From Heliocidaris erythrogramma (taxonomy: Eukaryota; Echinodermata; Echinoidea; Camarodonta; Echinometridae), in assembly GCA_025617745.1 (NCBI GenBank), contig CM046869.1, positions 13,473,168-13,537,167 of the forward strand: a stretch of DNA of 64,000 bases, given 5' to 3'. The translations under genes and the position numbers were made by a program. This document shows, in pieces, positions 1 to 64,000 of the stretch (the first letter of the stretch is position 1; the number at the start of each line of letters is the position of its first letter). Below the pieces are notes generated by a model. It saw only the letters and a list, made by a program, of their open reading frames with translations, was not told the origin of the DNA and ran no database searches.

Positions 1-474
1 AATTTAACTGAATAAAAATTTCAAAACTTTTGCAAAGTCCTATTTTCCCCAGACATTTATTGTTAAGCTCCTGGAAATTAATGATCCTCCTCTGAGTATT
101 TATAACACAATCTACATCTAGATTGATTACACTGCCTTCCTTTACAATAACAAAGCATGTAGCTTCAAATTGACTGATTTTCAAACAAGCCATACAATAA
201 ATTGTCTTGAGGATTCAACTCAGAATCCTGCAACTGTAGATCTGAACTTTTTACCTCTGTCCGGCTGGCTGGGAGGGTGGTGGATGATGAGTTGTGGGGC
301 CATATTTAATGACTCACATCCTAAATTAACTATTACAGCGACAGTATACAATATCTCTTATCCTTCAGCAAAAGCAATGTGTCAAGGGAAAAAGATTCTC
401 CTGTTCCAATTGGCAGCACTGTTGTATTTTCCCCCAAAATATAAAATATGAAATCAATATTACATGACATGTCA

Positions 475-930
475 TTAAAAGAAAACAATAACAATGAAAA
501 CAACAAAAGGTCATTTAATGTATCAGTAAAAAGGATAGAATGAGGTTTGGTGATGGAAATCTATCAAATGAAATAAAAGGCTTCGTCAAATTCTGACTCT
601 GTGATATCTACTCCATCCACTTGTGATTTTTTACACTCAAACTCGGATTAGACGGGCATGAAATTATCATATCTCAACGTGTTCGGAAAAGATGTTGGAA
701 AATGTTAAAAGAAAACAATAACAATGAAAACAACAAAAGGTCATCTAATGTATCAGTAAAAAGGATAGAATGAGGTTTGGTGATGGAAATCTATCAAATG
801 AAATAAAAGGCTTCGTCAAATTCTGACTCTGTGATATCTATTCCATCCACTTGTGATTTTTTACACTCAAACTCGGATTAGACAGGCATGAAATTATATC
901 TCAACGTGTTCGGAAAAGATGTTGGAAATG
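475..930. repeat. Recent 230-bp tandem duplication
   Basis: Copy 1 is 475-704 and copy 2 is 705-930. They differ at only a few positions and a short indel (ATTATCATATCTC against ATTATATCTC). No gene is seen in it. Confidence 0.95.
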
Positions 931-1676
931 ATCGAACAAAATAATCAAAGTTTACAAACAATTTCCCTTGTACTTGAACCTCACTTTGTTTTCTTGATTT
1001 CATGAACATATATTTGAGAAATACACATAAAATGCATTGTGAAACTGAAATCAATTGCCTATGTGGTTCATCAACTGACAAAAACTTTTTCTTTGTTTTC
1101 TGACTTCCTTCACATTACAAACTAATTTTGCCTCATGTTGTCTAAATAAACATAGAACAGTGAAGAGAGTTTCCACTCATTTGATAACTTGTTCTCATAT
1201 AACCCCAGATACATGTACTTTTGGTGTTCCAATAGAAAATGATCTGTGAGAAATCCATTGAATTATACATGGAGATAGAAAGAGAGCAGACTTGGCCTGT
1301 GGTATATCAAGTATTGTGAAATGAGGTGTGAAACATTGAACCTGTAACTCCCTGCTGAGAAATAGGAGAGTGAGTGGTTAAAAAACAGATTGGTATCTGG
1401 ACAATGTCAAAATAGATTTCCATGAGTAATTGACTGACAAATTTGTTACGAAGAGGGTTCACAAAGATTGAATCCATTTGAAAGATAATACCATTTTGGT
1501 ACATGTCCGAGTTGAGGGTGAAAATGGTGAAATTAACATGTAAATTGGTAGAAAATGCCAGAAAAGTGGAATTTTTAAAGAAAGAATTCACATGCGGGGT
1601 AATCATATGATTGCAGGGCCCTCAGGGAGAACAGTATATAATAGTGATGAGGCTACCCTGGGTAAACAAGACATAT

Positions 1677-1694
1677 TATTATTATTATTATTAT
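1677..1694. repeat. (ATT)n microsatellite
   Basis: Short run of TTA/ATT triplets. Confidence 0.9.
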
Positions 1695-1844
1695 GCTAAG
1701 TCTTGATATGTTTTTCATATCATTATTATCACCTACCCATAATCATCAGGTCCTTGTAATGGCTGAAGTGCTTAGAAATAAAATTGTTTTAAAGCTAAAA
1801 ACTCACAGCTGATAAGCTTTTTACACTTGCAAAATTTTGCTTAG

Positions 1845-1898
1845 TCCTGTACTATTGGTGGAGCTAAATCCTCGTTTAGCCCCACCGATAGTACGGGA
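1845..1898. repeat. Imperfect hairpin, 24-bp arms
   Basis: The arms at 1845-1868 and 1875-1898 are inverted copies around a 6-base loop, with about three mismatches. Confidence 0.8.
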
Positions 1899-2003
1899 TT
1901 ATTTTAGCCCTGGAAAAAACAGGGTTAGCCCTCTGGCTAGGAAGAAAGTACGGGACGAAAACTGCAAATGAGAACAGCAAGAAAAATAATCCAGGGTTAA
2001 GGA

Positions 2004-2216
2004 TACTGTAAACGTGGAATATTTCGCGGTGTGGAAATTTTCGCCTATTTCGCGCAGCATGAAATGTGCGCGAAAATAAAAACACGCAAATATTTTTGTT
2101 TATGTATTCTTTTGCGCATGAGCCTAGCGCGTCGGCGAAATTAAAAACACGCGAAATTCACTTTACTCAGCCGAGCACGAAAAATTAATCCCGCGAAAAT
2201 TTCCACTTTTACAGTA
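2004..2216. mobile_element. 213-bp MITE with TACTGTAAA termini
   Basis: The ends TACTGTAAACGTGGAA and TTCCACTTTTACAGTA are inverted repeats. The interior is rich in TTTCGCGCG motifs. It is non-autonomous; no ORF. Confidence 0.8.
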
Positions 2217-2928
2217 GTCCGGGGTTAAAACAATGAAGTGTAAAAGCCTGTGAATTATATTTCATGTTGATAAATCTAAAAAAAGAAAAAATAGGATTTT
2301 TCAAAGAAGTAAACTATACTCAAAGAGGGAAACATATCAGTCTGGCCAGACATACTAGGGTAGGGTCCTCTTAACGCTACAGGGCTACTTAAACATCTAA
2401 CTGATCATTGATGTTAGCAGTAGACAAACTACATGTACATGTAAAACATACTTTCATCAAGTCCATGACCGTGAACTACCTATAAACGGCCCTTTCAGTC
2501 CGATCAAACTTACATGTACATTCTACTTGGTGTGTAACTTCTAGAAAACTATCTTCCAGGAGGTGCAATGCAAACACCTCTACACTCAAATATACTTTGT
2601 ACATCAGTGGTACGACCTATCAGACATTTTTTGTTGCAATGACATGATTTTAGGTACCTACCATGGAAGTAAGAGAACTGATGCAGAAATGTTGTTCTAC
2701 AACTCACTTCTTTTGTACAATGCATGTACAGTGTAAGTTCTTCAACATCTACTTAAGATAAAGAATATTGTCTCTATTTACCAATGAATCACAACTATTG
2801 AAAATAACACTCTACCCATTATTTACATGCAAAGAATGAAGATAAGAATGAGTGTAGCCTAAAGGAAATTATTTGATTTTAAAATTATGAGGTTTGAAGT
2901 TTTCTAATAATAGTAACTCACCAGACCA

Positions 2929-3025
2929 GGGGAGCGTTTCATCAAGCGTTTTGTCAGTGATTTTTACTGACAAATTTGCTCTCAGCCAATCAGATGCGAG
3001 GATTTCAGTAGCTTATAACAGTTGT
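2929..3025. mobile_element. Partial copy of the TTTCATCAAGCGTTTT MITE family
   Basis: It matches the complete copy at 13284-13424 in the inverse internal order (CAATCAGATGC, TCAGTAGCTTATAACA). The other end is missing. Confidence 0.75.
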
Positions 3026-3672
3026 CGGTATAAATCAAATTTCATCAGCCAAAATAAAACAAATCATGAAACAGGAAATGGTTATAAGAGACTGGGGCTT
3101 CACACAGGTAGCACTTAAAATGTGTAGTTGATACAATATTTCTTGATCAGCATATAAGCCTATTTCCTTTTAATTTTCAAAAGGTCATTTACAGTGTAAA
3201 AATGATTTTTGTTCTCTTTGATGTAAGAGAGATTTTGGAGCTGCAATTTATGTATTTCTTTGAGTTTTGTTTTTTGTTTACCAGAGATCTTTTACAGATT
3301 ACCAGAGCTAGATCGCTCACGGCTCCCGTATACCTTGTTTACTGATAGTTTCTATTTTTTTTAAAGTATAATTGGATATGAAGTGAATAATAGTGGGGCC
3401 CAGAGACAGTCCTTTTTACCAGGCAACAAATCTCAACAATAGATACTCATCAAGCAAGCACCTGTTATAATCTAATCCACCTGCTAGTAAACAATATGAG
3501 TAATGCATACACAACCTCTGGTCATGGCGTCTGTCTTCTTATACTCGCTGTCTATTGTGAGATACAGGATCATGTGACCAAGAATAGTTGGAATAGACAA
3601 ACTTTCCTTACATTGCAGGGTGGTTTACGGAGGGTTTTAACATATGGGTCAAAAGTTCTCTCAGTTCTGTGA

Positions 3673-4072
3673 ATAGAGTACCGAAGTGATGACGTCACAA
3701 AAAGCTATTTTTTCATTTTGACATTTTTTATACCATATCTCAAAGGAACATGGTGAAAAACATCCAGATCCCAAATTTTATGGCAATTGGCTCATTGGGC
3801 CCGAGAAATGGCCGCATGAATACCTCCTTAGCCCCATTGAAGTCAGTGTTAAATTGGCCTGGTTCTGAACTGTTAAGAACCAGGCCAAATTACACTGACT
3901 TCAATGGGGCTAAATTAGATATTCATATAGCCATACCTTGGGCCACCATGAACTGATTCATGTCAAATTTGATGTGTGAGAACGTTTTCCATCATGCTCT
4001 ACCTAAATATGGTCATAAAAATACTGAAATACAAAAATAAAAATTTGATGACGTCACACTTCGGTACTCTAT
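3673..4072. mobile_element. 400-bp foldback MITE with CRE-like termini
   Basis: The ends ATAGAGTACCGAAGTG and CACTTCGGTACTCTAT are inverted, each followed inward by TGACGTCA. The centre (3828-3913) is a near-perfect hairpin with 38-39-bp arms containing GGCCTGGTTCT/AGAACCAGGCC. Confidence 0.9.
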
Positions 4073-4141
4073 AATCATTCTCAAGCAAAATTATTTATCA
4101 AATAGTAGTCATAAAAAGGGGCAGGCCGACTAAGTCCTGGG

Positions 4142-4305
4142 TGGTGTTTTATAAAGCTGTTCGTAAAGTTACGCATGACTTTACGAACGACTGGAACATG
4201 TTCTTAGGTGCTATACTAACCAGATTCTCAATCATTTAGCACAAGAACATATCACCAGTCGTGCGTAAAGTCATTCGTAACTTACGAACAGCTTTATGAA
4301 ATACC
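4142..4305. mobile_element. Foldback MITE, CATAAAGCTGTTCGTAA family, copy 1
   Basis: Inverted arms (ATAAAGCTGTTCGTAAAGTT and its complement) surround a conserved core GGAACATGTTCTTNGGTGCTA. Confidence 0.88.
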
Positions 4306-4333
4306 TGGATTGATAACATAAAGCAGTGGACCA

Positions 4334-4500
4334 GGGGTGTTTCATAAAGCTGTTCTTAAAGTTACGAATGACTATACGAACGACTGGAACATGTTCTTGG
4401 GTGCTATACTAATCAGATTCTCAATCATTTAGCACAAGAACTGATCGCCAGTCGTGCGTAAAGTCGTGCATAACTTATGAACAGCTTTATGAACACCCCC
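4334..4500. mobile_element. Same MITE family, copy 2
   Basis: It starts GGGGTGTTTCATAAAGC and ends with the inverse ending CACCCCC. It lies 29 bp from copy 1 and in the same orientation. Confidence 0.88.
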
Positions 4501-4994
4501 TGATATCTTTTGAGCAGCTAATTAGAACAGCTGAAGACAAAAGGTTTTGGAGAGACTTTTTTTTGATCCATCACATTGTGGATGAAACGGCCTCCAAGCT
4601 ATGGGACATAGATAATCATAGAACTCGTTTGAAAATGCTTCTACATATCGCTCAGATTGCACCAGAGAGCATCTAAGAGCCCTACAGTTTCCGGGGCCCA
4701 CTGAAGGACCCTGGACATTTGCCGGAAGAGACCTTACGCTTCTCACACATCAGTTCATACTCCTTCCAGCTCTAATTTTGGGTTGTGGACCACCCTGCAT
4801 TGCAAACCTCTAGATTAGATTTGATTTTGATCTTGATTAGGTGTTTATTAATATCCATAAACGTCATTGTTATGCATCGTCTTTTGACATGTATGGTCAC
4901 ATAAAATTAGACAAAGAAAAAGGGGTTGTCATACGCACAGATTGAGTTGTCGTCCTCATCATTACATTCAAACCCACTTACATTACATCTTACA

Positions 4995-5066
4995 TCAACC
5001 ATCCTCTTCATCTATGGTTCTCAAATGGCAACTCACAGACAAGATTTCACCATCGCATGATTTGAT
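4995..5066 (-). CDS. Candidate terminal exon after 5128-5180
   Basis: A strong pyrimidine tract and GGCCAG|ATC acceptor are followed in phase 0 by IKSCDGEILSVSCHLRTIDE and a TGA at 4995. A GTGAGT inside (donor at 5036) could instead end a 30-bp exon. SCDGEILSVSC faintly resembles the start of a SUEL-type lectin domain. Confidence 0.28.
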   Translation of the reverse strand: MKSCDGEILSVSCHLRTIDEEDG

Positions 5067-5127
5067 CTGGCCAAAAAAACAGAAAGAAAAGCAGTTTTTG
5101 GTCGTGTTGTAAGACGGATAGACTTAC

Positions 5128-5180
5128 CTTTGGTAGTGTTTCTGGGTAGGGGAGCTGCTTTATTAGAAGAACATCTTCAT
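5128..5180 (-). CDS. Candidate later exon of gene 2
   Basis: AATTCTGTAG|ATGAAG to AAAG|GTAAGT encloses 53 bp encoding EDVLLIKQLPYPETLPK. It enters in phase 1, which fits the phase 1 exit of the exon at 13531, and leaves in phase 0. Both splice sites are good. The 8.3-kb gap and lack of a recognised domain leave membership open. Confidence 0.45.
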
Positions 5181-5549
5181 CTACAGAATTAAAAAGAAAA
5201 AGAGACACAAACAGATATATTGATGATCATGTTGTTTTTGTTTTTGTTATTTATTTTTCCTTTTTTTTTTACTACCTCTCTGGCTTTGAGTGCTGGCAGT
5301 GTAATGAATTTGACTTGTACACTGCACCTGGATCCAGAGAGGCAACTGCTGAGAAAATGACCTGACCAGAAATCAACCTCTTAAATCTCTGATTTAAAGC
5401 TACAAAGATTTATGATGCTTGTAACTTTGAAAGATGGCATCTAGAGAGGTTACATAGAGGAAAATAATAGTGAAAGAGACAAAGGCTACATCAAAAGAAA
5501 ATGTGGAGAGACAGAGCTCTTAAAGGGTTACAGAACAAGAAAGTAAGAT

Positions 5550-5642
5550 AGGGGAAGAAAAGGGGAAGAAAAGGGAAGAAAAGGGGAAGAAAAGGGGAAG
5601 AAAAGGGGAAGAAAAGGGGAAGAAAAGGGGAAGAAAAGGGGG
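5550..5642. repeat. (GGGGAAGAAAA)n minisatellite
   Basis: About eight 11-bp units, followed to 5752 by GA-rich low-complexity DNA including (GA)n at 5723-5744. Confidence 0.95.
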
Positions 5643-6351
5643 GAGAGAGGAAGAGAGAGTGAGCAGCCAAAGGACATATTGAGAAGAGGTAGGATGGAGT
5701 ATGAGAAAGGGAGAGGGTGAGACGAGAGAGAGAGAGAGAGAGAGAAGGGGGGCTGGGGAAAGGTTGCCCTCTGAATGAACCTGAATTTTAATTATGTTAT
5801 CATGCTAACAATGCCGACCTGTACATGGCAAACAATAGGTGTGGCACTCTACGCAAATGAATCATAATGATTACAGAAAACAGCTTTTAAGATGAGGTGC
5901 ACTGGGACCATAATGAGTACCTGTGGCAATGCCTTTTAGAAGCTTCTGCAATGTGGAAAGGGGAGTGATACATAACCAACAGGATGATAGCATCCCTTGT
6001 CTCAATTTCCTGGTCCCTGCCCCCCTGGTGGGGTGGGGTTAGGGTGCATCAGGTACCCTATGGGAGGCCAATCAACGAATGACACGTTTGCCATCAACCC
6101 GACCTAGCTCCAATTTCCGGAAATGTCGAGTTTTGAGGGTTGGTTCTGTGTAGGTTCTAACTGTCGGGAGCAACCAGCCCTCATTTGTCACCTAGTATGT
6201 GATCTGTTACCGCAAAATCAACCAAAGTCAGGTTTTACATTGTTTTTGTAAACTCATGCTCAGGATTATGGAGCTAAACAAAACTAGAAGTGATAGGATG
6301 GTAGGCACGGGATGAAAATCATAACAGATATTTGAAAATTCAGCCAAAAAG

Positions 6352-6660
6352 ATATTCAGATTCAGATTCAGATTTATTGACTGTTTTCAATCATATTAAC
6401 ATAATACTGTAGTGCATAACATAAAATAAATACAAATAACAATAATATATGTTATTCCATAGATATGGCCACATAATTAAATATCAAGAAGTAAAGTATA
6501 TGATGCACAAATATTGACCTAAGTGATGTTCAAAACAGTTGGACATGTTTAAAATCAAAGCTTGTATATATTACATGTCCAGAATCTCATATAACTCAAT
6601 CAGGATTGGGTTCTTCAATGATATTAATTTTGTAAAGCATCATTACGAGAAGCGAAATAT
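6352..6660 (-). mobile_element. LINE 3' fragment with (TCTGAA)n tail
   Basis: On the minus strand it ends AGTCAATAAATCTGAATCTG, a typical LINE 3' UTR and tail. It is 5' truncated and the upstream limit is approximate. Confidence 0.55.
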
Positions 6661-7740
6661 TGATAAGAGAGAATTGATAAGTGAGTTGAGGTAGAAGGAC
6701 AATTGCCTCAACCCCACACAAAACTAGAGTGTGAAAGTAAAGTGAAATTGCAAGATGGTGTGGAAACAAAAGAGAATGAAGAGACGGAGGATGGAGGAAG
6801 GATGAGAGTGAAAAAAAGTGAAAGATATTCCAATAAATCTAAATTTGATGGATACCAAGTCCAAACAGAAATAGTGTGATAAAACCCATAGCACTATATT
6901 CATGTATACAAGCCTATCACCTTCATAAATAATTCTGTACATGTGCATGAGCTCAGCTGCTAATTTGCAGAATGACTGCATTCGGTGATCCTCCATCTGG
7001 ATAGGGGCAACTACATGTACAAATATGTTGTGGATGGCTTGTTTCAATATCTTATCTCACACAGTAACTCTTCAAATATGGTGATTTATATGACATTTCA
7101 GTGACTTTTTTAGTATTCTTTTATGAAAATAAGGTACATGTATCACTTTACAATAATTTAGTCACTTTTGAGTTACTCAGACTGCTTTATATATTATGCA
7201 GAGGAGTCATAATTTGAATGTTTGACTGGAAATGTGACGATCATGGGTTTGAACCCTAGCACACGAAAAAAAATATTTTGGCAAAACATATTCTTTTGCC
7301 ACTCTTTATACAGGTCTAGTAAGTGGGTACTAGCTGGTAGGAAGAAACTTCTGAAATGCTGTGAGCACTATCAGTAGCCTAGCTACAGCCAAAGTGACAT
7401 CAGATTGCAACAAACACCAGCTGCATACTGGATATGCTATACAAGAGATCAATATCATTCATATAAACCTGTATATTACAGCCTTTTCGTGGGAAGGTTT
7501 AAAGGAGAAGCAGAACACAATGTGTAGGAGATATTATATTTTGCCCCCTTTTTATTCTAACAATAACCATCCCAAAACCCACTAAAATATATAATTTTAC
7601 ATTTACCACTATATAGACGTATAGTTCTGTGCTTAATTTCCACATCCCATAGAGAAAAATACTATGCAATAATTGCATCCAAAACAATCATTCCGCACCA
7701 GTTCAGTATTGAACATAAACCACTCCAATATGATGTTCAT

Positions 7741-7940
7741 TATTACCTATATAAGGCATTTTAGAGGCGCAATAAAAACGCATATTTTTGTCCGCTTGAT
7801 TTGCACGTGCAATATGAGAGCATATTGCACGAAACGCTGAATTCCCGATAGGCTACAGTACTAAACTTCCGTGCAATATTATGCCGTATTTTGTCTGGTC
7901 TGTTTGCGTGCGCCCAAATAATGCAACGCAAACACACATA
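7741..7940. mobile_element. Repeat copy, TTACCTATATAAGGCATTTTA family
   Basis: It shares its start, GCAATAAAAA core and GGGCAATATT-like motifs with 30853-31030, in diverged form. It contains inverted GTGCAATAT segments. Confidence 0.5.
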
Positions 7941-8086
7941 CCCACATGACGTCATAAAGAGGTTAAGTCAAACTTGTGTGATCACAATGAAGTATGATGA
8001 GGGGCTCTATTAACTGAATGTGGTTAGTTAAATGATTTTTTATTAAGTTCTAAATCATTTTCCTGTAGGGTATAGATAATAATAAT

Positions 8087-8217
8087 TATATTGGATGGCT
8101 TTATTTCATGGAATACCAGAAATATTCCACTCGTATTGCACTCATCTTCGATTCGTGCAATATTGGCCCTAACTCGTGGAATATTCTCTGGTATTCCATT
8201 CAGAGCCATCCAATATA
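8087..8217. mobile_element. 131-bp foldback MITE
   Basis: The ends TATATTGGATGGCT and AGCCATCCAATATA are inverted; the arms extend about 45 bp through TGGAATACCAG/CTGGTATTCCA. Confidence 0.88.
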
Positions 8218-8557
8218 ATATAAATGTTATAGCTTGGCATATATTCAAAGCAAACTGTCTTTTTCACACATTCTTAACAATTACCATTGAACAAATTTCA
8301 AACTGTAATATCACTTAGTGGGTTTTTCTTGCCAATTTACTAACAACTTGTCATAGAAAAATGCAGCAGCTGTAATGATTAATACTACTATAGTGCCAAT
8401 AAAAATTGGCATTGCAGAAAGACTTTTATGTAGGCCTACAGCAGAAAATACAGAAAGACAAATGAAGAATAGACAGTATGATGCATTGAGTTATTAATGG
8501 AATTGTAACACCACACAACACTTCTACTGCAGAACAGATTCTGAATGAAGTACCTTG

Positions 8558-8566
<9 letters not shown>

Positions 8567-8592
<26 letters not shown>

Positions 8593-8688
8593 CAGTATTG
8601 GTGGTAGTAGTGGTAATAGTAATAATAATGGTAATAATGGTCATGGTGATGATGGGGGTAGTGTTGATGATGATGATAATAATAAATA
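8567..8688. repeat. Compound trinucleotide microsatellite
   Basis: (AGT)n passes into (GGT/AAT/GAT) triplets. Long reading frames of Tyr-His or Thr repeats across it are artefacts of the triplets. Confidence 0.95.
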
Positions 8689-8689
8689 T

Positions 8690-8985
8690 GCCGGGTATCA
8701 GGCACATCTAAAATATCAAATCGGGTTTTAATTAATTTTAAGTCACACATTCCAGCTATTCCTATTCTTATTAGATTTACCTGTATTGATCTTCTTATTG
8801 TAATTTTCATACTGTGCATGTCAATTATCTTTTAAATTTTGTTTCTTAACGTGTTTCCTATGTGTAGTGTATTTTTTCTGTTATCATATTTTTTTTATCA
8901 TTGTAAATCAGACATAATTCAGCCATTTGTCTGAGAAGATTGATAATAAATAAAAACCATTTCAATCAATCAATCAATATGAGAT
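8690..8985 (+). mobile_element. LINE 3' UTR fragment with (AATC)n tail
   Basis: AT-rich 3' UTR-like sequence ends GATAATAAATAAAAACCATT followed by (TCAA)n. No reverse transcriptase remains. Confidence 0.55.
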
Positions 8986-9548
8986 AAAGCTCTGTTTGAT
9001 ACTGACTACTCTTTCCATTAACTAAACCATAAAATAAAATCAAACCATATGTCAAATTATGTAAATATTCAACTATATTAATACCATATTGTTTTATTAT
9101 TGGGAGAAAAGTCAATAAAGAGTACTTTTAAACAGGTTCTTTCTTATAGGTAAATATATAGACGTCAAGAATCACAATATGAATGTTAATCCTTTTAAAA
9201 TCATTCGTCTTCTTTCAAAATGCTTTGGGAAATTTGTACAACTGTCATTTGTTTGAAAACTTGGATTTGAATGGAAATATTCCATTTAAAAAACCGTTTG
9301 AGTTGTTATTATACAAGTTTTTTTAAATCCAACTTTTTATCTTTTTTATTATTTTTTTTACCTTGTGTCTAACTGATTGACATTAAGTAGAAAGAAAATA
9401 AAAAATATAAAGTAGCCCATTTTTAGTACATAAAACTCAGAAATCCTTCATTTCCATGCTGACATGAATTAGTCACTAAAGATAACATGATTCCATAACA
9501 ATAAGTTTGCTTTTCAAGAGTTAGGCATCAAAAGATATGCATGTCTAT

Positions 9549-10145
9549 AAAGGGCAATCCAACCTTGGTAATAAGAAGATTTGTGTGAAAGCAGAAAAAT
9601 AAGAAAAACAGGATGGTGAAAGTTTGAAAGAAATCGGAAAAGGACTAAGAAAGATACATGTATGGATGTTTGAAAAATGAGATCACTACATCTATGCGAA
9701 TCTCAAATTGGCAATTTGGTGAGTCGATTGTGACATTTTGGTGGACAACTCTCCCATTTGTCGTACACAAAAATATCATTAATTTGCGGTTTTCTTTGCG
9801 GCACTTTTACCCTCGGGGCAGTACTCAAGATATATTGGAGATAGCATATTTTTATAGGTCCTCAAGAAAGAAAAAGATCCTACTGAGTAATACATTTTGA
9901 TAAATATGACATTTTAGTCATTTTGTGTGTTGGAGCGAATGGGGGACTTGTCTACAGCTACATCACAGTGACATTACCTATTCGGCCAATTTGAAATTCC
10001 CATATATATAGTGAATAAAACTTTCAAAAATTCATAACTTTCTTATTGCTTGTCCGATTTCGTTCAAACTTTCACCAATCTGCTTCTCTGATTTTTCCTC
10101 TTTCTTTCAAAGCAACTTGCTATTAAGGTTGGATCTTTCCCTTTA
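9549..10145. mobile_element. 597-bp foldback element
   Basis: The ends AAAGGGCAATCCAACCTT and AAGGTTGGATCTTTCCCTTT are inverted. The sub-terminal parts (GTGAAAGTTTGAAAGAAATC against its complement near 10050) are inverted too. The open frame at 9658-9900 is not credible as a gene. Confidence 0.75.
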
Positions 10146-11179
10146 ATGAAAACACCTTTGCTGAGCACACTGGATACTAGTAGTCAAGATCTCTTAAGTA
10201 CCTGTTTTCTCTTTCCTACTTTAAACCTGTGTCGACACTTTTGCAAATTAAGATTGAATTTTTCATCACTCACACATACATGTAGTTATAGATAGCTACA
10301 AGTTTTGGGTGAAATAAGGGTTTTCTTTTGATACAAGATGTTTTACAAATGTAAAATGGAAGAGCATTCTTTGATTCAAGCTAAATGCATGGTAACATGC
10401 ATGCATTTTATGAATCATAGCTGAAAGAGGAGTGGGAGGCTAAAGCTATGTTCGTATATTAGCAATAACAAAGACCATCATAAAAAAGAAATAAGCTACT
10501 TATTCTTTTCCAAACATCTGGAAACCTTCAAGAAAGGAACTTGAAATACCACATCAGCAGTATTATGTGCCCACTATTCATCACAAGTGAGAGTGGGTGT
10601 GTGTGTTTACACTCTACTCATGCAGCTATACGTCAAATAACACTCATGGGACTGAGGGACTAACAGATGTCTCCATTTCTCTGTTGACAGGCAAACTGAT
10701 GTCCCTGAAGATTCAGATGTCAAAGGTCGAAAGTCGTTTTGTCACGACTCATAAAAATATGACAGGTATGCGAGGGAATACCTGAGGGATCAAGACGCTT
10801 ATTAGGCATACAGTTCCATCTACTAGTATATATATGATCTAGGTTTTGAATTCCAAACTGTTTGGTGACGAAACAGTTCTCCCTTGAAATCGTGTACAAC
10901 AAGAACAGGATAATTACATAAGTAAGAAACATATTAGTTATGGCAAGCTCATACCATTTGTGGTTTTATTTTACATCTATCTACCTTGAGACTGATCCTA
11001 CTAGAAATTGAGTTTGGATTCTCTTTCACTGAAGGTAAAACCCAAAACAGCATGAACATTTGGGGGGAAAATAAAGGAGAAAATTACTTCAAGTATTAGA
11101 AAGAATAAACTGCGGCAAATACATATTTTGTCCCATATATCACCTTTGATCATATTCTATGATGACACTACCACAGCTC

Positions 11180-11268
11180 AGATCAGACCTAATATATCTG
11201 TAAAGCGCTTAGAGACATCGCTGATGTATTAGGCGCTATATAAAAGCGGAATATTATTATTAATATGA
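11180..11268 (+). mobile_element. SINE/LINE 3' tail fragment
   Basis: GTAAAGCGCTTAGAGACATC, then GCGCTATATAAAAGCGGAAT and (ATT)n. The same tail type ends the SINE at 19330-19682. Confidence 0.6.
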
Positions 11269-11587
11269 AGTAAAATGATACTTTTAATATCAAATAATGC
11301 CTAAAATTCTGTAATACTTGATAACACATTAAAAAAAGACCAAATACATTGGAATTGCCCCAAAAGAGAGTTGGTATCTATTGTGTCTCATCTACAAAAA
11401 GCAACTGAAAATCTGAACAGTAGTATCACTAGAAATAAAATGTAAGAAAGGGAAATTTCTCTATGAACTGGTGTGTAATTGAATGCAGGTGCGTTAGAGT
11501 GTGCTCCCCATGTAGATGTTATGCTGTCAATGAACTGTGTTCAATTACCAATCATGCCTTGATGCTAGGGTTAACGTCCTCTTAAAG

Positions 11588-11860
11588 GCTGGAGACAGGG
11601 GATCTTGCTAAAAGATGCCCATGGGATACTGGTGGGTGTACTACAAGAGGAGGGTGACAGGGAGGAGCTAGGTGGAAGAGACCATGGGGATACTGGGTGG
11701 GTGTATTATGGAAGGGGAATGATGCAGAGAAGCTTGTTAAAAGAGACCCAAGGGATACTAGGTGGGTGCCATATGGAAGGAGGGCAAGGAGATGGAGAAT
11801 ATAGAATGGGAGCTTGCTTGGCAAATGGGATTTGGGGTAGGCGCCATAAGGATAAAATAT
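11588..11860. repeat. Degenerate 65-80-bp tandem repeat, about four units
   Basis: Units share CTTGCTAAAAGA, GGGATACTGGGTGGGTG and ATGGAAGGGG. Overlapping open frames on both strands reflect the repeat, not a gene. Confidence 0.75.
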
Positions 11861-12597
11861 TGGAAGAAGTTAGAGTGGGAGTGGCAGTATGTTTGTGAGC
11901 GCACATCAAATGCTCCATACAGCACAGATTGCATGGAAGCATCAGGCGGGAGGCTTTATTCTGTAAAGTTGATGGTCATTTAAGTATATTCTCTACAGCA
12001 TTTCTACAACATAGAAGAAATAGGTGAAATGTTTACTGGTCATCTAATACAACAATACTTGGACAATGCATTTACATACAGAATATAGAAAATATATCAT
12101 GTGTACAGTTAACATATAGCTTGAGTACAATTGTGTAGTAAAAGTGTACATAAACAGAAGCATACAGGATTCTGGGACAGAATACAGTAAATTTGAATGG
12201 GAGATGGCTTATAGGTGGTGCATGTGGGAAATTTCATGCTTTCCTATGAGATTTTCTCAGGAAGAAAACATTAAAATTATTTAAAATATCCAGAGCATAG
12301 CAGCAAACTATACTCTGGATCTCTAGCATCCATCGTTCCAACCACCCACACACTGAACAAGGGTCTCTCCAAATATGGTTTTGTTATGCTCAGTATAAAG
12401 GTGGAATGTGAATTAAACAGAAACTAAATTTGAATGATGCATAATAAGAATGATTTATGCTGATTCTGTGTACACAACAGAAATCTAGTAGGTCAAGCAC
12501 AAAACAGTCATTTTCTGGATGAGTGAAAATCCACAATATGCAATTTTTATCCTATAGAAGTATGCAATTTATATGTTTGCTGGCATTGTTCAGGAGA

Positions 12598-12795
12598 AAG
12601 TAAAAAGGAGAAAGAGGGGAAGAGGAAAAGAGATAGAGGGAGAGAAAGAGACAGATAGAGGGAGACTCCAGAGAGGGAGAGATAAAGAGAGAGAGAGAGA
12701 GAGAAGAGGAAGCAATATACAGGGGGGCAAGGGATAAAGATAGAGAGAAATGAGAAGAGAAAGCAAGAGATAGATAGAGTGAGAGATAGTACAAG
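12598..12795. repeat. GA-rich low-complexity tract
   Basis: Purine-rich DNA with (GA)n runs. Serine/leucine-rich frames opposite it are artefacts. Confidence 0.92.
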
Positions 12796-12966
12796 ATGAA
12801 GTAAAATGAAGTGTGAGAGAATAGGCCCCAATGTACAAACATGAAAATAAAGAAAAGTGAGGCAGGGTTACATGTATACCCATTTCAATACCTTCCATGC
12901 ATTTACAAAACATCTTATCTTTCTTAAGCTAATGGGCAATTTTACATCTATAAATCATGGATAATA

Positions 12967-13123
12967 CAGTCAAACCTGCTTTAGCGACAACCTGTATAGA
13001 AAGACCACAATTTTCGTTTCCCTTGAACAGTGTTTCTCATTGAAACATGTATGAAAGACCACCCGCTCATAAAGACAGCTTTTCTTGTCTCTCTTGAGCG
13101 TTCGTTATATACAGGTTTCACTG
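12967..13123. mobile_element. 157-bp mariner-type MITE with TA target duplication
   Basis: TA|CAGTCAAACCTG and CAGGTTTCACTG|TA mark the inverted ends and the TA duplication. Confidence 0.85.
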
Positions 13124-13156
13124 TATCACCATAACTTGAATGATAATAACACAATT

Positions 13157-13469
13157 AAAAACTACTTTCGAAAAAAAAAAAACTCAAGGGCAATTTCAAA
13201 GGCCTATTGTACTGCCCATAGAAACCAAGTTCGGATTACGTCATATGCCATTGTAATGTTTGCACACTTCTAAAGGTGATAGCCGGGGGAGCATTTCATC
13301 AAGCGTTTTGTCAGTGATTTGTATGGACAATTGTTATAAGCTACTGAAATCCTTGCATCTGATTGGCTGAGAGCAAATTTGTCAGTAAAAATCACTGACA
13401 AAAAGCTTGATGAAACCCTCCCCAGGGCTATTGAAATTGCCCTCAGTTGAATTTTCGAAAGTAGTTTTT
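13157..13469. repeat. Nested palindrome enclosing a MITE
   Basis: Outer inverted arms (AAAACTACTTTCGAAAA and GGGCAATTTCAAAGGCC against their complements) flank a complete TTTCATCAAGCGTTTT MITE at 13284-13424. Confidence 0.85.
13284..13424. mobile_element. Complete TTTCATCAAGC MITE
   Basis: Inverted ends GGGGGAGCATTTCATCAAGC and GCTTGATGAAACCCTCCCC. The internal TGCATCTGATTGGCTGAGAG is shared with copies at 2929, 19936 and 41352. Confidence 0.85.
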
Positions 13470-13530
13470 ATCGTGTTTAATATTTTTTTAATCTTAAAAT
13501 GTCCTATTTCATATTTGGGTGAACACTTAC

Positions 13531-13633
13531 CTAGTAAATGTTCAGCATTACATGTTGGAGTGTACGAGAGTCTGGTATTATCTAGCAGTATGCCTTCTGT
13601 GAAACTCTCAATGTCAATGCGATTAACAAACTT
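13531..13633 (-). CDS. Gene 2 exon 10 (last firm exon)
   Basis: 103 bp, TTGACAG|AAGTTT to CTAG|GTAAGT, encoding KFVNRIDIESFTEGILLDNT then RLSYTPTCNAEHLL. Phase 0 in, 1 out, so at least one more exon must follow at lower coordinates. Confidence 0.72.
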
Positions 13634-16600
13634 CTGTCAAGATAGAATCACTTCATAATGTAAATAACATGCTTCCTTTAGTTTACAAAAGAAAACAATG
13701 AACGCATATCCGGGGCGTAATCTGTAAGGGAACTCACCAGTCAGTTAAATAGTTTTGCAATACAATTTTTGAAACGAGATCGAGTACCACCAATAAAACA
13801 ACTTCATATTGGATTTAAAGCTGATAGAAGAAAACTAATTTTCAAGTTGGTCTTGGCATATCCCTGACCTTGATCAAAACAACATCTTACAATATGAGAA
13901 ATCACAATTCTCATGAAAATACATTAATCAAATCAAATACGTAATTTAACAACTACAGCATAGATAGGAAAATTATTACTATTGCACTTAATTCAAAATA
14001 GAAATCAATGATTAATTGGATAATAAGATTTAAGAAATATTGATGATCTGATGATATAGAATCAACACACTTCTCTTGTTTATAGGGGAATCCATTATCA
14101 GAACTAGTTCGCATGGCCATTTATGAGCAGCATATCTGAATTATGAGCTAGAATAAAAACACAGAATTCCTATCCATGACAATTGTGTTTAAATTCAAAG
14201 AAACTGTTGGATAGCAAACCTTGTTCAATCTTTGTTCAATGAGATTTACGATAAAGATGGCCTCAGATGTCAGGATAATGAGATTCTCTGATGTCAGTTT
14301 CAAATCAATCAGTCTTCCAGTATTGCAATCTATTGTTGAAAAGTAAACAAATTCAGGGATAGGGAGCATTATCTTGTTTTATGTATGATATCCTGTATTA
14401 CTGGTTCAGTCTTTCTTCATATATTTCATCCAGTTTTCTGGTTTGTTTTCAATCAAGTTCATGTAGTTTTTTTTTCCAGCTGTCAAATGTCATGAATATT
14501 CACTTTAATCTAATCACACAGTCAAACTATTATTTAGTTATTCACAGCATTTCATCCACTGTAATATCAAAACCTTTAACTGTACTACAGAGTTTTGTGC
14601 CTGATGCTCCACAGTCAATAGCCAGGTTCACACAGAGGGAGCTAAACTTTAAGTTTTGCTTGTAGTTTCGAAACTTTAAGTTATCTTGTAGTTTCAGAAC
14701 GTATGAACAGACTCGTAGTTTCAAAACTTTACTCGTAGTTCCAGAACCACAAGCGACCTTGTAGTTAACGTCGAAACCTGCGGGCAGGGGGGTCCTCCCT
14801 TGTAGTTATGGACCGTGTGGACAGAATAAATTTTTAGTTTAGCAAGCTCATTGTTAACGAGACCTCTCTGTTCATATTAAACTACGGTCAATCTCAGAAC
14901 AACAAGTGTCGTTGTTTTGTGCCTGTGTTAACCCTAATCGTTGTTTCATTAACTTAAGTTTTGCTAAGGTTTCAAAACCACAAGTCCCGTATGAACGTAG
15001 CTAATTTCTGACATTACCAGTAATTAAATCCTACCCTTAGCCTTGGTCCAAGCACCAACCAACTCTAAACATAATTCTAAACATAACCCTAAACCCAAAC
15101 TAAAACCCAATTGCAACTCAAGCCCTAACGATATAATATCTCTGACGAACCTAATGTTACCAGACTAAACGTCAGATCATCATGGTCTTAGATCATGTAC
15201 TAAGAATAAAAAAGATTATCATCATATTCAGCTTAAAAAGCTCTGAATCCTCTTTGTACAGGGATCAAATCCATTATTCTAAAGATATTTGCAAATTAGG
15301 TAAGTAAAGTCAAATAAACCGAGTACCTTGAGATGAAGTATTCACACATAGAATGGTAGCGAGATCAAACCAATCAACACTATATGGCTGCAGACTCTTA
15401 TATGTTAGTCCCACATATATATCTGTTTGGATGAAATTGGGGTGAATACAAATTAGATAATATACTTTTTTCTGCCCCTTTCAAATATGCCTTTAAAGAT
15501 TTTCCAGCACTAAAATAAAGATCAAAAGGTAGTCAGATCAATAAAATGACTCCAAAAAATAAAGAACTCAGATTCATGTGACATATAGTTCATGCATGCT
15601 CTCTACATATATTTATTTTCACAGTAAAATGAATATCCTAACTGACATATAATATAATTCATGATATTTCAAGAAAAGAATACACTCCAATATTAACAGG
15701 ACTGTGTCATTGCAATTCCATACCGTCATCAATCTTAGAACTGTGCTGGAAGTGATAGCAAGCTAGGTAAAAACTGGTCAATAGACGGAGCTGTACACAT
15801 TTAAGTAGGATGGACATTCAAAAGAGGTACATGTATGAAAACATAAACTTTTCTTGTGAGGAAAGTTGAACAAAAACAGAAGTCTGATTGAAAAATTTTA
15901 CAGACTTTTCCAGTTAAATTTCTATAAGAGTATAGATAACAATTTTTGCAAGAATATGAAATCTTCATGGTGTTCATGTTGTTATCTGTTATGTCAACAA
16001 AAAATACAGCTTCTCTCATCATTACACAGCTTCCCCACAACTGAATTCAAATTTTACCCAACATTATTTTTAGTGCGTATTATTGCATTTCATTTAAGAC
16101 TTCATAGATGTCATAATTTGATTTTTTTTCTTCAATTATATGATCAAAATATGGTACCCTACTAATTTACTTTTTTTTCTTTTGCATCGTTTCTACATCG
16201 TTGTCACTATCTCGGTCGTAAAAAATTAGCTATCAGTAGGAATTATTTTTCCCTTAATATTCAAGCCTTTTAAAACCTTCCTCATGCACTGCACTTCAAA
16301 ACTTACTTGAGTCTTCTGATATCGTTGCTATGACAAGAACATCAGGAGAACAAGGACTCTGAGATGAAACCAGTCGGTGGAATGATGCATTCGTTCTAGC
16401 CAGAGCAGAAGGTGGGATAGATGAAGCTTTAGACATTTGCTGGATGGGTTCTAAGGAGTTCAAGTTCAAGACAAATTTTTATTTTTCTTTAATTCCAGAG
16501 GCATCATGCATCACGAATATAAGGTATCTTAATTTCGTGCAAGGTTTCCAAACAAATTATATTTTTCATTATTGTTCAGGTCTGGGGCATTCATAGTTCT

Positions 16601-19600
16601 GAAATGAGTACAGGGTTGATTATTGACAAACTGAATTATACAACATCAATTAACTTTGGCATGGAAACCAATTAAAATGAATGTTTAAAAGGAAAAGAAA
16701 CCATTTTATTGCTTTGAATCACAAAAGTGAGGAAACGTATTTTTCAGCTATTAGTTTCAAAAGATTAAAAGATAGTATAACATATCAATACTCAAAGACC
16801 CATTTTGCAGTTCATCCCATCCCCCCCCCCCCCCCCCACCATCAAAGAAAAAAGACAAAAGACAACCAGATTTAATAACAAATGGGATTAATTTCTCTCA
16901 CAAATACTTATGAAAGGACTAATTACGGACAATTATGAAAAGCAATTATTGCTTATTTAAGAGCTCAAAATAATAATAATAACAATAATAACAGAACAGT
17001 TATTATATAACGCATGATACCTTTGAAAAGGGTCTCTATGTACTTAGGAAAAGGTGAGAAAGAGAAACAAGTAGAAAAGCTGCCGGAAATGTTATGATAA
17101 TATTAATCAATTGAATAGGTAAGTTTTTAGTGCAGATTTTAATTGCCCAACTGTCAGGGATATAATTCCAAAATTCTGGCACAAATCCCTGGTATTTACC
17201 GTAACACTTTTTCTTAACAACATGTACAATTTAAATCATTTAAATGTAAGACCGCATCACAGATTTTCTAATGGATATGCAAAAGAAACATCACCCTCAC
17301 CTGTATCAGGATCCACGATGCTGACAACCTTCCTGAGTAATCCAGTATGTACATCCATCTCTACTATCCCATACCATTCACCAAGATTCACTACATATTA
17401 AAGAGACATCATAGAGTCAAGGAAACCTAGCAGGACTGTCAGGGTAAAACTCATTGGCCCGTATTCTGAACTCCGGTTTAACTTAAACCATGGTCTAAAT
17501 GTGTGGTTTAACTATGGGCAGCCAAATGTGACACACATCTCCAACAGTAGATATTCAATTTATCAGCATTTTTGGTACTCAAACATTTAAAAACTGTCTG
17601 GGAATGATAAGTACAATAGTTTTCTTGACCATTAAAGCATGAGAACCAGAATCCAGTAAACATAAGGAACATACAGTGTAAACAAAGTTTTGTCATTTTG
17701 GGCTACCCATAGTTAAACCACAGATTCAAACCATGGTTTAAGTTAAACCAGAGTTCAGAATACGGGCCAATCTCTTTTTGTTTAAGAGGGCTCTTAGAGG
17801 ATTTGATAGTTACAGTATTAGACTTCATCTCAGTGCTTGTTTTAAAGGGAAATTAACCTCAGCGTATGAACTAGCTTATTTTGAATGGTGTAGTATATGC
17901 CTCTTATTTGATACATGCAATTTCATGTAAAAACACAGGATATAGATATAAATCACTATTTTCCAGCCAAGTTATTGTCTGCTAGCAATAATAAGGGGGC
18001 TGCCATTACTTTATGTGTACACGAAAATATTTTTCATCCCAAGTAATATTTCCTTCATCGTTAACTTGTAATTGATTTTTAGAGGACAAATATATATTAG
18101 ATATAGTCACATATTCTGAAATGTAAGTTTAGTTTTATATATTTTTTAAAAGGTCTTAATTTGTTCATAAAAATATACTTTCTGTACGTGGAGACGGAGA
18201 ATTGACGTCAAGGACGGAGACAATCGTAACAATACCAAAACAAAGCGAGGAATCTGCATTACAGGATGGCTATTAGAACTCATGGGTCGTCAATTATCTA
18301 GGCCCATGACCAATAACAATCGTAATAAAATCAGAACAAAGCGACGTATCTGTTGTAAAGGTAGGCTATTATCAATGCATATGGTACCTAATGATCCGTG
18401 TCATGCACAAAATGGCAGCCTCCATGGAAAGACGTAGCAGACAATACCGCATCTAGAATATCATGTGGGGTTAATTGTCCTTTAAACTTCTTTTGGTGTG
18501 TTTTCCAGACTTCTTTTAGAGTATTCCAGAGCTACAGCACTCACTGCTCCCATAAAGACACAGGCAAAAGCCTAGAGCAATGCTTTTGCTTCTTGTAATC
18601 AGCTTTATGTCTCAATTCTTCATCCATTTACTGCAGTACAACATTTCTAATGACAGGGAGCAGGAGGGGAGGGGGAAACGGTAAACTCAGAGTAATGATT
18701 ACTTACTTGTGCCACTATACGTAAATGTTTCCCAAGGAAGATGCATCTCCCAAAATCCTAGTTCAGGATTCTACATACATCCAGAATGAAAGAGAAAATT
18801 ATATTCAAGGAATCCAAATATATGCTGCATATATACATGTAAGTAGCAAAATGTGTGTAGTTTAAAATGCAGATAATCAAATACATTTTGGACTTAAATA
18901 GTATTCTTGTCCCCATGCAGCAGTATTGCTTTATAAACATGGCAAGGAGGATACATATGTGAAGCATCCAGTCTTCTATAATTTTCCTCATCTCGATTAC
19001 TCTTTCTTCCTTTTTCCTCTTTCTATTTCACTTCATTTTTGGTGCATAAACACCAAAAACAAAACAGTCTTGTGTAAGTGTTTAATCTAATTTCATTCCA
19101 TTATCATCTCTTTCCTTTCTTTCCTTTTCTTTCACTTTTCCCAAATTCATCTAAACTCCCCATCAGTGGGTGATTTTCAAAAAAGAATATATCAACAGCC
19201 TTTTCAGAGGCTCCCATATGGTGTTACCGAAAGCCTTTAATTGCGAATACTCACTCACCATGGAAACCTACAGAGTACATCTGATATGTATACGTTTGTA
19301 TAGTTATGGATGAATCTTAACATTATCACAGATCACAGCTTCTATAATAATAATAATATTACATTTATATAACGCTTTACAATATTATTTATTATTATCC
19401 CTGCTCATTGGATTTCAAGCCCGCCCACAAGTGTGCACCATCTCCACTCCTTAGGGAGCATTCCTACCATTTTGCACCGTTCACATGCATGCATGTAGGG
19501 CAATGGCAAAAACAGTCACAATGACTTTCGGCAATCCTCACAGGTACCCATTATCTCCTGGGTAAGAGTGGCAATGTAGATTAATGTCTTGCCAAAGGAC

Positions 19601-22600
19601 GTTAGTGCCGCGGCTGGACTAGAACCGCGAACCATGTGATCCACAGTGCGGTGACGTATCCGCTAGACCACGACACCTCTACAAACTTGTATCAAGTCAA
19701 ATAAAGATGGAACTGTAATAAGAACACTTGTGATCAAAGTGTGTGCATCTGAAAACTATTCCAGGGGGGTGTTTCATAAAGCTGTTCGTAAAGTTACGAA
19801 TGACTTTACGAACGACTGGAACATGTTCTTGGGTGCTACACTGATCAGATTCTCAATCATTTAGCACAAGAACTGATCACCAGTCGTTCGTAAAGTCGTG
19901 CGTAACTTACGAAAAGCTTTATGAAACACCCCCCTGGGCCCTTTTTCATAAAACTTGTTATCAATGATAAGTTGCAATAACTGTTATAAGCTACTGAAAT
20001 CCTTGCATCTGAATGGCTGAGAGCAAAATTGTTGTTAAAAATCACCTACAAAACACTTGATGAAACGCCCTCCTGATTAGATATGACCAAACAAAAAGAT
20101 AAAATACTCACCCAGGAATCTTTCCCAAAGGAGAAGGTTCGAGACCAGGTACTGTTGCTGATGGTCAGACTAGGAACTAGTCCCAACGATACAAATGTAT
20201 GGCCTAGAGCTCGATTAGTCTCAGAACCAGACTCAGAGTGGTCATCTGTACTGACTTCATAGTACACAATCTGCAATACAGAAATACAAAAGGATTTTGA
20301 TGGGGGAAATGATTGATATTGCCATTATGAAGAAAACATGTCAAACTTCTGTTTCTCGAAAGAAATCATATAATGCAGAACCACAGAAAGGCAAACTGTC
20401 AAACACCATTGATCAGTGGTTATTGAATTTGCACCCTCCAGAAAGACCTACTTTTGTGCATATGACCTATTTGGCTTAAAACAACAAAATTGATGCATAT
20501 CTTATCATAAAACCTACACATAAAGGTCATCTGCCTGTAAGGGCCATCATAACTAACATTTCCTTTAAATGACCTTCATAGACAGGATTGACAGAACTGA
20601 TTTCATCCTTATCATCATACCTATCTATCGTGTTTACACACGGGTTTAACTTCGTCAGTAATGGCAATGATTGGAGTGACATGTATGTATGGAATACGTT
20701 ACTATCTACCTTAGATATTGAGTGATTTCTCTGGAGATTCTCAAACAATCCTTATGCAAAGTTGTTTATTTGGGGGTTTTTTTATTGGAAATTGTGTTAG
20801 TCATCTCTGGATTATTTTTAACATTTTAAACACATTAAGGCCCGTATTCTGAACTCCGGTTTAACTTAAACCACGGTTTAACTTAAACCATGGTCTAAAT
20901 GTGTGGTTTAACTATGGGCAGCCAAATGTGACACAAATCTCAAACAGTAGATATTCAATTTATCAGCATTTTTGGTACTCAAGCTTTTAAAAACTGTCTG
21001 GGAATGATAAGTAGCATATTTTTCTTGACCTTTAAAGCACGAGACCAGTATCCAGAAAACATAAGGAACATACAGTGTAAACACAGTTTTGACATTTTTG
21101 GCTAAGCCTACCCATAGTTAAACCACAGATTTAAACTATGGTTTAAGTTAAACCGGAGTTCAGAATACGGGCCATTAAGTACAGTATAGATTAGATTTCA
21201 AACTCTTGACCCTTATTAATAGAAACCAAAGAGTACAGTTGAATAAGGTCTAGTATGTAGATTTTGAGTAAAATGATAGATGGGGGTATAAATATGTCAG
21301 TATAGATGATATCAGTAGAAAATGACAACTTACCAATTCCTGATCTTGAACAATCAGAGGCCCAATAAGGGTCCTGTGTACAGTCCAATGACTTCCAACG
21401 TTGACAATCAGACCTGAAGATGGTAAGAAAATTGAACTTAGGGTTCATTTATATAGACTACATGTACCGGTACCTCGATTCTATAAAGAAAGAAGAGAGA
21501 AAACTAGATAGCTCCTCACATAAAAATCTTAAGTCAAGTTGCAAACAATCCATTAACAAGGATGTTGCAAAATCAACAAGGATGCTCTTATACTATCGTT
21601 TTTTTTTAGATGCCGCCAAGGTGTTTATCATGTTTTGCCAATAACTTAAAGACCCTTTAACATTGACAGAGGTAAACTTAATCATGTAGGCCTATCTGAT
21701 AAATTTCAAATTGTGAAAACTTTACCATTATTCCAAGAATTCAAAAAGGGTTCCTATCCAGTATGGTGAAGGTTGCATCTATACTGTGCTCAAATATTGT
21801 GTATCCAAACAAGTTGGTGTATCTTCATGCTAGTTTTCATGAATCTTTCAATGCAGTTTTATTTCAATGCACATATCGACAGCTTCATTTTTGTCAACTG
21901 TTTTGGATACACCCCCTTCCCCATTCTTCAACAGTTTGTTTTTAAAAAGAAAACAAAAACATGTAAACAGATGAAGTCTATTTAGAATTAGATCTTTAAC
22001 CTAATATGAAACCAAAATCAGAAATCACTCTTGAAATCTCATTTGTAGGTAGTTTAAACAGCCCAAAATTTCAATGCTGAATGCAAACTTGCTTTACTAC
22101 AATAACTAAGACTAGGCCTAGGCCTAGGGCCTAAGTCATTTTTTTCTTGAAATTAATACAGCTTCATTCAGAATTATCATTAAATACTGTTTAACATTGA
22201 GATGTTAATTCTAACTTTACCAGTTAACTTTAGTATCTTTTATTGTTAACAATAACACAGTTAGTCTAACGTTAACTGTTAACTTTAGTGTTTAATGTTA
22301 TAGATCCAAGTTAAGTTAGGCCTAGGGCCTAGATCCGAGTTAGGGCCTAGGCCTAGATAGAAACAATGAAAGCGCGAGATAGGTACTATGTACCATGAAT
22401 TTAAGGCTATATTTTTGGAAAATGATGAGGGGGTTCCATGTTGATATTTCCCCCGCACACACAAATTCTATGAGGTTAATTTGAATACAAGTTTTTCTTA
22501 ATTAAATTTCATTTGTCAATGTAAGTTAAATGTAGGGCGGACGCCTTCACCTTCGGGGCCGGGGCGGGGCTCCAGTGCCATGCACATGCCTAGCCTCGGA

Positions 22601-22838
22601 CTCGTCTCTATTCGATTGGCAGAGAAAGTAAGATCCAATGTCATGAAAATTAGTCAGTTTAACTTTGTTAACGTTTTATTTGACGCTAACTGTAGCATTT
22701 AAAACATGTAGATATATTATCATTAGATTATCATAGGAAGAGTAACGTTAGGTCTATTTCAACTAGTTTACATTATTCACCTGAAGCAGCATAAAATGCG
22801 TTGAATATCAGCATAAGAAACAACACTTGGGCATGCAT
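13531..22838 (-). CDS. Ten-exon secreted or membrane ectodomain gene, unrecognised (CatSper-auxiliary-like?)
   Basis: Ten exons join in frame with GT-AG borders (22781-22838, 21334-21413, 20112-20270, 18707-18770, 17301-17390, 16307-16450, 15724-15762, 15327-15422, 14220-14329, 13531-13633), giving 314 residues without a stop. The start MHAQVLFLMLIFNAFYAAS is a signal peptide. The rest is beta-rich with paired cysteines, and sequons such as N-S-T near residue 85. Segments like PCSPDVLVIATISED and LTSENLIILTSEAIFIVN resemble beta-propeller blades. The layout recalls the extracellular domains of CatSper auxiliary subunits, but I cannot assign a subunit. The 3' end is incomplete: the last firm exon ends in phase 1, and an exon at 5128-5180 would fit. 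Gene existence is strong; identity is tentative. Confidence 0.75.
14220..14329 (-). CDS. Gene 2 exon 9
   Basis: 110 bp, CAACAATAG|ATTGC to AAG|GTTTGC, encoding CNTGRLIDLKLTSENLIILT and SEAIFIVNLIEQRLNK. This is two beta hairpins typical of a propeller blade. Phase 1 in, 0 out. Confidence 0.72.
14620..15003. mobile_element. Probable foldback element with GTTCAYACRG ends
   Basis: The ends AGCCAGGTTCACACAG and CGTATGAACGTAGCT are roughly inverted. The interior repeats TTGTAGTTTCRAAAC and its complement. It lies between exons 8 and 9 of gene 2. Confidence 0.55.
15327..15422 (-). CDS. Gene 2 exon 8
   Basis: 96 bp, CCAAACAG|ATATAT to CAAG|GTACTC, encoding IYVGLTYKSLQPYSVDWFDL then ATILCVNTSSQ. 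Phase 1 in, 1 out. Confidence 0.72.
15724..15762 (-). CDS. Gene 2 exon 7 (39 bp, less certain)
   Basis: TTACCTAG|CTTGC to GACG|GTATGG, encoding CYHFQHSSKIDD. It was chosen because it keeps phase 1 to phase 1. Dropping it would also keep the frame, so it could be a cassette exon or a false call. Confidence 0.5.
16307..16450 (-). CDS. Gene 2 exon 6
   Basis: 144 bp, CTCCTTAG|AACCC to TCAA|GTAAGT. It encodes PIQQMSKASSIPPSALARTN and later SPCSPDVLVIATISEDS. Phase 1 in, 1 out. Confidence 0.78.
16821..16837. repeat. Poly-C run
   Basis: Seventeen C's. Other poly-C/G runs occur near 23010, 23110, 23440, 23592, 26454-26510, 27545, 42240, 47493, 49195, 57510, 60690 and 63820; their lengths are prone to sequencing error. 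Confidence 0.9.
17301..17390 (-). CDS. Gene 2 exon 5
   Basis: 90 bp, TATGTAG|TGAATC to ACAG|GTGAGG, encoding NLGEWYGIVEMDVHTGLLRK then VVSIVDPDT. Phase 1 in, 1 out. A 313-bp foldback lies just beyond its acceptor in intron 4. Confidence 0.78.
17456..17768. mobile_element. 313-bp foldback element, GGCCCGTATTCTGAA family, copy 1
   Basis: The ends GGCCCGTATTCTGAACTC and GAGTTCAGAATACGGGCC are inverted. The arms hold alternating AACCATGGTTTAA motifs. It is in gene 2 intron 4. Confidence 0.92.
17842..18485. mobile_element. 644-bp TTAA-flanked MITE, copy 1
   Basis: TTAA|AGGGAAATTAACCT and GGTTAATTGTCCT|TTAA mark the ends, as for piggyBac-type insertions. It is near-identical to 49886-50539 in the opposite orientation. 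No ORF. Confidence 0.92.
18707..18770 (-). CDS. Gene 2 exon 4
   Basis: 64 bp, ATGTAG|AATCC to CACAA|GTAAGT, encoding NPELGFWEMHLPWETFTYSG. Phase 0 in, 1 out. The intron after it carries a 644-bp TTAA-flanked MITE (17842-18485). Confidence 0.75.
19330..19682 (-). mobile_element. tRNA-derived SINE
   Basis: On the minus strand a tRNA-like head carries box A (TGGTCTAGCGGATACG, near 19656-19671) and box B (GGTTCGCGGTTCTAGTCC, 19616-19633). The 3' end has GTAAAGCGTTATATAAATG and (ATT)n. Confidence 0.85.
19764..19935. mobile_element. Same MITE family, copy 3
   Basis: Full copy with GGGGGGTGTTTCAT and ATGAAACACCCCCC ends, in gene 2 intron 3. It directly adjoins another MITE at 19936-20078. Confidence 0.88.
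19936..20078. mobile_element. MITE related to 13284-13424
   Basis: GGGCCCTTTTTCATAAAAC...GATGAAACGCCC with the shared core GCTACTGAAATCCTTGCATC. It ends about 34 bp from the gene 2 exon 3 donor at 20112. Confidence 0.8.
20112..20270 (-). CDS. Gene 2 exon 3
   Basis: 159 bp, 53 codons, ATTGCAG|ATTGTG to TGG|GTGAGT. It encodes IVYYEVSTDDHSESGSETNR, then a beta-rich stretch with the sequon N-S-T and ending FSFGKDSW. Phase 0 at both ends. Confidence 0.8.
20839..21173. mobile_element. Same foldback family, copy 2
   Basis: 335 bp, highly similar to copy 1, flanked by ATTAAG-like direct repeats. In gene 2 intron 2. Confidence 0.92.
21334..21413 (-). CDS. Gene 2 exon 2
   Basis: 80 bp, ATCTTCAG|GTCTG to TTG|GTAAGT, encoding LIVNVGSHWTVHRTLIGPL and on to QDQEL. 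Phase 1 in, 0 out. Confidence 0.75.
22108..22360. repeat. AGGCCT/CTAGGCCTAG-rich tract with GTTAAC motifs
   Basis: Repeated GGCCTAGGCCTAG near 22117-22130 and 22317-22355, with TTAACTTTAGT/GTTAAC repeats between. In gene 2 intron 1. Confidence 0.7.
22558..22572. promoter_or_regulatory. GC box (GGGGCGGGGC) near gene 2 start
   Basis: An Sp1-type GC box in a short GC-rich patch, about 265 bp downstream of the gene 2 ATG, in intron 1. Regulatory role is inferred. Confidence 0.25.
22781..22838 (-). CDS. Gene 2 exon 1: signal peptide
   Basis: ATG at 22838, 19 codons plus one base, donor TTCAG|GTGAAT. The frame is open further upstream, with another Met near 22979. I prefer the inner ATG because it puts the hydrophobic core VLFLMLIFNAFYA at the N-terminus. 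Confidence 0.65.
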
Positions 22839-23407
22839 GATGATATGATGCCGTCGACCATGTTCGTGCGACCTCTCTGCACGATCCGATCCGATTGATG
22901 ATTGGATGGACTTTTGGTCTAGTCTAGTCCGAGTCGATGCGATATCTCGAGCGATATCACATATGTAGCAAATTTCCAAAACCGATAATCATTTAACACC
23001 AAACTGCACCCCCCCCCCCCCCCCTTATCATAATTAAACTAAGCACTTTCATTTGAGTTTCTAAAGTTTAAAGGGTAACATTTGTATACTTTCTTTTTAC
23101 GTCCACAGCATTTTTTTTGGGGGGGGGGGAGCCGGGAGCTGAGACAATCTTCACAGGACACTACTATCGAGTACTGACACTATGGTATTTTTCCATGAGA
23201 GACTGACATCCCTTCCTGATGGAATATTTTTCCCAGTTTTTCATTTTGGTCATATACGCCATATATTACCTCATTCTTTCTTTCATTTCTTTCAAGAAAA
23301 CTCTATGGACTCTAAGGAGAGAATTAACGGAATATCGGGGGAATCTGACAATCCCTTCCCGACCAAATTATTGGTCAGTTTGTTTGTTTTGAAATGTTCA
23401 GTGATAC

Positions 23408-23800
23408 CATTGGCGGATCCAGGGGGGCACTTCCGGCCCGTGCCCCCCCCCCCCCCCCTTTGGAAGAAAAGTATGCAGTTTGACCATAGACGATCCGCCA
23501 TTTTCTCGATTGTGCCCCCCCCCCTTTTAGAATGAAGACCTTTTTTTTTTTTTTTTTTTTTTTTCTTGTCAGGGAATTATGGAGGGAAACTCCCCCCCCC
23601 CCCCCCCCCCCCCCCCCCCCACTGAGCGAATTTTGAAGGTCTGGCGAAAATTTTGTTTGGTCGCCACCCCGAGTGAGCGAGTTTTCGAGAAGCCGGCGAG
23701 ACCAAAAAAATACGGGTCTACCTTTTCCAAAAATTGACAAACCTGCATTTATGTGCCATTTGTGTGCCCCCTCTTTTACTCAATCCTGGATCCGCCCCTG
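23408..23800. mobile_element. hAT-type element, 8-bp target duplication AGTGATAC
   Basis: The ends CATTGGCGGATCCAGG and CCTGGATCCGCCCCTG are inverted, and AGTGATAC flanks both sides (23400-23407, 23801-23808). The interior is poly-C/T with no ORF. Confidence 0.92.
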
Positions 23801-24109
23801 AGTGATACTACCGTATTTCCTTTCGAGAAAGTATGGCATGCGGCTAGATGGGGTGAGTTCTCCCAGACTTGGGGTCCAGATATAGGAGCCTGGACTGGAT
23901 GCGGGCTATAAAATCCGACGAGTTGGGTTAGCTAGGGTCACTGATAAATCATGGGCTTGATGCAGGGGACGCTTATCGTTTTTGAATGTGGGGCAGGGGC
24001 TGATTTGATTTCACTCAATCATTAATGACAATTTTCAAACCTTCTTTGAGGTTTTATGAAACGCATCTTCTCAGAAAAAAGAGTGTGGGGGGGAATGCAG
24101 CCCCCATAG

Positions 24110-26453
24110 CAGGCCTGTAACTAGGATTTTTGAGGGGGGGGTTCAACATTGGAAAAAGTGGACCTTTCTGACGGAGCGAAGCGACCGAGTAGGGGTGTCG
24201 GGTCAGGGGGTGTGCCCCTACCAGGGCATGGGCATGAGCATAGTCAGAATTTGACAGGGGGTGGGTCAAATGTGAAGCCCGAACATATACTGCGAGCGAG
24301 CAAAGCGAGCGAGAGAAAAATAAAAATGTACTTTTAAATGGCAAAATGTTACTTCAATAGTCACCCATAGGTGAAATGTAAAGCTATATCTCCGGTCATC
24401 TAGCTGCCATATGCAGGAATCATTCATATTAATAAACTTTTTAGGAAGTGAAGCGAACGGGGGGGGGGGCACTTTGCTGTTGTTCTTTTATAGAAAGGTA
24501 ACCCTAATATCTGGGCGCGCACCATGGCGATAGGGTAGTGACGTGCCGAAAATTGTCATAACATTGAATATTTATGGACCTCGCTGCATGAAACATCTCG
24601 TTTCTAAGATTTGCGAGCGAGCGAAGCGAGCGAAGAAAAGGCACTTTAATTTGTTGTTGCTCATTTCAATATGGAAAGTAAGGTAACCCTAATTTCTGAG
24701 CGCCATGGCGATAAGGCAGTGACGTGCCCGAAAATTGTCATAACATTGAATATTCATGGACATATTACAATAACATACTATGGAAATATTCTCGCTGGGC
24801 CTTAAACTATCTCGTTTCAGAGTTATGTGAATGAGAGAAGCGAGCGACGGAAAACGCACTTTACTATCTCACAAATGTTTCCAAAACACCCCAAGTGTTA
24901 TATTGGGGCATCTTGTTATTTCTGATTATAGTTTCCAAGAAGTCGATGTTTAATAAAATACTGTCATGGCACTCCGGTTGAACAGGCTGTATTAGAGGGT
25001 CATAATTTAAGGGCCTGAATGACTACACCGGGTCCGCCAGGAGAACTCCATGCAACTTGAGAGCGGGAAAATTTTCCATTTGAAAGTGAACAGACACATT
25101 AAATACCCCTCACTCTTTTCCAGTAATATTTGGAACCCTGCACAGTGGTAGTATATGTTCGGGCTTCACATTTGACCCACCCCCTGTCAAATAATTCTGA
25201 CTACGCCTCATGCCTATAACCTTGGAGGGGCACACCCCCTGACCCGACACCCCTACTCGGTCGCTTCGCTCCTCAGAAAGGTCCACTTTTTCCAATGTTG
25301 AACCCCCTCTCCCCCCGCCCCCGCAAAAATCCTAGTGACGGGCCTGAGTATGGTTTCTATATTTCACTTTTATATTCCATATACCACAGATTTCATTTGA
25401 GTCTTCTCATGCATATCACTGCTTATTTTCCCACGCTATCTTTGTATGGTATTTTAAGCAATCTATCTCCTTGTATTGTCAGGATTTCCTGTCCAATCTA
25501 ACACTTCTCAAAGATCAAAATGCACTTCAATTTCGTCCTATATAGGCTAATAGGAATCAATAATCATCCAAATGTCAGATGTCAAAGATAGTTTAATAAT
25601 TAAAAATATCATTCAACAGTTTCAATGGTCAATCAACTTCAACATATCTCCATTCATTTTCGTCAGATTTCATTCCAATTCGTCCGACCTGGCCATCCGC
25701 TGCAAAATTTTATCATCAAATCCATCTTTGGGAAGTTGATTTCAAGAAATTGTCATTCAAATTCGTCACATAGACAAGACATTACAACGAGCGGGTGACG
25801 ATTTTGAATACTAGTAATTCTTTGAACTCTTTCAGTCTTTGACAAAATCGATAGCAAAATGAAAAATAAATTCTGAAAATGAATGGCCAAAGACGTTTAT
25901 TGACTAGGCCTTATTATTTTGTTGCAGGACAAAAGCAAATAAAAAAAAGTGTTCAAATTGATTGGACACCCGGTTGGAAACCCTATTATCTCACATTATT
26001 TTCCACTTTCCTTCCTCTCTCGCCTTTCATGTGACCGTACCCCCTTGTGCGCCCCTCCCATATCTAAGCCAGTTGGTATGGAAATGTTTTTAAAAAATAA
26101 CCTAAAAATCAATATTCTGATTTCACTTTGGATAATTTTTTCGCCATAATTATGATTCTTTTTTGTTGTTGTTCAAGCAGATTTCAGCTCGTCAGCTTGG
26201 GGGAGATACTACAAACGAATTTGAATATTTCTTTGAATGACGCTTTGAAATATTCGATTGCAACATAGCATTATGTACAAAATTCGAAAATGAATGGTGA
26301 AAGACGGCATTGAGTAATTATAGATTTGCCAGATTAGGAAGTTACGGGACAATATCAAAATAAAATGTATTGAAATAGGCGGAAAGACGTTATTTTCCCT
26401 TTCCATCATCTCTCCCCTCGCCATTTTTTTTAAGCGGACCTCTGCTCGCCAAC

Positions 26454-26484
<31 letters not shown>

Positions 26485-26525
26485 CGTTCGAAACCCCCCC
26501 CCCCCCCCCCCTAGTTACGGGCCTG
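24110..26525. mobile_element. 2.4-kb TIR element, CAGGCCTGTAACTAGG ends
   Basis: Ends CAGGCCTGTAACTAGG and CCTAGTTACGGGCCTG are flanked by CATAG on both sides. A 1.24-kb foldback with arms of about 200 bp (24110-24310 and 25130-25346) forms its left part. Two diverged 250-bp direct repeats (25790-26060, 26210-26440) form the right part. GAGCGAAGCGAGCGA motifs recur. No intact transposase is seen. Confidence 0.75.
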
Positions 26526-26879
26526 CATAGTCCACGGTTCCGCGGCCCGGCCATGTGATTCGATTGGGGGGGGGGGGTGACAATATTTTTGTGGCAGGAT
26601 CTTTGCCTACATGCCTATCAATTGAAATGCATCTCATTGTATCCTCGTGATTTTGTAACTATAGGTCTACATGTATGCCGGACTGTCTGCACTTAATGCC
26701 TTTAGATAAAGAGAGAGATAGAGAGACACACATAGAGAAAGACTAACATGAAGAGAAATGTGTCAAATGAGAGAATGAGGGGAGGGGGTATATAGGATGT
26801 CTGCAAAGGCCATTGTCGAGCAGCACAAGATTGATTGGCCATTATAGGTCTAAGAGATGCAATTAACTGGACTGCTGAA

Positions 26880-27490
26880 GAGGCTAATTAAGTTGTGAGA
26901 GTTGTTCTCTACTGTGATACAGGTTTCACATCTTTAAATAGCACTGCATGTATATCCTCAACGAACCATGTGATAACAATTTTCATATCAAGATACAACC
27001 TTCAAATAACTTGGGGTGGATATAGGATTTTGTAGGGGGAGGGGTATATAATTCCATCAATTTCTGACATGAAAAAAATGAAGAAAAAAGAACGCTATCA
27101 CGTTTTTTTTCAGGTGCCATTTAGGTGGACGATTTTAAGAGGGTTTGGGGGATGTGTACTTATGCCACTGTAGAAGAGGCCAAGTTTTGAGAGATAATTA
27201 TATTAATTTAGTACAGGTTTCAGGCATCTCTAAGTATATCCTCAAAGAATCATGTGATAACCATTCTTCATATCACGTTGCAACCCTTAGCATAACTTTG
27301 AGGTAGATCTACAATTTTGTAAACAAACAAAACATATAAAAATAAAACATTTTTTTTTTTTAAAGCGGGAGGGGGATGCAGTTCCCAAGATTTTCTGACA
27401 AGCAAAAAAATAGAACGAAACATACAAAACAAATTTCAGGTGCCATATGTGTCTAGTTTTAAAGGGGGCACATTTTTTAGGGTAATATGT
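26880..27490. repeat. Diverged direct duplication of about 300 bp
   Basis: 26880-27170 and 27172-27490 share GATACAGGTTTCA/GTACAGGTTTCA, TATATCCTCAA, ATGTGATAAC and TTTCAGGTGCCAT in the same order. Confidence 0.75.
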
Positions 27491-28096
27491 ACTCAAGACA
27501 CGTCACTTGGTTTTCAAATTGGCACGGTTGGTTGTGCCTCCCTCCCCCCCCCCCCCCATCCAGCAATGAAATAACTAATCTTAGCAAAAGTAGTCATGTT
27601 ATAAGTAATGCTACTACATGCACAGTATGAGTAATGCCCCTAAAAACATGAGAACTTTGTTGTTGGCAAACAAGAATGCATGCTTTTCGATGAAAATCAT
27701 ATGTGCTGGAAGTACTTGGGCAGAGGGGGCAGTTACCCAACTTTATTTATTTATTTATTTTTTTTATTATTTTTTTTTTGGGGGGGGGGGCAAATTGAAT
27801 TGTTTGCCCCAAAGAGCCCCACTCTCAAGAAAACAAAATTACATGTAATGATTTTACATTACGATCTATATAATAAGCTTTCCTTTTTTCCTATTTCCTA
27901 TTTCAAACATTTAGTCACTCGATATATCAGTAAATATAGTGTTTATCAACATTGTACTGTAGGAATCCAGTCTACATCAAGACCCCGGATGTGTGGGACA
28001 GGGACTTTCATCTCAAAAGGGAGAGGGGCAAACTCGTTTTGTTTCTACCCCTAGCAAGATTATTATGTATGCAGTGTGTCCCAGAAGAAAAAAAAA

Positions 28097-29327
28097 ATCA
28101 TGGCAGAATATTTCTATCATAATGAATAATTTCCTTGATGAGATGTACATGTATGAAATGCTCTGCTTCTCTTCTTTCATTTGATGAACAACTTATTCAA
28201 AATTCACACATGATTGAATTAAAACAATGAAAAGTGTTGCTATCAACATTTAATATGCATGCACAAATTGCAATTTTGACTTAGTTTTTAGGGTATAGTA
28301 AACATAATTATTTTGTGGAAAAAAGGCATGGCATAAAAATTCAAAACTTGTTTCTTTTCTATGACACCTCAGGCGTAGCAAATGAATGATGTATGCCAGA
28401 GAACAAATGAGATGGAAACATGCTTGATTTCTGCCCAAATGAGTGGATAGTTGAGTAAGAAGCCATTCAGCTTTCCTGACCTAGCAGCTGATAATGGACT
28501 TAAAGCTCGGGTAAATTTACACACAAACATGGGAAACGAAAAGGAACATTAGAGATGGTTGGGGTATAAAAAGGCTGAAAATTAAGCAAACTATCGTTAG
28601 CTTGCCTGACCATGCAGCTGACCACAGAACATAAGGTGATCATCATAACAGATTTCCAGATCACGACGTGATGGAGAAACATAAAAAAATATCAGCAGGA
28701 AGGGATAAACCTCAATGTCAACAAGGGTCAATCTGGTCGAAGAAGAACTGCAGGCTCCCGGAGCGAGCCCATTCCGTTACGATGACAACCCTTATGTTCT
28801 GTGGTCAGCTGCATGGTCAGGCAAGCTAACGATAGTTTGCTTAATTTTCAGCCTTTTTATACCCCAACCATCTCTGATGTTCCTTTTCATTTCCCTTTCC
28901 CATGTTTGTGTAAATTCACCAAAGTATTAAGTCCACTATCAGCTGCTAGGTCAGGAAAGCTGAATGGCTTGTTTCTTAACTATCCACTCATTGGGGCAGA
29001 AATCAACCATCATTTCATACTTGTCCTCTGGCATACATCATTCATGTTTTACGCTTGAGGTGTCATATTAAAGAATAAATTGTGATTTTGTATGTGATTT
29101 TTTTTCCTCTAAATAATCATGTTTACTACCCTAAAAACTTGGTCGAAATCGCAATTTTTGTGTGCAAATGAAATTGTGGTAACACCACTTTCCAATGTTT
29201 TAAATAAATTACACATCAATTATGAATAATAAGTTGTGCATCAAATGAAAGAAGAGAAGCAGAGCTTTACATACATGTATATATCATCTAGGAAATCATT
29301 CATTATGATAGAAAATTCTGCCATGAA
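28097..29327. repeat. 1.23-kb palindrome, two 538-bp arms and 154-bp spacer
   Basis: Arms 28097-28635 and 28790-29327 are inverted copies with moderate divergence (for example GGTCAGCTGCATGGTCAGGC against its complement). No transposase or target duplication was found. Confidence 0.92.
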
Positions 29328-29588
29328 TCTGATTTCCTTTTATCTGGAACACATTGTATTATAAAGCCTAGACTATATCTTTAATGTGATGAAAATCATA
29401 ATTTTGAAGTAGGCTGTGACTTGCCCCCATGTGTAAAGTTTGTAATGCAAATTTCAAGATTATGAGATCAATTTTGTGCATACCAAACAAAACAATGGAT
29501 GATAACTGTGCTTCAAATATTTCATTATTTTTTTTTAATGAAAATTTTGAAAACTTGCACTTTCAAAATATCAAGAAATATGTAAGAA

Positions 29589-29647
29589 AAAAAAAAAAAA
29601 AAAAAAAATTCCTTTCACATCAAAAAAAAAAAAAAAAAAAAAAAAAA
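29589..29647. repeat. Two poly-A runs
   Basis: Long A runs separated by TTCCTTTCACATC, with AAATATGTAAGAAA on both sides. Confidence 0.85.
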
Positions 29648-29699
29648 GAAATATGTAAGAAAAGAGGGATGTGCTTGTTCGAGGGGGGCGGGGAGGCTG

Positions 29700-30850
29700 T
29701 AAGCAGGTAGTAAGCGTTTGAGGCAGGGCCCCTCAGTGTTTGCCCCCAAAAGCTTGTGAAATTGCAACTTTCACTACAGTCGATTCTATCCTTACAATGT
29801 ATACATGCATATTTCTGTTTCTGTTTCCTTTCTCATCCCCTTTGAAGATTATTGTCCACAATTTGGAAACCTAGGATAACTTAGCACATTCATAAGAATC
29901 CTAACAACGACGAATTGTATATATGAAAAATATGATGAGTCATAAGCAGGAGTATGTTCACAATCTAAAAAAGAATATCATACTTAAGTTTAAGTGAATT
30001 ACTCAGACAATGAAAACCAGTTGTGATCATATTTTGTCATATAAAATGTATTTATTAATTTAAATATGTTATAAGCATGCAATGTCATGTTTTGCAATTT
30101 ATGTGAAATGCATGTGCAAAAACTGCCAATCAAGACATTCAGTGATTACAATAATCAAAGACAAACATTTGTGTCTCATCATACACTGACTGCTTACTCT
30201 TTACATGTATAGATAATGAGTATTAAACAGAATGTTTTCAATACATGATCATTACATTTATGATTACATATTCTTCACATTTTGCTACTTATGTTTCTGC
30301 TTTGATGCTGTATTAACAATGTCTTCCAGCTTTAAATGTGCATGTATGATAAATGTATGCAATCTAATCAACCTGTGAAAATTGGCAAGCTTGTGCAATC
30401 AAAATTACGGCCACGAGAGTTGAAGTTGTGCTAAACCCACTTAGATCTGAAACTTCATATCTTCATCTACAGTAATTTGTCTGTTTTCATTGCACTCTTA
30501 TCATATTAATAATAAATTCACACCCTCATAAAGAGCATGTCCATAAAATAATAAAAAAGTTTGATTCATTATGTGAGAATGCAGCAAATATCAAGACATA
30601 GCAAACATATCAACACATACAAAAACTAATTCTTATTTTAGAAGTGAACCGAAACCAGAAAAAGGACCCCATTATATTTGATATACACCTTGTGGCTGAT
30701 AATGTAAATAAAATCAGAAATTTGTATTTTCACAAATTAAAATATATAAATACATAGACGATGAGATGATAATCCCTTCATTCTTTTGACTGAATACAGA
30801 ATAGTGCAATATTTATCAATTTCAATCTCCCTTGCTAAGAATTATATATT
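29700..30850. other. AT-rich DNA between genes, no feature seen
   Basis: No exon, repeat end or RNA gene could be supported. Confidence 0.6.
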
Positions 30851-30852
30851 AT

Positions 30853-31030
30853 TATTACCTATACAGGGCATTTTAGCTGCAAAATAAAAAGCCGTATTTT
30901 GCGCGCTACCTCAAATCCGTCACCGGAGCGGGCAATATTTGCCATGTTGCCCTCTTCCGGGTTTTCCCCATAGACCACTGTACTAAAAAAGAGGGCAACA
31001 TTTTACCATATTCCACCGATTCTTGTCAGT
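30853..31030. mobile_element. Repeat copy related to 7741-7940
   Basis: Starts TTACCTATACAGGGCATTTT and has inverted GGGCAATATTTGCC/GAGGGCAACATTTT parts. Further gggcaa motifs to 31370 may belong. Confidence 0.5.
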
Positions 31031-31579
31031 GCGCTTTTATCAAAGTGTATACGCGCAGTATTGTGTACGCGTTAAAGTGTACGAAGGCTTAAACAATGGA
31101 TACGCGCGGTAACAATTTACGTCACAATTGCTTGGCCCAGATTGCATACCTGTATGAATAACCTGAAATCAGAGGGACTGACAGGCAAACAAGCGTAATT
31201 TAAATTGCTACAAAACAGGCATACACATGATATACATGTAGGTAATAATATTGACTGGCACTACTCTCAGGGAATATCGAAAATGTTGCCCTTAAAACAA
31301 CCATATTACCCTCGTCTTCAACTCAGGGCAATACGATTCTGTCATGGGCAACATACATGTATTCGACATCCCCCTCAAGGCCAGTCCATATTGTATAAAT
31401 GTTTACCTGTTAATACAAATGATATACATTTGGTGGGTATATATTCAACTTAGTGCATCCATCTCTTTGTGTACCGGTACACTATTCTATAGTCTTTCAT
31501 TTAATGTATTTTTTAAAACCTCAAAGAGTCTCCACTATCCTCCTAATCCCTTCTGTACCACTAAGTTTTAAGTAACTGT

Positions 31580-31934
31580 AAGAAAGGAATTTTTCTTTTA
31601 GTGCTACATGATTCGAATAAGGTGTAATGTCTTTGAAAACAATATATGGTACATGGTTTGGAACTTTGTTGAAAAGTTGTAAAAATTGCCAATTTTTACA
31701 AAAAACAATAATTTTGAAACTCTCATGTATTGCTAAATTATGGATTTTAAAGCTTGTTCTCCTTTCCAAAATTCCTGGCATCAAATGCAATATGGTCATG
31801 CAACAAATATGGACACAGTGCGTGCATTAATTTTTACTCTTTCTACTCGTGCATCTGGTAATTTTTTAGGGCTCTGAATGAAAAGTTATTGCGCCAAACC
31901 ACAAAATGTGGTCAATTGTCTCAAAAGGGTTTAA
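31580..31934. mobile_element. Diverged, partial inverted copy of 44765-45186
   Basis: It shares CACAAAATGTGGTCAATTGT, TGGTCATGCAACAAA and TGGCATCAAATGC-type segments in the opposite orientation. Ends CAAAAGGGTTTAA. Confidence 0.8.
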
Positions 31935-31939
31935 GTATT

Positions 31940-34135
31940 AAAATTTTACTTACAATGCTTGTTTCATTGTAAAATTGGGTATAAAATATATCACATATAT
32001 TCACAATGAGGATACCTGATTCAGGAAGAAAAACATGGTAATTTCTGGTCTCAACGCCTTCTTCAACACTCAAGTTCTTGTGGGATTTGTGGCCCATAGC
32101 AAGGAAAGGGCTTTATAAGATGGGACGGATTATCACTTTGACAGGAAAAATGCAATTCCCCTTGAAGCATACTTCCCAATTTGACTTTAAAAATGCTCCT
32201 TTCTATTGAAAAGATCTACCTGTGAGAACTTCTGTAAATCTATGCAATATAATCTTAAAAATCCTTTTCCAGATCCATGATACTTCCTATCGTCACCTCG
32301 GCAGAGAAAGGGAGTAAAAGCCATGTATGGTAAATGAGCGTTATTCCCTTTTTACTCTGATGTGACGATATATAAAAAATATATATACATTCATATAAAT
32401 ACATTCATATTCATAATGACATTACAATTGCATTAAACCCATCCATGTAAACAATATCTTCATTGTAAATCAAAGCCTGAACTAAGAAAGAAATCAAATA
32501 TCTAAATATAAAAACATACCATTGAAAGATATTCAAATTAGACAAGCTGAAATTAAAAGTACATCCATCTGGCTGAATAGCTTGAATGCAGGTAAACACA
32601 TTCAAAATACATAGCACAGAAAAATACAATCTCACAACTATTTACAAAATTGATAAAAACATATTTTAGCAGAATTCCTGAGTGATGACACACGATCCTC
32701 TACCGTTAAAAATTCTAATGCAATGCAGCAATCGGAGCAAAGGTGGTGATTTAAATAATATAAATCCACTAACCTTAATTTGAATATGGGGCAATCATAA
32801 AGTCAAAGGTCAAATGTCATCTCATCAATCATGTCAAAGTTATCTGCTACATGTGATTGTAAACAGTTCAGAAAGTTATTAACATCCTGAGCAAGGGGTC
32901 ACACAGTTATATATTTCTACTCAGTTTCTCATCTGCATATTTAAGAACACAGCATAGGATATTCAAAGACTATTATTCAAGACAACAGCTTTTGGTCAAT
33001 TGATCATAATATACAAACCGTGCACATCTGAGAGTGCTTTTGTTAGAAAGCAATTTACAATATCATGTCCAAATTGTGAAATGAATGAAGCTTTGCTAAT
33101 TTCATTTTTTATGCTCATCATTAAGTTCACCAAGTGCAGTAAATTGTTCAAAAACTACAAAATCTACAAGTCCACAGTACAGTGGACTTCACACAGACTA
33201 TAAAAACTCCTTGGATGAGAAGCACAGAGTTGCATTAAAATGCCAAATGTAGATAAGCTTAAAAGAGTTGTAATGTACATCTCAATTCATCTACCCAATG
33301 TTTCAATATCGTATCCTAGCTGTTTACACACAAGATTCACTGAGACTTCATGTGTTATCAACAAGTACTAGGAATTTTTAAAGATAGTTACTCTTTTGCA
33401 TAGTAAGAAAGCATTAAATGCAGTCTTAAGACATCATTCAACAAGTATAATATATATTCTTGAAAAACTGTTCATATAACTATTTATAAGCTCATATTGG
33501 TTTTCTCTTGACTTTAAAGATATATGATTTCATCATCTTGTTATAGATAAGTCTCATTATGATAAAGACTATTACCTTTCACAACCATTACATAGCTGAT
33601 TATTAGAGCGACACATATCAAAATTTTGCCAGCTCTTCTCAAAACATTATTTCATTTCTTCATTAAAGAATAATATATTTCAGCAAGCCACTACATACAA
33701 CTCCACCACAACTTAAACATTCATAACTTACTTATTTTTCATCATATTTCTCTCAAGCTTTCATTGATCTGTTTTTCTAATGTTTCTGCTTATGGGTAAT
33801 CCTATATTGGACAACGGACATTTTGACAACACTTTTCAGTCTATTGATTATCGACTACACAGTGAATGAAAAACTGTTTTGTGGCCAATTTAGTCATAGA
33901 TCAATGGTTATTTTTCATTTTGGGATAAGATAAATGGAAATTAGACAATTTGATAAAGTTTTTTGTTTTATGTGCCAATGTACCTTTGGCACTATGAAAT
34001 GTTGTTATGAGGGTAATGTGACACTACAAGTGACAATGATCATAGTGGTCTGTGTAAAAACAGGTCTGTTTAATGCTGTGATATACAAGTACCTACAAGG
34101 CACCTTTGGTAAATGTTTCCTAAGGGTCGACACTG
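31940..34135. other. AT-rich DNA below the PPT2 stop, possibly 3' UTR
   Basis: It is low in recognisable repeats, unlike its surroundings, and may include the PPT2 3' UTR. No convincing poly(A) signal close to the stop. Confidence 0.4.
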
Positions 34136-34279
34136 CTATGTCAGGAACTGTTCAATGCAGCAATCAAAGACAGTCTGGTTGCGATGCCAGAACGTATGAT
34201 TGACCCCAGCTATACCATAGGGGTGTAGTGCCCCGCGAGCATCTAGTGTCTTCAGGCCAAAGTAGTCTTTCTGATATAC
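34136..34279 (-). CDS. PPT2: PPT2 exon 9: catalytic His and stop
   Basis: The acceptor is TTAAACAG|GTATAT. It has 47 codons plus TAG at 34136-34138. It encodes [18 protein letters not shown], then GVNHTFWH with the catalytic His275, and ends CIEQFLT. FGLKTL and H-T-x-W-H are PPT2 hallmarks. I could not place a poly(A) signal with confidence, so the 3' UTR end in the AT-rich DNA below 34136 is unknown. Confidence 0.9.
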   Translation of the reverse strand, partial: VYQKDYFGLKTLDARGALHPYGIAGVNHTFWHRNQTVFDCCIEQFLT

Positions 34280-37200
34280 CTGTTTAAGGTGAAACAGAAG
34301 GAAATATTGCTAAGATTAAAAAACTCATTAAATCAAAATTTAGGTTTGAAATCACAACCTGTCAATGTTTTAACCAATCATGCATGAATTATCATTCCTT
34401 CCCATCAAGAGTGCAAAATCTTTGGCTTGCAATTGAAAAAAAAGACTTGGGTCAGTAGATACATGTAGTAGCAACAAAAATGGCTGCAAGCACTTGCACA
34501 CATTCTCTCCTATCCTGAGAGGATAAGCTGAGATGAGCACTTGTGCTACTAATGATGATACATGATGTAAACACATTATGATCTTACCTCTTGGTCTTTC
34601 ATCTCTACAATGTTCACACAGTCTTTGTCATAGGTGGCAAACTGACTGTAACAAAGAAAAAATAAAGGGCATTTTATTCAAAATGCTACTCCACATAAAG
34701 TTGAGTACTGGTCATGTGACTACATGACTATATGAAAGGAACTATTTGGAAGCACTCTGGAAAGCTTGATTATGGAGCATATAAATATTGATGTATAGTG
34801 TGAGAATGATCAATGAGAAATTGACTAAATTTTCATGGAAATTACGTGCACTGCACACAGAAATCAGCCCTGGAAATCGGTATATGGGACTACACATATG
34901 TGGACCAAACTTTTAAGCTATTTCTAGTCATATTTCAAATATGAGGGTATTTGGAGAGCAATCCTTTCAGGGGACATTTCCAAGATGATATTGTTCCAAA
35001 CTTCCAGACATAAAAGACTGAGAAAGCTCATAAATTATTTTCCACTTTTACCAGAAATTAACCTTTTTCTCTTTAAAGTGGCATTAAACTGGTAGAATTT
35101 GAACAGCGCCGTCTTACAGTCATTCCTAAATTAAGATTATAATTAGAGATTAGTTGCATTTATTTTCAATTTTCACTAACAACTGGCTTGTAAAATAAGC
35201 AATTTTTTAAATTTCTAACTATTACTTTTGACTTGCAAATGTAGAAAATTGCCTGCAAGTACAGTCTAAGCTTCTACAAAAGAATGGTGCATGATGGGAA
35301 AATAAGATACACAGACATTCTCTAACTCCTGTTAAAAGATTGCGCTATTTAGGAGGTTCAGTTTAAGGCAACTTTAAAAGCCTTGCAGACATTTCTGGAT
35401 CATTACTTACTTTTCTTAAGATAATATCCATCTGCATACAAGTCATTTTAATGCACACATTGTACAGAGTGAGTCAATAAAAAGGAAACCCATATTCAAG
35501 CCCAAATATCTTAAAAACCAAGTGAAATTGCTGAAATGTATTAACAATGGTACATGTATGATAGTTGATGATGTCTTCTTTAATTTGACAGGCTACTTAA
35601 AAAAATACGGTCATTGATAACAAGTTTTATGAAACGGGGCCCAGATGAAATGGGTAAATGAATGATTGAAAGTGGACGTGGTTTTTGCGAGCTCCCGATT
35701 TTCTGCTGTCTTTTGCCGTTATTTCTTCGAAACTGGTGATAAATTTTATACCATCGGATTTGGCTTTCGTCAGGGATTGTAACTGTATGCCTGTGTTATC
35801 GTTTTGTGGAGACACTCGTGTATTATCGTCGGTTCTTTAACATTTTTTCTGGCTTTCAGCTTAGGAAAAAGGTCTTCAAATTTTGAAAGATATCGCGTAT
35901 CCAAGAGCGTGAATAACACTCACCATAGACACGCGCCTATGCACGCGCCCCTACCATAACCCTACGCGGACGTACTTGCAGGATCTGTGTGCGCTCTCTT
36001 TCTTGTTACGTAACAAAGCAAGCCTCTCTACTATAGATGCCGCCGAAGAAAACAAGTCCTCAGATTGGGCCCGATGCTCTCTCTGTACTGAAGGACGAGA
36101 TATCGAAGCTGTCATCATCGCTAAACAACAAGCTGTCTCTCCTGGAGTCCATTGCCAACAAAGTCCGAGAAGGCCAGGCAGGGATTGTGGAATCAATCTC
36201 CTTCCTCGACGAGAAATATGAGGAGTTGAAGAAGACAACAGAACGGCTTGAAAAGGAGAATGAGGAACTCAAAGCAAATAACAAGAAGCTAAACCAGAAG
36301 GTAGACGACCTCGACAATGAAGTCAGAGACCTGGACCAGTACCACCGCCGAGTAAACCTTGAGATAGCTGGGATTCCAGAGCAGAAGGATGAGAAGCCTG
36401 AGGTGATCGCCTTGCAGGTGGCAAAGAGGGTCGACCCGGCAATCACAGAAAGGGATATCGACATCGCCCACCGGATTGGCTCGCCGAAAAACCGACAAGC
36501 AAGGCCTATCATCGTAAGGTTCTCTAATCGACGATCAAGGAATGCTGTCTATGAGGGGAGGCGCAAGCTGAAGGGTGTCTCCACCAAGGATGTTGGAGTT
36601 CATGGAGCACCAGGAAAGATTTTCATCAATGAGAATCTCATTCCTGCGACTCGGGCGCTGATAGGAGAGGTGAACGTGGCAAGGAGGAAGGCCGGATTCA
36701 AGTTCTTGTGGACTTATAATGGGAAGATCTATCTGCGAAAGAATGAAAAGGAGTCTCCTGTCATCGTCCACACCAGGGCAGACATTGCCAAGATCAAGTA
36801 AATATTCAATGTTGTCAATATGTCCTTTGTAAATATCAAATTTTTTCATGTTTGACCCTAATTCAAATGATACCGATGTAAGTCAAATACCAACGACTAT
36901 CGATGATATTGGAATCAACGACCCATTTACTGTAACCAATTCACAAATCTCTCCAAATAATTTTAATGTTACGATGGAAGAGCTGTTTCTGTCGTCCTTG
37001 AATGTTTCTCACATAAATATACGATCTTTAAACAGAAATTATAATGCATTTAGAGAATTGTATGAAGACGAATTCAAATCCAAATTCAATATAATAGGTT
37101 TATCAGAAGTATGGAACGTAAGAGAACCTAATCAATTCAACATGACCGGTTATAATCTAGAGTTACAATGTAGGACTAATCAGAGAGGGGGAGGAGTGGG

Positions 37201-40200
37201 AGTTTATATCCATTCTTCTTTAACTTATTCTAGGATTCCCACTTTGTCTTTGAATAATGCTGAATCTTTATGGATGCAAGTGTATATACAAAATACTAAA
37301 ATAACTGTCGGTGTCATTTATAGAAAACCCGATAGCAATTTTGAAGATTTCAAAGCTGAATTTAATTCATTACTACAGAATATGAATCTAGATAGAAATC
37401 GTTGTATAATTCTAGGAGATTTCAACATTAACCTCTTGACTGGTAATGAGAAAACAAATGATTTTTTATACATGACAGAATGTTTTGGTATGCGCCAATT
37501 AATCTCTAGCCCAACTAGAATTTCTAACACAAGCTCGTCACTTATCGACCATATATATTCAAACATTTCCTCTTATCATATCCAGTCGGGATGTATTGAA
37601 GTTGGTATCTCTGACCACTTACCTGTATATGGTATATTTGAGAATTTTGCAAGTACAACAAAGAAGAAAACCTTTACCTACAGAAACTATCGAAAATTTT
37701 CATTAGAATCTTTTCGTGATGAATTAAATGATGTCCAATGGCTAGATGTATATGAATGCATAGATCCAAATGAAGCCTATAATAAATTTCTCACGCTCTT
37801 TTTGAATATCTGTGATAAACATGCTCCGATTGAAACTAAAAGTGCAGTAAGCAAAAAGAATTCAAAACCGTGGATCACACGAGCTATCAAAAAATCAATT
37901 TCAAAAAAACACAAACTGTACTCCAAAGTTTTGAAATCACATTATGAGAAAGAATCTGTAGAAAAGTATAAAAGATACAGGAATATCCTAACCACAGTAT
38001 TAAGAAGTGCGAAACAAATGTATTTCAATGAATTGTTTGAAAGGGACAAAACCAATTCTAAAAAGACCTGGAAACACATAAATAATTTATTAGACAAAAG
38101 AAACACTTCTAAAAAAGATACTAAAGTGTTTGAACTATGTAAAGTTGATTCCGATGGTGCAATTAACACTGTTACTGAACCAACAGATATTGCCAATGTC
38201 TTTAATGATTTTTTTGTAAATGTTGGTCAAAAGTTAGCAAAAAAAATTAAGGATTCTAACCTTAGTTACGACCACTACTTGGGTACCCGCCAAAGCAGTA
38301 CGTTTTTCTTTTCACCAATTACTAATTCAGAAATTAGGGATACAATTCTAAATTTAGACCAAAACAAAGCATGTGGATATGACGATTTGCCAGCCAAGCT
38401 TTTAGTTGCGGCTGTTGATTTTGTTAGTGAACCCCTTTCTTATATCTTAAACACATCTTTTACATCCGGTATCTTTCCGGATAGATTAAAGATAGCAAGT
38501 GTGACTCCCATTTTCAAAAAAGGAACAAAAAATTTACCTGGCAACTATAGACCTATTTCTATCCTACCAATTATTAGCAAGGTATTTGAAAAATTAGTGA
38601 ATAGCCGACTAATGAAATTCTTAGAAAAGAATGGTATTCTCTACCAGCATCAATATGGATTTAGACATGGTTATAGTACTAAACTTTCATTAGTAAATTT
38701 GCTGAATCAAATTACCCAGCATACAGATAATGGTTCAGTTACAGTCGGTGTATTTATTGATTTTGCCAAAGCCTTTGATACTATTGATCATTCTATACTT
38801 GAGAAGAAATTAAATCATTACGGTATACGTGGAATAAGCTTACAGTGGTTTAAGAATTACTTATCACATAGATATCAGTTTGTTTGTTATGATGGTATAA
38901 AGTCTACCAGAAAGAAAATAGAATGTGGAATTCCACAGGGATCAGTTCTGGGACTGACTTTATTTCTCCTTTACATCAATGACCTACCGAATTCCTCGAC
39001 ATATTTTAACTTTCGTTTGTTTGCTGATGATTCAAATTTATTTCACACTTTCCATCCAGGAGAGAGCAGTATTGATTTATCAGCAATCAGTAGAAACTTA
39101 ATGGATATCTCAGCATGGTGCAGTACAAACAAATTGACAATTAATATTGATAAAACTAATTATATTTTATTTAGAAATAAAAGAAGAAAATACACATTAT
39201 CTGGTCATCTGTCCATTGATGACAAAAACATACAATCTGTTGATTCTGCATCCTTTATTGGAATTTGCATTGACCAAAACCTAGATTGGAAAAAGCACAT
39301 AAGCAACGTCTGCAAAACGATAAGCAAGAAAATTGGAATATTATATAGGATACGCCATTTTGTTTCAAAGAAAATATTAACAATGTTATATAATGCTTTT
39401 ATTCTGCCTCACATTATTTATGGATTAGAAGTTTGGGGAGCTGCAAACAAAACATTTTTAAATCCTTTATTGATCCTTCAAAAACGAATTGTACGAATGA
39501 TATCTTTCAAAGGTTTATGGCACCACACAGCTCAGTTATTCATTAATTTACAGATTCTAGATATATTTAAACAATATAGATATGTAATCGGAATGCTTAT
39601 ATTTGATCTCATAAATGATCGACTGCCTCATAAATTTTCAGATTATTTTTCATTTATCAATCATTCTTATCAAACACGATGTAGGGAAAATTGTAACCTC
39701 AAAGTAATAAAAATTAGAACAAATGTGGGGAAACAATCTATTTCATATTCAGGCCCTATTACTTGGAATCAGCTGCCAACAGGTTTAAGAAGTATAAATT
39801 CCAGAAGATCATTTAGTAGACAATTAAAAAAGATAATCCTCTGTCAATGAATTTCAACTATATATGAATAATAAAAAAGTAATTAGTATTAATGCTTTTT
39901 CATGTAAATATTGTAAATTGTAAATATATGTATCAATTGTAAATTGTAAATATGTTTGAATGTAAAATGATTAATATGTATAATAGTGATAATGGGCTGA
40001 CCTCGATTAGCATTATGCTATTTTGTTAGCTCATTTTACCAAAGTATTTCGATCTGTATTTATGCACTGTATATTCGTTGTATTCTTGGTAATAAATATT
40101 CTATTCTATTCTATGTTGGATGGAACATGTATACGAGAGACTTACCTTGATTGCCATGGGGTTATAACACCATCATCAGGACCACCTAACATCACAACAT

Positions 40201-43200
40201 TCTTCAGTCTTATGAAGTTCTTCCTCCATTCTGAAAACAAGATCGAAAGCATTACTTAGAGTCTCTTAATATGCTCTTAAATACTACTTATTATTAATGG
40301 TAAAATTGTTAATAAAGCATCTGAAATAGAGGATCTTTAAAATGTTATTTTCAAGCTTTGACAACTGAAAAGTGCAATTTTATATTCCCTTCAATTTTTT
40401 TTTTCTTCAAAAAGCATGAAATATTTAATTTTAAAAAAATGGCTAATTACAGATGATTTAGTACAACACGGCACATGCAAAAATGTACAATATTCAGCAA
40501 CATGTGTAAATCATGCCTTGAAGTACACACTTCTGAATTACAAGTATCAAAGAATAAAGGATGTTAATATTTTCAAATAACCAAATCATGCTCGTAACCC
40601 TTTAAATATTGTATTATTCAAAGATGAATGTATAATTTTTTTACATTAGCGTTCTAATTGTTTCCTGTTATTTACATTCACAGCAGGATCATGACCCACA
40701 TTACATGAAATAACTAGATGAATCTTCGGAATTTATGCCTCCGCCATCACCAAACTGGGAATGTATGGCATACATGTACACTCTAAAAAGGATTGGTCCA
40801 ACAAAATTACACATCTTTTCACTTAAAAAGCACAGGAGACAGAAAATTTATTTCATTTCATTTCCATCCCGTACAAATAAAGAACTTACCATTGATGACT
40901 TACAATCAACAAATACACCAAGGAAATAGATATTTTATAGCAAATAGACCACTGACCCCTTCAAATTTCTAAAATAGGTAGGCCTAGACTCCATACATCA
41001 TGAACCATTTTCATGTATATAATGACCTCTATGACCTTTGAACTTTGACCTTGAGACCCCAAAATCTAATCAGTTCATCGTCCCTCCCATATGCAGACAT
41101 GACCCAAGTTACAAACTGATCCAAGAAACGGTTTTGAAGTTATCGAGAGAACGAACCATTTTTATGTACATAATGACCTCTGTGACCTTTGACCTTGAGA
41201 CCCCAAACTCTAATCAGTTCATCGTCCCTCCATATGCATACATGGGCCAAGTTACAAACTGATCCACAAAACGGTTTATCGCGAGAACGAAAATGGGACG
41301 TACGGACGACCCGAAAACATAATGCCTACGGTGGGCGGAGGCATAAAAACTGGGCCCTGTTTCATAAAACTTGTGATCAATAACAAGATGCAATGACTGT
41401 TATAAGCTACTGAAATCCTTTCATCTGATTGGCTGATAGCAAATTTGTTATAGAGCTTTGGCAGTTGCTATTGATAACAAGTTTTATGAAACAGGTCCCA
41501 TCTACCATTCACTGTGGGATTCTTCTACCAAGGTTAAGTTTTAATACACAACATATTGATTACATTTGGATTGAGTACATAAACACATTTGATAAAAGAC
41601 ACAATACTCACGTTGGCTCTCATTGTGAGCACTCTGATTATTAAGCACTGCAAGGAAATCTGAGCTTCGTAAGTACTCTGGTTGGTGGTATGGATCTGAA
41701 AGAGTATCCAACACGGATAAACAAAACATTATAGAATATTTGAATCTAAAAAAATGAAGCCCAAACATTTAACCTTTTAGTCACTAAACCGCCTGGAACC
41801 ACCCTTCTTATTACTCACTGAACCGCCCGGGACCGCCCGTGGACTTTGACCTGTGTAACACTACAGCACATGTATTGTAGGGCATATTGGTCGCTTAAAT
41901 TTTGTGTGTGCTATCTTTACACATAAACCATTTAGAATACGCATTGAAGCGATGCGTTACTGTGGAAAGATTTTGCATACAGCATCGAGTCTATACCGCA
42001 AGATGGTTTACCGAGACCGAGTTCAGTGAGTAAATGACTACAATACGCATAATCCTCAGGTGCTAAAAGGTTAAACAGCAATTCATAAACTTAGATCCAC
42101 TTTAGGAATTGGAATACTATGCAGTGGCATATCTAGGAGGCAGGGGGGGGGGGGCACGTGCCCTGGCGGCACTTGGAGGGGGTGCAAAAAACGTAAAAGA
42201 GAAAAAAAAAATTGCTGCTCCCTCGGTTGTACAATAACGTAGGTAGGTTTGGACCATGGGGGGGGGGGGGGGGGGCGTAACTTCTTTATTTGCCCCGGGC
42301 GCCATAATCCCTAGATACACCACTGATACTATGACAAGTGTTTGATCTAAATGTTGGGCACTGGGATATTTTTATGTTCTGTCTGTGATTTAAGAAGAAT
42401 TTTAAAGTATCATCGATGATGTCTGTCTGTACTGAAGTGCATTTCAGTGCTATCTCACAGACATCAGCATGAATCTGTCCGCACACACAGCCGTCTGCTT
42501 GCCTATACATGTATGTTGCAAGAGGGAATTGATATCCTGACACAGGATGTGAAGTACTTTTCACCTTTTATATGTCTCAGTTTCCACCAAAAGAGGGGGA
42601 GGGGGATTAACAGCAGCTCAGCATTGTTATGGTAGTATCTTGCTTTTTATCAACTTAAATCAGAGAAATGTTACAATTAGTTTTGGGCACTCACAAATTG
42701 ATAGATGGGCTTTGAAACAAGTATATCATATACAATAAACACACAATTATTTGACTTTTACGCCTGTTTATATGCATCTACAGGTTTGAATCTTCTCTAT
42801 GTGATATTTGCTCTTCAGACAACTTCCTTGTCTATGTCATTTTCTTCAAATCATCCAGCACTGAAGTAATTTGAAACATCACATCCATTACACTGTAATT
42901 AATCTAAGCATAATTTGTATTCACCCCGAAGACAGACATGAAGAAAAATAATTTATACATGTAAACTACACATCAAAACCAATACACAGTGGCCCAGAAA
43001 GAAAGCAACACTTGAGATCTGCAATTTAAACGACATCATTGATACAGTATCATTAGTTAATTAGGTAGAAAATTCATTTCTGAGTAAAATGACACCACGA
43101 TCATCAATTTTAGTTAATGCCTTTTGATTCTATGTGTAGCTATTTTGTGAGGCATGCCATTTTAAAAACTTACTTCTTCTGCAACTGTAGTTATGATTGA

Positions 43201-46200
43201 AGCAGCAGGAAATTTGCATATGACAGCTTTGCATACAGTCATCTTTGTTGACAAACGCATGGCTGCTCTTGCTTTGGAAACAAAGACAACGTGAATGAAA
43301 CGGAGATGTATGGGAAGCCATCATGTGCAGATTTCTCGCTGCTTCAAGCATGAAAATAATTTTCTACCCAATAAAACAAGAACTAATGATATTGAGTTCA
43401 ATGATGTAGTTGAAATTGCAGATCTCAGGTGTTGTGTTCTTTCTAGGACACCCTGTAATAAGGAAATTAATCCCGGTAATAACAGTAGCTTGCAAATGAT
43501 ATCCTGCTAAAATAAAGACAAATGGCATTAAAGAAACTTAGGATCTGGTTCAACTTACCATTCCAATATTCACAAACAGAGATCAGTTGACCTAAGTGAC
43601 CGAGATCATAACACACCCTAGTATAGATGAGACACAAATGAACAGTTTACTTTTCATTATACATGTACTATGGCTTATGACTCTGAGCAATATGATAAAT
43701 TAATGAGTACAAGCATTTTGCCACAAAACATTGAAGTGTACCAAACACCTATTATGGCTTGAAAATATAAAATCAACGTCAAAAAACTTTACCTGGCATT
43801 CTTTGGGTTCACTGGTAAAGGAGTATTAAGAAAATAAAGGATAAAAAAAGTGTGCATATGTATGCAACCCAACTTGGAGTTGGGTTAGGCACGGGCCATA
43901 TTCCTGGCAAGCGCATATGGGTGCTTTGACTAGTCTAATCACAAGTCGCTTTTATGTTTATTGAGAGTGTATATACAAATCTCTACTATTTGTTCATATT
44001 TTAAATATAGTTTAGTGACACAGAACCTTGAATATACAGAACAATATATTTGTTGTTCCTTTAATGTTACCCTTGAAAGGTAACATCCTTCCTGTATGTA
44101 CTGTGTATTGAAAGGAATACACAGCAGCAGTGAATGTTATTTATCTGGATCTATTAAATACATTACACTATACACAAACATGTACATAAACGCCATGGGA
44201 ACTCATTATACATAATATTTAGCTTAAACACATAAAAGCCATGTAAGTCAAACCAAAAAAAAAATTATATGTATCATTCTATACTCCTTTGTTATGAAGA
44301 TGCTGAAATGAATTACATGTAGGTTTCGTGTCGCCCCACGACAATATATTGTAGATGGACATTCGTTCTATTTACCAAGCCTTGAAAATAGTTCATCATT
44401 ATCAGATTGTGCCTACAAGTCCATATCGAGGAAGTTGCAACCAATCGGACAGGTTCATCTTCGATAGCAAATATTTTATCAAAGGCTCATATCTATATGT
44501 TATTGAACATGGTGCTAGATGATGAGTATAAAGGAGAAAATTTAGACCAAGTTCTAAGTGGCTCTGTGTATCTTGACTTCTGAATGGAGTTAAGATTGAG
44601 CTTAAATCTAGTGTTGGATTGAAATTTAGAAGACTACAGGCAAACAAGGTTTAAACCTAGGCTTAATTTCCAAAGCTCAGTATTTGTTGTAACAGTACAA
44701 GGCTATTAACCTAATACAAGGTTCTAACCATAGCAAACACTACAGACAATACAAAAGACAAGCATTAACCCTTTCGAGACAATTGACCACATTTTGTGGT
44801 TTGGCTCAATAACTTTTGATTCAAAGCTCTAAAACATATTCCAGATACATGAATAGAAAGAGGAAAATTTTCCGCACACACTATTTCCATTTTTGTTGCA
44901 TGACCATATTGCCTATGATGCCAGGAGTTTTAGAAACGAGAATAAGCTTTGAGATCCTTAAATTGGCAACACATTGACAGGTCAAAGTCATTGTTTTTCA
45001 TCAAAATTGGCAATTTTGTCCACTTTGACATATTTCTAACCATGCATACTGTTTTCAAAGACATTACATGTTATTAGAACCATGTAGCACTGAAAGAAAA
45101 ATAGTACTGTTGCCAATTTGAAGAAGATGTGATAAATTTAGGTGATAAATTTAGCCCTTAAATAATTCCTGTCCTGAAAGGGTTAAAAAAACAACTGTAG
45201 ATGACTAGACTTCAATGAAACAAAATCATAGGTTGAGTTTGCAGTTAATTAGGAAGCAGAAATTCTACTCATGATATTGAGAATTCTTTGATATATTCTA
45301 CTTCCTTGTCCTTCTCTTCCTCTTGTAGTTAACTGATTTCATTATCCATCATGATTCTGTCAGTTTGTAAGAACAAGGTCTATTTGAGATGAAAGCCCCA
45401 TGACGGAAACAAATTCAGAATATGGCAAAACAAAGACTTGATCAGAACAAAGTCAAACTGAGTATTGCCCATAGCAGTTTAGTTTCTTCTTTTAGTAACG
45501 TTTCATTTTTACATTTTGATCCAGAATACTCTAAATTACAAATTACCGGTATACAAATGCAGAAAGTGCACAAATCACACGATAGTTTGAGTCCATTTCC
45601 AATGCAGTACACTGTTCCGTTCATGAATGAGCAATTTAATTGAAAATAATAATTGTGGAAGTCTCTATTAAATTGGCAATGCAAAGTGAAATTTATAATC
45701 AGCATTTTCATGTACAAATTGACACTTTCTTGTTGATATTTTGAAATTTCCATTCATAATGGTTAATTTAATATACTTTTTTTAACGATGAAAGAGTGGA
45801 AAATATATATAATAATAATAATAATAATTATTATTATTATTATTATAATAAAAATAAAATTGTAAAACGGTAATAAAATTATCATATATAATTGGTGCCA
45901 AATTGAGGAAGAATGCCAATTCATTTACACATTTAGAAAACTTTAAACTGCTAGGGGTTAGACTGATAGAAAGCAGCTCACCTGTAGACCTCATACTTGC
46001 TCTTGGGAAATTCAGGGACATAACTTGTATCTGAAATAAACAACATGGAAAGGTCAATAAAATAATGATGAACTGCAAAATATTTGGGCAGCGTTTCATC
46101 AACCGTCATAAGTACAAGTTCGCCAACATCCCATTGACACGTGTGTATTAAAATTAACACAAAGTCATATTTCAATGGGATGTCGACGAACTTGACGTAT

Positions 46201-47446
46201 ATATGATGGTTTGATGAAATGATGCCTGGTGATCTATTGTTACATGATGTCTTTGTTTACTGGAGTTACATGTACGATATAAGTGAACTAAGAAGCACTG
46301 CAGGTGTAGGGGAGTGTTACTGAAACTGAAAACAGAATGCATGCTGATTTTCACAGATGTAATTATAGGTAAAACACATTTATATCTGAATCATAACTCC
46401 ATTATTCATCATGAAAACAGGATTCGCTGGTAAAACAATGCCAGATCCCTCATGGGGATAATTGGAAGAAGCTTAATTTGGAGCAGAGTTAGTCTAGTGT
46501 TAATGTCCGTGGTTCAGTTCTCTGTCTTTGCCTACAAACTGACTCCAAATTGGACCCAGGTTTGAAACCGAGTCATGTCTTTTTGAAGGTGACATTTACA
46601 AAAGGTCGCTCCCAGAGATAAATAATCCGACTGATACACGTCTATAAAAATTCAATTACACACAGACACAAATCACTTCCTCCTCTGACCATTACGTAAT
46701 TGGAGTTAAGCTTGAAAATAAATGTAAGGAATAGCACTACAAATAAGTTTTATGCGACACATAAATATGTACATATAGCTGGGGTGGCGATCCTGGGGGG
46801 GAGGGGGAGGGCAGGGGAAATGTCCCCCCCAGAAATTTTTGGAAGACTGAAAACGTACAGCAAATAGTCAGTAAAAGCTGCAACAACCTGTCAAGTTTCT
46901 TATAAAATGCAAAGTTTCACTATTCAAAATAAGAATTTTTATCGCTCGGTCGCAAACTGGATTCCAAGGATTGTAGTTCATTCATTAATAACAGGTTAAT
47001 GGAATACCTCGTTACTAGGTCCCCAGGAAAGAAACATCCATAAATTTGAATCACTTAGTATACAGGTCTAGTGCTCACGCAAGTGAATGAACGTATGTAC
47101 GTGAGAACTAGGGAATGGGGCGCGCCGGGGGAAACGGAGAGAGACGAGCGCTTTTTCCGGCCGGGTATCTTGAGAACGCAAAAGAGCGGCATTCTGATAT
47201 CTTGAGAACGGCAATCTGAAGCCAAAAAAGGGGATCGTCAAAGCGGCACATCCCCGTACTACAATATACACGAGTACCCCGTGGGATGCCTCTCCCTGGA
47301 AATATTTGAGGGGGTTGTCCCCCCCCCCCTTGATTTTTCGGTGTGTGTAAATAGTGATTAACACTTTGATTTGCCCGTGTGATTGAAAGTGCTCTTAAAA
47401 GCTGTTCCTAACTTCAAAATCTGTTTTTGTTTATTTTTTTAATTTT

Positions 47447-47481
<35 letters not shown>

Positions 47482-50400
47482 TTTTTTTTTTTGGGGGGGG
47501 GGGGGGGGGGTAACCGCCACAGACCCACCTCTTGGTCGCTAGTCCCCCCCCCCCCACCCCCACCCGCCATGACATGTAGATTTCAAAATTGTAATTTCAT
47601 GGTACAGTGTAGGTTTCAGAGGGCAATCAGATAATCTAATATAAAAAAACTATAAAATGTATATTTATAAATTCTGTTCAAACACAAGTGGGATCTGCCC
47701 ATCAACTTCCGAGGTTCTTACAGTATAAAAGTTTGCTTAAAGTCAATAAAACAGTTTGTTAACCTAAGTAACAACCCTTTGTATTCATGTGGGATGCATG
47801 TATGCAGAGCTTACATCATGTGATGAGTGCATGTACAGTTGTATCCAGGTACTTTGCAGAATATGCAATGCAATGTGATTCTTTGTGTGACAATAGTCTA
47901 TATGTGTATAATGTAGGTTAAAGACAGGTACCAGGATGCATACCAAGCATTTATTTATCTATTTATAAGCAACATCGTTAAGAGGGTAATTTTTGTGAAG
48001 TGAAAAACTTTTTCGCCACTCGCATCCTCTGAGGATCAGACCATATAATTCCATGGGTCTTTCCTCCCATATCCATTAGTATCAGCTTGCATATAAAATG
48101 TACATGTAGATCTGTTCACACTAAATGTATGTGCATAGGCTGTCTTGCATGGTGTGGCTTTTGTATTTTGTTTTGAGCGTGCACTACATGTATTTTTAGT
48201 TTAATTGCCTGAAATTAGTGTGTCACGCATGCAGTCGTAACGAACCATTATCCTTTTTCTTCTGGTCTTGCCTTTATATAAATCATAGGCAAAATGCAAA
48301 GTAATTCAAAATTACACAAGTGGGAGAGAATGAAAAAGCAGAAATTATATCTTCTGACATTAATTAAATTTCAAATAATGACAGTGGGTGTGAAGACAGG
48401 AAAGGACCTTTGAAAAATGATAGGAATAAAATAGATTTTTAATGAATTCTAAAATGAATAGTTTAACTAGTAAGGAAAGTGCAAGAAGAGGAGCTATTTC
48501 CTGGGCCTGGGTAACATGATCCTGGAATACCCTCTGGTTTTTCCAGACTCGTTCAGTGGAGGGGGAGGGGGAGCACCATGTTTCTTTCAAGGGAATAGCC
48601 TTTAGATTTGGTAGTGGGGAGAAGTACAGGTTGCTTGAAATATTTTAGTATTTTGGTTCTTTTTTTCTTATGTTACTCCCTTTTACATTTTCCCGTTTTT
48701 GTCAAAAGAGGGGTCTTTTGATCCTGGATCCACCTATGATATTGAACAAGTGCAGAAATAACTATTAAACAACTTAATTTGAATTTGAACTGAATTTCAC
48801 AGACAGTTGGCTGGTTTTATTCATGTATTAAAATATATCTCAACAGGATACAGTCAGCTCAGGAATTTTTTTCCATTGTGGCCCTGTAATGTTAAATAAT
48901 ATGATAAACATAGCAAAGAAAACAAAGAATAGACTAATGATGTAAGAAATATTAATTATCAGGGTACTTACGGTCAATATATGGGACTAGAAGTGGAATA
49001 AAAATAGCATGAACACTTATTCAGAAAATATTAACAGGTCTGAATTGTGGAGAACAAAATGACTATTTCAATATGAATCAGAGTGAAATTGATGTCAATA
49101 ATATCAAAAGAAGAGGGTACGGTATAAAGAGCAGAGCATAAATCTATACAACACATACTAGGTCAGCGGCAGATGTGGACATTATGCTGCCATGCCCCCC
49201 CCCCCCCTTATCAATTTCTAAACATGCCACTAAAAGAAAATCTCACCTCCAAATTGGCCCATTTGTGGGGAAGAAAGCAGGATCAAATTCTCCACATTGT
49301 GGTTGTCCATCTTCTCAATCAAAGCTCTACACATCAGACCACCTATAAGAAAATATGGAGCAGAATTTGAAAAAGCAAAACAAAATGAACATGACTGTAT
49401 CTCCTAGATATGCCTTCGCCTAGATTCAGTTGATAGCTCAAACTGTTCTTGAAATATTGTGATAATCAGAAGAAAATGCCTACAATTACATGTACATGTA
49501 TGTGCATTGACCTCTTTTACATTTGACTTTACACCTTATAACCCTGAAGTCTGATCACACCTTATAACCCATAAAGTCATGAATATGAAATAGTTGATGG
49601 TGATGACATGTAGCTAAAAAAACCCCATAATTTCACATAAAATGACCTCAATGACCCGTCATTTGCAAAATCTAATCAGATCGTCTTCCTTATGGTGATA
49701 CATACATAAACTAGTACCAAGTTTGAAGTTCATACCTCAAATGGATATTGAGATATTGCGTTAACGATGTTAACACCTGAAATGTCAGAAATTGTATCTG
49801 TGACATTTGACCTTTGACCTACATGAACAAAAAACTTATCGGTTCATCGCACTGTGGTGATGCATACTAGTTCCAAGTTTTAAAGTTAAAGGACAATTAA
49901 CCCCACGTGATATTCTAGATGCACCTATTGTCTGCTACGTCTTTCCATGGAGGCTGCCATTTTGTGCATGACACGGATCATTAGGTACCATATGCATTGA
50001 TAATAGCCTACCTTTACAACAGATACGTCGCTTTGTTCTGATTGTATTACGATTGTTATTGGCCATGGGCCTAGATAATTGACGACCCATGAGTTCTAAT
50101 AGCCATCCTGTAAAGCAGATTCCTCGCTTTGTTTTGGTATTGTTACGATTGTCTCCGTCCTTGACGTCAATTCTCCGTCCTTGACGTATATTTTTTATGA
50201 AGTATATTTTTTATGAACAAATTAAGACCTTTTAAAAAATATATAAAACTAAACTTACATTTCAGAATATGTGACTTTATCTAATATATATTTGTCCTCT
50301 AAAAATCAATTACAAGTTAACGATGAAGTAAATTTTACTTGGGATGAAAAATATGTTCGTGTACACATAAAGTAATGGCAGCCCCCTTATTATTGCTAGC

Positions 50401-53400
50401 AGACGATAACTTGGCTGGAAAATAGTGATTTATATCTATATCCTGTGTTTTTACATGAAATTGCATGTATCAAATAAGAGGCATATACTACACCATTCAA
50501 AATAAGCTAATTCATACGCTGAGGTTAATTTCCCTTTAATCGCTCAAATTGTTCAAGAATGTGTTAAGGCAAAAATATGATATTTCATGGTAAATGACCT
50601 CCATGACATTTGACCTTTGACCTACATACATACATACATTGGATCATGGAACATTACTCAAATAAAGACATACATGTGTACACATGTAGATAAATCCATT
50701 ATTTAAGTCTGGGGTGGTATTCTTAAAAATGTTTTATCTCTAATACTGTTGTGTCTTCACCATTAAAACAAAATTGGCATTCTGAAAATTGTAACTTTTG
50801 TTGTATCTTTTCTTTCATTTCTTTACTCTGCGAATGATCCTAATTTGCATATGTACGCTGGAGGATAATACCATGAGATTATTGGTATTCTGAAAATTAT
50901 TATGTCTTCTGTTGTTTCTTATTTTCCATGGTAATTACAACAAAACATCTCAAGATGTAAGTAATTTTTCTAGCTCAGTATCAATCAGGCAGTACATGAT
51001 CAAATAGCAAGATGGAGGCTGTGTGTGATTCAAGATCTCATAGAGGAGACATTTTGAAGAAACTGCAGAGTGGGATTCAATGATTTTAGATCAGAACATG
51101 TACATGTATGTGACTTGATTCAAGCAGGAGAGGGTGAGCCATTTTGTTAATTAATTTCAGTCCAATATAGCGCATAACGCATATAAAACGTGTAATTTAA
51201 TAACTATACACCCGAGATTGATATACGTGCAAAGTGCTTTTGACATAAGGGGTGCTCCTACATGTATTGGTTGACCTTCATGTACATATATAAAATCCAT
51301 TTTGATTGGCAAAGTGTCAAAAAAATGGGCATGTCAAAGATAAGATAAAGACGGTTCTTAGAGAGATAATATCCCACTAAAACATTTTTCAGAATACCAA
51401 CTTATAATAATAATAGCGCTGTATCAACAAAAACGATCTAACAAAAGTAAAAATATCTACATGTATCTCTTTCCAACTCAAATAAAAACCTTTTGCTTAG
51501 TCCAATAAAAAGTCATTATAATTAACAAGAGTTTATACAGAATAAATACACACTAGTGTATCACATTGTGCAATAATTGCACACTGAAAGAGCTTAATAG
51601 TTATCATATGTGAGACGTGCATCTATTGTGAACAGTCTGAAAGAGAAACTGCATAGAAATCAATTACATGTACAATTACATAAAAATGACTATTTCTCTT
51701 TCAGGATCCCAAACCTATTTTGATTAAGTTCTGTAAGTGATTAATCACTATCATCATCGATACCTAGGGTTTTTAGAGAGTAAAACTGAAACCCATTAGT
51801 CCTACTTTAACAGGAACACCTTCATAAACAACGAGGAGTCTTGACCTGCAATATATTTCCATATCTCATGGAGTGCGTGTGATGCGTAAAAAAGTGAATA
51901 CGCATTTAAATACGCAAAGGTTAAGACAATGGATGTATGTGAACAGCCCTTGCAAATAAATGCTTGGGCAAGGACAAGATAATGTTTTTCTACCTGTATA
52001 GAAGTCATTACTAGATGAATCTCCGACCACGCACGGTCGGAATTTATGCCTCCGCCATCACCAGATTGGCAATGTATGGCATACATGTACACTTTAAAAA
52101 GGATTGGTCCATCAAAATTACAAATCTTTTCACTTCAAATGCACAGGAGACAGAAAGTTTAATTTGATTTTCAAATAAAAAACTTAATTACCATTGATGA
52201 CTTACAATCATAGGTAGGCCTAGACATCACAAACCATTTTAATGTACAAATGACATTTGAACTTTGACCCTGAGACCCCCTAAAATCTAATCAGTTCATC
52301 GTCCCTCACATATGCATACATGGGCCAAGTTAGAGGTTTATCTGTCAAACAACTGAAGTTATTACAAGAACGAACATTTTTATGTACATAATGACGCCTT
52401 TGACCTTTTACCTTGAGACCCTAAAATCTAATCAGTTCATCGTCCCTGCCATATGCAAACGTGGGCCAGGTTAGAGGTTTATCTGTCAAACAACTGAAGT
52501 TATTACACGAACGAACTATTTTTATGTACATAATGATGCCTCTGACCTTTGACCTTGAGACCCTAAAATCTAATCAGTTCATCGTCCCTCCCATATGCAA
52601 ACGTGGGCCAGGTTAGAAGCTGATCCGCCAAACGATTCCTAAGTTATCACAAGAACGAACCATTTTTAGGTATATAATGACCTCTATGACCTTTCACCTT
52701 TCACCTTGAGACCCCCTAAAATCTAATCAGTTCATCGTCCCTCACATATGCATACATGGGCCAAGTTAGAGGTTTATCTGTCGAACAACTGAAGTTATTA
52801 CACGAACGAACTATTTTTATGTACATAATGATGCCTCTGACCTTTGACCTTTGACCTTGAGACCCTAAAATCTAATCAGTTCATCGTCCCTCCCATATGC
52901 AAACGTGGGCCAGGTTAGAAGCTGATCCGCCAAACGATTCCTAAGTTATCACAAGAACGAACCATTTTTAGGTATATAATGACCTCTATGACCTTTGACC
53001 TTTCACCTTGAGACCGCAAAATCTAATCAGTTCATCGTCCCTCCAATATGCATACATGGGCCAAGTTACAAGCCGATCCGCCAAACTGTTTTGAAGTTAT
53101 CGCGAGAACGAAAAGGGGACGGACGGACGACCCGAAAAACATAATGCCTCCGGTACCACCTACGGTGGGCAGAGGCATAAAAACACAAGGACATGTAATG
53201 GTGAAAATTGAGGAATTACATGTACATGTAGGTTTCATACAATTAATGATAATATTGAATGGCTTTTCTTTCCTGGGTCACATCGCACTCGCTTTGAAAA
53301 CATTTCACTTGTCGCGTCGTGCCAACTTGTGAAATATGCTCAGAGCTTGTGCGATATAGTACCCTTGTATTGCATTCAATATTATATAATTATCAAACAA

Positions 53401-56400
53401 ACTGTATGCCCCGAATTCGTGAAAGATGTTTATCTTAACCCATGGTCTAAATCATGGTTTAAAATTTAAACACTCAAGATGGACTAAATTAAGCGCACAT
53501 GAGCGCATTACTTTCTGGCCAATGGGCAACACACGGACATGCGTGTACTATATACGCTTGGAGGTTTAAACCATGGGTTAAAAGGGCCACGTTCACACTC
53601 CCATGTGATGCATTGACTTTCTTACCTTGTGAGAAGCAGACCATGTTCACACTCTCATGTGATGCATTGACTTTCTTACCTTGTGAGAAGCAGACCACGT
53701 TCACACTCTCATGTGATGCATTGACTTTCTTACCTTGTGAGAAGCAGACCACGTTCACACTCCCATGTGATGCATTGACTTTCTTACCTTGTGAGAAGCA
53801 GACCACGTTCACACTCCCATGTGATGCATTGACTTTCTTACCTTGTGAGAAGCAGACCACGTTCACACTCCCATGTGATGCATTGACTTTCTTACCTTGT
53901 GAGAAGCAGACCACGTTCACACTCTCATGTGATGCATTGACTTTCTTACCTTGTGAGAAGCAGACCATGTTCACACCTTCAGGGGATGCATTGACCACTT
54001 CCTGAACGGCCGTCAAGTAGTATGGGAACTGTTTCCATAGGTGTTGTAGACTTTTGGAGTAACTGAAGATGTCTGGGATGGTGATGTTTGTACCAGGATG
54101 TGCCTGACAAAGGTAGAACTAAGGAATTAATTCTCAGAAAAATGACCTCTGGTTGTGAATCTCAACACAAATAGTACAAGAAGACTAGCAGAAGCAGCCC
54201 ATGGACAACCACGGGTGCTAGCTTAGTTTATGATCATCATATTTGTCACAATACATGTAAGTTCAATTGAAAAAACCCAAACAAACATATGACAAGTTTA
54301 GGGGTAAAGTAGTATTTTCTACCAAGAAGTATGTATGACATGCAAGTATGTGTTAATCATCCAAATCCTGCATGAATTTTGAAGAAAATACCTTTTCATC
54401 TTGATGCATATTAAATTGTTTTAGATCTGATACTTACAAATGGCCCCAGTAGTTATCTATTTCATGTCGACCCTACATGTATGGCCTGTGGATGACCCAC
54501 GACCTCAAACTTCACATCCAGGATTCTCGCCCTTTTTGAGGAACGATTTGAACTTGCCTTGTTTCTATGGGCTATACTCAGAGAAAGGCTATGAACGCGT
54601 GACATTCATTGGCTGCCCCTTGTAAAGAATGAACGAATTAAAAGAAATGTTGCTCAGGGCTCCGTTCTCTTCGAGGGATCACACGTGGGCCCCCTTACAC
54701 TAGTCTTGGGAGGACTGCCTGGATTCCTTTTTTTTATACATATACATTTAACAACAAAATTATTCATACCCCTTGGAAAATTCTAGTTTTTTGCATTTTT
54801 CCTAAAAATGAATGGTTAACTGAATTTAATTACACATCACTTGAATACATTTAGTTATCATCTGCAAATGAATGCTGTTTCTGGTTTCACCTCATTTGCA
54901 TAACAATAGAAAAGGTGAATTATCCAAACTGGGTGATGTTCAAAATTATTCATACCCTTGGTGATCTATTGACTTTGTCAATCAGTATGAATCCAGTCCT
55001 TGTGATTAATGCTCGTAACACTTTCTTCACACTGTCACAATGCTTCTGGAGGTCTCTCCTGAGATATCAGGCCAATACCTGGTCTCCAAAAGCCCAATCT
55101 CCTTGAGGATGTTGTCCACACATGCCATCACCTGGTCTTCAGGGGATTTGGTGGATTTAAAGCAGATTTTGTGTTTGCAGGTGGTGTAGTTTTAGACGTC
55201 ATGAGGATAGAACTATGATATTGATATTTCGTTAATATTCCTTACATTTTAATGACAATTCTGTATTTCTAAGTTGAAACAAAGCACTCTTCCTGGAGGG
55301 ACTTCCCTAGAGGCCTTCACTGTTGCACTGTCAAGGGAAGGTATTTCCTGATACTTTTGTTCCATTATTATTAAGAATGTTTAGGGAGGCCATGGTAGTT
55401 GTCTAAAGGTTGGATGGTGCCAATTTTATCAGTTTATTCAGTTACACTGATTGACACATTTTTGATATGGACACCTGCAAGTGGGTACTCTAGTGAAGCT
55501 TAAAATACTGATCTTTATGTTCCAGTGCACTGTCAAAGTGGTAGCATTTTGTGCACTGCAGCTGGTAACATGGAGGGCATATGGTATAAATTTGGTTTAC
55601 ATTCATTTTGATATCAAGGATTGTAGCTTTCATACCAAAGATACAAAGAATATACCATATGCAGAATGATATACAGTAACAGTCAATGTGGGATGTGTAT
55701 GGTACTCAAAGGTTACATACTGTTATTCATGGTGACCTGACGTTAGAGTCATGCAATGACTTTAATATCACCAGCATGGCCTTCCTGAGCACTCTGATTA
55801 AGAATGGGGCCAATGAATAAAGGTGAACCCTCCCACAGGCAGTGCAAAAGGGAAGGGCTCTTCAGGAATGGTGCTTTGCTTCATAAGTAGATACAGAATT
55901 TTCATTAAAATGCATGGAATAAATGACCGAAAATTTCAATATCATAGTCCTGTCATCATGAAGTCGATAACTGCATCACCTGTAGGACACGAAATCTGAT
56001 GAACTCCCTGAAGGTCAGGTGAAGGCATGTGTGGACAACATCCTCAAGGAGATTGAGCCATTTGAGAACAGGTACTGGCCTGATATCCCAGCAGAGACCC
56101 CTCCCCGGAAGCCTAGTGACGGTGTATTAAAATAAAGTGAATTACAAGCATTAATCACAAGGATCGGATTCATACTGATTGACAAAGTCAATAAATCACC
56201 AAGGGTATGAATAATTTTGAACATCGCCCAGTTTGGATAACTCAGCTTTTCTATTGTTATGCAAATGAGGTGAAACTGGAAACGGCATTCATTTGCAGAT
56301 GATAACTAAATGTATTCAAGTGAAGTGCAAGTAACTTCATTTAACCATTCATTTTTAGGAAAAATGCAAAAAAACTAGAATTTTCCAAGGGGTATGAATA

Positions 56401-59400
56401 ATTTTGTTGTTAACTGTATGTCTTAAAATCAGAATAAACTTTCTCCCCTTCACAGCTAATCGGTATACATGTAGGTTGCGTGCATAACGGAAAGTACTTG
56501 TTAGTGCGTAAGACAGAAAGCTGTTCCACCAGCTGAAAAAGTTCTCCCTCCAGAAATTCAAAGTTTAGAAATGAATTTATGACATACATGTATGAATGGC
56601 ACCGCAGCCCTTAAACAGTGCCTCCCAACCATCTGGAGCTCATTTCCGGGGTAACCTCGCTAGAAATAAGGACCGCTATTCATAAGGACCACTTACCCAG
56701 GTCAAAAATCCTATAGAGGCCCATAGAAAACCAATAGGAAATTCCTAATGGTTTCTAATGGTTCTGTTGGTTTCTATTGGTTTCCTATAGGAACCCATAG
56801 AACTTTCATATGAAGCACAGCTGTTCAAATGTGCAACAATAAAACCCAGAAAATCAAGTAAAGCCCATTCCATAATTCAAGGGTGCCATGCAACTGTCCT
56901 GTTGGTCCTTATTGGTCCCATAGGATATCCTATAGATTATCGGCCCCATAGAAACCCATAGAATTCTATGGGTCCCCTATATACCACTTCCATATAGAAA
57001 CCTATAGGCCTATGGGTCCTATAGAAAAATCTGTCTATAGGAATTTCGACCTGGGTATTCATAAGGACCGCTATCCATAATGCGTGACTAAATGAATAGT
57101 GGTTTTGTATGAATCGCAGTCCTTATGAATAGCGAGCAAACGATATAACCTCGCTATTCATAAGGACCTCCGTTCATAAGGACCAATATTCATAAGGACT
57201 GCTATTCATAACGTGTGTTAAATGAATAGCGAGCGGACCCATCATTTCCTGCCCTCGAGTACCAAAAGCAGAGGACCAAAAGAGCCAGGGGAAGCGCCTA
57301 TGTTTCACTTTATGAAATGGAATGAGATAGGAAATCACTCAGTCTGATAACATGCACACATTTGTGTGCAAGTCTACAGAGGGGAAAAGAAGACATCATG
57401 GTGTTTGAAAAAAAAAGTACTTCTATGCAAAATGAATTGCGTGGTTTCCTATTTCATGATAGTGCAACCACCAGTGGCGGATCCAGGCAGGGCGCCAAGG
57501 GTGCATTCACCCCCCCCCCCCCTTTAATTTTTCTGTATTGTGATATTTTTTTTTTTCTTTGGATAACCATAAATATAGCACTGGCTTTTCAGAAATTTTC
57601 TTTGGTTTCATTAACAAGTATATCGTTAATAGTATAGCACACCACATTTTATAGTAAGAAACACCCTTCCCCTTACTTCAAGATTTTAATCATGATAGAG
57701 CACGATTAACACAGCAAACACGCAACTTTACTCACATAATTTTGCAAAGAACTGGATGTATGTTCATAATTCTTGAATTCTTCACTCTGGGTGATCGGAT
57801 AACAGATCTTTGATCTAACGCTTGTTCACGATTTTGTCTATTAATGCAATCAGTCAAAAACCTACGGAAGCTTATAAGTGCAAACCAGATGACGAGATGG
57901 GAAGACGGGAAGACAGTTTAAATGACGAGAAGACGAAAAGACAAAGTAAATGACAATAAGGCGAGTTGTTGGAACTTGGCAAGTCGGCTTATTCTGGACA
58001 AGAAGACAAGACGACGAGATGATGAGTTATTGGAACTCGGCAGGTCGTCATCTAGTCTTCTTGTCCCAAACAAGACGACTTGCCAAGTTGTATTAACTCG
58101 TGATCCCGTCTTCTTGTCCTAAACAAGTCGACTTGCCGAGTTCAAACAACTCGTCATCTTATCTTCTCATCTTATAGCAGTCGACTTGCTGAGTTCTAAC
58201 AAATCGTCTTCTTGTCTTCTTGTCCAGAATAAGTCGACTAGCCGAGTTCCAATAACTTGTCTTCTCGTCTTATCTCGTCATCTGGTTGGCACTTATAAGC
58301 TTCCGTAAAAACCTGTTTTTAAACTGAAAACAATCCGAGGGTCAAGGAGGTCGGGAGTGATTGGATTCAGAATGCTGAATAAATTACCTACATACAGATG
58401 ATAATACTATGTGACTGGTAAAATATCCAGTGATCATTTTAAGATCAAGCAGGCAAAAAATGGCAAATTCTGGTCAATGACGCATGGTAAGTCACGTGAA
58501 CAGCATTTGATAGTTTATGTGCATAAACTATGTAGACTCGCTGAATTTTTCGGTAACTCGGTAACTCATACTAGGTAATGTAGTGTAGCTCCGCTTGTCA
58601 ATGTTTTATGATATAACCAGAGGTTGACAAAAGTTAGGATATCCTACACAGTAATGAGTATGGGGGATTTTGTTGAAATTTTGCAATAGGGTCTGTTTAC
58701 ACAGACTACGGTAGGCCTGTAGTGTCTGCTACATGAACGAGATAAGCGAATACTACGTTCATTAGGTGGGCTGCACTTCAAGTACAGACCACCTCTTGTT
58801 TTTGTACAAATTTTTGTTTATTATTAGGTCATATTAAAATTGAGATGTTATTGGACTCCTTACGAGCTTATTATCGTACTTAATAGCTATAACATTGTGA
58901 AATACGATTCATTCATTACTTAACAAAATGCTTGAGCTAAAAAAGGTGATTGCTTATTTGAAATATCCTTTGATGTAACGGAAACATGTACTACAATTTG
59001 ATTTACCTGAGTGTATCTTATGACTGTTATTTGCTTATATAATCATAATTCATATCTTTAAATCTACGATTTGTGCAGTAAAAAATTCCTGATGAAATCC
59101 CACATCAGTCTATTTTTGCATGTGGCAGCTCCCCCGCCTGTTTTGATGCATTATAATCATGCTCTTCATGCAAGAGAAACTGTAGTTAAAAGGAAATTGA
59201 ATGATGAATGAAATTGATTTGTGTTTTTGAAGATATTTCAGATTTGGTTTCGGGAAGAGTTCCTTTTGCGACAGCCACCCAAATGAAAAAAAAAATGAAA
59301 AAAAATATATCAATTAAAATTTATAAAGGTGCAAAATGTCTCAGGGTACTAGTCTGTTACAAAGTGTTAGACTGGCCTCTCACTCTCAGCCCTCTGGGGC

Positions 59401-59613
59401 AAACTTCTTAGTGACGTGTTTATCAATATCATGTTTATGATGTATCAGTTTACGCACCTTTAAGATCATATCGCGTAGGAAATGCATTTCTGCTGCTCCG
59501 TCAAGCATGCCATGGATGATAATAACCGGCTTATAGCCTTTGGTGGCAACGAGCAGAGTCGTGAACAGAAGAAAAATACGAGAAATCGTAGTTGACATGG
59601 TTGAAGTCTCCAT
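34136..59613 (-). CDS. PPT2: Palmitoyl-protein thioesterase 2 (PPT2) gene, nine coding exons
   Basis: This is a lysosomal alpha/beta-hydrolase thioesterase that removes fatty acyl groups from thioesters. Joining nine exons (59458-59613, 53950-54103, 49247-49342, 45982-46030, 43559-43617, 41612-41695, 40146-40230, 34588-34645, 34136-34279) gives 885 nt, 294 residues plus stop. Every junction is GT-AG and every phase agrees. Residues 13-25 form a hydrophobic signal peptide, followed by YKPVIIIHG near the mature N-terminus. The nucleophile elbow CFSQGG holds Ser102, GGPDDG holds the acid (Asp218 or Asp219), and His275 lies in GVNHTFW. Sequons at N58, N90, N191, N196, N274 and N281 fit a lysosomal glycoprotein. 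Length is close to the vertebrate protein (about 300). Identity comes from recalled family motifs, not a search. Oddities are the minisatellite across the exon 2 donor and the LINE in intron 7. Confidence 0.93.
34588..34645 (-). CDS. PPT2: PPT2 exon 8, 58 bp
   Basis: It runs from GTTACAG|TCAG to CAAGAG|GTAAGA and encodes [19 protein letters not shown], aligned with the FFGFYD...EMEEQ segment. A second AG four bases downstream would break the frame, so the first is used. Phase is 2 in and 0 out. Confidence 0.85.
36037..36801 (+). CDS. LINE ORF1 protein, coiled-coil RNA-binding, 254 aa
   Basis: The ORF1 protein binds element RNA in the retrotransposition particle. Residues about 45-105 are a heptad-rich coiled coil ([18 protein letters not shown]). 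An RRM-like region follows with [21 protein letters not shown] and [17 protein letters not shown]. The C-terminal part has IFINENL and [13 protein letters not shown], as in many LINE ORF1 (transposase_22-like) proteins. No CCHC knuckle is seen. It has no internal stop and ends 46 bp before ORF2. Confidence 0.88.
   Translation: MPPKKTSPQIGPDALSVLKDEISKLSSSLNNKLSLLESIANKVREGQAGIVESISFLDEKYEELKKTTERLEKENEELKANNKKLNQKVDDLDNEVRDLDQYHRRVNLEIAGIPEQKDEKPEVIALQVAKRVDPAITERDIDIAHRIGSPKNRQARPIIVRFSNRRSRNAVYEGRRKLKGVSTKDVGVHGAPGKIFINENLIPATRALIGEVNVARRKAGFKFLWTYNGKIYLRKNEKESPVIVHTRADIAKIK
36848..39850 (+). CDS. LINE ORF2 protein: endonuclease and reverse transcriptase, 1000 aa
   Basis: It nicks target DNA and copies the element RNA at the nick. 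The N-terminal APE-type endonuclease (about residues 50-265) shows N57 in HINIRS, E87 in GLSEVW, Y158 in GVIYRKP, D191/N193 in GDFNIN, D234-H235 and D256-H257 in ISDHLP. The reverse transcriptase (about 530-810) has D638 in FIDFAKAFD, then IPQGSVLG, and FADD at 725-728. All expected catalytic residues are present and the frame is open throughout. One oddity is GSVLGLTLF, where related elements usually have GSVLGPLLF. The C-terminal 190 residues carry the usual thumb-like region. It may be recently active. Confidence 0.93.
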   Translation: MFDPNSNDTDVSQIPTTIDDIGINDPFTVTNSQISPNNFNVTMEELFLSSLNVSHINIRSLNRNYNAFRELYEDEFKSKFNIIGLSEVWNVREPNQFNMTGYNLELQCRTNQRGGGVGVYIHSSLTYSRIPTLSLNNAESLWMQVYIQNTKITVGVIYRKPDSNFEDFKAEFNSLLQNMNLDRNRCIILGDFNINLLTGNEKTNDFLYMTECFGMRQLISSPTRISNTSSSLIDHIYSNISSYHIQSGCIEVGISDHLPVYGIFENFASTTKKKTFTYRNYRKFSLESFRDELNDVQWLDVYECIDPNEAYNKFLTLFLNICDKHAPIETKSAVSKKNSKPWITRAIKKSISKKHKLYSKVLKSHYEKESVEKYKRYRNILTTVLRSAKQMYFNELFERDKTNSKKTWKHINNLLDKRNTSKKDTKVFELCKVDSDGAINTVTEPTDIANVFNDFFVNVGQKLAKKIKDSNLSYDHYLGTRQSSTFFFSPITNSEIRDTILNLDQNKACGYDDLPAKLLVAAVDFVSEPLSYILNTSFTSGIFPDRLKIASVTPIFKKGTKNLPGNYRPISILPIISKVFEKLVNSRLMKFLEKNGILYQHQYGFRHGYSTKLSLVNLLNQITQHTDNGSVTVGVFIDFAKAFDTIDHSILEKKLNHYGIRGISLQWFKNYLSHRYQFVCYDGIKSTRKKIECGIPQGSVLGLTLFLLYINDLPNSSTYFNFRLFADDSNLFHTFHPGESSIDLSAISRNLMDISAWCSTNKLTINIDKTNYILFRNKRRKYTLSGHLSIDDKNIQSVDSASFIGICIDQNLDWKKHISNVCKTISKKIGILYRIRHFVSKKILTMLYNAFILPHIIYGLEVWGAANKTFLNPLLILQKRIVRMISFKGLWHHTAQLFINLQILDIFKQYRYVIGMLIFDLINDRLPHKFSDYFSFINHSYQTRCRENCNLKVIKIRTNVGKQSISYSGPITWNQLPTGLRSINSRRSFSRQLKKIILCQ
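40146..40230 (-). CDS. PPT2: PPT2 exon 7: catalytic acid segment
   Basis: It runs from GTTTTCAG|AATGG to CAAG|GTAAGT and encodes [19 protein letters not shown] then GVITPWQS. The [11 protein letters not shown] block is nearly invariant in PPT2 and carries the catalytic Asp. The donor is about 31 bp from the 3' tail of an antisense LINE. Confidence 0.92.
40713..41349. mobile_element. TIR element with internal AGGTCA-rich repeats, copy A
   Basis: Ends TTTATGCCTCCGCC and GGCGGAGGCATAAA. It has two internal repeats of about 143 bp containing TGACCTTTGACCTTGAGACC. Confidence 0.88.
41352..41502. mobile_element. MITE of the GGCCCTGTTTCATAAAAC type
   Basis: GGGCCCTGTTTCATAAAACTTG and CAAGTTTTATGAAACAGGTCCC ends with the shared GCTACTGAAATCC core. 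Confidence 0.85.
41612..41695 (-). CDS. PPT2: PPT2 exon 6, 84 bp
   Basis: It runs from TTTCAG|ATCCAT to CAAC|GTGAGT and encodes [19 protein letters not shown] followed by two N-glycosylation sequons (NQS, NES). It matches the D-P-x-H...S-x-F-L-A-x-(I/L)-N segment of the family. Confidence 0.88.
41769..42074. mobile_element. 306-bp TTAA-flanked MITE
   Basis: TTAA|CCTTTTAGTCACT and GTGCTAAAAGG|TTAA ends. It starts 74 bp from the acceptor side of PPT2 exon 6. Confidence 0.85.
42122..42325. mobile_element. hAT-type MITE, target duplication ATACTATG
   Basis: CAGTGGCATATCTAGG and CCTAGATACACCACTG ends with ATACTATG on both sides. Confidence 0.92.
42985..43457. mobile_element. 473-bp foldback element
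   Basis: Ends TACACAGTGGCCCAGAAAG and CTTTCTAGGACACCCTGTA. The arms run more than 100 bp (CTTGAGATCTGCAATTTAAAC against its complement). Confidence 0.85.
43559..43617 (-). CDS. PPT2: PPT2 exon 5, 59 bp
   Basis: It runs from TACTAG|GGTGTG to AATG|GTAAGT and encodes [19 protein letters not shown]. This aligns with the (I/V)CY...CNYW block of PPT2. Phase is 2 in and 1 out, matching its neighbours. A foldback transposon (42985-43457) lies about 100 bp downstream in intron 5. Confidence 0.85.
44765..45186. mobile_element. 422-bp piggyBac-type MITE
   Basis: TTAA|CCCTTTC and GAAAGGG|TTAA ends. In PPT2 intron 4. Confidence 0.88.
45808..45855. repeat. (AAT)n/(ATT)n microsatellite
   Basis: Self-complementary triplet run. 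Confidence 0.92.
45982..46030 (-). CDS. PPT2: PPT2 exon 4, 49 bp
   Basis: A small exon, TTTCAG|ATACAA to TACAG|GTGAGC, encoding [17 protein letters not shown] across its two splice junctions. It aligns with the D-T-x-Y segment that follows QMGQ(Y/F)G in PPT2. A foldback repeat (46088-46226) starts about 58 bp beyond its acceptor. Confidence 0.85.
46088..46226. mobile_element. Foldback MITE beside PPT2 exon 4
   Basis: GCGTTTCATCAACCGTCATA and ATGGTTTGATGAAATGATGC arms; ACAAGTTCGCCAACATCCCA is inverted in the interior. Confidence 0.85.
47448..47510. repeat. (TTTA)n followed by poly-T and poly-G
   Basis: Simple repeat within a remnant of a TIR element whose GGGTGGCGATCCTGGG end lies near 46785. 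Confidence 0.88.
47510..49240. other. PPT2 intron 3 DNA without clear features
   Basis: I see only a possible TIR-element remnant near 48720 (ATCCTGGATCCACC). Confidence 0.5.
49247..49342 (-). CDS. PPT2: PPT2 exon 3: GGLMCRAL helix and SSPQMGQFG loop
   Basis: It is 96 bp, phase 1 in and phase 1 out (TCTTATAG|GT, GGAG|GTGAGA). It completes the CFSQGG elbow and encodes [15 protein letters not shown] then [11 protein letters not shown]. Both segments match the expected PPT2 order right after the nucleophile. Confidence 0.9.
49490..50660. mobile_element. Degenerate AGGTCA-rich repeat split by a MITE
   Basis: TTTGACCTTTGACCTACATG segments occur on both sides of the TTAA MITE at 49886-50539. It is related to 40713 and 52009, diverged. 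Confidence 0.65.
49886..50539. mobile_element. TTAA-flanked MITE, copy 2, inverted
   Basis: 654 bp, same family as 17842-18485. It lies in PPT2 intron 3's upstream neighbour (intron 2) and splits an older repeat. Confidence 0.92.
50711..51400. mobile_element. 690-bp TIR element
   Basis: GGTGGTATTCTTAAAAATG and AACATTTTTCAGAATACCA ends are inverted. No ORF. Confidence 0.75.
52009..53180. mobile_element. Same TIR element, copy B, six internal repeats
   Basis: Ends TTTATGCCTCCGCC and GGCAGAGGCATAAA. Six 143-151-bp repeats each hold CTAATCAGTTCATCGTCCCT and TGACCTTTGACC motifs. In PPT2 intron 2, starting 770 bp from the exon 2 donor. Confidence 0.9.
53435..53581. mobile_element. 147-bp TTAA-flanked MITE next to the minisatellite
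   Basis: TTAA|CCCATGG and CCATGGG|TTAA ends, abutting the downstream end of the 54-bp array. Confidence 0.8.
53588..53999 (-). repeat. 54-bp minisatellite repeating the exon 2 end and splice donor
   Basis: Seven near-identical 54-bp units are visible on the minus strand, each containing TGCTTCTCACAAG|GTAAGA. Donors fall at exact 54-bp steps, the exon-intron boundary being at 53950, 53896, 53842, 53788, 53734, 53680 and 53626. The most upstream unit is the genuine exon 2 end; an eighth partial unit ends near 53588 against a TTAA-flanked MITE. Each unit is 18 open codons (about [18 protein letters not shown]). Confidence 0.95.
53950..54103 (-). CDS. PPT2: PPT2 exon 2: HPGTN segment to the nucleophile serine
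   Basis: The acceptor is TTGTCAG|GCACAT. The exon encodes [15 protein letters not shown] at its start and [11 protein letters not shown] at its end, in phase 0 to phase 1. The end given here is the first of seven identical donors (CACAAG|GTAAGA). It yields the usual family length. The six downstream donors lie in 54-bp repeats that stay open in frame, so longer exon forms are possible. Confidence 0.88.
54743..56418. mobile_element. 1.68-kb Tc1-like foldback with coding-like arms
   Basis: Ends TACATTTAACAACAAAATTA and its inverse (TTTTGTTGTTAACTGTA) are of Tc1/mariner type. Long arms (to about 55160 and from about 55965) are inverted copies. Each arm has a related reading frame: on plus near 55995-56125 and on minus near 55030-55110 both encode [10 protein letters not shown] then RYWPDI. 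No DDE transposase is recognisable in the centre. Confidence 0.78.
56654..57235. repeat. CGCTATTCATAAGGACC repeat tract
   Basis: Direct and inverted copies of this 17-mer on both sides of the MITE suggest an older foldback element. Confidence 0.75.
56696..57055. mobile_element. 360-bp mariner-type MITE rich in CCTATAGG
   Basis: TA|CCCAGGTC and GACCTGGG|TA ends. The interior repeats CCCATAGAA and CCTATAGG. It is inserted in a CGCTATTCATAAGGACC repeat (56654-57235). Confidence 0.88.
57864..58306. mobile_element. 443-bp foldback with internal repeats, 8-bp target duplication
   Basis: Ends ACGGAAGCTTATAAGTGC and GCACTTATAAGCTTCCGT are flanked by AAAAACCT on both sides. The interior has both orientations of AAGTCGACTTGCCGAGTT and CGTCTTCTTGTC at about 65-70-bp spacing. 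Confidence 0.92.
58310..59457. other. Proximal PPT2 intron 1, little repeat content
   Basis: No exon seen. It contains GTCACGTGAA at 58491-58500. Confidence 0.5.
59458..59613 (-). CDS. PPT2: PPT2 exon 1: start codon, signal peptide, first strand
   Basis: It has 52 codons and ends AAG|GTGCGT in phase 0. The ATG at 59613 was chosen because it is followed by a short polar stretch, a hydrophobic core ([11 protein letters not shown]) and then [14 protein letters not shown], the first strand and oxyanion loop expected of PPT2. Reading on past the donor diverges from the family and soon stops. Confidence 0.9.
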
Positions 59614-59949
59614 ATCTGCACTGGCTGGATCACAACACTAGAGAGCGGGTCTGCGGGGAGTTCAGGCAGCAGGAAGAACGATTGAACGCAATGCCGGGTC
59701 GGGGCTCGAGTTGAAATATAGCACAATAACAGTTTTTTCGCAGTCAACTCAACAGGGATTGATCAGTTACACACAAAACTGTCAAGGGCAACTATTCATT
59801 TACAATATGCCTAGTTGCCTACTAATATTATTATTAGCAGCTAGCAGTAGCAGAGCCAGAATCTAGCCTCTAGCCTACGAGAGCAAAAAACGGAGATCAA
59901 ATACAAACCAATGTCGTGACGTCGTTGCTGCATGTATGCATTATTATCG

Positions 59950-59957
59950 CACGTGAC
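59950..59957. promoter_or_regulatory. Possible CLEAR/E-box (CACGTGAC) upstream of PPT2
   Basis: CACGTGAC lies about 340 bp upstream of the PPT2 ATG, in a GC-richer patch that probably holds the promoter. TFEB-type factors bind GTCACGTGAC at lysosomal genes in vertebrates. A second near-match, GTCACGTGAA at 58491-58500, lies in intron 1. The role is inferred. Confidence 0.3.
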
Positions 59958-60169
59958 TATACCCGTCCGATAACCAACGACCAATCAAAACGGGCCAAAA
60001 CTATCCACGCCCATTGCAGTAATTATACTCATATGATAAAGCTTGCAGCATGCATGCAGAAAATGGTGAATGCAACATTCACAGAATAGATTCCCAACAC
60101 AGAACTCAGTGACAGTGATTTCCTGTGAAGCGCCGCGCCGTTGGTAAATTTATTATTTAGCTCAATTAT

Positions 60170-60460
60170 TTTATTATTTATATATAATGAATAATGTGAA
60201 ACCATTATCTATAAATAATGGAATTGCAAAGTTCATTATTTATATATAATTAATATTGTGTAACCATTATTTATAAATAATAGAAATTCCAAAATTCATT
60301 ATTTATATATAATTAATGAACAGAGGGTGTGAAATCATTATTCATCTATAATGGAAATTGTTAACTTTTATTATTTATATAAAATGAATAATGTGAAACC
60401 ATTATTTATAAAACAATGGAAATTGCAAAATTCATTATTTTTATATAATTAATATTCACT
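60170..60460. repeat. AT-rich minisatellite, about 63-bp units, 4.5 copies
   Basis: Units begin ATTATTTATATATAAT and include AACCATTATTTATAAATAAT. It lies about 560 bp upstream of the PPT2 ATG. Confidence 0.88.
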
Positions 60461-61073
60461 GGCCTAAACAAGGGGCACCGGGGGGCCACCCCCCCCCCTC
60501 TATTCAGCCACTAAAAAAAAAAGCGAGTGCGAAAAAGTGGGGGAAGTGCGAGAAAAAGGCCTAAAAAGGCCATTATCTGGCTGTCAAAATTTGCTAAAAC
60601 ATCAAAGTTTTCGCGCTTCACGCTCGAAAGGGGGAAATAACTCACCTCCGGCCCTGCACCCACCCCTGCCTTTACCATGTGTCGACCCGGGGGGGGGGGG
60701 GGGGAGGGGATATATATAAAAAGAAATTGAGGTGGGGGATAGCCTGTATTATCACCCCCAATATTTTTGGATAAAATAAATAAGAATTATGATACATTAA
60801 CTTATAACTAATAATTATCCAAACTCTGTTTGATCTTGAAATACCATCACAATCTTTAATGATTAGAAGTAAGGAAATAAGAAATGCCATAATTTCAATG
60901 CGAAAATATCGAAGAAAATTTGTTCGCTCGCATTGTTATTCTTAATTAAGGGGTTCCGTCCATTGGTGTAGTTTTGGGATGCTCCAAAATGCAAGTTTTA
61001 TAGACAGATTTTTGAAAAATTCCCTGATGTAGGAGGGGGATACTCCTTCCCACTCCCACTCATTCTCTTCGCT

Positions 61074-61789
61074 CAGTGGTGTATCTCGGGGGCAGGGGGC
61101 ACGTGCACCGAGCAGCACTTGGAGGGGGCGCAAAAAATGCGGAGAGAAAGAAAAATAGGGGGAAATGAAGAAATATAATCTACGGATCACGCGCCCCAAA
61201 TCCACAGGGTAAATGCACAAGAAATCTAGTTTTTGAAAGTTTGGAATGAGAATATTTTCCAAAGCTCGGTCGCTTTGCTCCCTCGCATATTATTTTTCTT
61301 TCAGGATTTCGCTCCCCCAGTATATAGTTCTTAAATAGCTTAAAGGGTTCAAAGAGTTTGAAAAAAAAGGTGTAATTGCTTTGCTCGCTATATCATGTAA
61401 GTTTCATATTGCGCTCCTAACATATAGGATAAAGTGTATAAAACAGCATTAATTTTGCAAAGGTTCAACTTTTGAAAGCAATCTCAACTTCAGGTCGCCT
61501 TGCTGAATTTCTCGACTCTTTCTCAAGCCTATAGGGTTTTCGTTAGTTCTGCTCCCGATTGTAGAAGTGAGTGAATAGAAAACCGTTTATCAATGTATAA
61601 AATTCGAGCTTCGCTACTGCTCAACTGCGGTGGTCAAATGCAAAATTTCCTGGGTAAAATGCACAAGAGAATGCGTTTTTTAGGGTTAAAATTTGAAACA
61701 TTTGTACAATAACGTGATAAGTTTGGGGCGGGGGTGCAGAACTTTATAGTTTGCCCAATGCAGGGTGCCCATCCCTAGATACGCCACTG
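61074..61789. mobile_element. hAT-type element, target duplication CTTCGCT
   Basis: CAGTGGTGTATCTCGGG and CCCTAGATACGCCACTG ends. Seven of eight flanking bases match (NCTTCGCT). 716 bp without a credible ORF. Confidence 0.85.
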
Positions 61790-62126
61790 GCTTCGCTAAG
61801 CTCGCACGTGAAATGTTGCGTCCAAATAATTGAAAAGCAGTCCGGGCGTCGAACTATAACTTTCCGCCTAAAAAAATGGTTTGCTATACAAGCCGTTATC
61901 TTTCTCTCAAATTTGCTAAAAATCAGAGATTTCGCGCGGGAAGGGGGAAACACCCCCTCCCTGCACCAACCCCTGTAACATACAGTGCATGCAGTATTGC
62001 GTCCAAAATAACTGATAAGCAGCCAGGGCGTCGAACTAACATGCCGCCTGAAAAAGGGTATATACTAAAACGTTATTTATAAATAATTTTATCTTTAATG
62101 TCATTAGGCTCACGTATATATAAATA

Positions 62127-62333
62127 ATTGTGGCGTATCCAGGATTTCCCAATAGGGGGGGGGGGCGCCAGGAATTATTGATCGCCGTCATGGGGGAGGG
62201 GTCTTTGGAAAAATTTTGCCTCTGAAGAAGGGCTGAGATGCAAAATAGTGCAACATGTGACCAATTTTGAAGCCTATTTAATGAACAATATTTTCAGTTG
62301 GTATTGTTGCGCCCCCCCCCCCTGGATACGCCA
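62127..62333. mobile_element. hAT-like MITE, same TIR family
   Basis: GTGGCGTATCCAGG and CCTGGATACGCCAC ends are inverted; no clear target duplication. Confidence 0.75.
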
Positions 62334-62410
62334 CTGTAGGCCTATCCATGGAATCTCAGCTAGACATGTTATTGAAGCTGCTTCCCAGCCCGGATCACAG
62401 CTCCCCGCCG

Positions 62411-63302
62411 TTAAAGGAGAATTAACCTCAAACAATAAAGACGATAGTGTTAAAAGGTGTTATTTATTCCTACTTGTTAGACTATATGGCTTTGCGTCAA
62501 AATATACGAGATCGATACGAATCAAGATTTTCTGAGCAAAATTTATCATTTACTAGCAATACATGGGGGCTGCCATTTTTTTTATGTGTACAAGAAGATT
62601 TTCTTAATCCAAATGCCCAATTGCCTTTTTCAAAATTAAAAACCCATTTGAGATTAAAAATATAGGACAAATATGTCGATTTATATTTAAACTGAAGATT
62701 TCCTTATATATTTCTGTTGAAAAGCGATATTCGCTTAATAGAAATCTATTTCCTCGATACTGGACGTATGGGACGGAGCAAATTAATTCAAATTTTATGG
62801 ATGCTTCTTCCCTGAGCATCTATAGCGGCAAACTATGCATTCACCTGCTTTCGGATAATGGGACTTGAAAAGTCAGAATGCATGCTGCATATATTATGTT
62901 CTGCTCTGTTTGGCAAACCCAAGAAAATAGATTTTTGTTAAGCAAAACCAGACAATTTAAAAGTATCATTATAAAGATTTAATTTTTATAATATATGTAA
63001 ACACCCACTTTATATTTTTCGTCACAGATGGGATTTTAGGTAATGAAGAAAATCAATTTACGTCTTGGATTCAAAATATCTTCCTGACTGGAACATTTCT
63101 CAGTGGTTCATGTACAACTCCAAATCAGCAAGAAAATGGCAGCCCCCATGTAAATGAGTAGGAGACGATACCGGGTGTTGGAATATCTTTATTTATACCC
63201 TTTTCTGATATCTTATTAGAAAATGATTTAGGCCAATAAGTAGGAATATATTACACCTTCCAATATAAGTAAATTTGTAATCAGGGGTTAATTCTCCTTT
63301 AA
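62411..63302. mobile_element. TTAA-flanked MITE, diverged copy 3
   Basis: 892 bp with TTAA|AGGAGAATTAACC and GGTTAATTCTCC|TTTAA-type ends. It keeps ATGGCAGCCCCCATG and GAGACGATACCG segments seen in the other copies. Confidence 0.8.
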
Positions 63303-63836
63303 TATTCTCACATTCCATAATATCTTTCGATCAGATACTCTGCCTGTTCCCTCTTCTCTCTGCCCTTTCCCCTCAATTCTAAGTAATATCTAAAGTCATT
63401 TGATTTATATAAATAATCTTAATGATATTAAACCGATTATTAAAAAAACGAGTGCAGATAAAGGTTACATGAAATGAACCATTATTTATCCGACAAATTG
63501 AGCTGAGGTTATGTTCGGGCATGTCATCCAGATCTTTAAATGTCCGACTGTAAACTGGTGTTGCTGATCGAAATTTTTTTCCACCTTATCTAACTTTGCT
63601 TCTTGTTGATATTTGTTTTCTTTTTAATCATGCTTAATTCTTAATGGATTTAAATAACCAACTTTTTTCAAACAGTCTGTATTAAAAAATATGATCATGT
63701 TGGTAAAGTTATTTCCTTGAACAGAATCAATACCTTCTACTCTTAATCTCCTTGAATGGAATTAATTTCTTGAAACTTTCACCTTTACAGGTACTAACAA
63801 TCTCTAAGCTTTTTGGTAACCCCCCCCCCCCCTCCA

Positions 63837-63910
63837 TTCTCTCTCTCTCTCTCTGCCTGCCTGTCTGTCTCTCTCTCTGTGTCTGTCTGTCTGTCTCTCT
63901 CTCTCTCGGT
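63837..63910. repeat. (CT)n/(CTGT)n microsatellite
   Basis: Compound simple repeat after a poly-C run. Confidence 0.93.
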
Positions 63911-64000
63911 TTAAGAACAGTTAAAAGTCTACATGGATGTAATTTAATCTTTAAACTAATTTTCTCTGTATCTCTCTCAGTGAAATGTTAGGTGTAATAT

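Follow-up and report, generated by a model that had tools for sequence, protein, structure and literature searches.

The PPT2 gene of the sea urchin Heliocidaris erythrogramma carries, across the boundary between its exon 2 and its intron 2, a 54-bp minisatellite that is recent or has been kept homogeneous and that appears to have multiplied a real splice donor to seven identical copies. The first of these donors is probably the dominant one, the longer forms being minor products or not made at all. As judged from the DNA alone, the array is real and it belongs to a class that is already known, that of human IFI6, and the use of its donors is a candidate property. All positions given here refer to the window, that is, the whole stretch of 64,000 nucleotides that was analysed (positions 13,473,168 to 13,537,167 of contig CM046869.1, assembly GCA_025617745.1).

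The gene lies on the minus strand and its nine exons join to encode a predicted protein of 294 residues with no internal stop. Exons 1, 2, 3, 5, 6, 7 and 9 were located by tblastn with a human PPT2 peptide, exon 4 was found by inspecting the reading frames and exon 8 by a scan for pairs of splice sites (which also bears on exons 5 and 6), and all of them are placed in the gene model and in the alignment to 1pja, the structure of human PPT2. Exon 1 (59458..59613, counted from the first ATG of the frame) encodes a hydrophobic start and the YKPVIIIHG strand; exon 2 (53950..54103 up to its first donor, 154 nt) has the acceptor TTTGTCAG|G and ends with CFSQ-G; and exon 3 (49247..49342) starts with GT-GGT-CTG. 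They are followed by exon 4 (45982..46030), exon 5 (43559..43617), exon 6 (41612..41695), exon 7 (40146..40230), which contains GGPDDG, exon 8 (34588..34645) and exon 9 (34136..34279), which contains the NHTFWH region and the stop codon. An earlier reading made from the sequence alone had named the gene PPT2, and this identity is supported by 1pja, its best solved match, which aligned over residues 24-293 of the predicted protein with 300 bits, as compared with 69 bits for the match to PPT1. Furthermore, the 294-residue form scores 220.4 bits against the Pfam family PF02089, whose profile it covers from position 1 to the last, 254, and Ser102 (SQGG), Asp218/219 (GGPDDG) and His275 (NHT) align with the same motifs of 1pja. 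We take the Ser of SQGG, the Asp of GGPDDG and the His of NHT to be the catalytic residues of PPT2. By these comparisons the gene is PPT2, as its match to this protein is closer and longer than that to PPT1, and it is intact, an enzyme being the predicted product. The urchin PPT2 resembles the human protein (lysosomal palmitoyl-protein thioesterase 2; 1pja, PF02089) along almost all of its sequence, including the SQGG elbow and the SHTxWH region, and its sole difference from known PPT2 is the array beside the elbow. When the 1.06-Gb assembly was searched with the gene, the eight matches obtained were all exons of the PPT2 locus (eight of the nine, the short exon 4 being missed), so that PPT2 appears to be single-copy, and no second locus of either the gene or the array was found in the assembly. 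The genome also has a match to bindin (239.9 bits), a sperm protein not known outside echinoderms, which 0 of 14 control genomes have, and this points to a sea urchin as the source.

Tandem Repeats Finder delimited the minisatellite at 53587-53995 with a period of 54, 7.6 copies, 97% matches, 0% indels and a score of 748, corresponding on the minus strand to seven full copies and a partial one of 31 nt. Copy 1 (53942..53995) straddles the splice junction, with the 46 nt that close PPT2 exon 2 followed by the opening 8 nt of intron 2, and the program and the gene model thus agree with the sequence-only reading, which had described a unit of this composition present seven times. The interval proposed there, 53588-54103, does correspond to exon 2 plus the array, but the repeat itself starts at 53995. 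According to the gene model and the donor scan, copy 1 is exonic, keeps P-E-G and has its donor after 53950. It is followed by copy 2 (53888..53941, H-E-S, donor after 53896), copy 3 (53834..53887, H-G-S, donor after 53842), copy 4 (53780..53833, H-G-S, donor after 53788), copy 5 (53726..53779, H-G-S, donor after 53734), copy 6 (53672..53725, H-E-S, donor after 53680) and copy 7 (53618..53671, H-E-S, with the Met of copy 1 and a donor after 53626); writing out the copies also showed the partial copy 8 (53587..53617, 31 nt), which has no donor. As its period is divisible by three, the array has an open frame on the plus strand as well (53493-54005, 170 aa), and no Rfam family matched anywhere in the window at gathering scores.

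With a unit of 18 open codons and an exon 2 that ends in phase 1, each of the seven donors leads into exon 3 without a shift of frame. In fact, each of the seven spliced forms has one stop only, at its end, and they would measure 294, 312, 330, 348, 366, 384 and 402 residues, with 1 to 7 CFSQ and 6 to 12 NxS/T sequons. It had been claimed that any donor keeps the frame and restores CFSQ-GG, with 0 to 6 extra blocks of 18 residues as potential products, and both statements hold in the gene model, where 7/7 forms are open and the computed lengths run from 294 to 402 residues. We assume that in the fold these predicted blocks would fall after the helix and before the strand that runs into the nucleophile. 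Replacing copy 1 with copy 2 gave 218.1 bits against PF02089, 2.3 bits lower than the original, and the whole-protein totals were 223.9 bits with one extra copy and 229.6 bits with six, each spread over two stretches. The Pfam profile does not, on these scores, condemn either the longer forms or the one with copy 2, and its use as an arbiter between copy 1 and the later copies was dropped, 220.4 versus 218.1 bits being indecisive.

The donor AAGGTAAGA (AAG|GTAAGA) is identical in the 7/7 full copies, all of which also contain CFSQ, just as the first inspection had suggested when it credited every copy with a good donor. With a hand-entered donor matrix, the array donor scores 10.83 and the eight donors of the gene range from 8.0 to 12.5. 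By the same matrix this score is equalled or exceeded at 14 of the 3510 minus-strand GT sites in the window; seven of them are the array donors, and the six of the 14 that fall within intron 2 are all copies 2-7. RNA folding predicted a similar accessibility for the seven donors (0.47-0.49 unpaired) and was therefore rejected as a pointer to a favoured one, 7/7 being about equal. Given this equality in both score and predicted accessibility, the sequence itself provides no preference for donor 1.

What favours donor 1 is that it alone would give a PPT2 of normal length and that the P-x-G of human PPT2 is kept in copy 1, the second argument resting on one human sequence. In the reading that we prefer, the 54-bp minisatellite would have expanded recently, or been kept homogeneous, over the junction of exon 2 with intron 2 in an intact PPT2 gene, and this expansion would have multiplied a genuine donor to seven. 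U1 could presumably pair with any of them, and the functional enzyme would be produced mostly from donor 1, the sole junction that yields the normal length. Donors 2-7 would add blocks of 18 residues just before the nucleophile strand, and they may be tolerated because the reading frame is kept in their products, in which the last of the included copies always restores the strand and the CFSQ-GG elbow. They would then give rise to minor isoforms or splicing noise rather than to selected protein variation, and the number of copies probably varies between alleles.

The idea that the array is a generator of isoforms stands as far as in-frame donors are present in all full copies; however, the openness of the frame and the intactness of the donors can be explained without selection. 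Copies 2-7 vary at only 2/54 columns, so that neither feature needs selection, and two columns taken at random would both miss the 9-nt donor with a probability of 0.69. Moreover, when the 54 nt around each PPT2 donor (46 exonic and 8 intronic) were duplicated in the same way, 6/8 units were open (5/7 when the array donor is excluded), the two phase-2 donors giving a 54-nt unit that would contain a stop, and by chance one period in three is divisible by three. With so few variable columns, that probability of 0.69 and six open units out of eight, the open frame and the intact donors are not evidence of donor use. A test for selection on copies 2-7 was abandoned, as two columns offer too few differences.

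A third control, which likewise makes the array less special, comes from other arrays of this genome. We surveyed 200 kb (including 2537 N) in 20 stretches of 10 kb, placed at round-number coordinates of 18 contigs, and found seven arrays with a period of 20-100 and at least five copies, which cover 1.0% of the bases. With this coverage some of the genome's donors would be expected to lie under such arrays. None of the seven reached 90% matches, a level attained by two arrays with three to four copies, and with its 97% the PPT2 array is unusually homogeneous relative to this survey, which points to a young age or to recent homogenisation. Between copy 1 and each of copies 2-7 there are four to six differing columns, including Pro/His and Gly/Ser changes, and columns 12, 14, 18 and 19 set it apart from all the other copies. 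In the 1pja alignment the human P-Q-G corresponds to the P-E-G of copy 1, and H-[EG]-S is found in 6/6 of copies 2-7. A Met codon is common to copies 1 and 7 and the E/G variants are scattered over copies 2-8, a mosaic that would fit an origin by unequal exchange. Because the array stops 31 nt into copy 8, 5 bp before an inverted-repeat element, we infer that at least eight copies were once present and that the end of the array has been lost.

It could be, on the other hand, that several of the seven donors are used to an appreciable extent, so that PPT2 would be made with 0-6 blocks beside the nucleophile, varying with the copy number from one individual to another, and that this variation is functionally relevant. 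We regard this as rather unlikely, although seven identical good donors, each keeping the frame, do speak for it. A further argument comes from the six columns that vary over the seven full copies, which all fall in columns 12-28 of the 54 (p about 0.009) and leave the 37 columns outside, including the donor, CFSQ and NAS, invariant, as would fit a constraint on the rest of the unit. However, in four of the six it is copy 1 that stands apart, and the clustering may for this reason be one event; likewise, an open unit is what 6/8 PPT2 donors would have given anyway. When exon 2 plus the whole array was folded as a single sequence, the model had two short strands per unit, with a pTM of 0.70 and a mean pLDDT of 69.1. 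By blocks of ten residues, the pLDDT stayed under 53 in exon 2 proper and where copy 1 begins, was 65 in the remainder of copy 1 and reached 74-82 from residue 51 onwards. The antisense of the array, a non-candidate protein used as a control, also gave repeated strands, with a pTM of 0.54 and a mean pLDDT of 60.3, the blocks within the repeats ranging from 50 to 74. Perfect repeats attract structure models of this kind, and the difference of 0.70 versus 0.54, obtained with one control and with single sequences instead of an alignment, is a hint only. A search of solved structures with the array model returned 174 matches at E <= 10 and none at E <= 0.001. The fuller version of this reading, a graded PPT2 series with 0 to 6 two-strand blocks of 18 residues before the nucleophile strand and a length that depends on the allele, seems improbable to us. 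If it were true, repeat number and splicing would determine how much is inserted next to the active site of a lysosomal enzyme.

A quite improbable alternative keeps the mRNA canonical even though several donors and AGs are used. The CTTCTCACAAG|GTAAG of each copy would act as a weak 3' splice site and pieces of the array would be removed stepwise from donor 1, in a manner resembling the duplication of AG|GY proto-splice sites as a route to introns. The AG|GT of each unit is indeed preceded by 11 pyrimidines in 16, and PMC2891723 describes the proposal that introns can be gained when AG|GY is duplicated in tandem. However, the array AG scores 3.47, below all eight real PPT2 acceptors (5.1-14.3), and 14% of the minus-strand AGs in the window score as well, both by hand-entered weights, and an intron of 54 nt would be very short.

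We find it very improbable that the intron-proximal donor 7 dominates and that PPT2 is made chiefly as the 402-residue form, with its seven CFSQ blocks. When identical donors are duplicated experimentally, the one nearest the intron is reportedly preferred, which would speak for donor 7 and against donor 1, and both the scores and the accessibility are equal across the seven; our search found no literature on competition between equal donors. Nevertheless, what is apparently the sole PPT2 copy would then carry 108 extra residues before the elbow, exon 2 would enlarge from 154 to 478 nt, and the P-x-G of copy 1 would sit in a spacer with no reason for its retention. Finally, a false array with a true copy number of one is extremely improbable even with a single assembly as the source, as the copies are not all identical, their E/G and M/V variants being arranged as a mosaic, the exon 2 side has no match elsewhere in the assembly and tandem arrays are common in the 20-stretch survey of this genome.

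In human IFI6 the repeat unit is of 12 nt, adds 4 residues each time and lies at exon 2 of a small membrane protein, whose 130-residue form is the shortest. This gene, also called 6-16, is described as having a minisatellite that supplies multiple splice donors (Turri et al. 1995, as cited in PMC4526556, PMC2572611 and PMC3618361); two downstream repeat units serve as further donors and give three mRNA species, the 130-residue form being predominant (PMC4526556). As in IFI6, the PPT2 repeat spans an exon/intron boundary, with a donor in 7/7 full units, and its unit length of 54 nt is divisible by three, all seven forms being open. Unlike that 12-nt unit, the PPT2 unit adds 18 residues, offers seven identical candidate donors and carries the codons of an enzyme's catalytic serine. 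More generally, minisatellite units can alter exon/intron structure, lengthen proteins and activate splice sites (Genome Biol 2009 R137, PMC2812944), and new introns are reported to arise from tandem arrays (PMC2812944, and Zhuo et al. 2007 as a citation), while intron gain through AG|GY duplication is described in PMC2891723. The cases in the passages of PMC2812944 concern elongation of exons or introns and novel introns through cryptic sites, whereas in PPT2 an existing donor has been multiplied. The sequence-only reading knew of no PPT2 like this one. No report of a PPT2 with a repeated donor was found in a literature search covering titles, the beginnings of abstracts and few subscription papers, but the mechanism is in print for IFI6 (PMC4526556). 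The same search yielded nothing on VNTR splice donors beyond the works cited here and nothing further on intron gain by tandem duplication. Among the matches listed for sea urchin minisatellites and splicing, PMC4039745 was not on point in the part available, and the words isoform, splice and variant are absent from PMC6035266.

The PPT2 array could serve as a natural experiment in which seven identical donors in a near-identical context, 54 nt apart, compete for one acceptor, always in frame, and reads over a single junction would reveal how position by itself guides the spliceosome in picking one of several equal donors. Such a choice is usually studied with artificial constructs. Moreover, if the longer forms are made and active, an alpha/beta-hydrolase would tolerate tandem copies of its own elbow segment.

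Several other repeated elements lie in and around the introns of the gene. A 147-bp element (53435-53581), with 17-nt inverted ends starting with TTAA, starts 5 bp past the last base of the array. A portion of this element is matched at 39 other places in the assembly, and its TTAA ends presumably indicate a piggyBac-like MITE. Intron 2 contains a second tandem array (52251-53068) with a unit of 151 bp/302 bp and 5.5 copies of the short unit, intron 1 a degenerate one (58045-58271) with a 53-bp unit and 77% matches, and further degenerate arrays with units of 31, 63 and 135 bp are found upstream of exon 1 (60171-60456). Intron 7, between exons 7 and 8, harbours an antisense LINE-like element on the plus strand with two long open frames (36037-36801, 254 aa, and 36833-39850, 1005 aa), the longer of which matches endonuclease and reverse transcriptase families.
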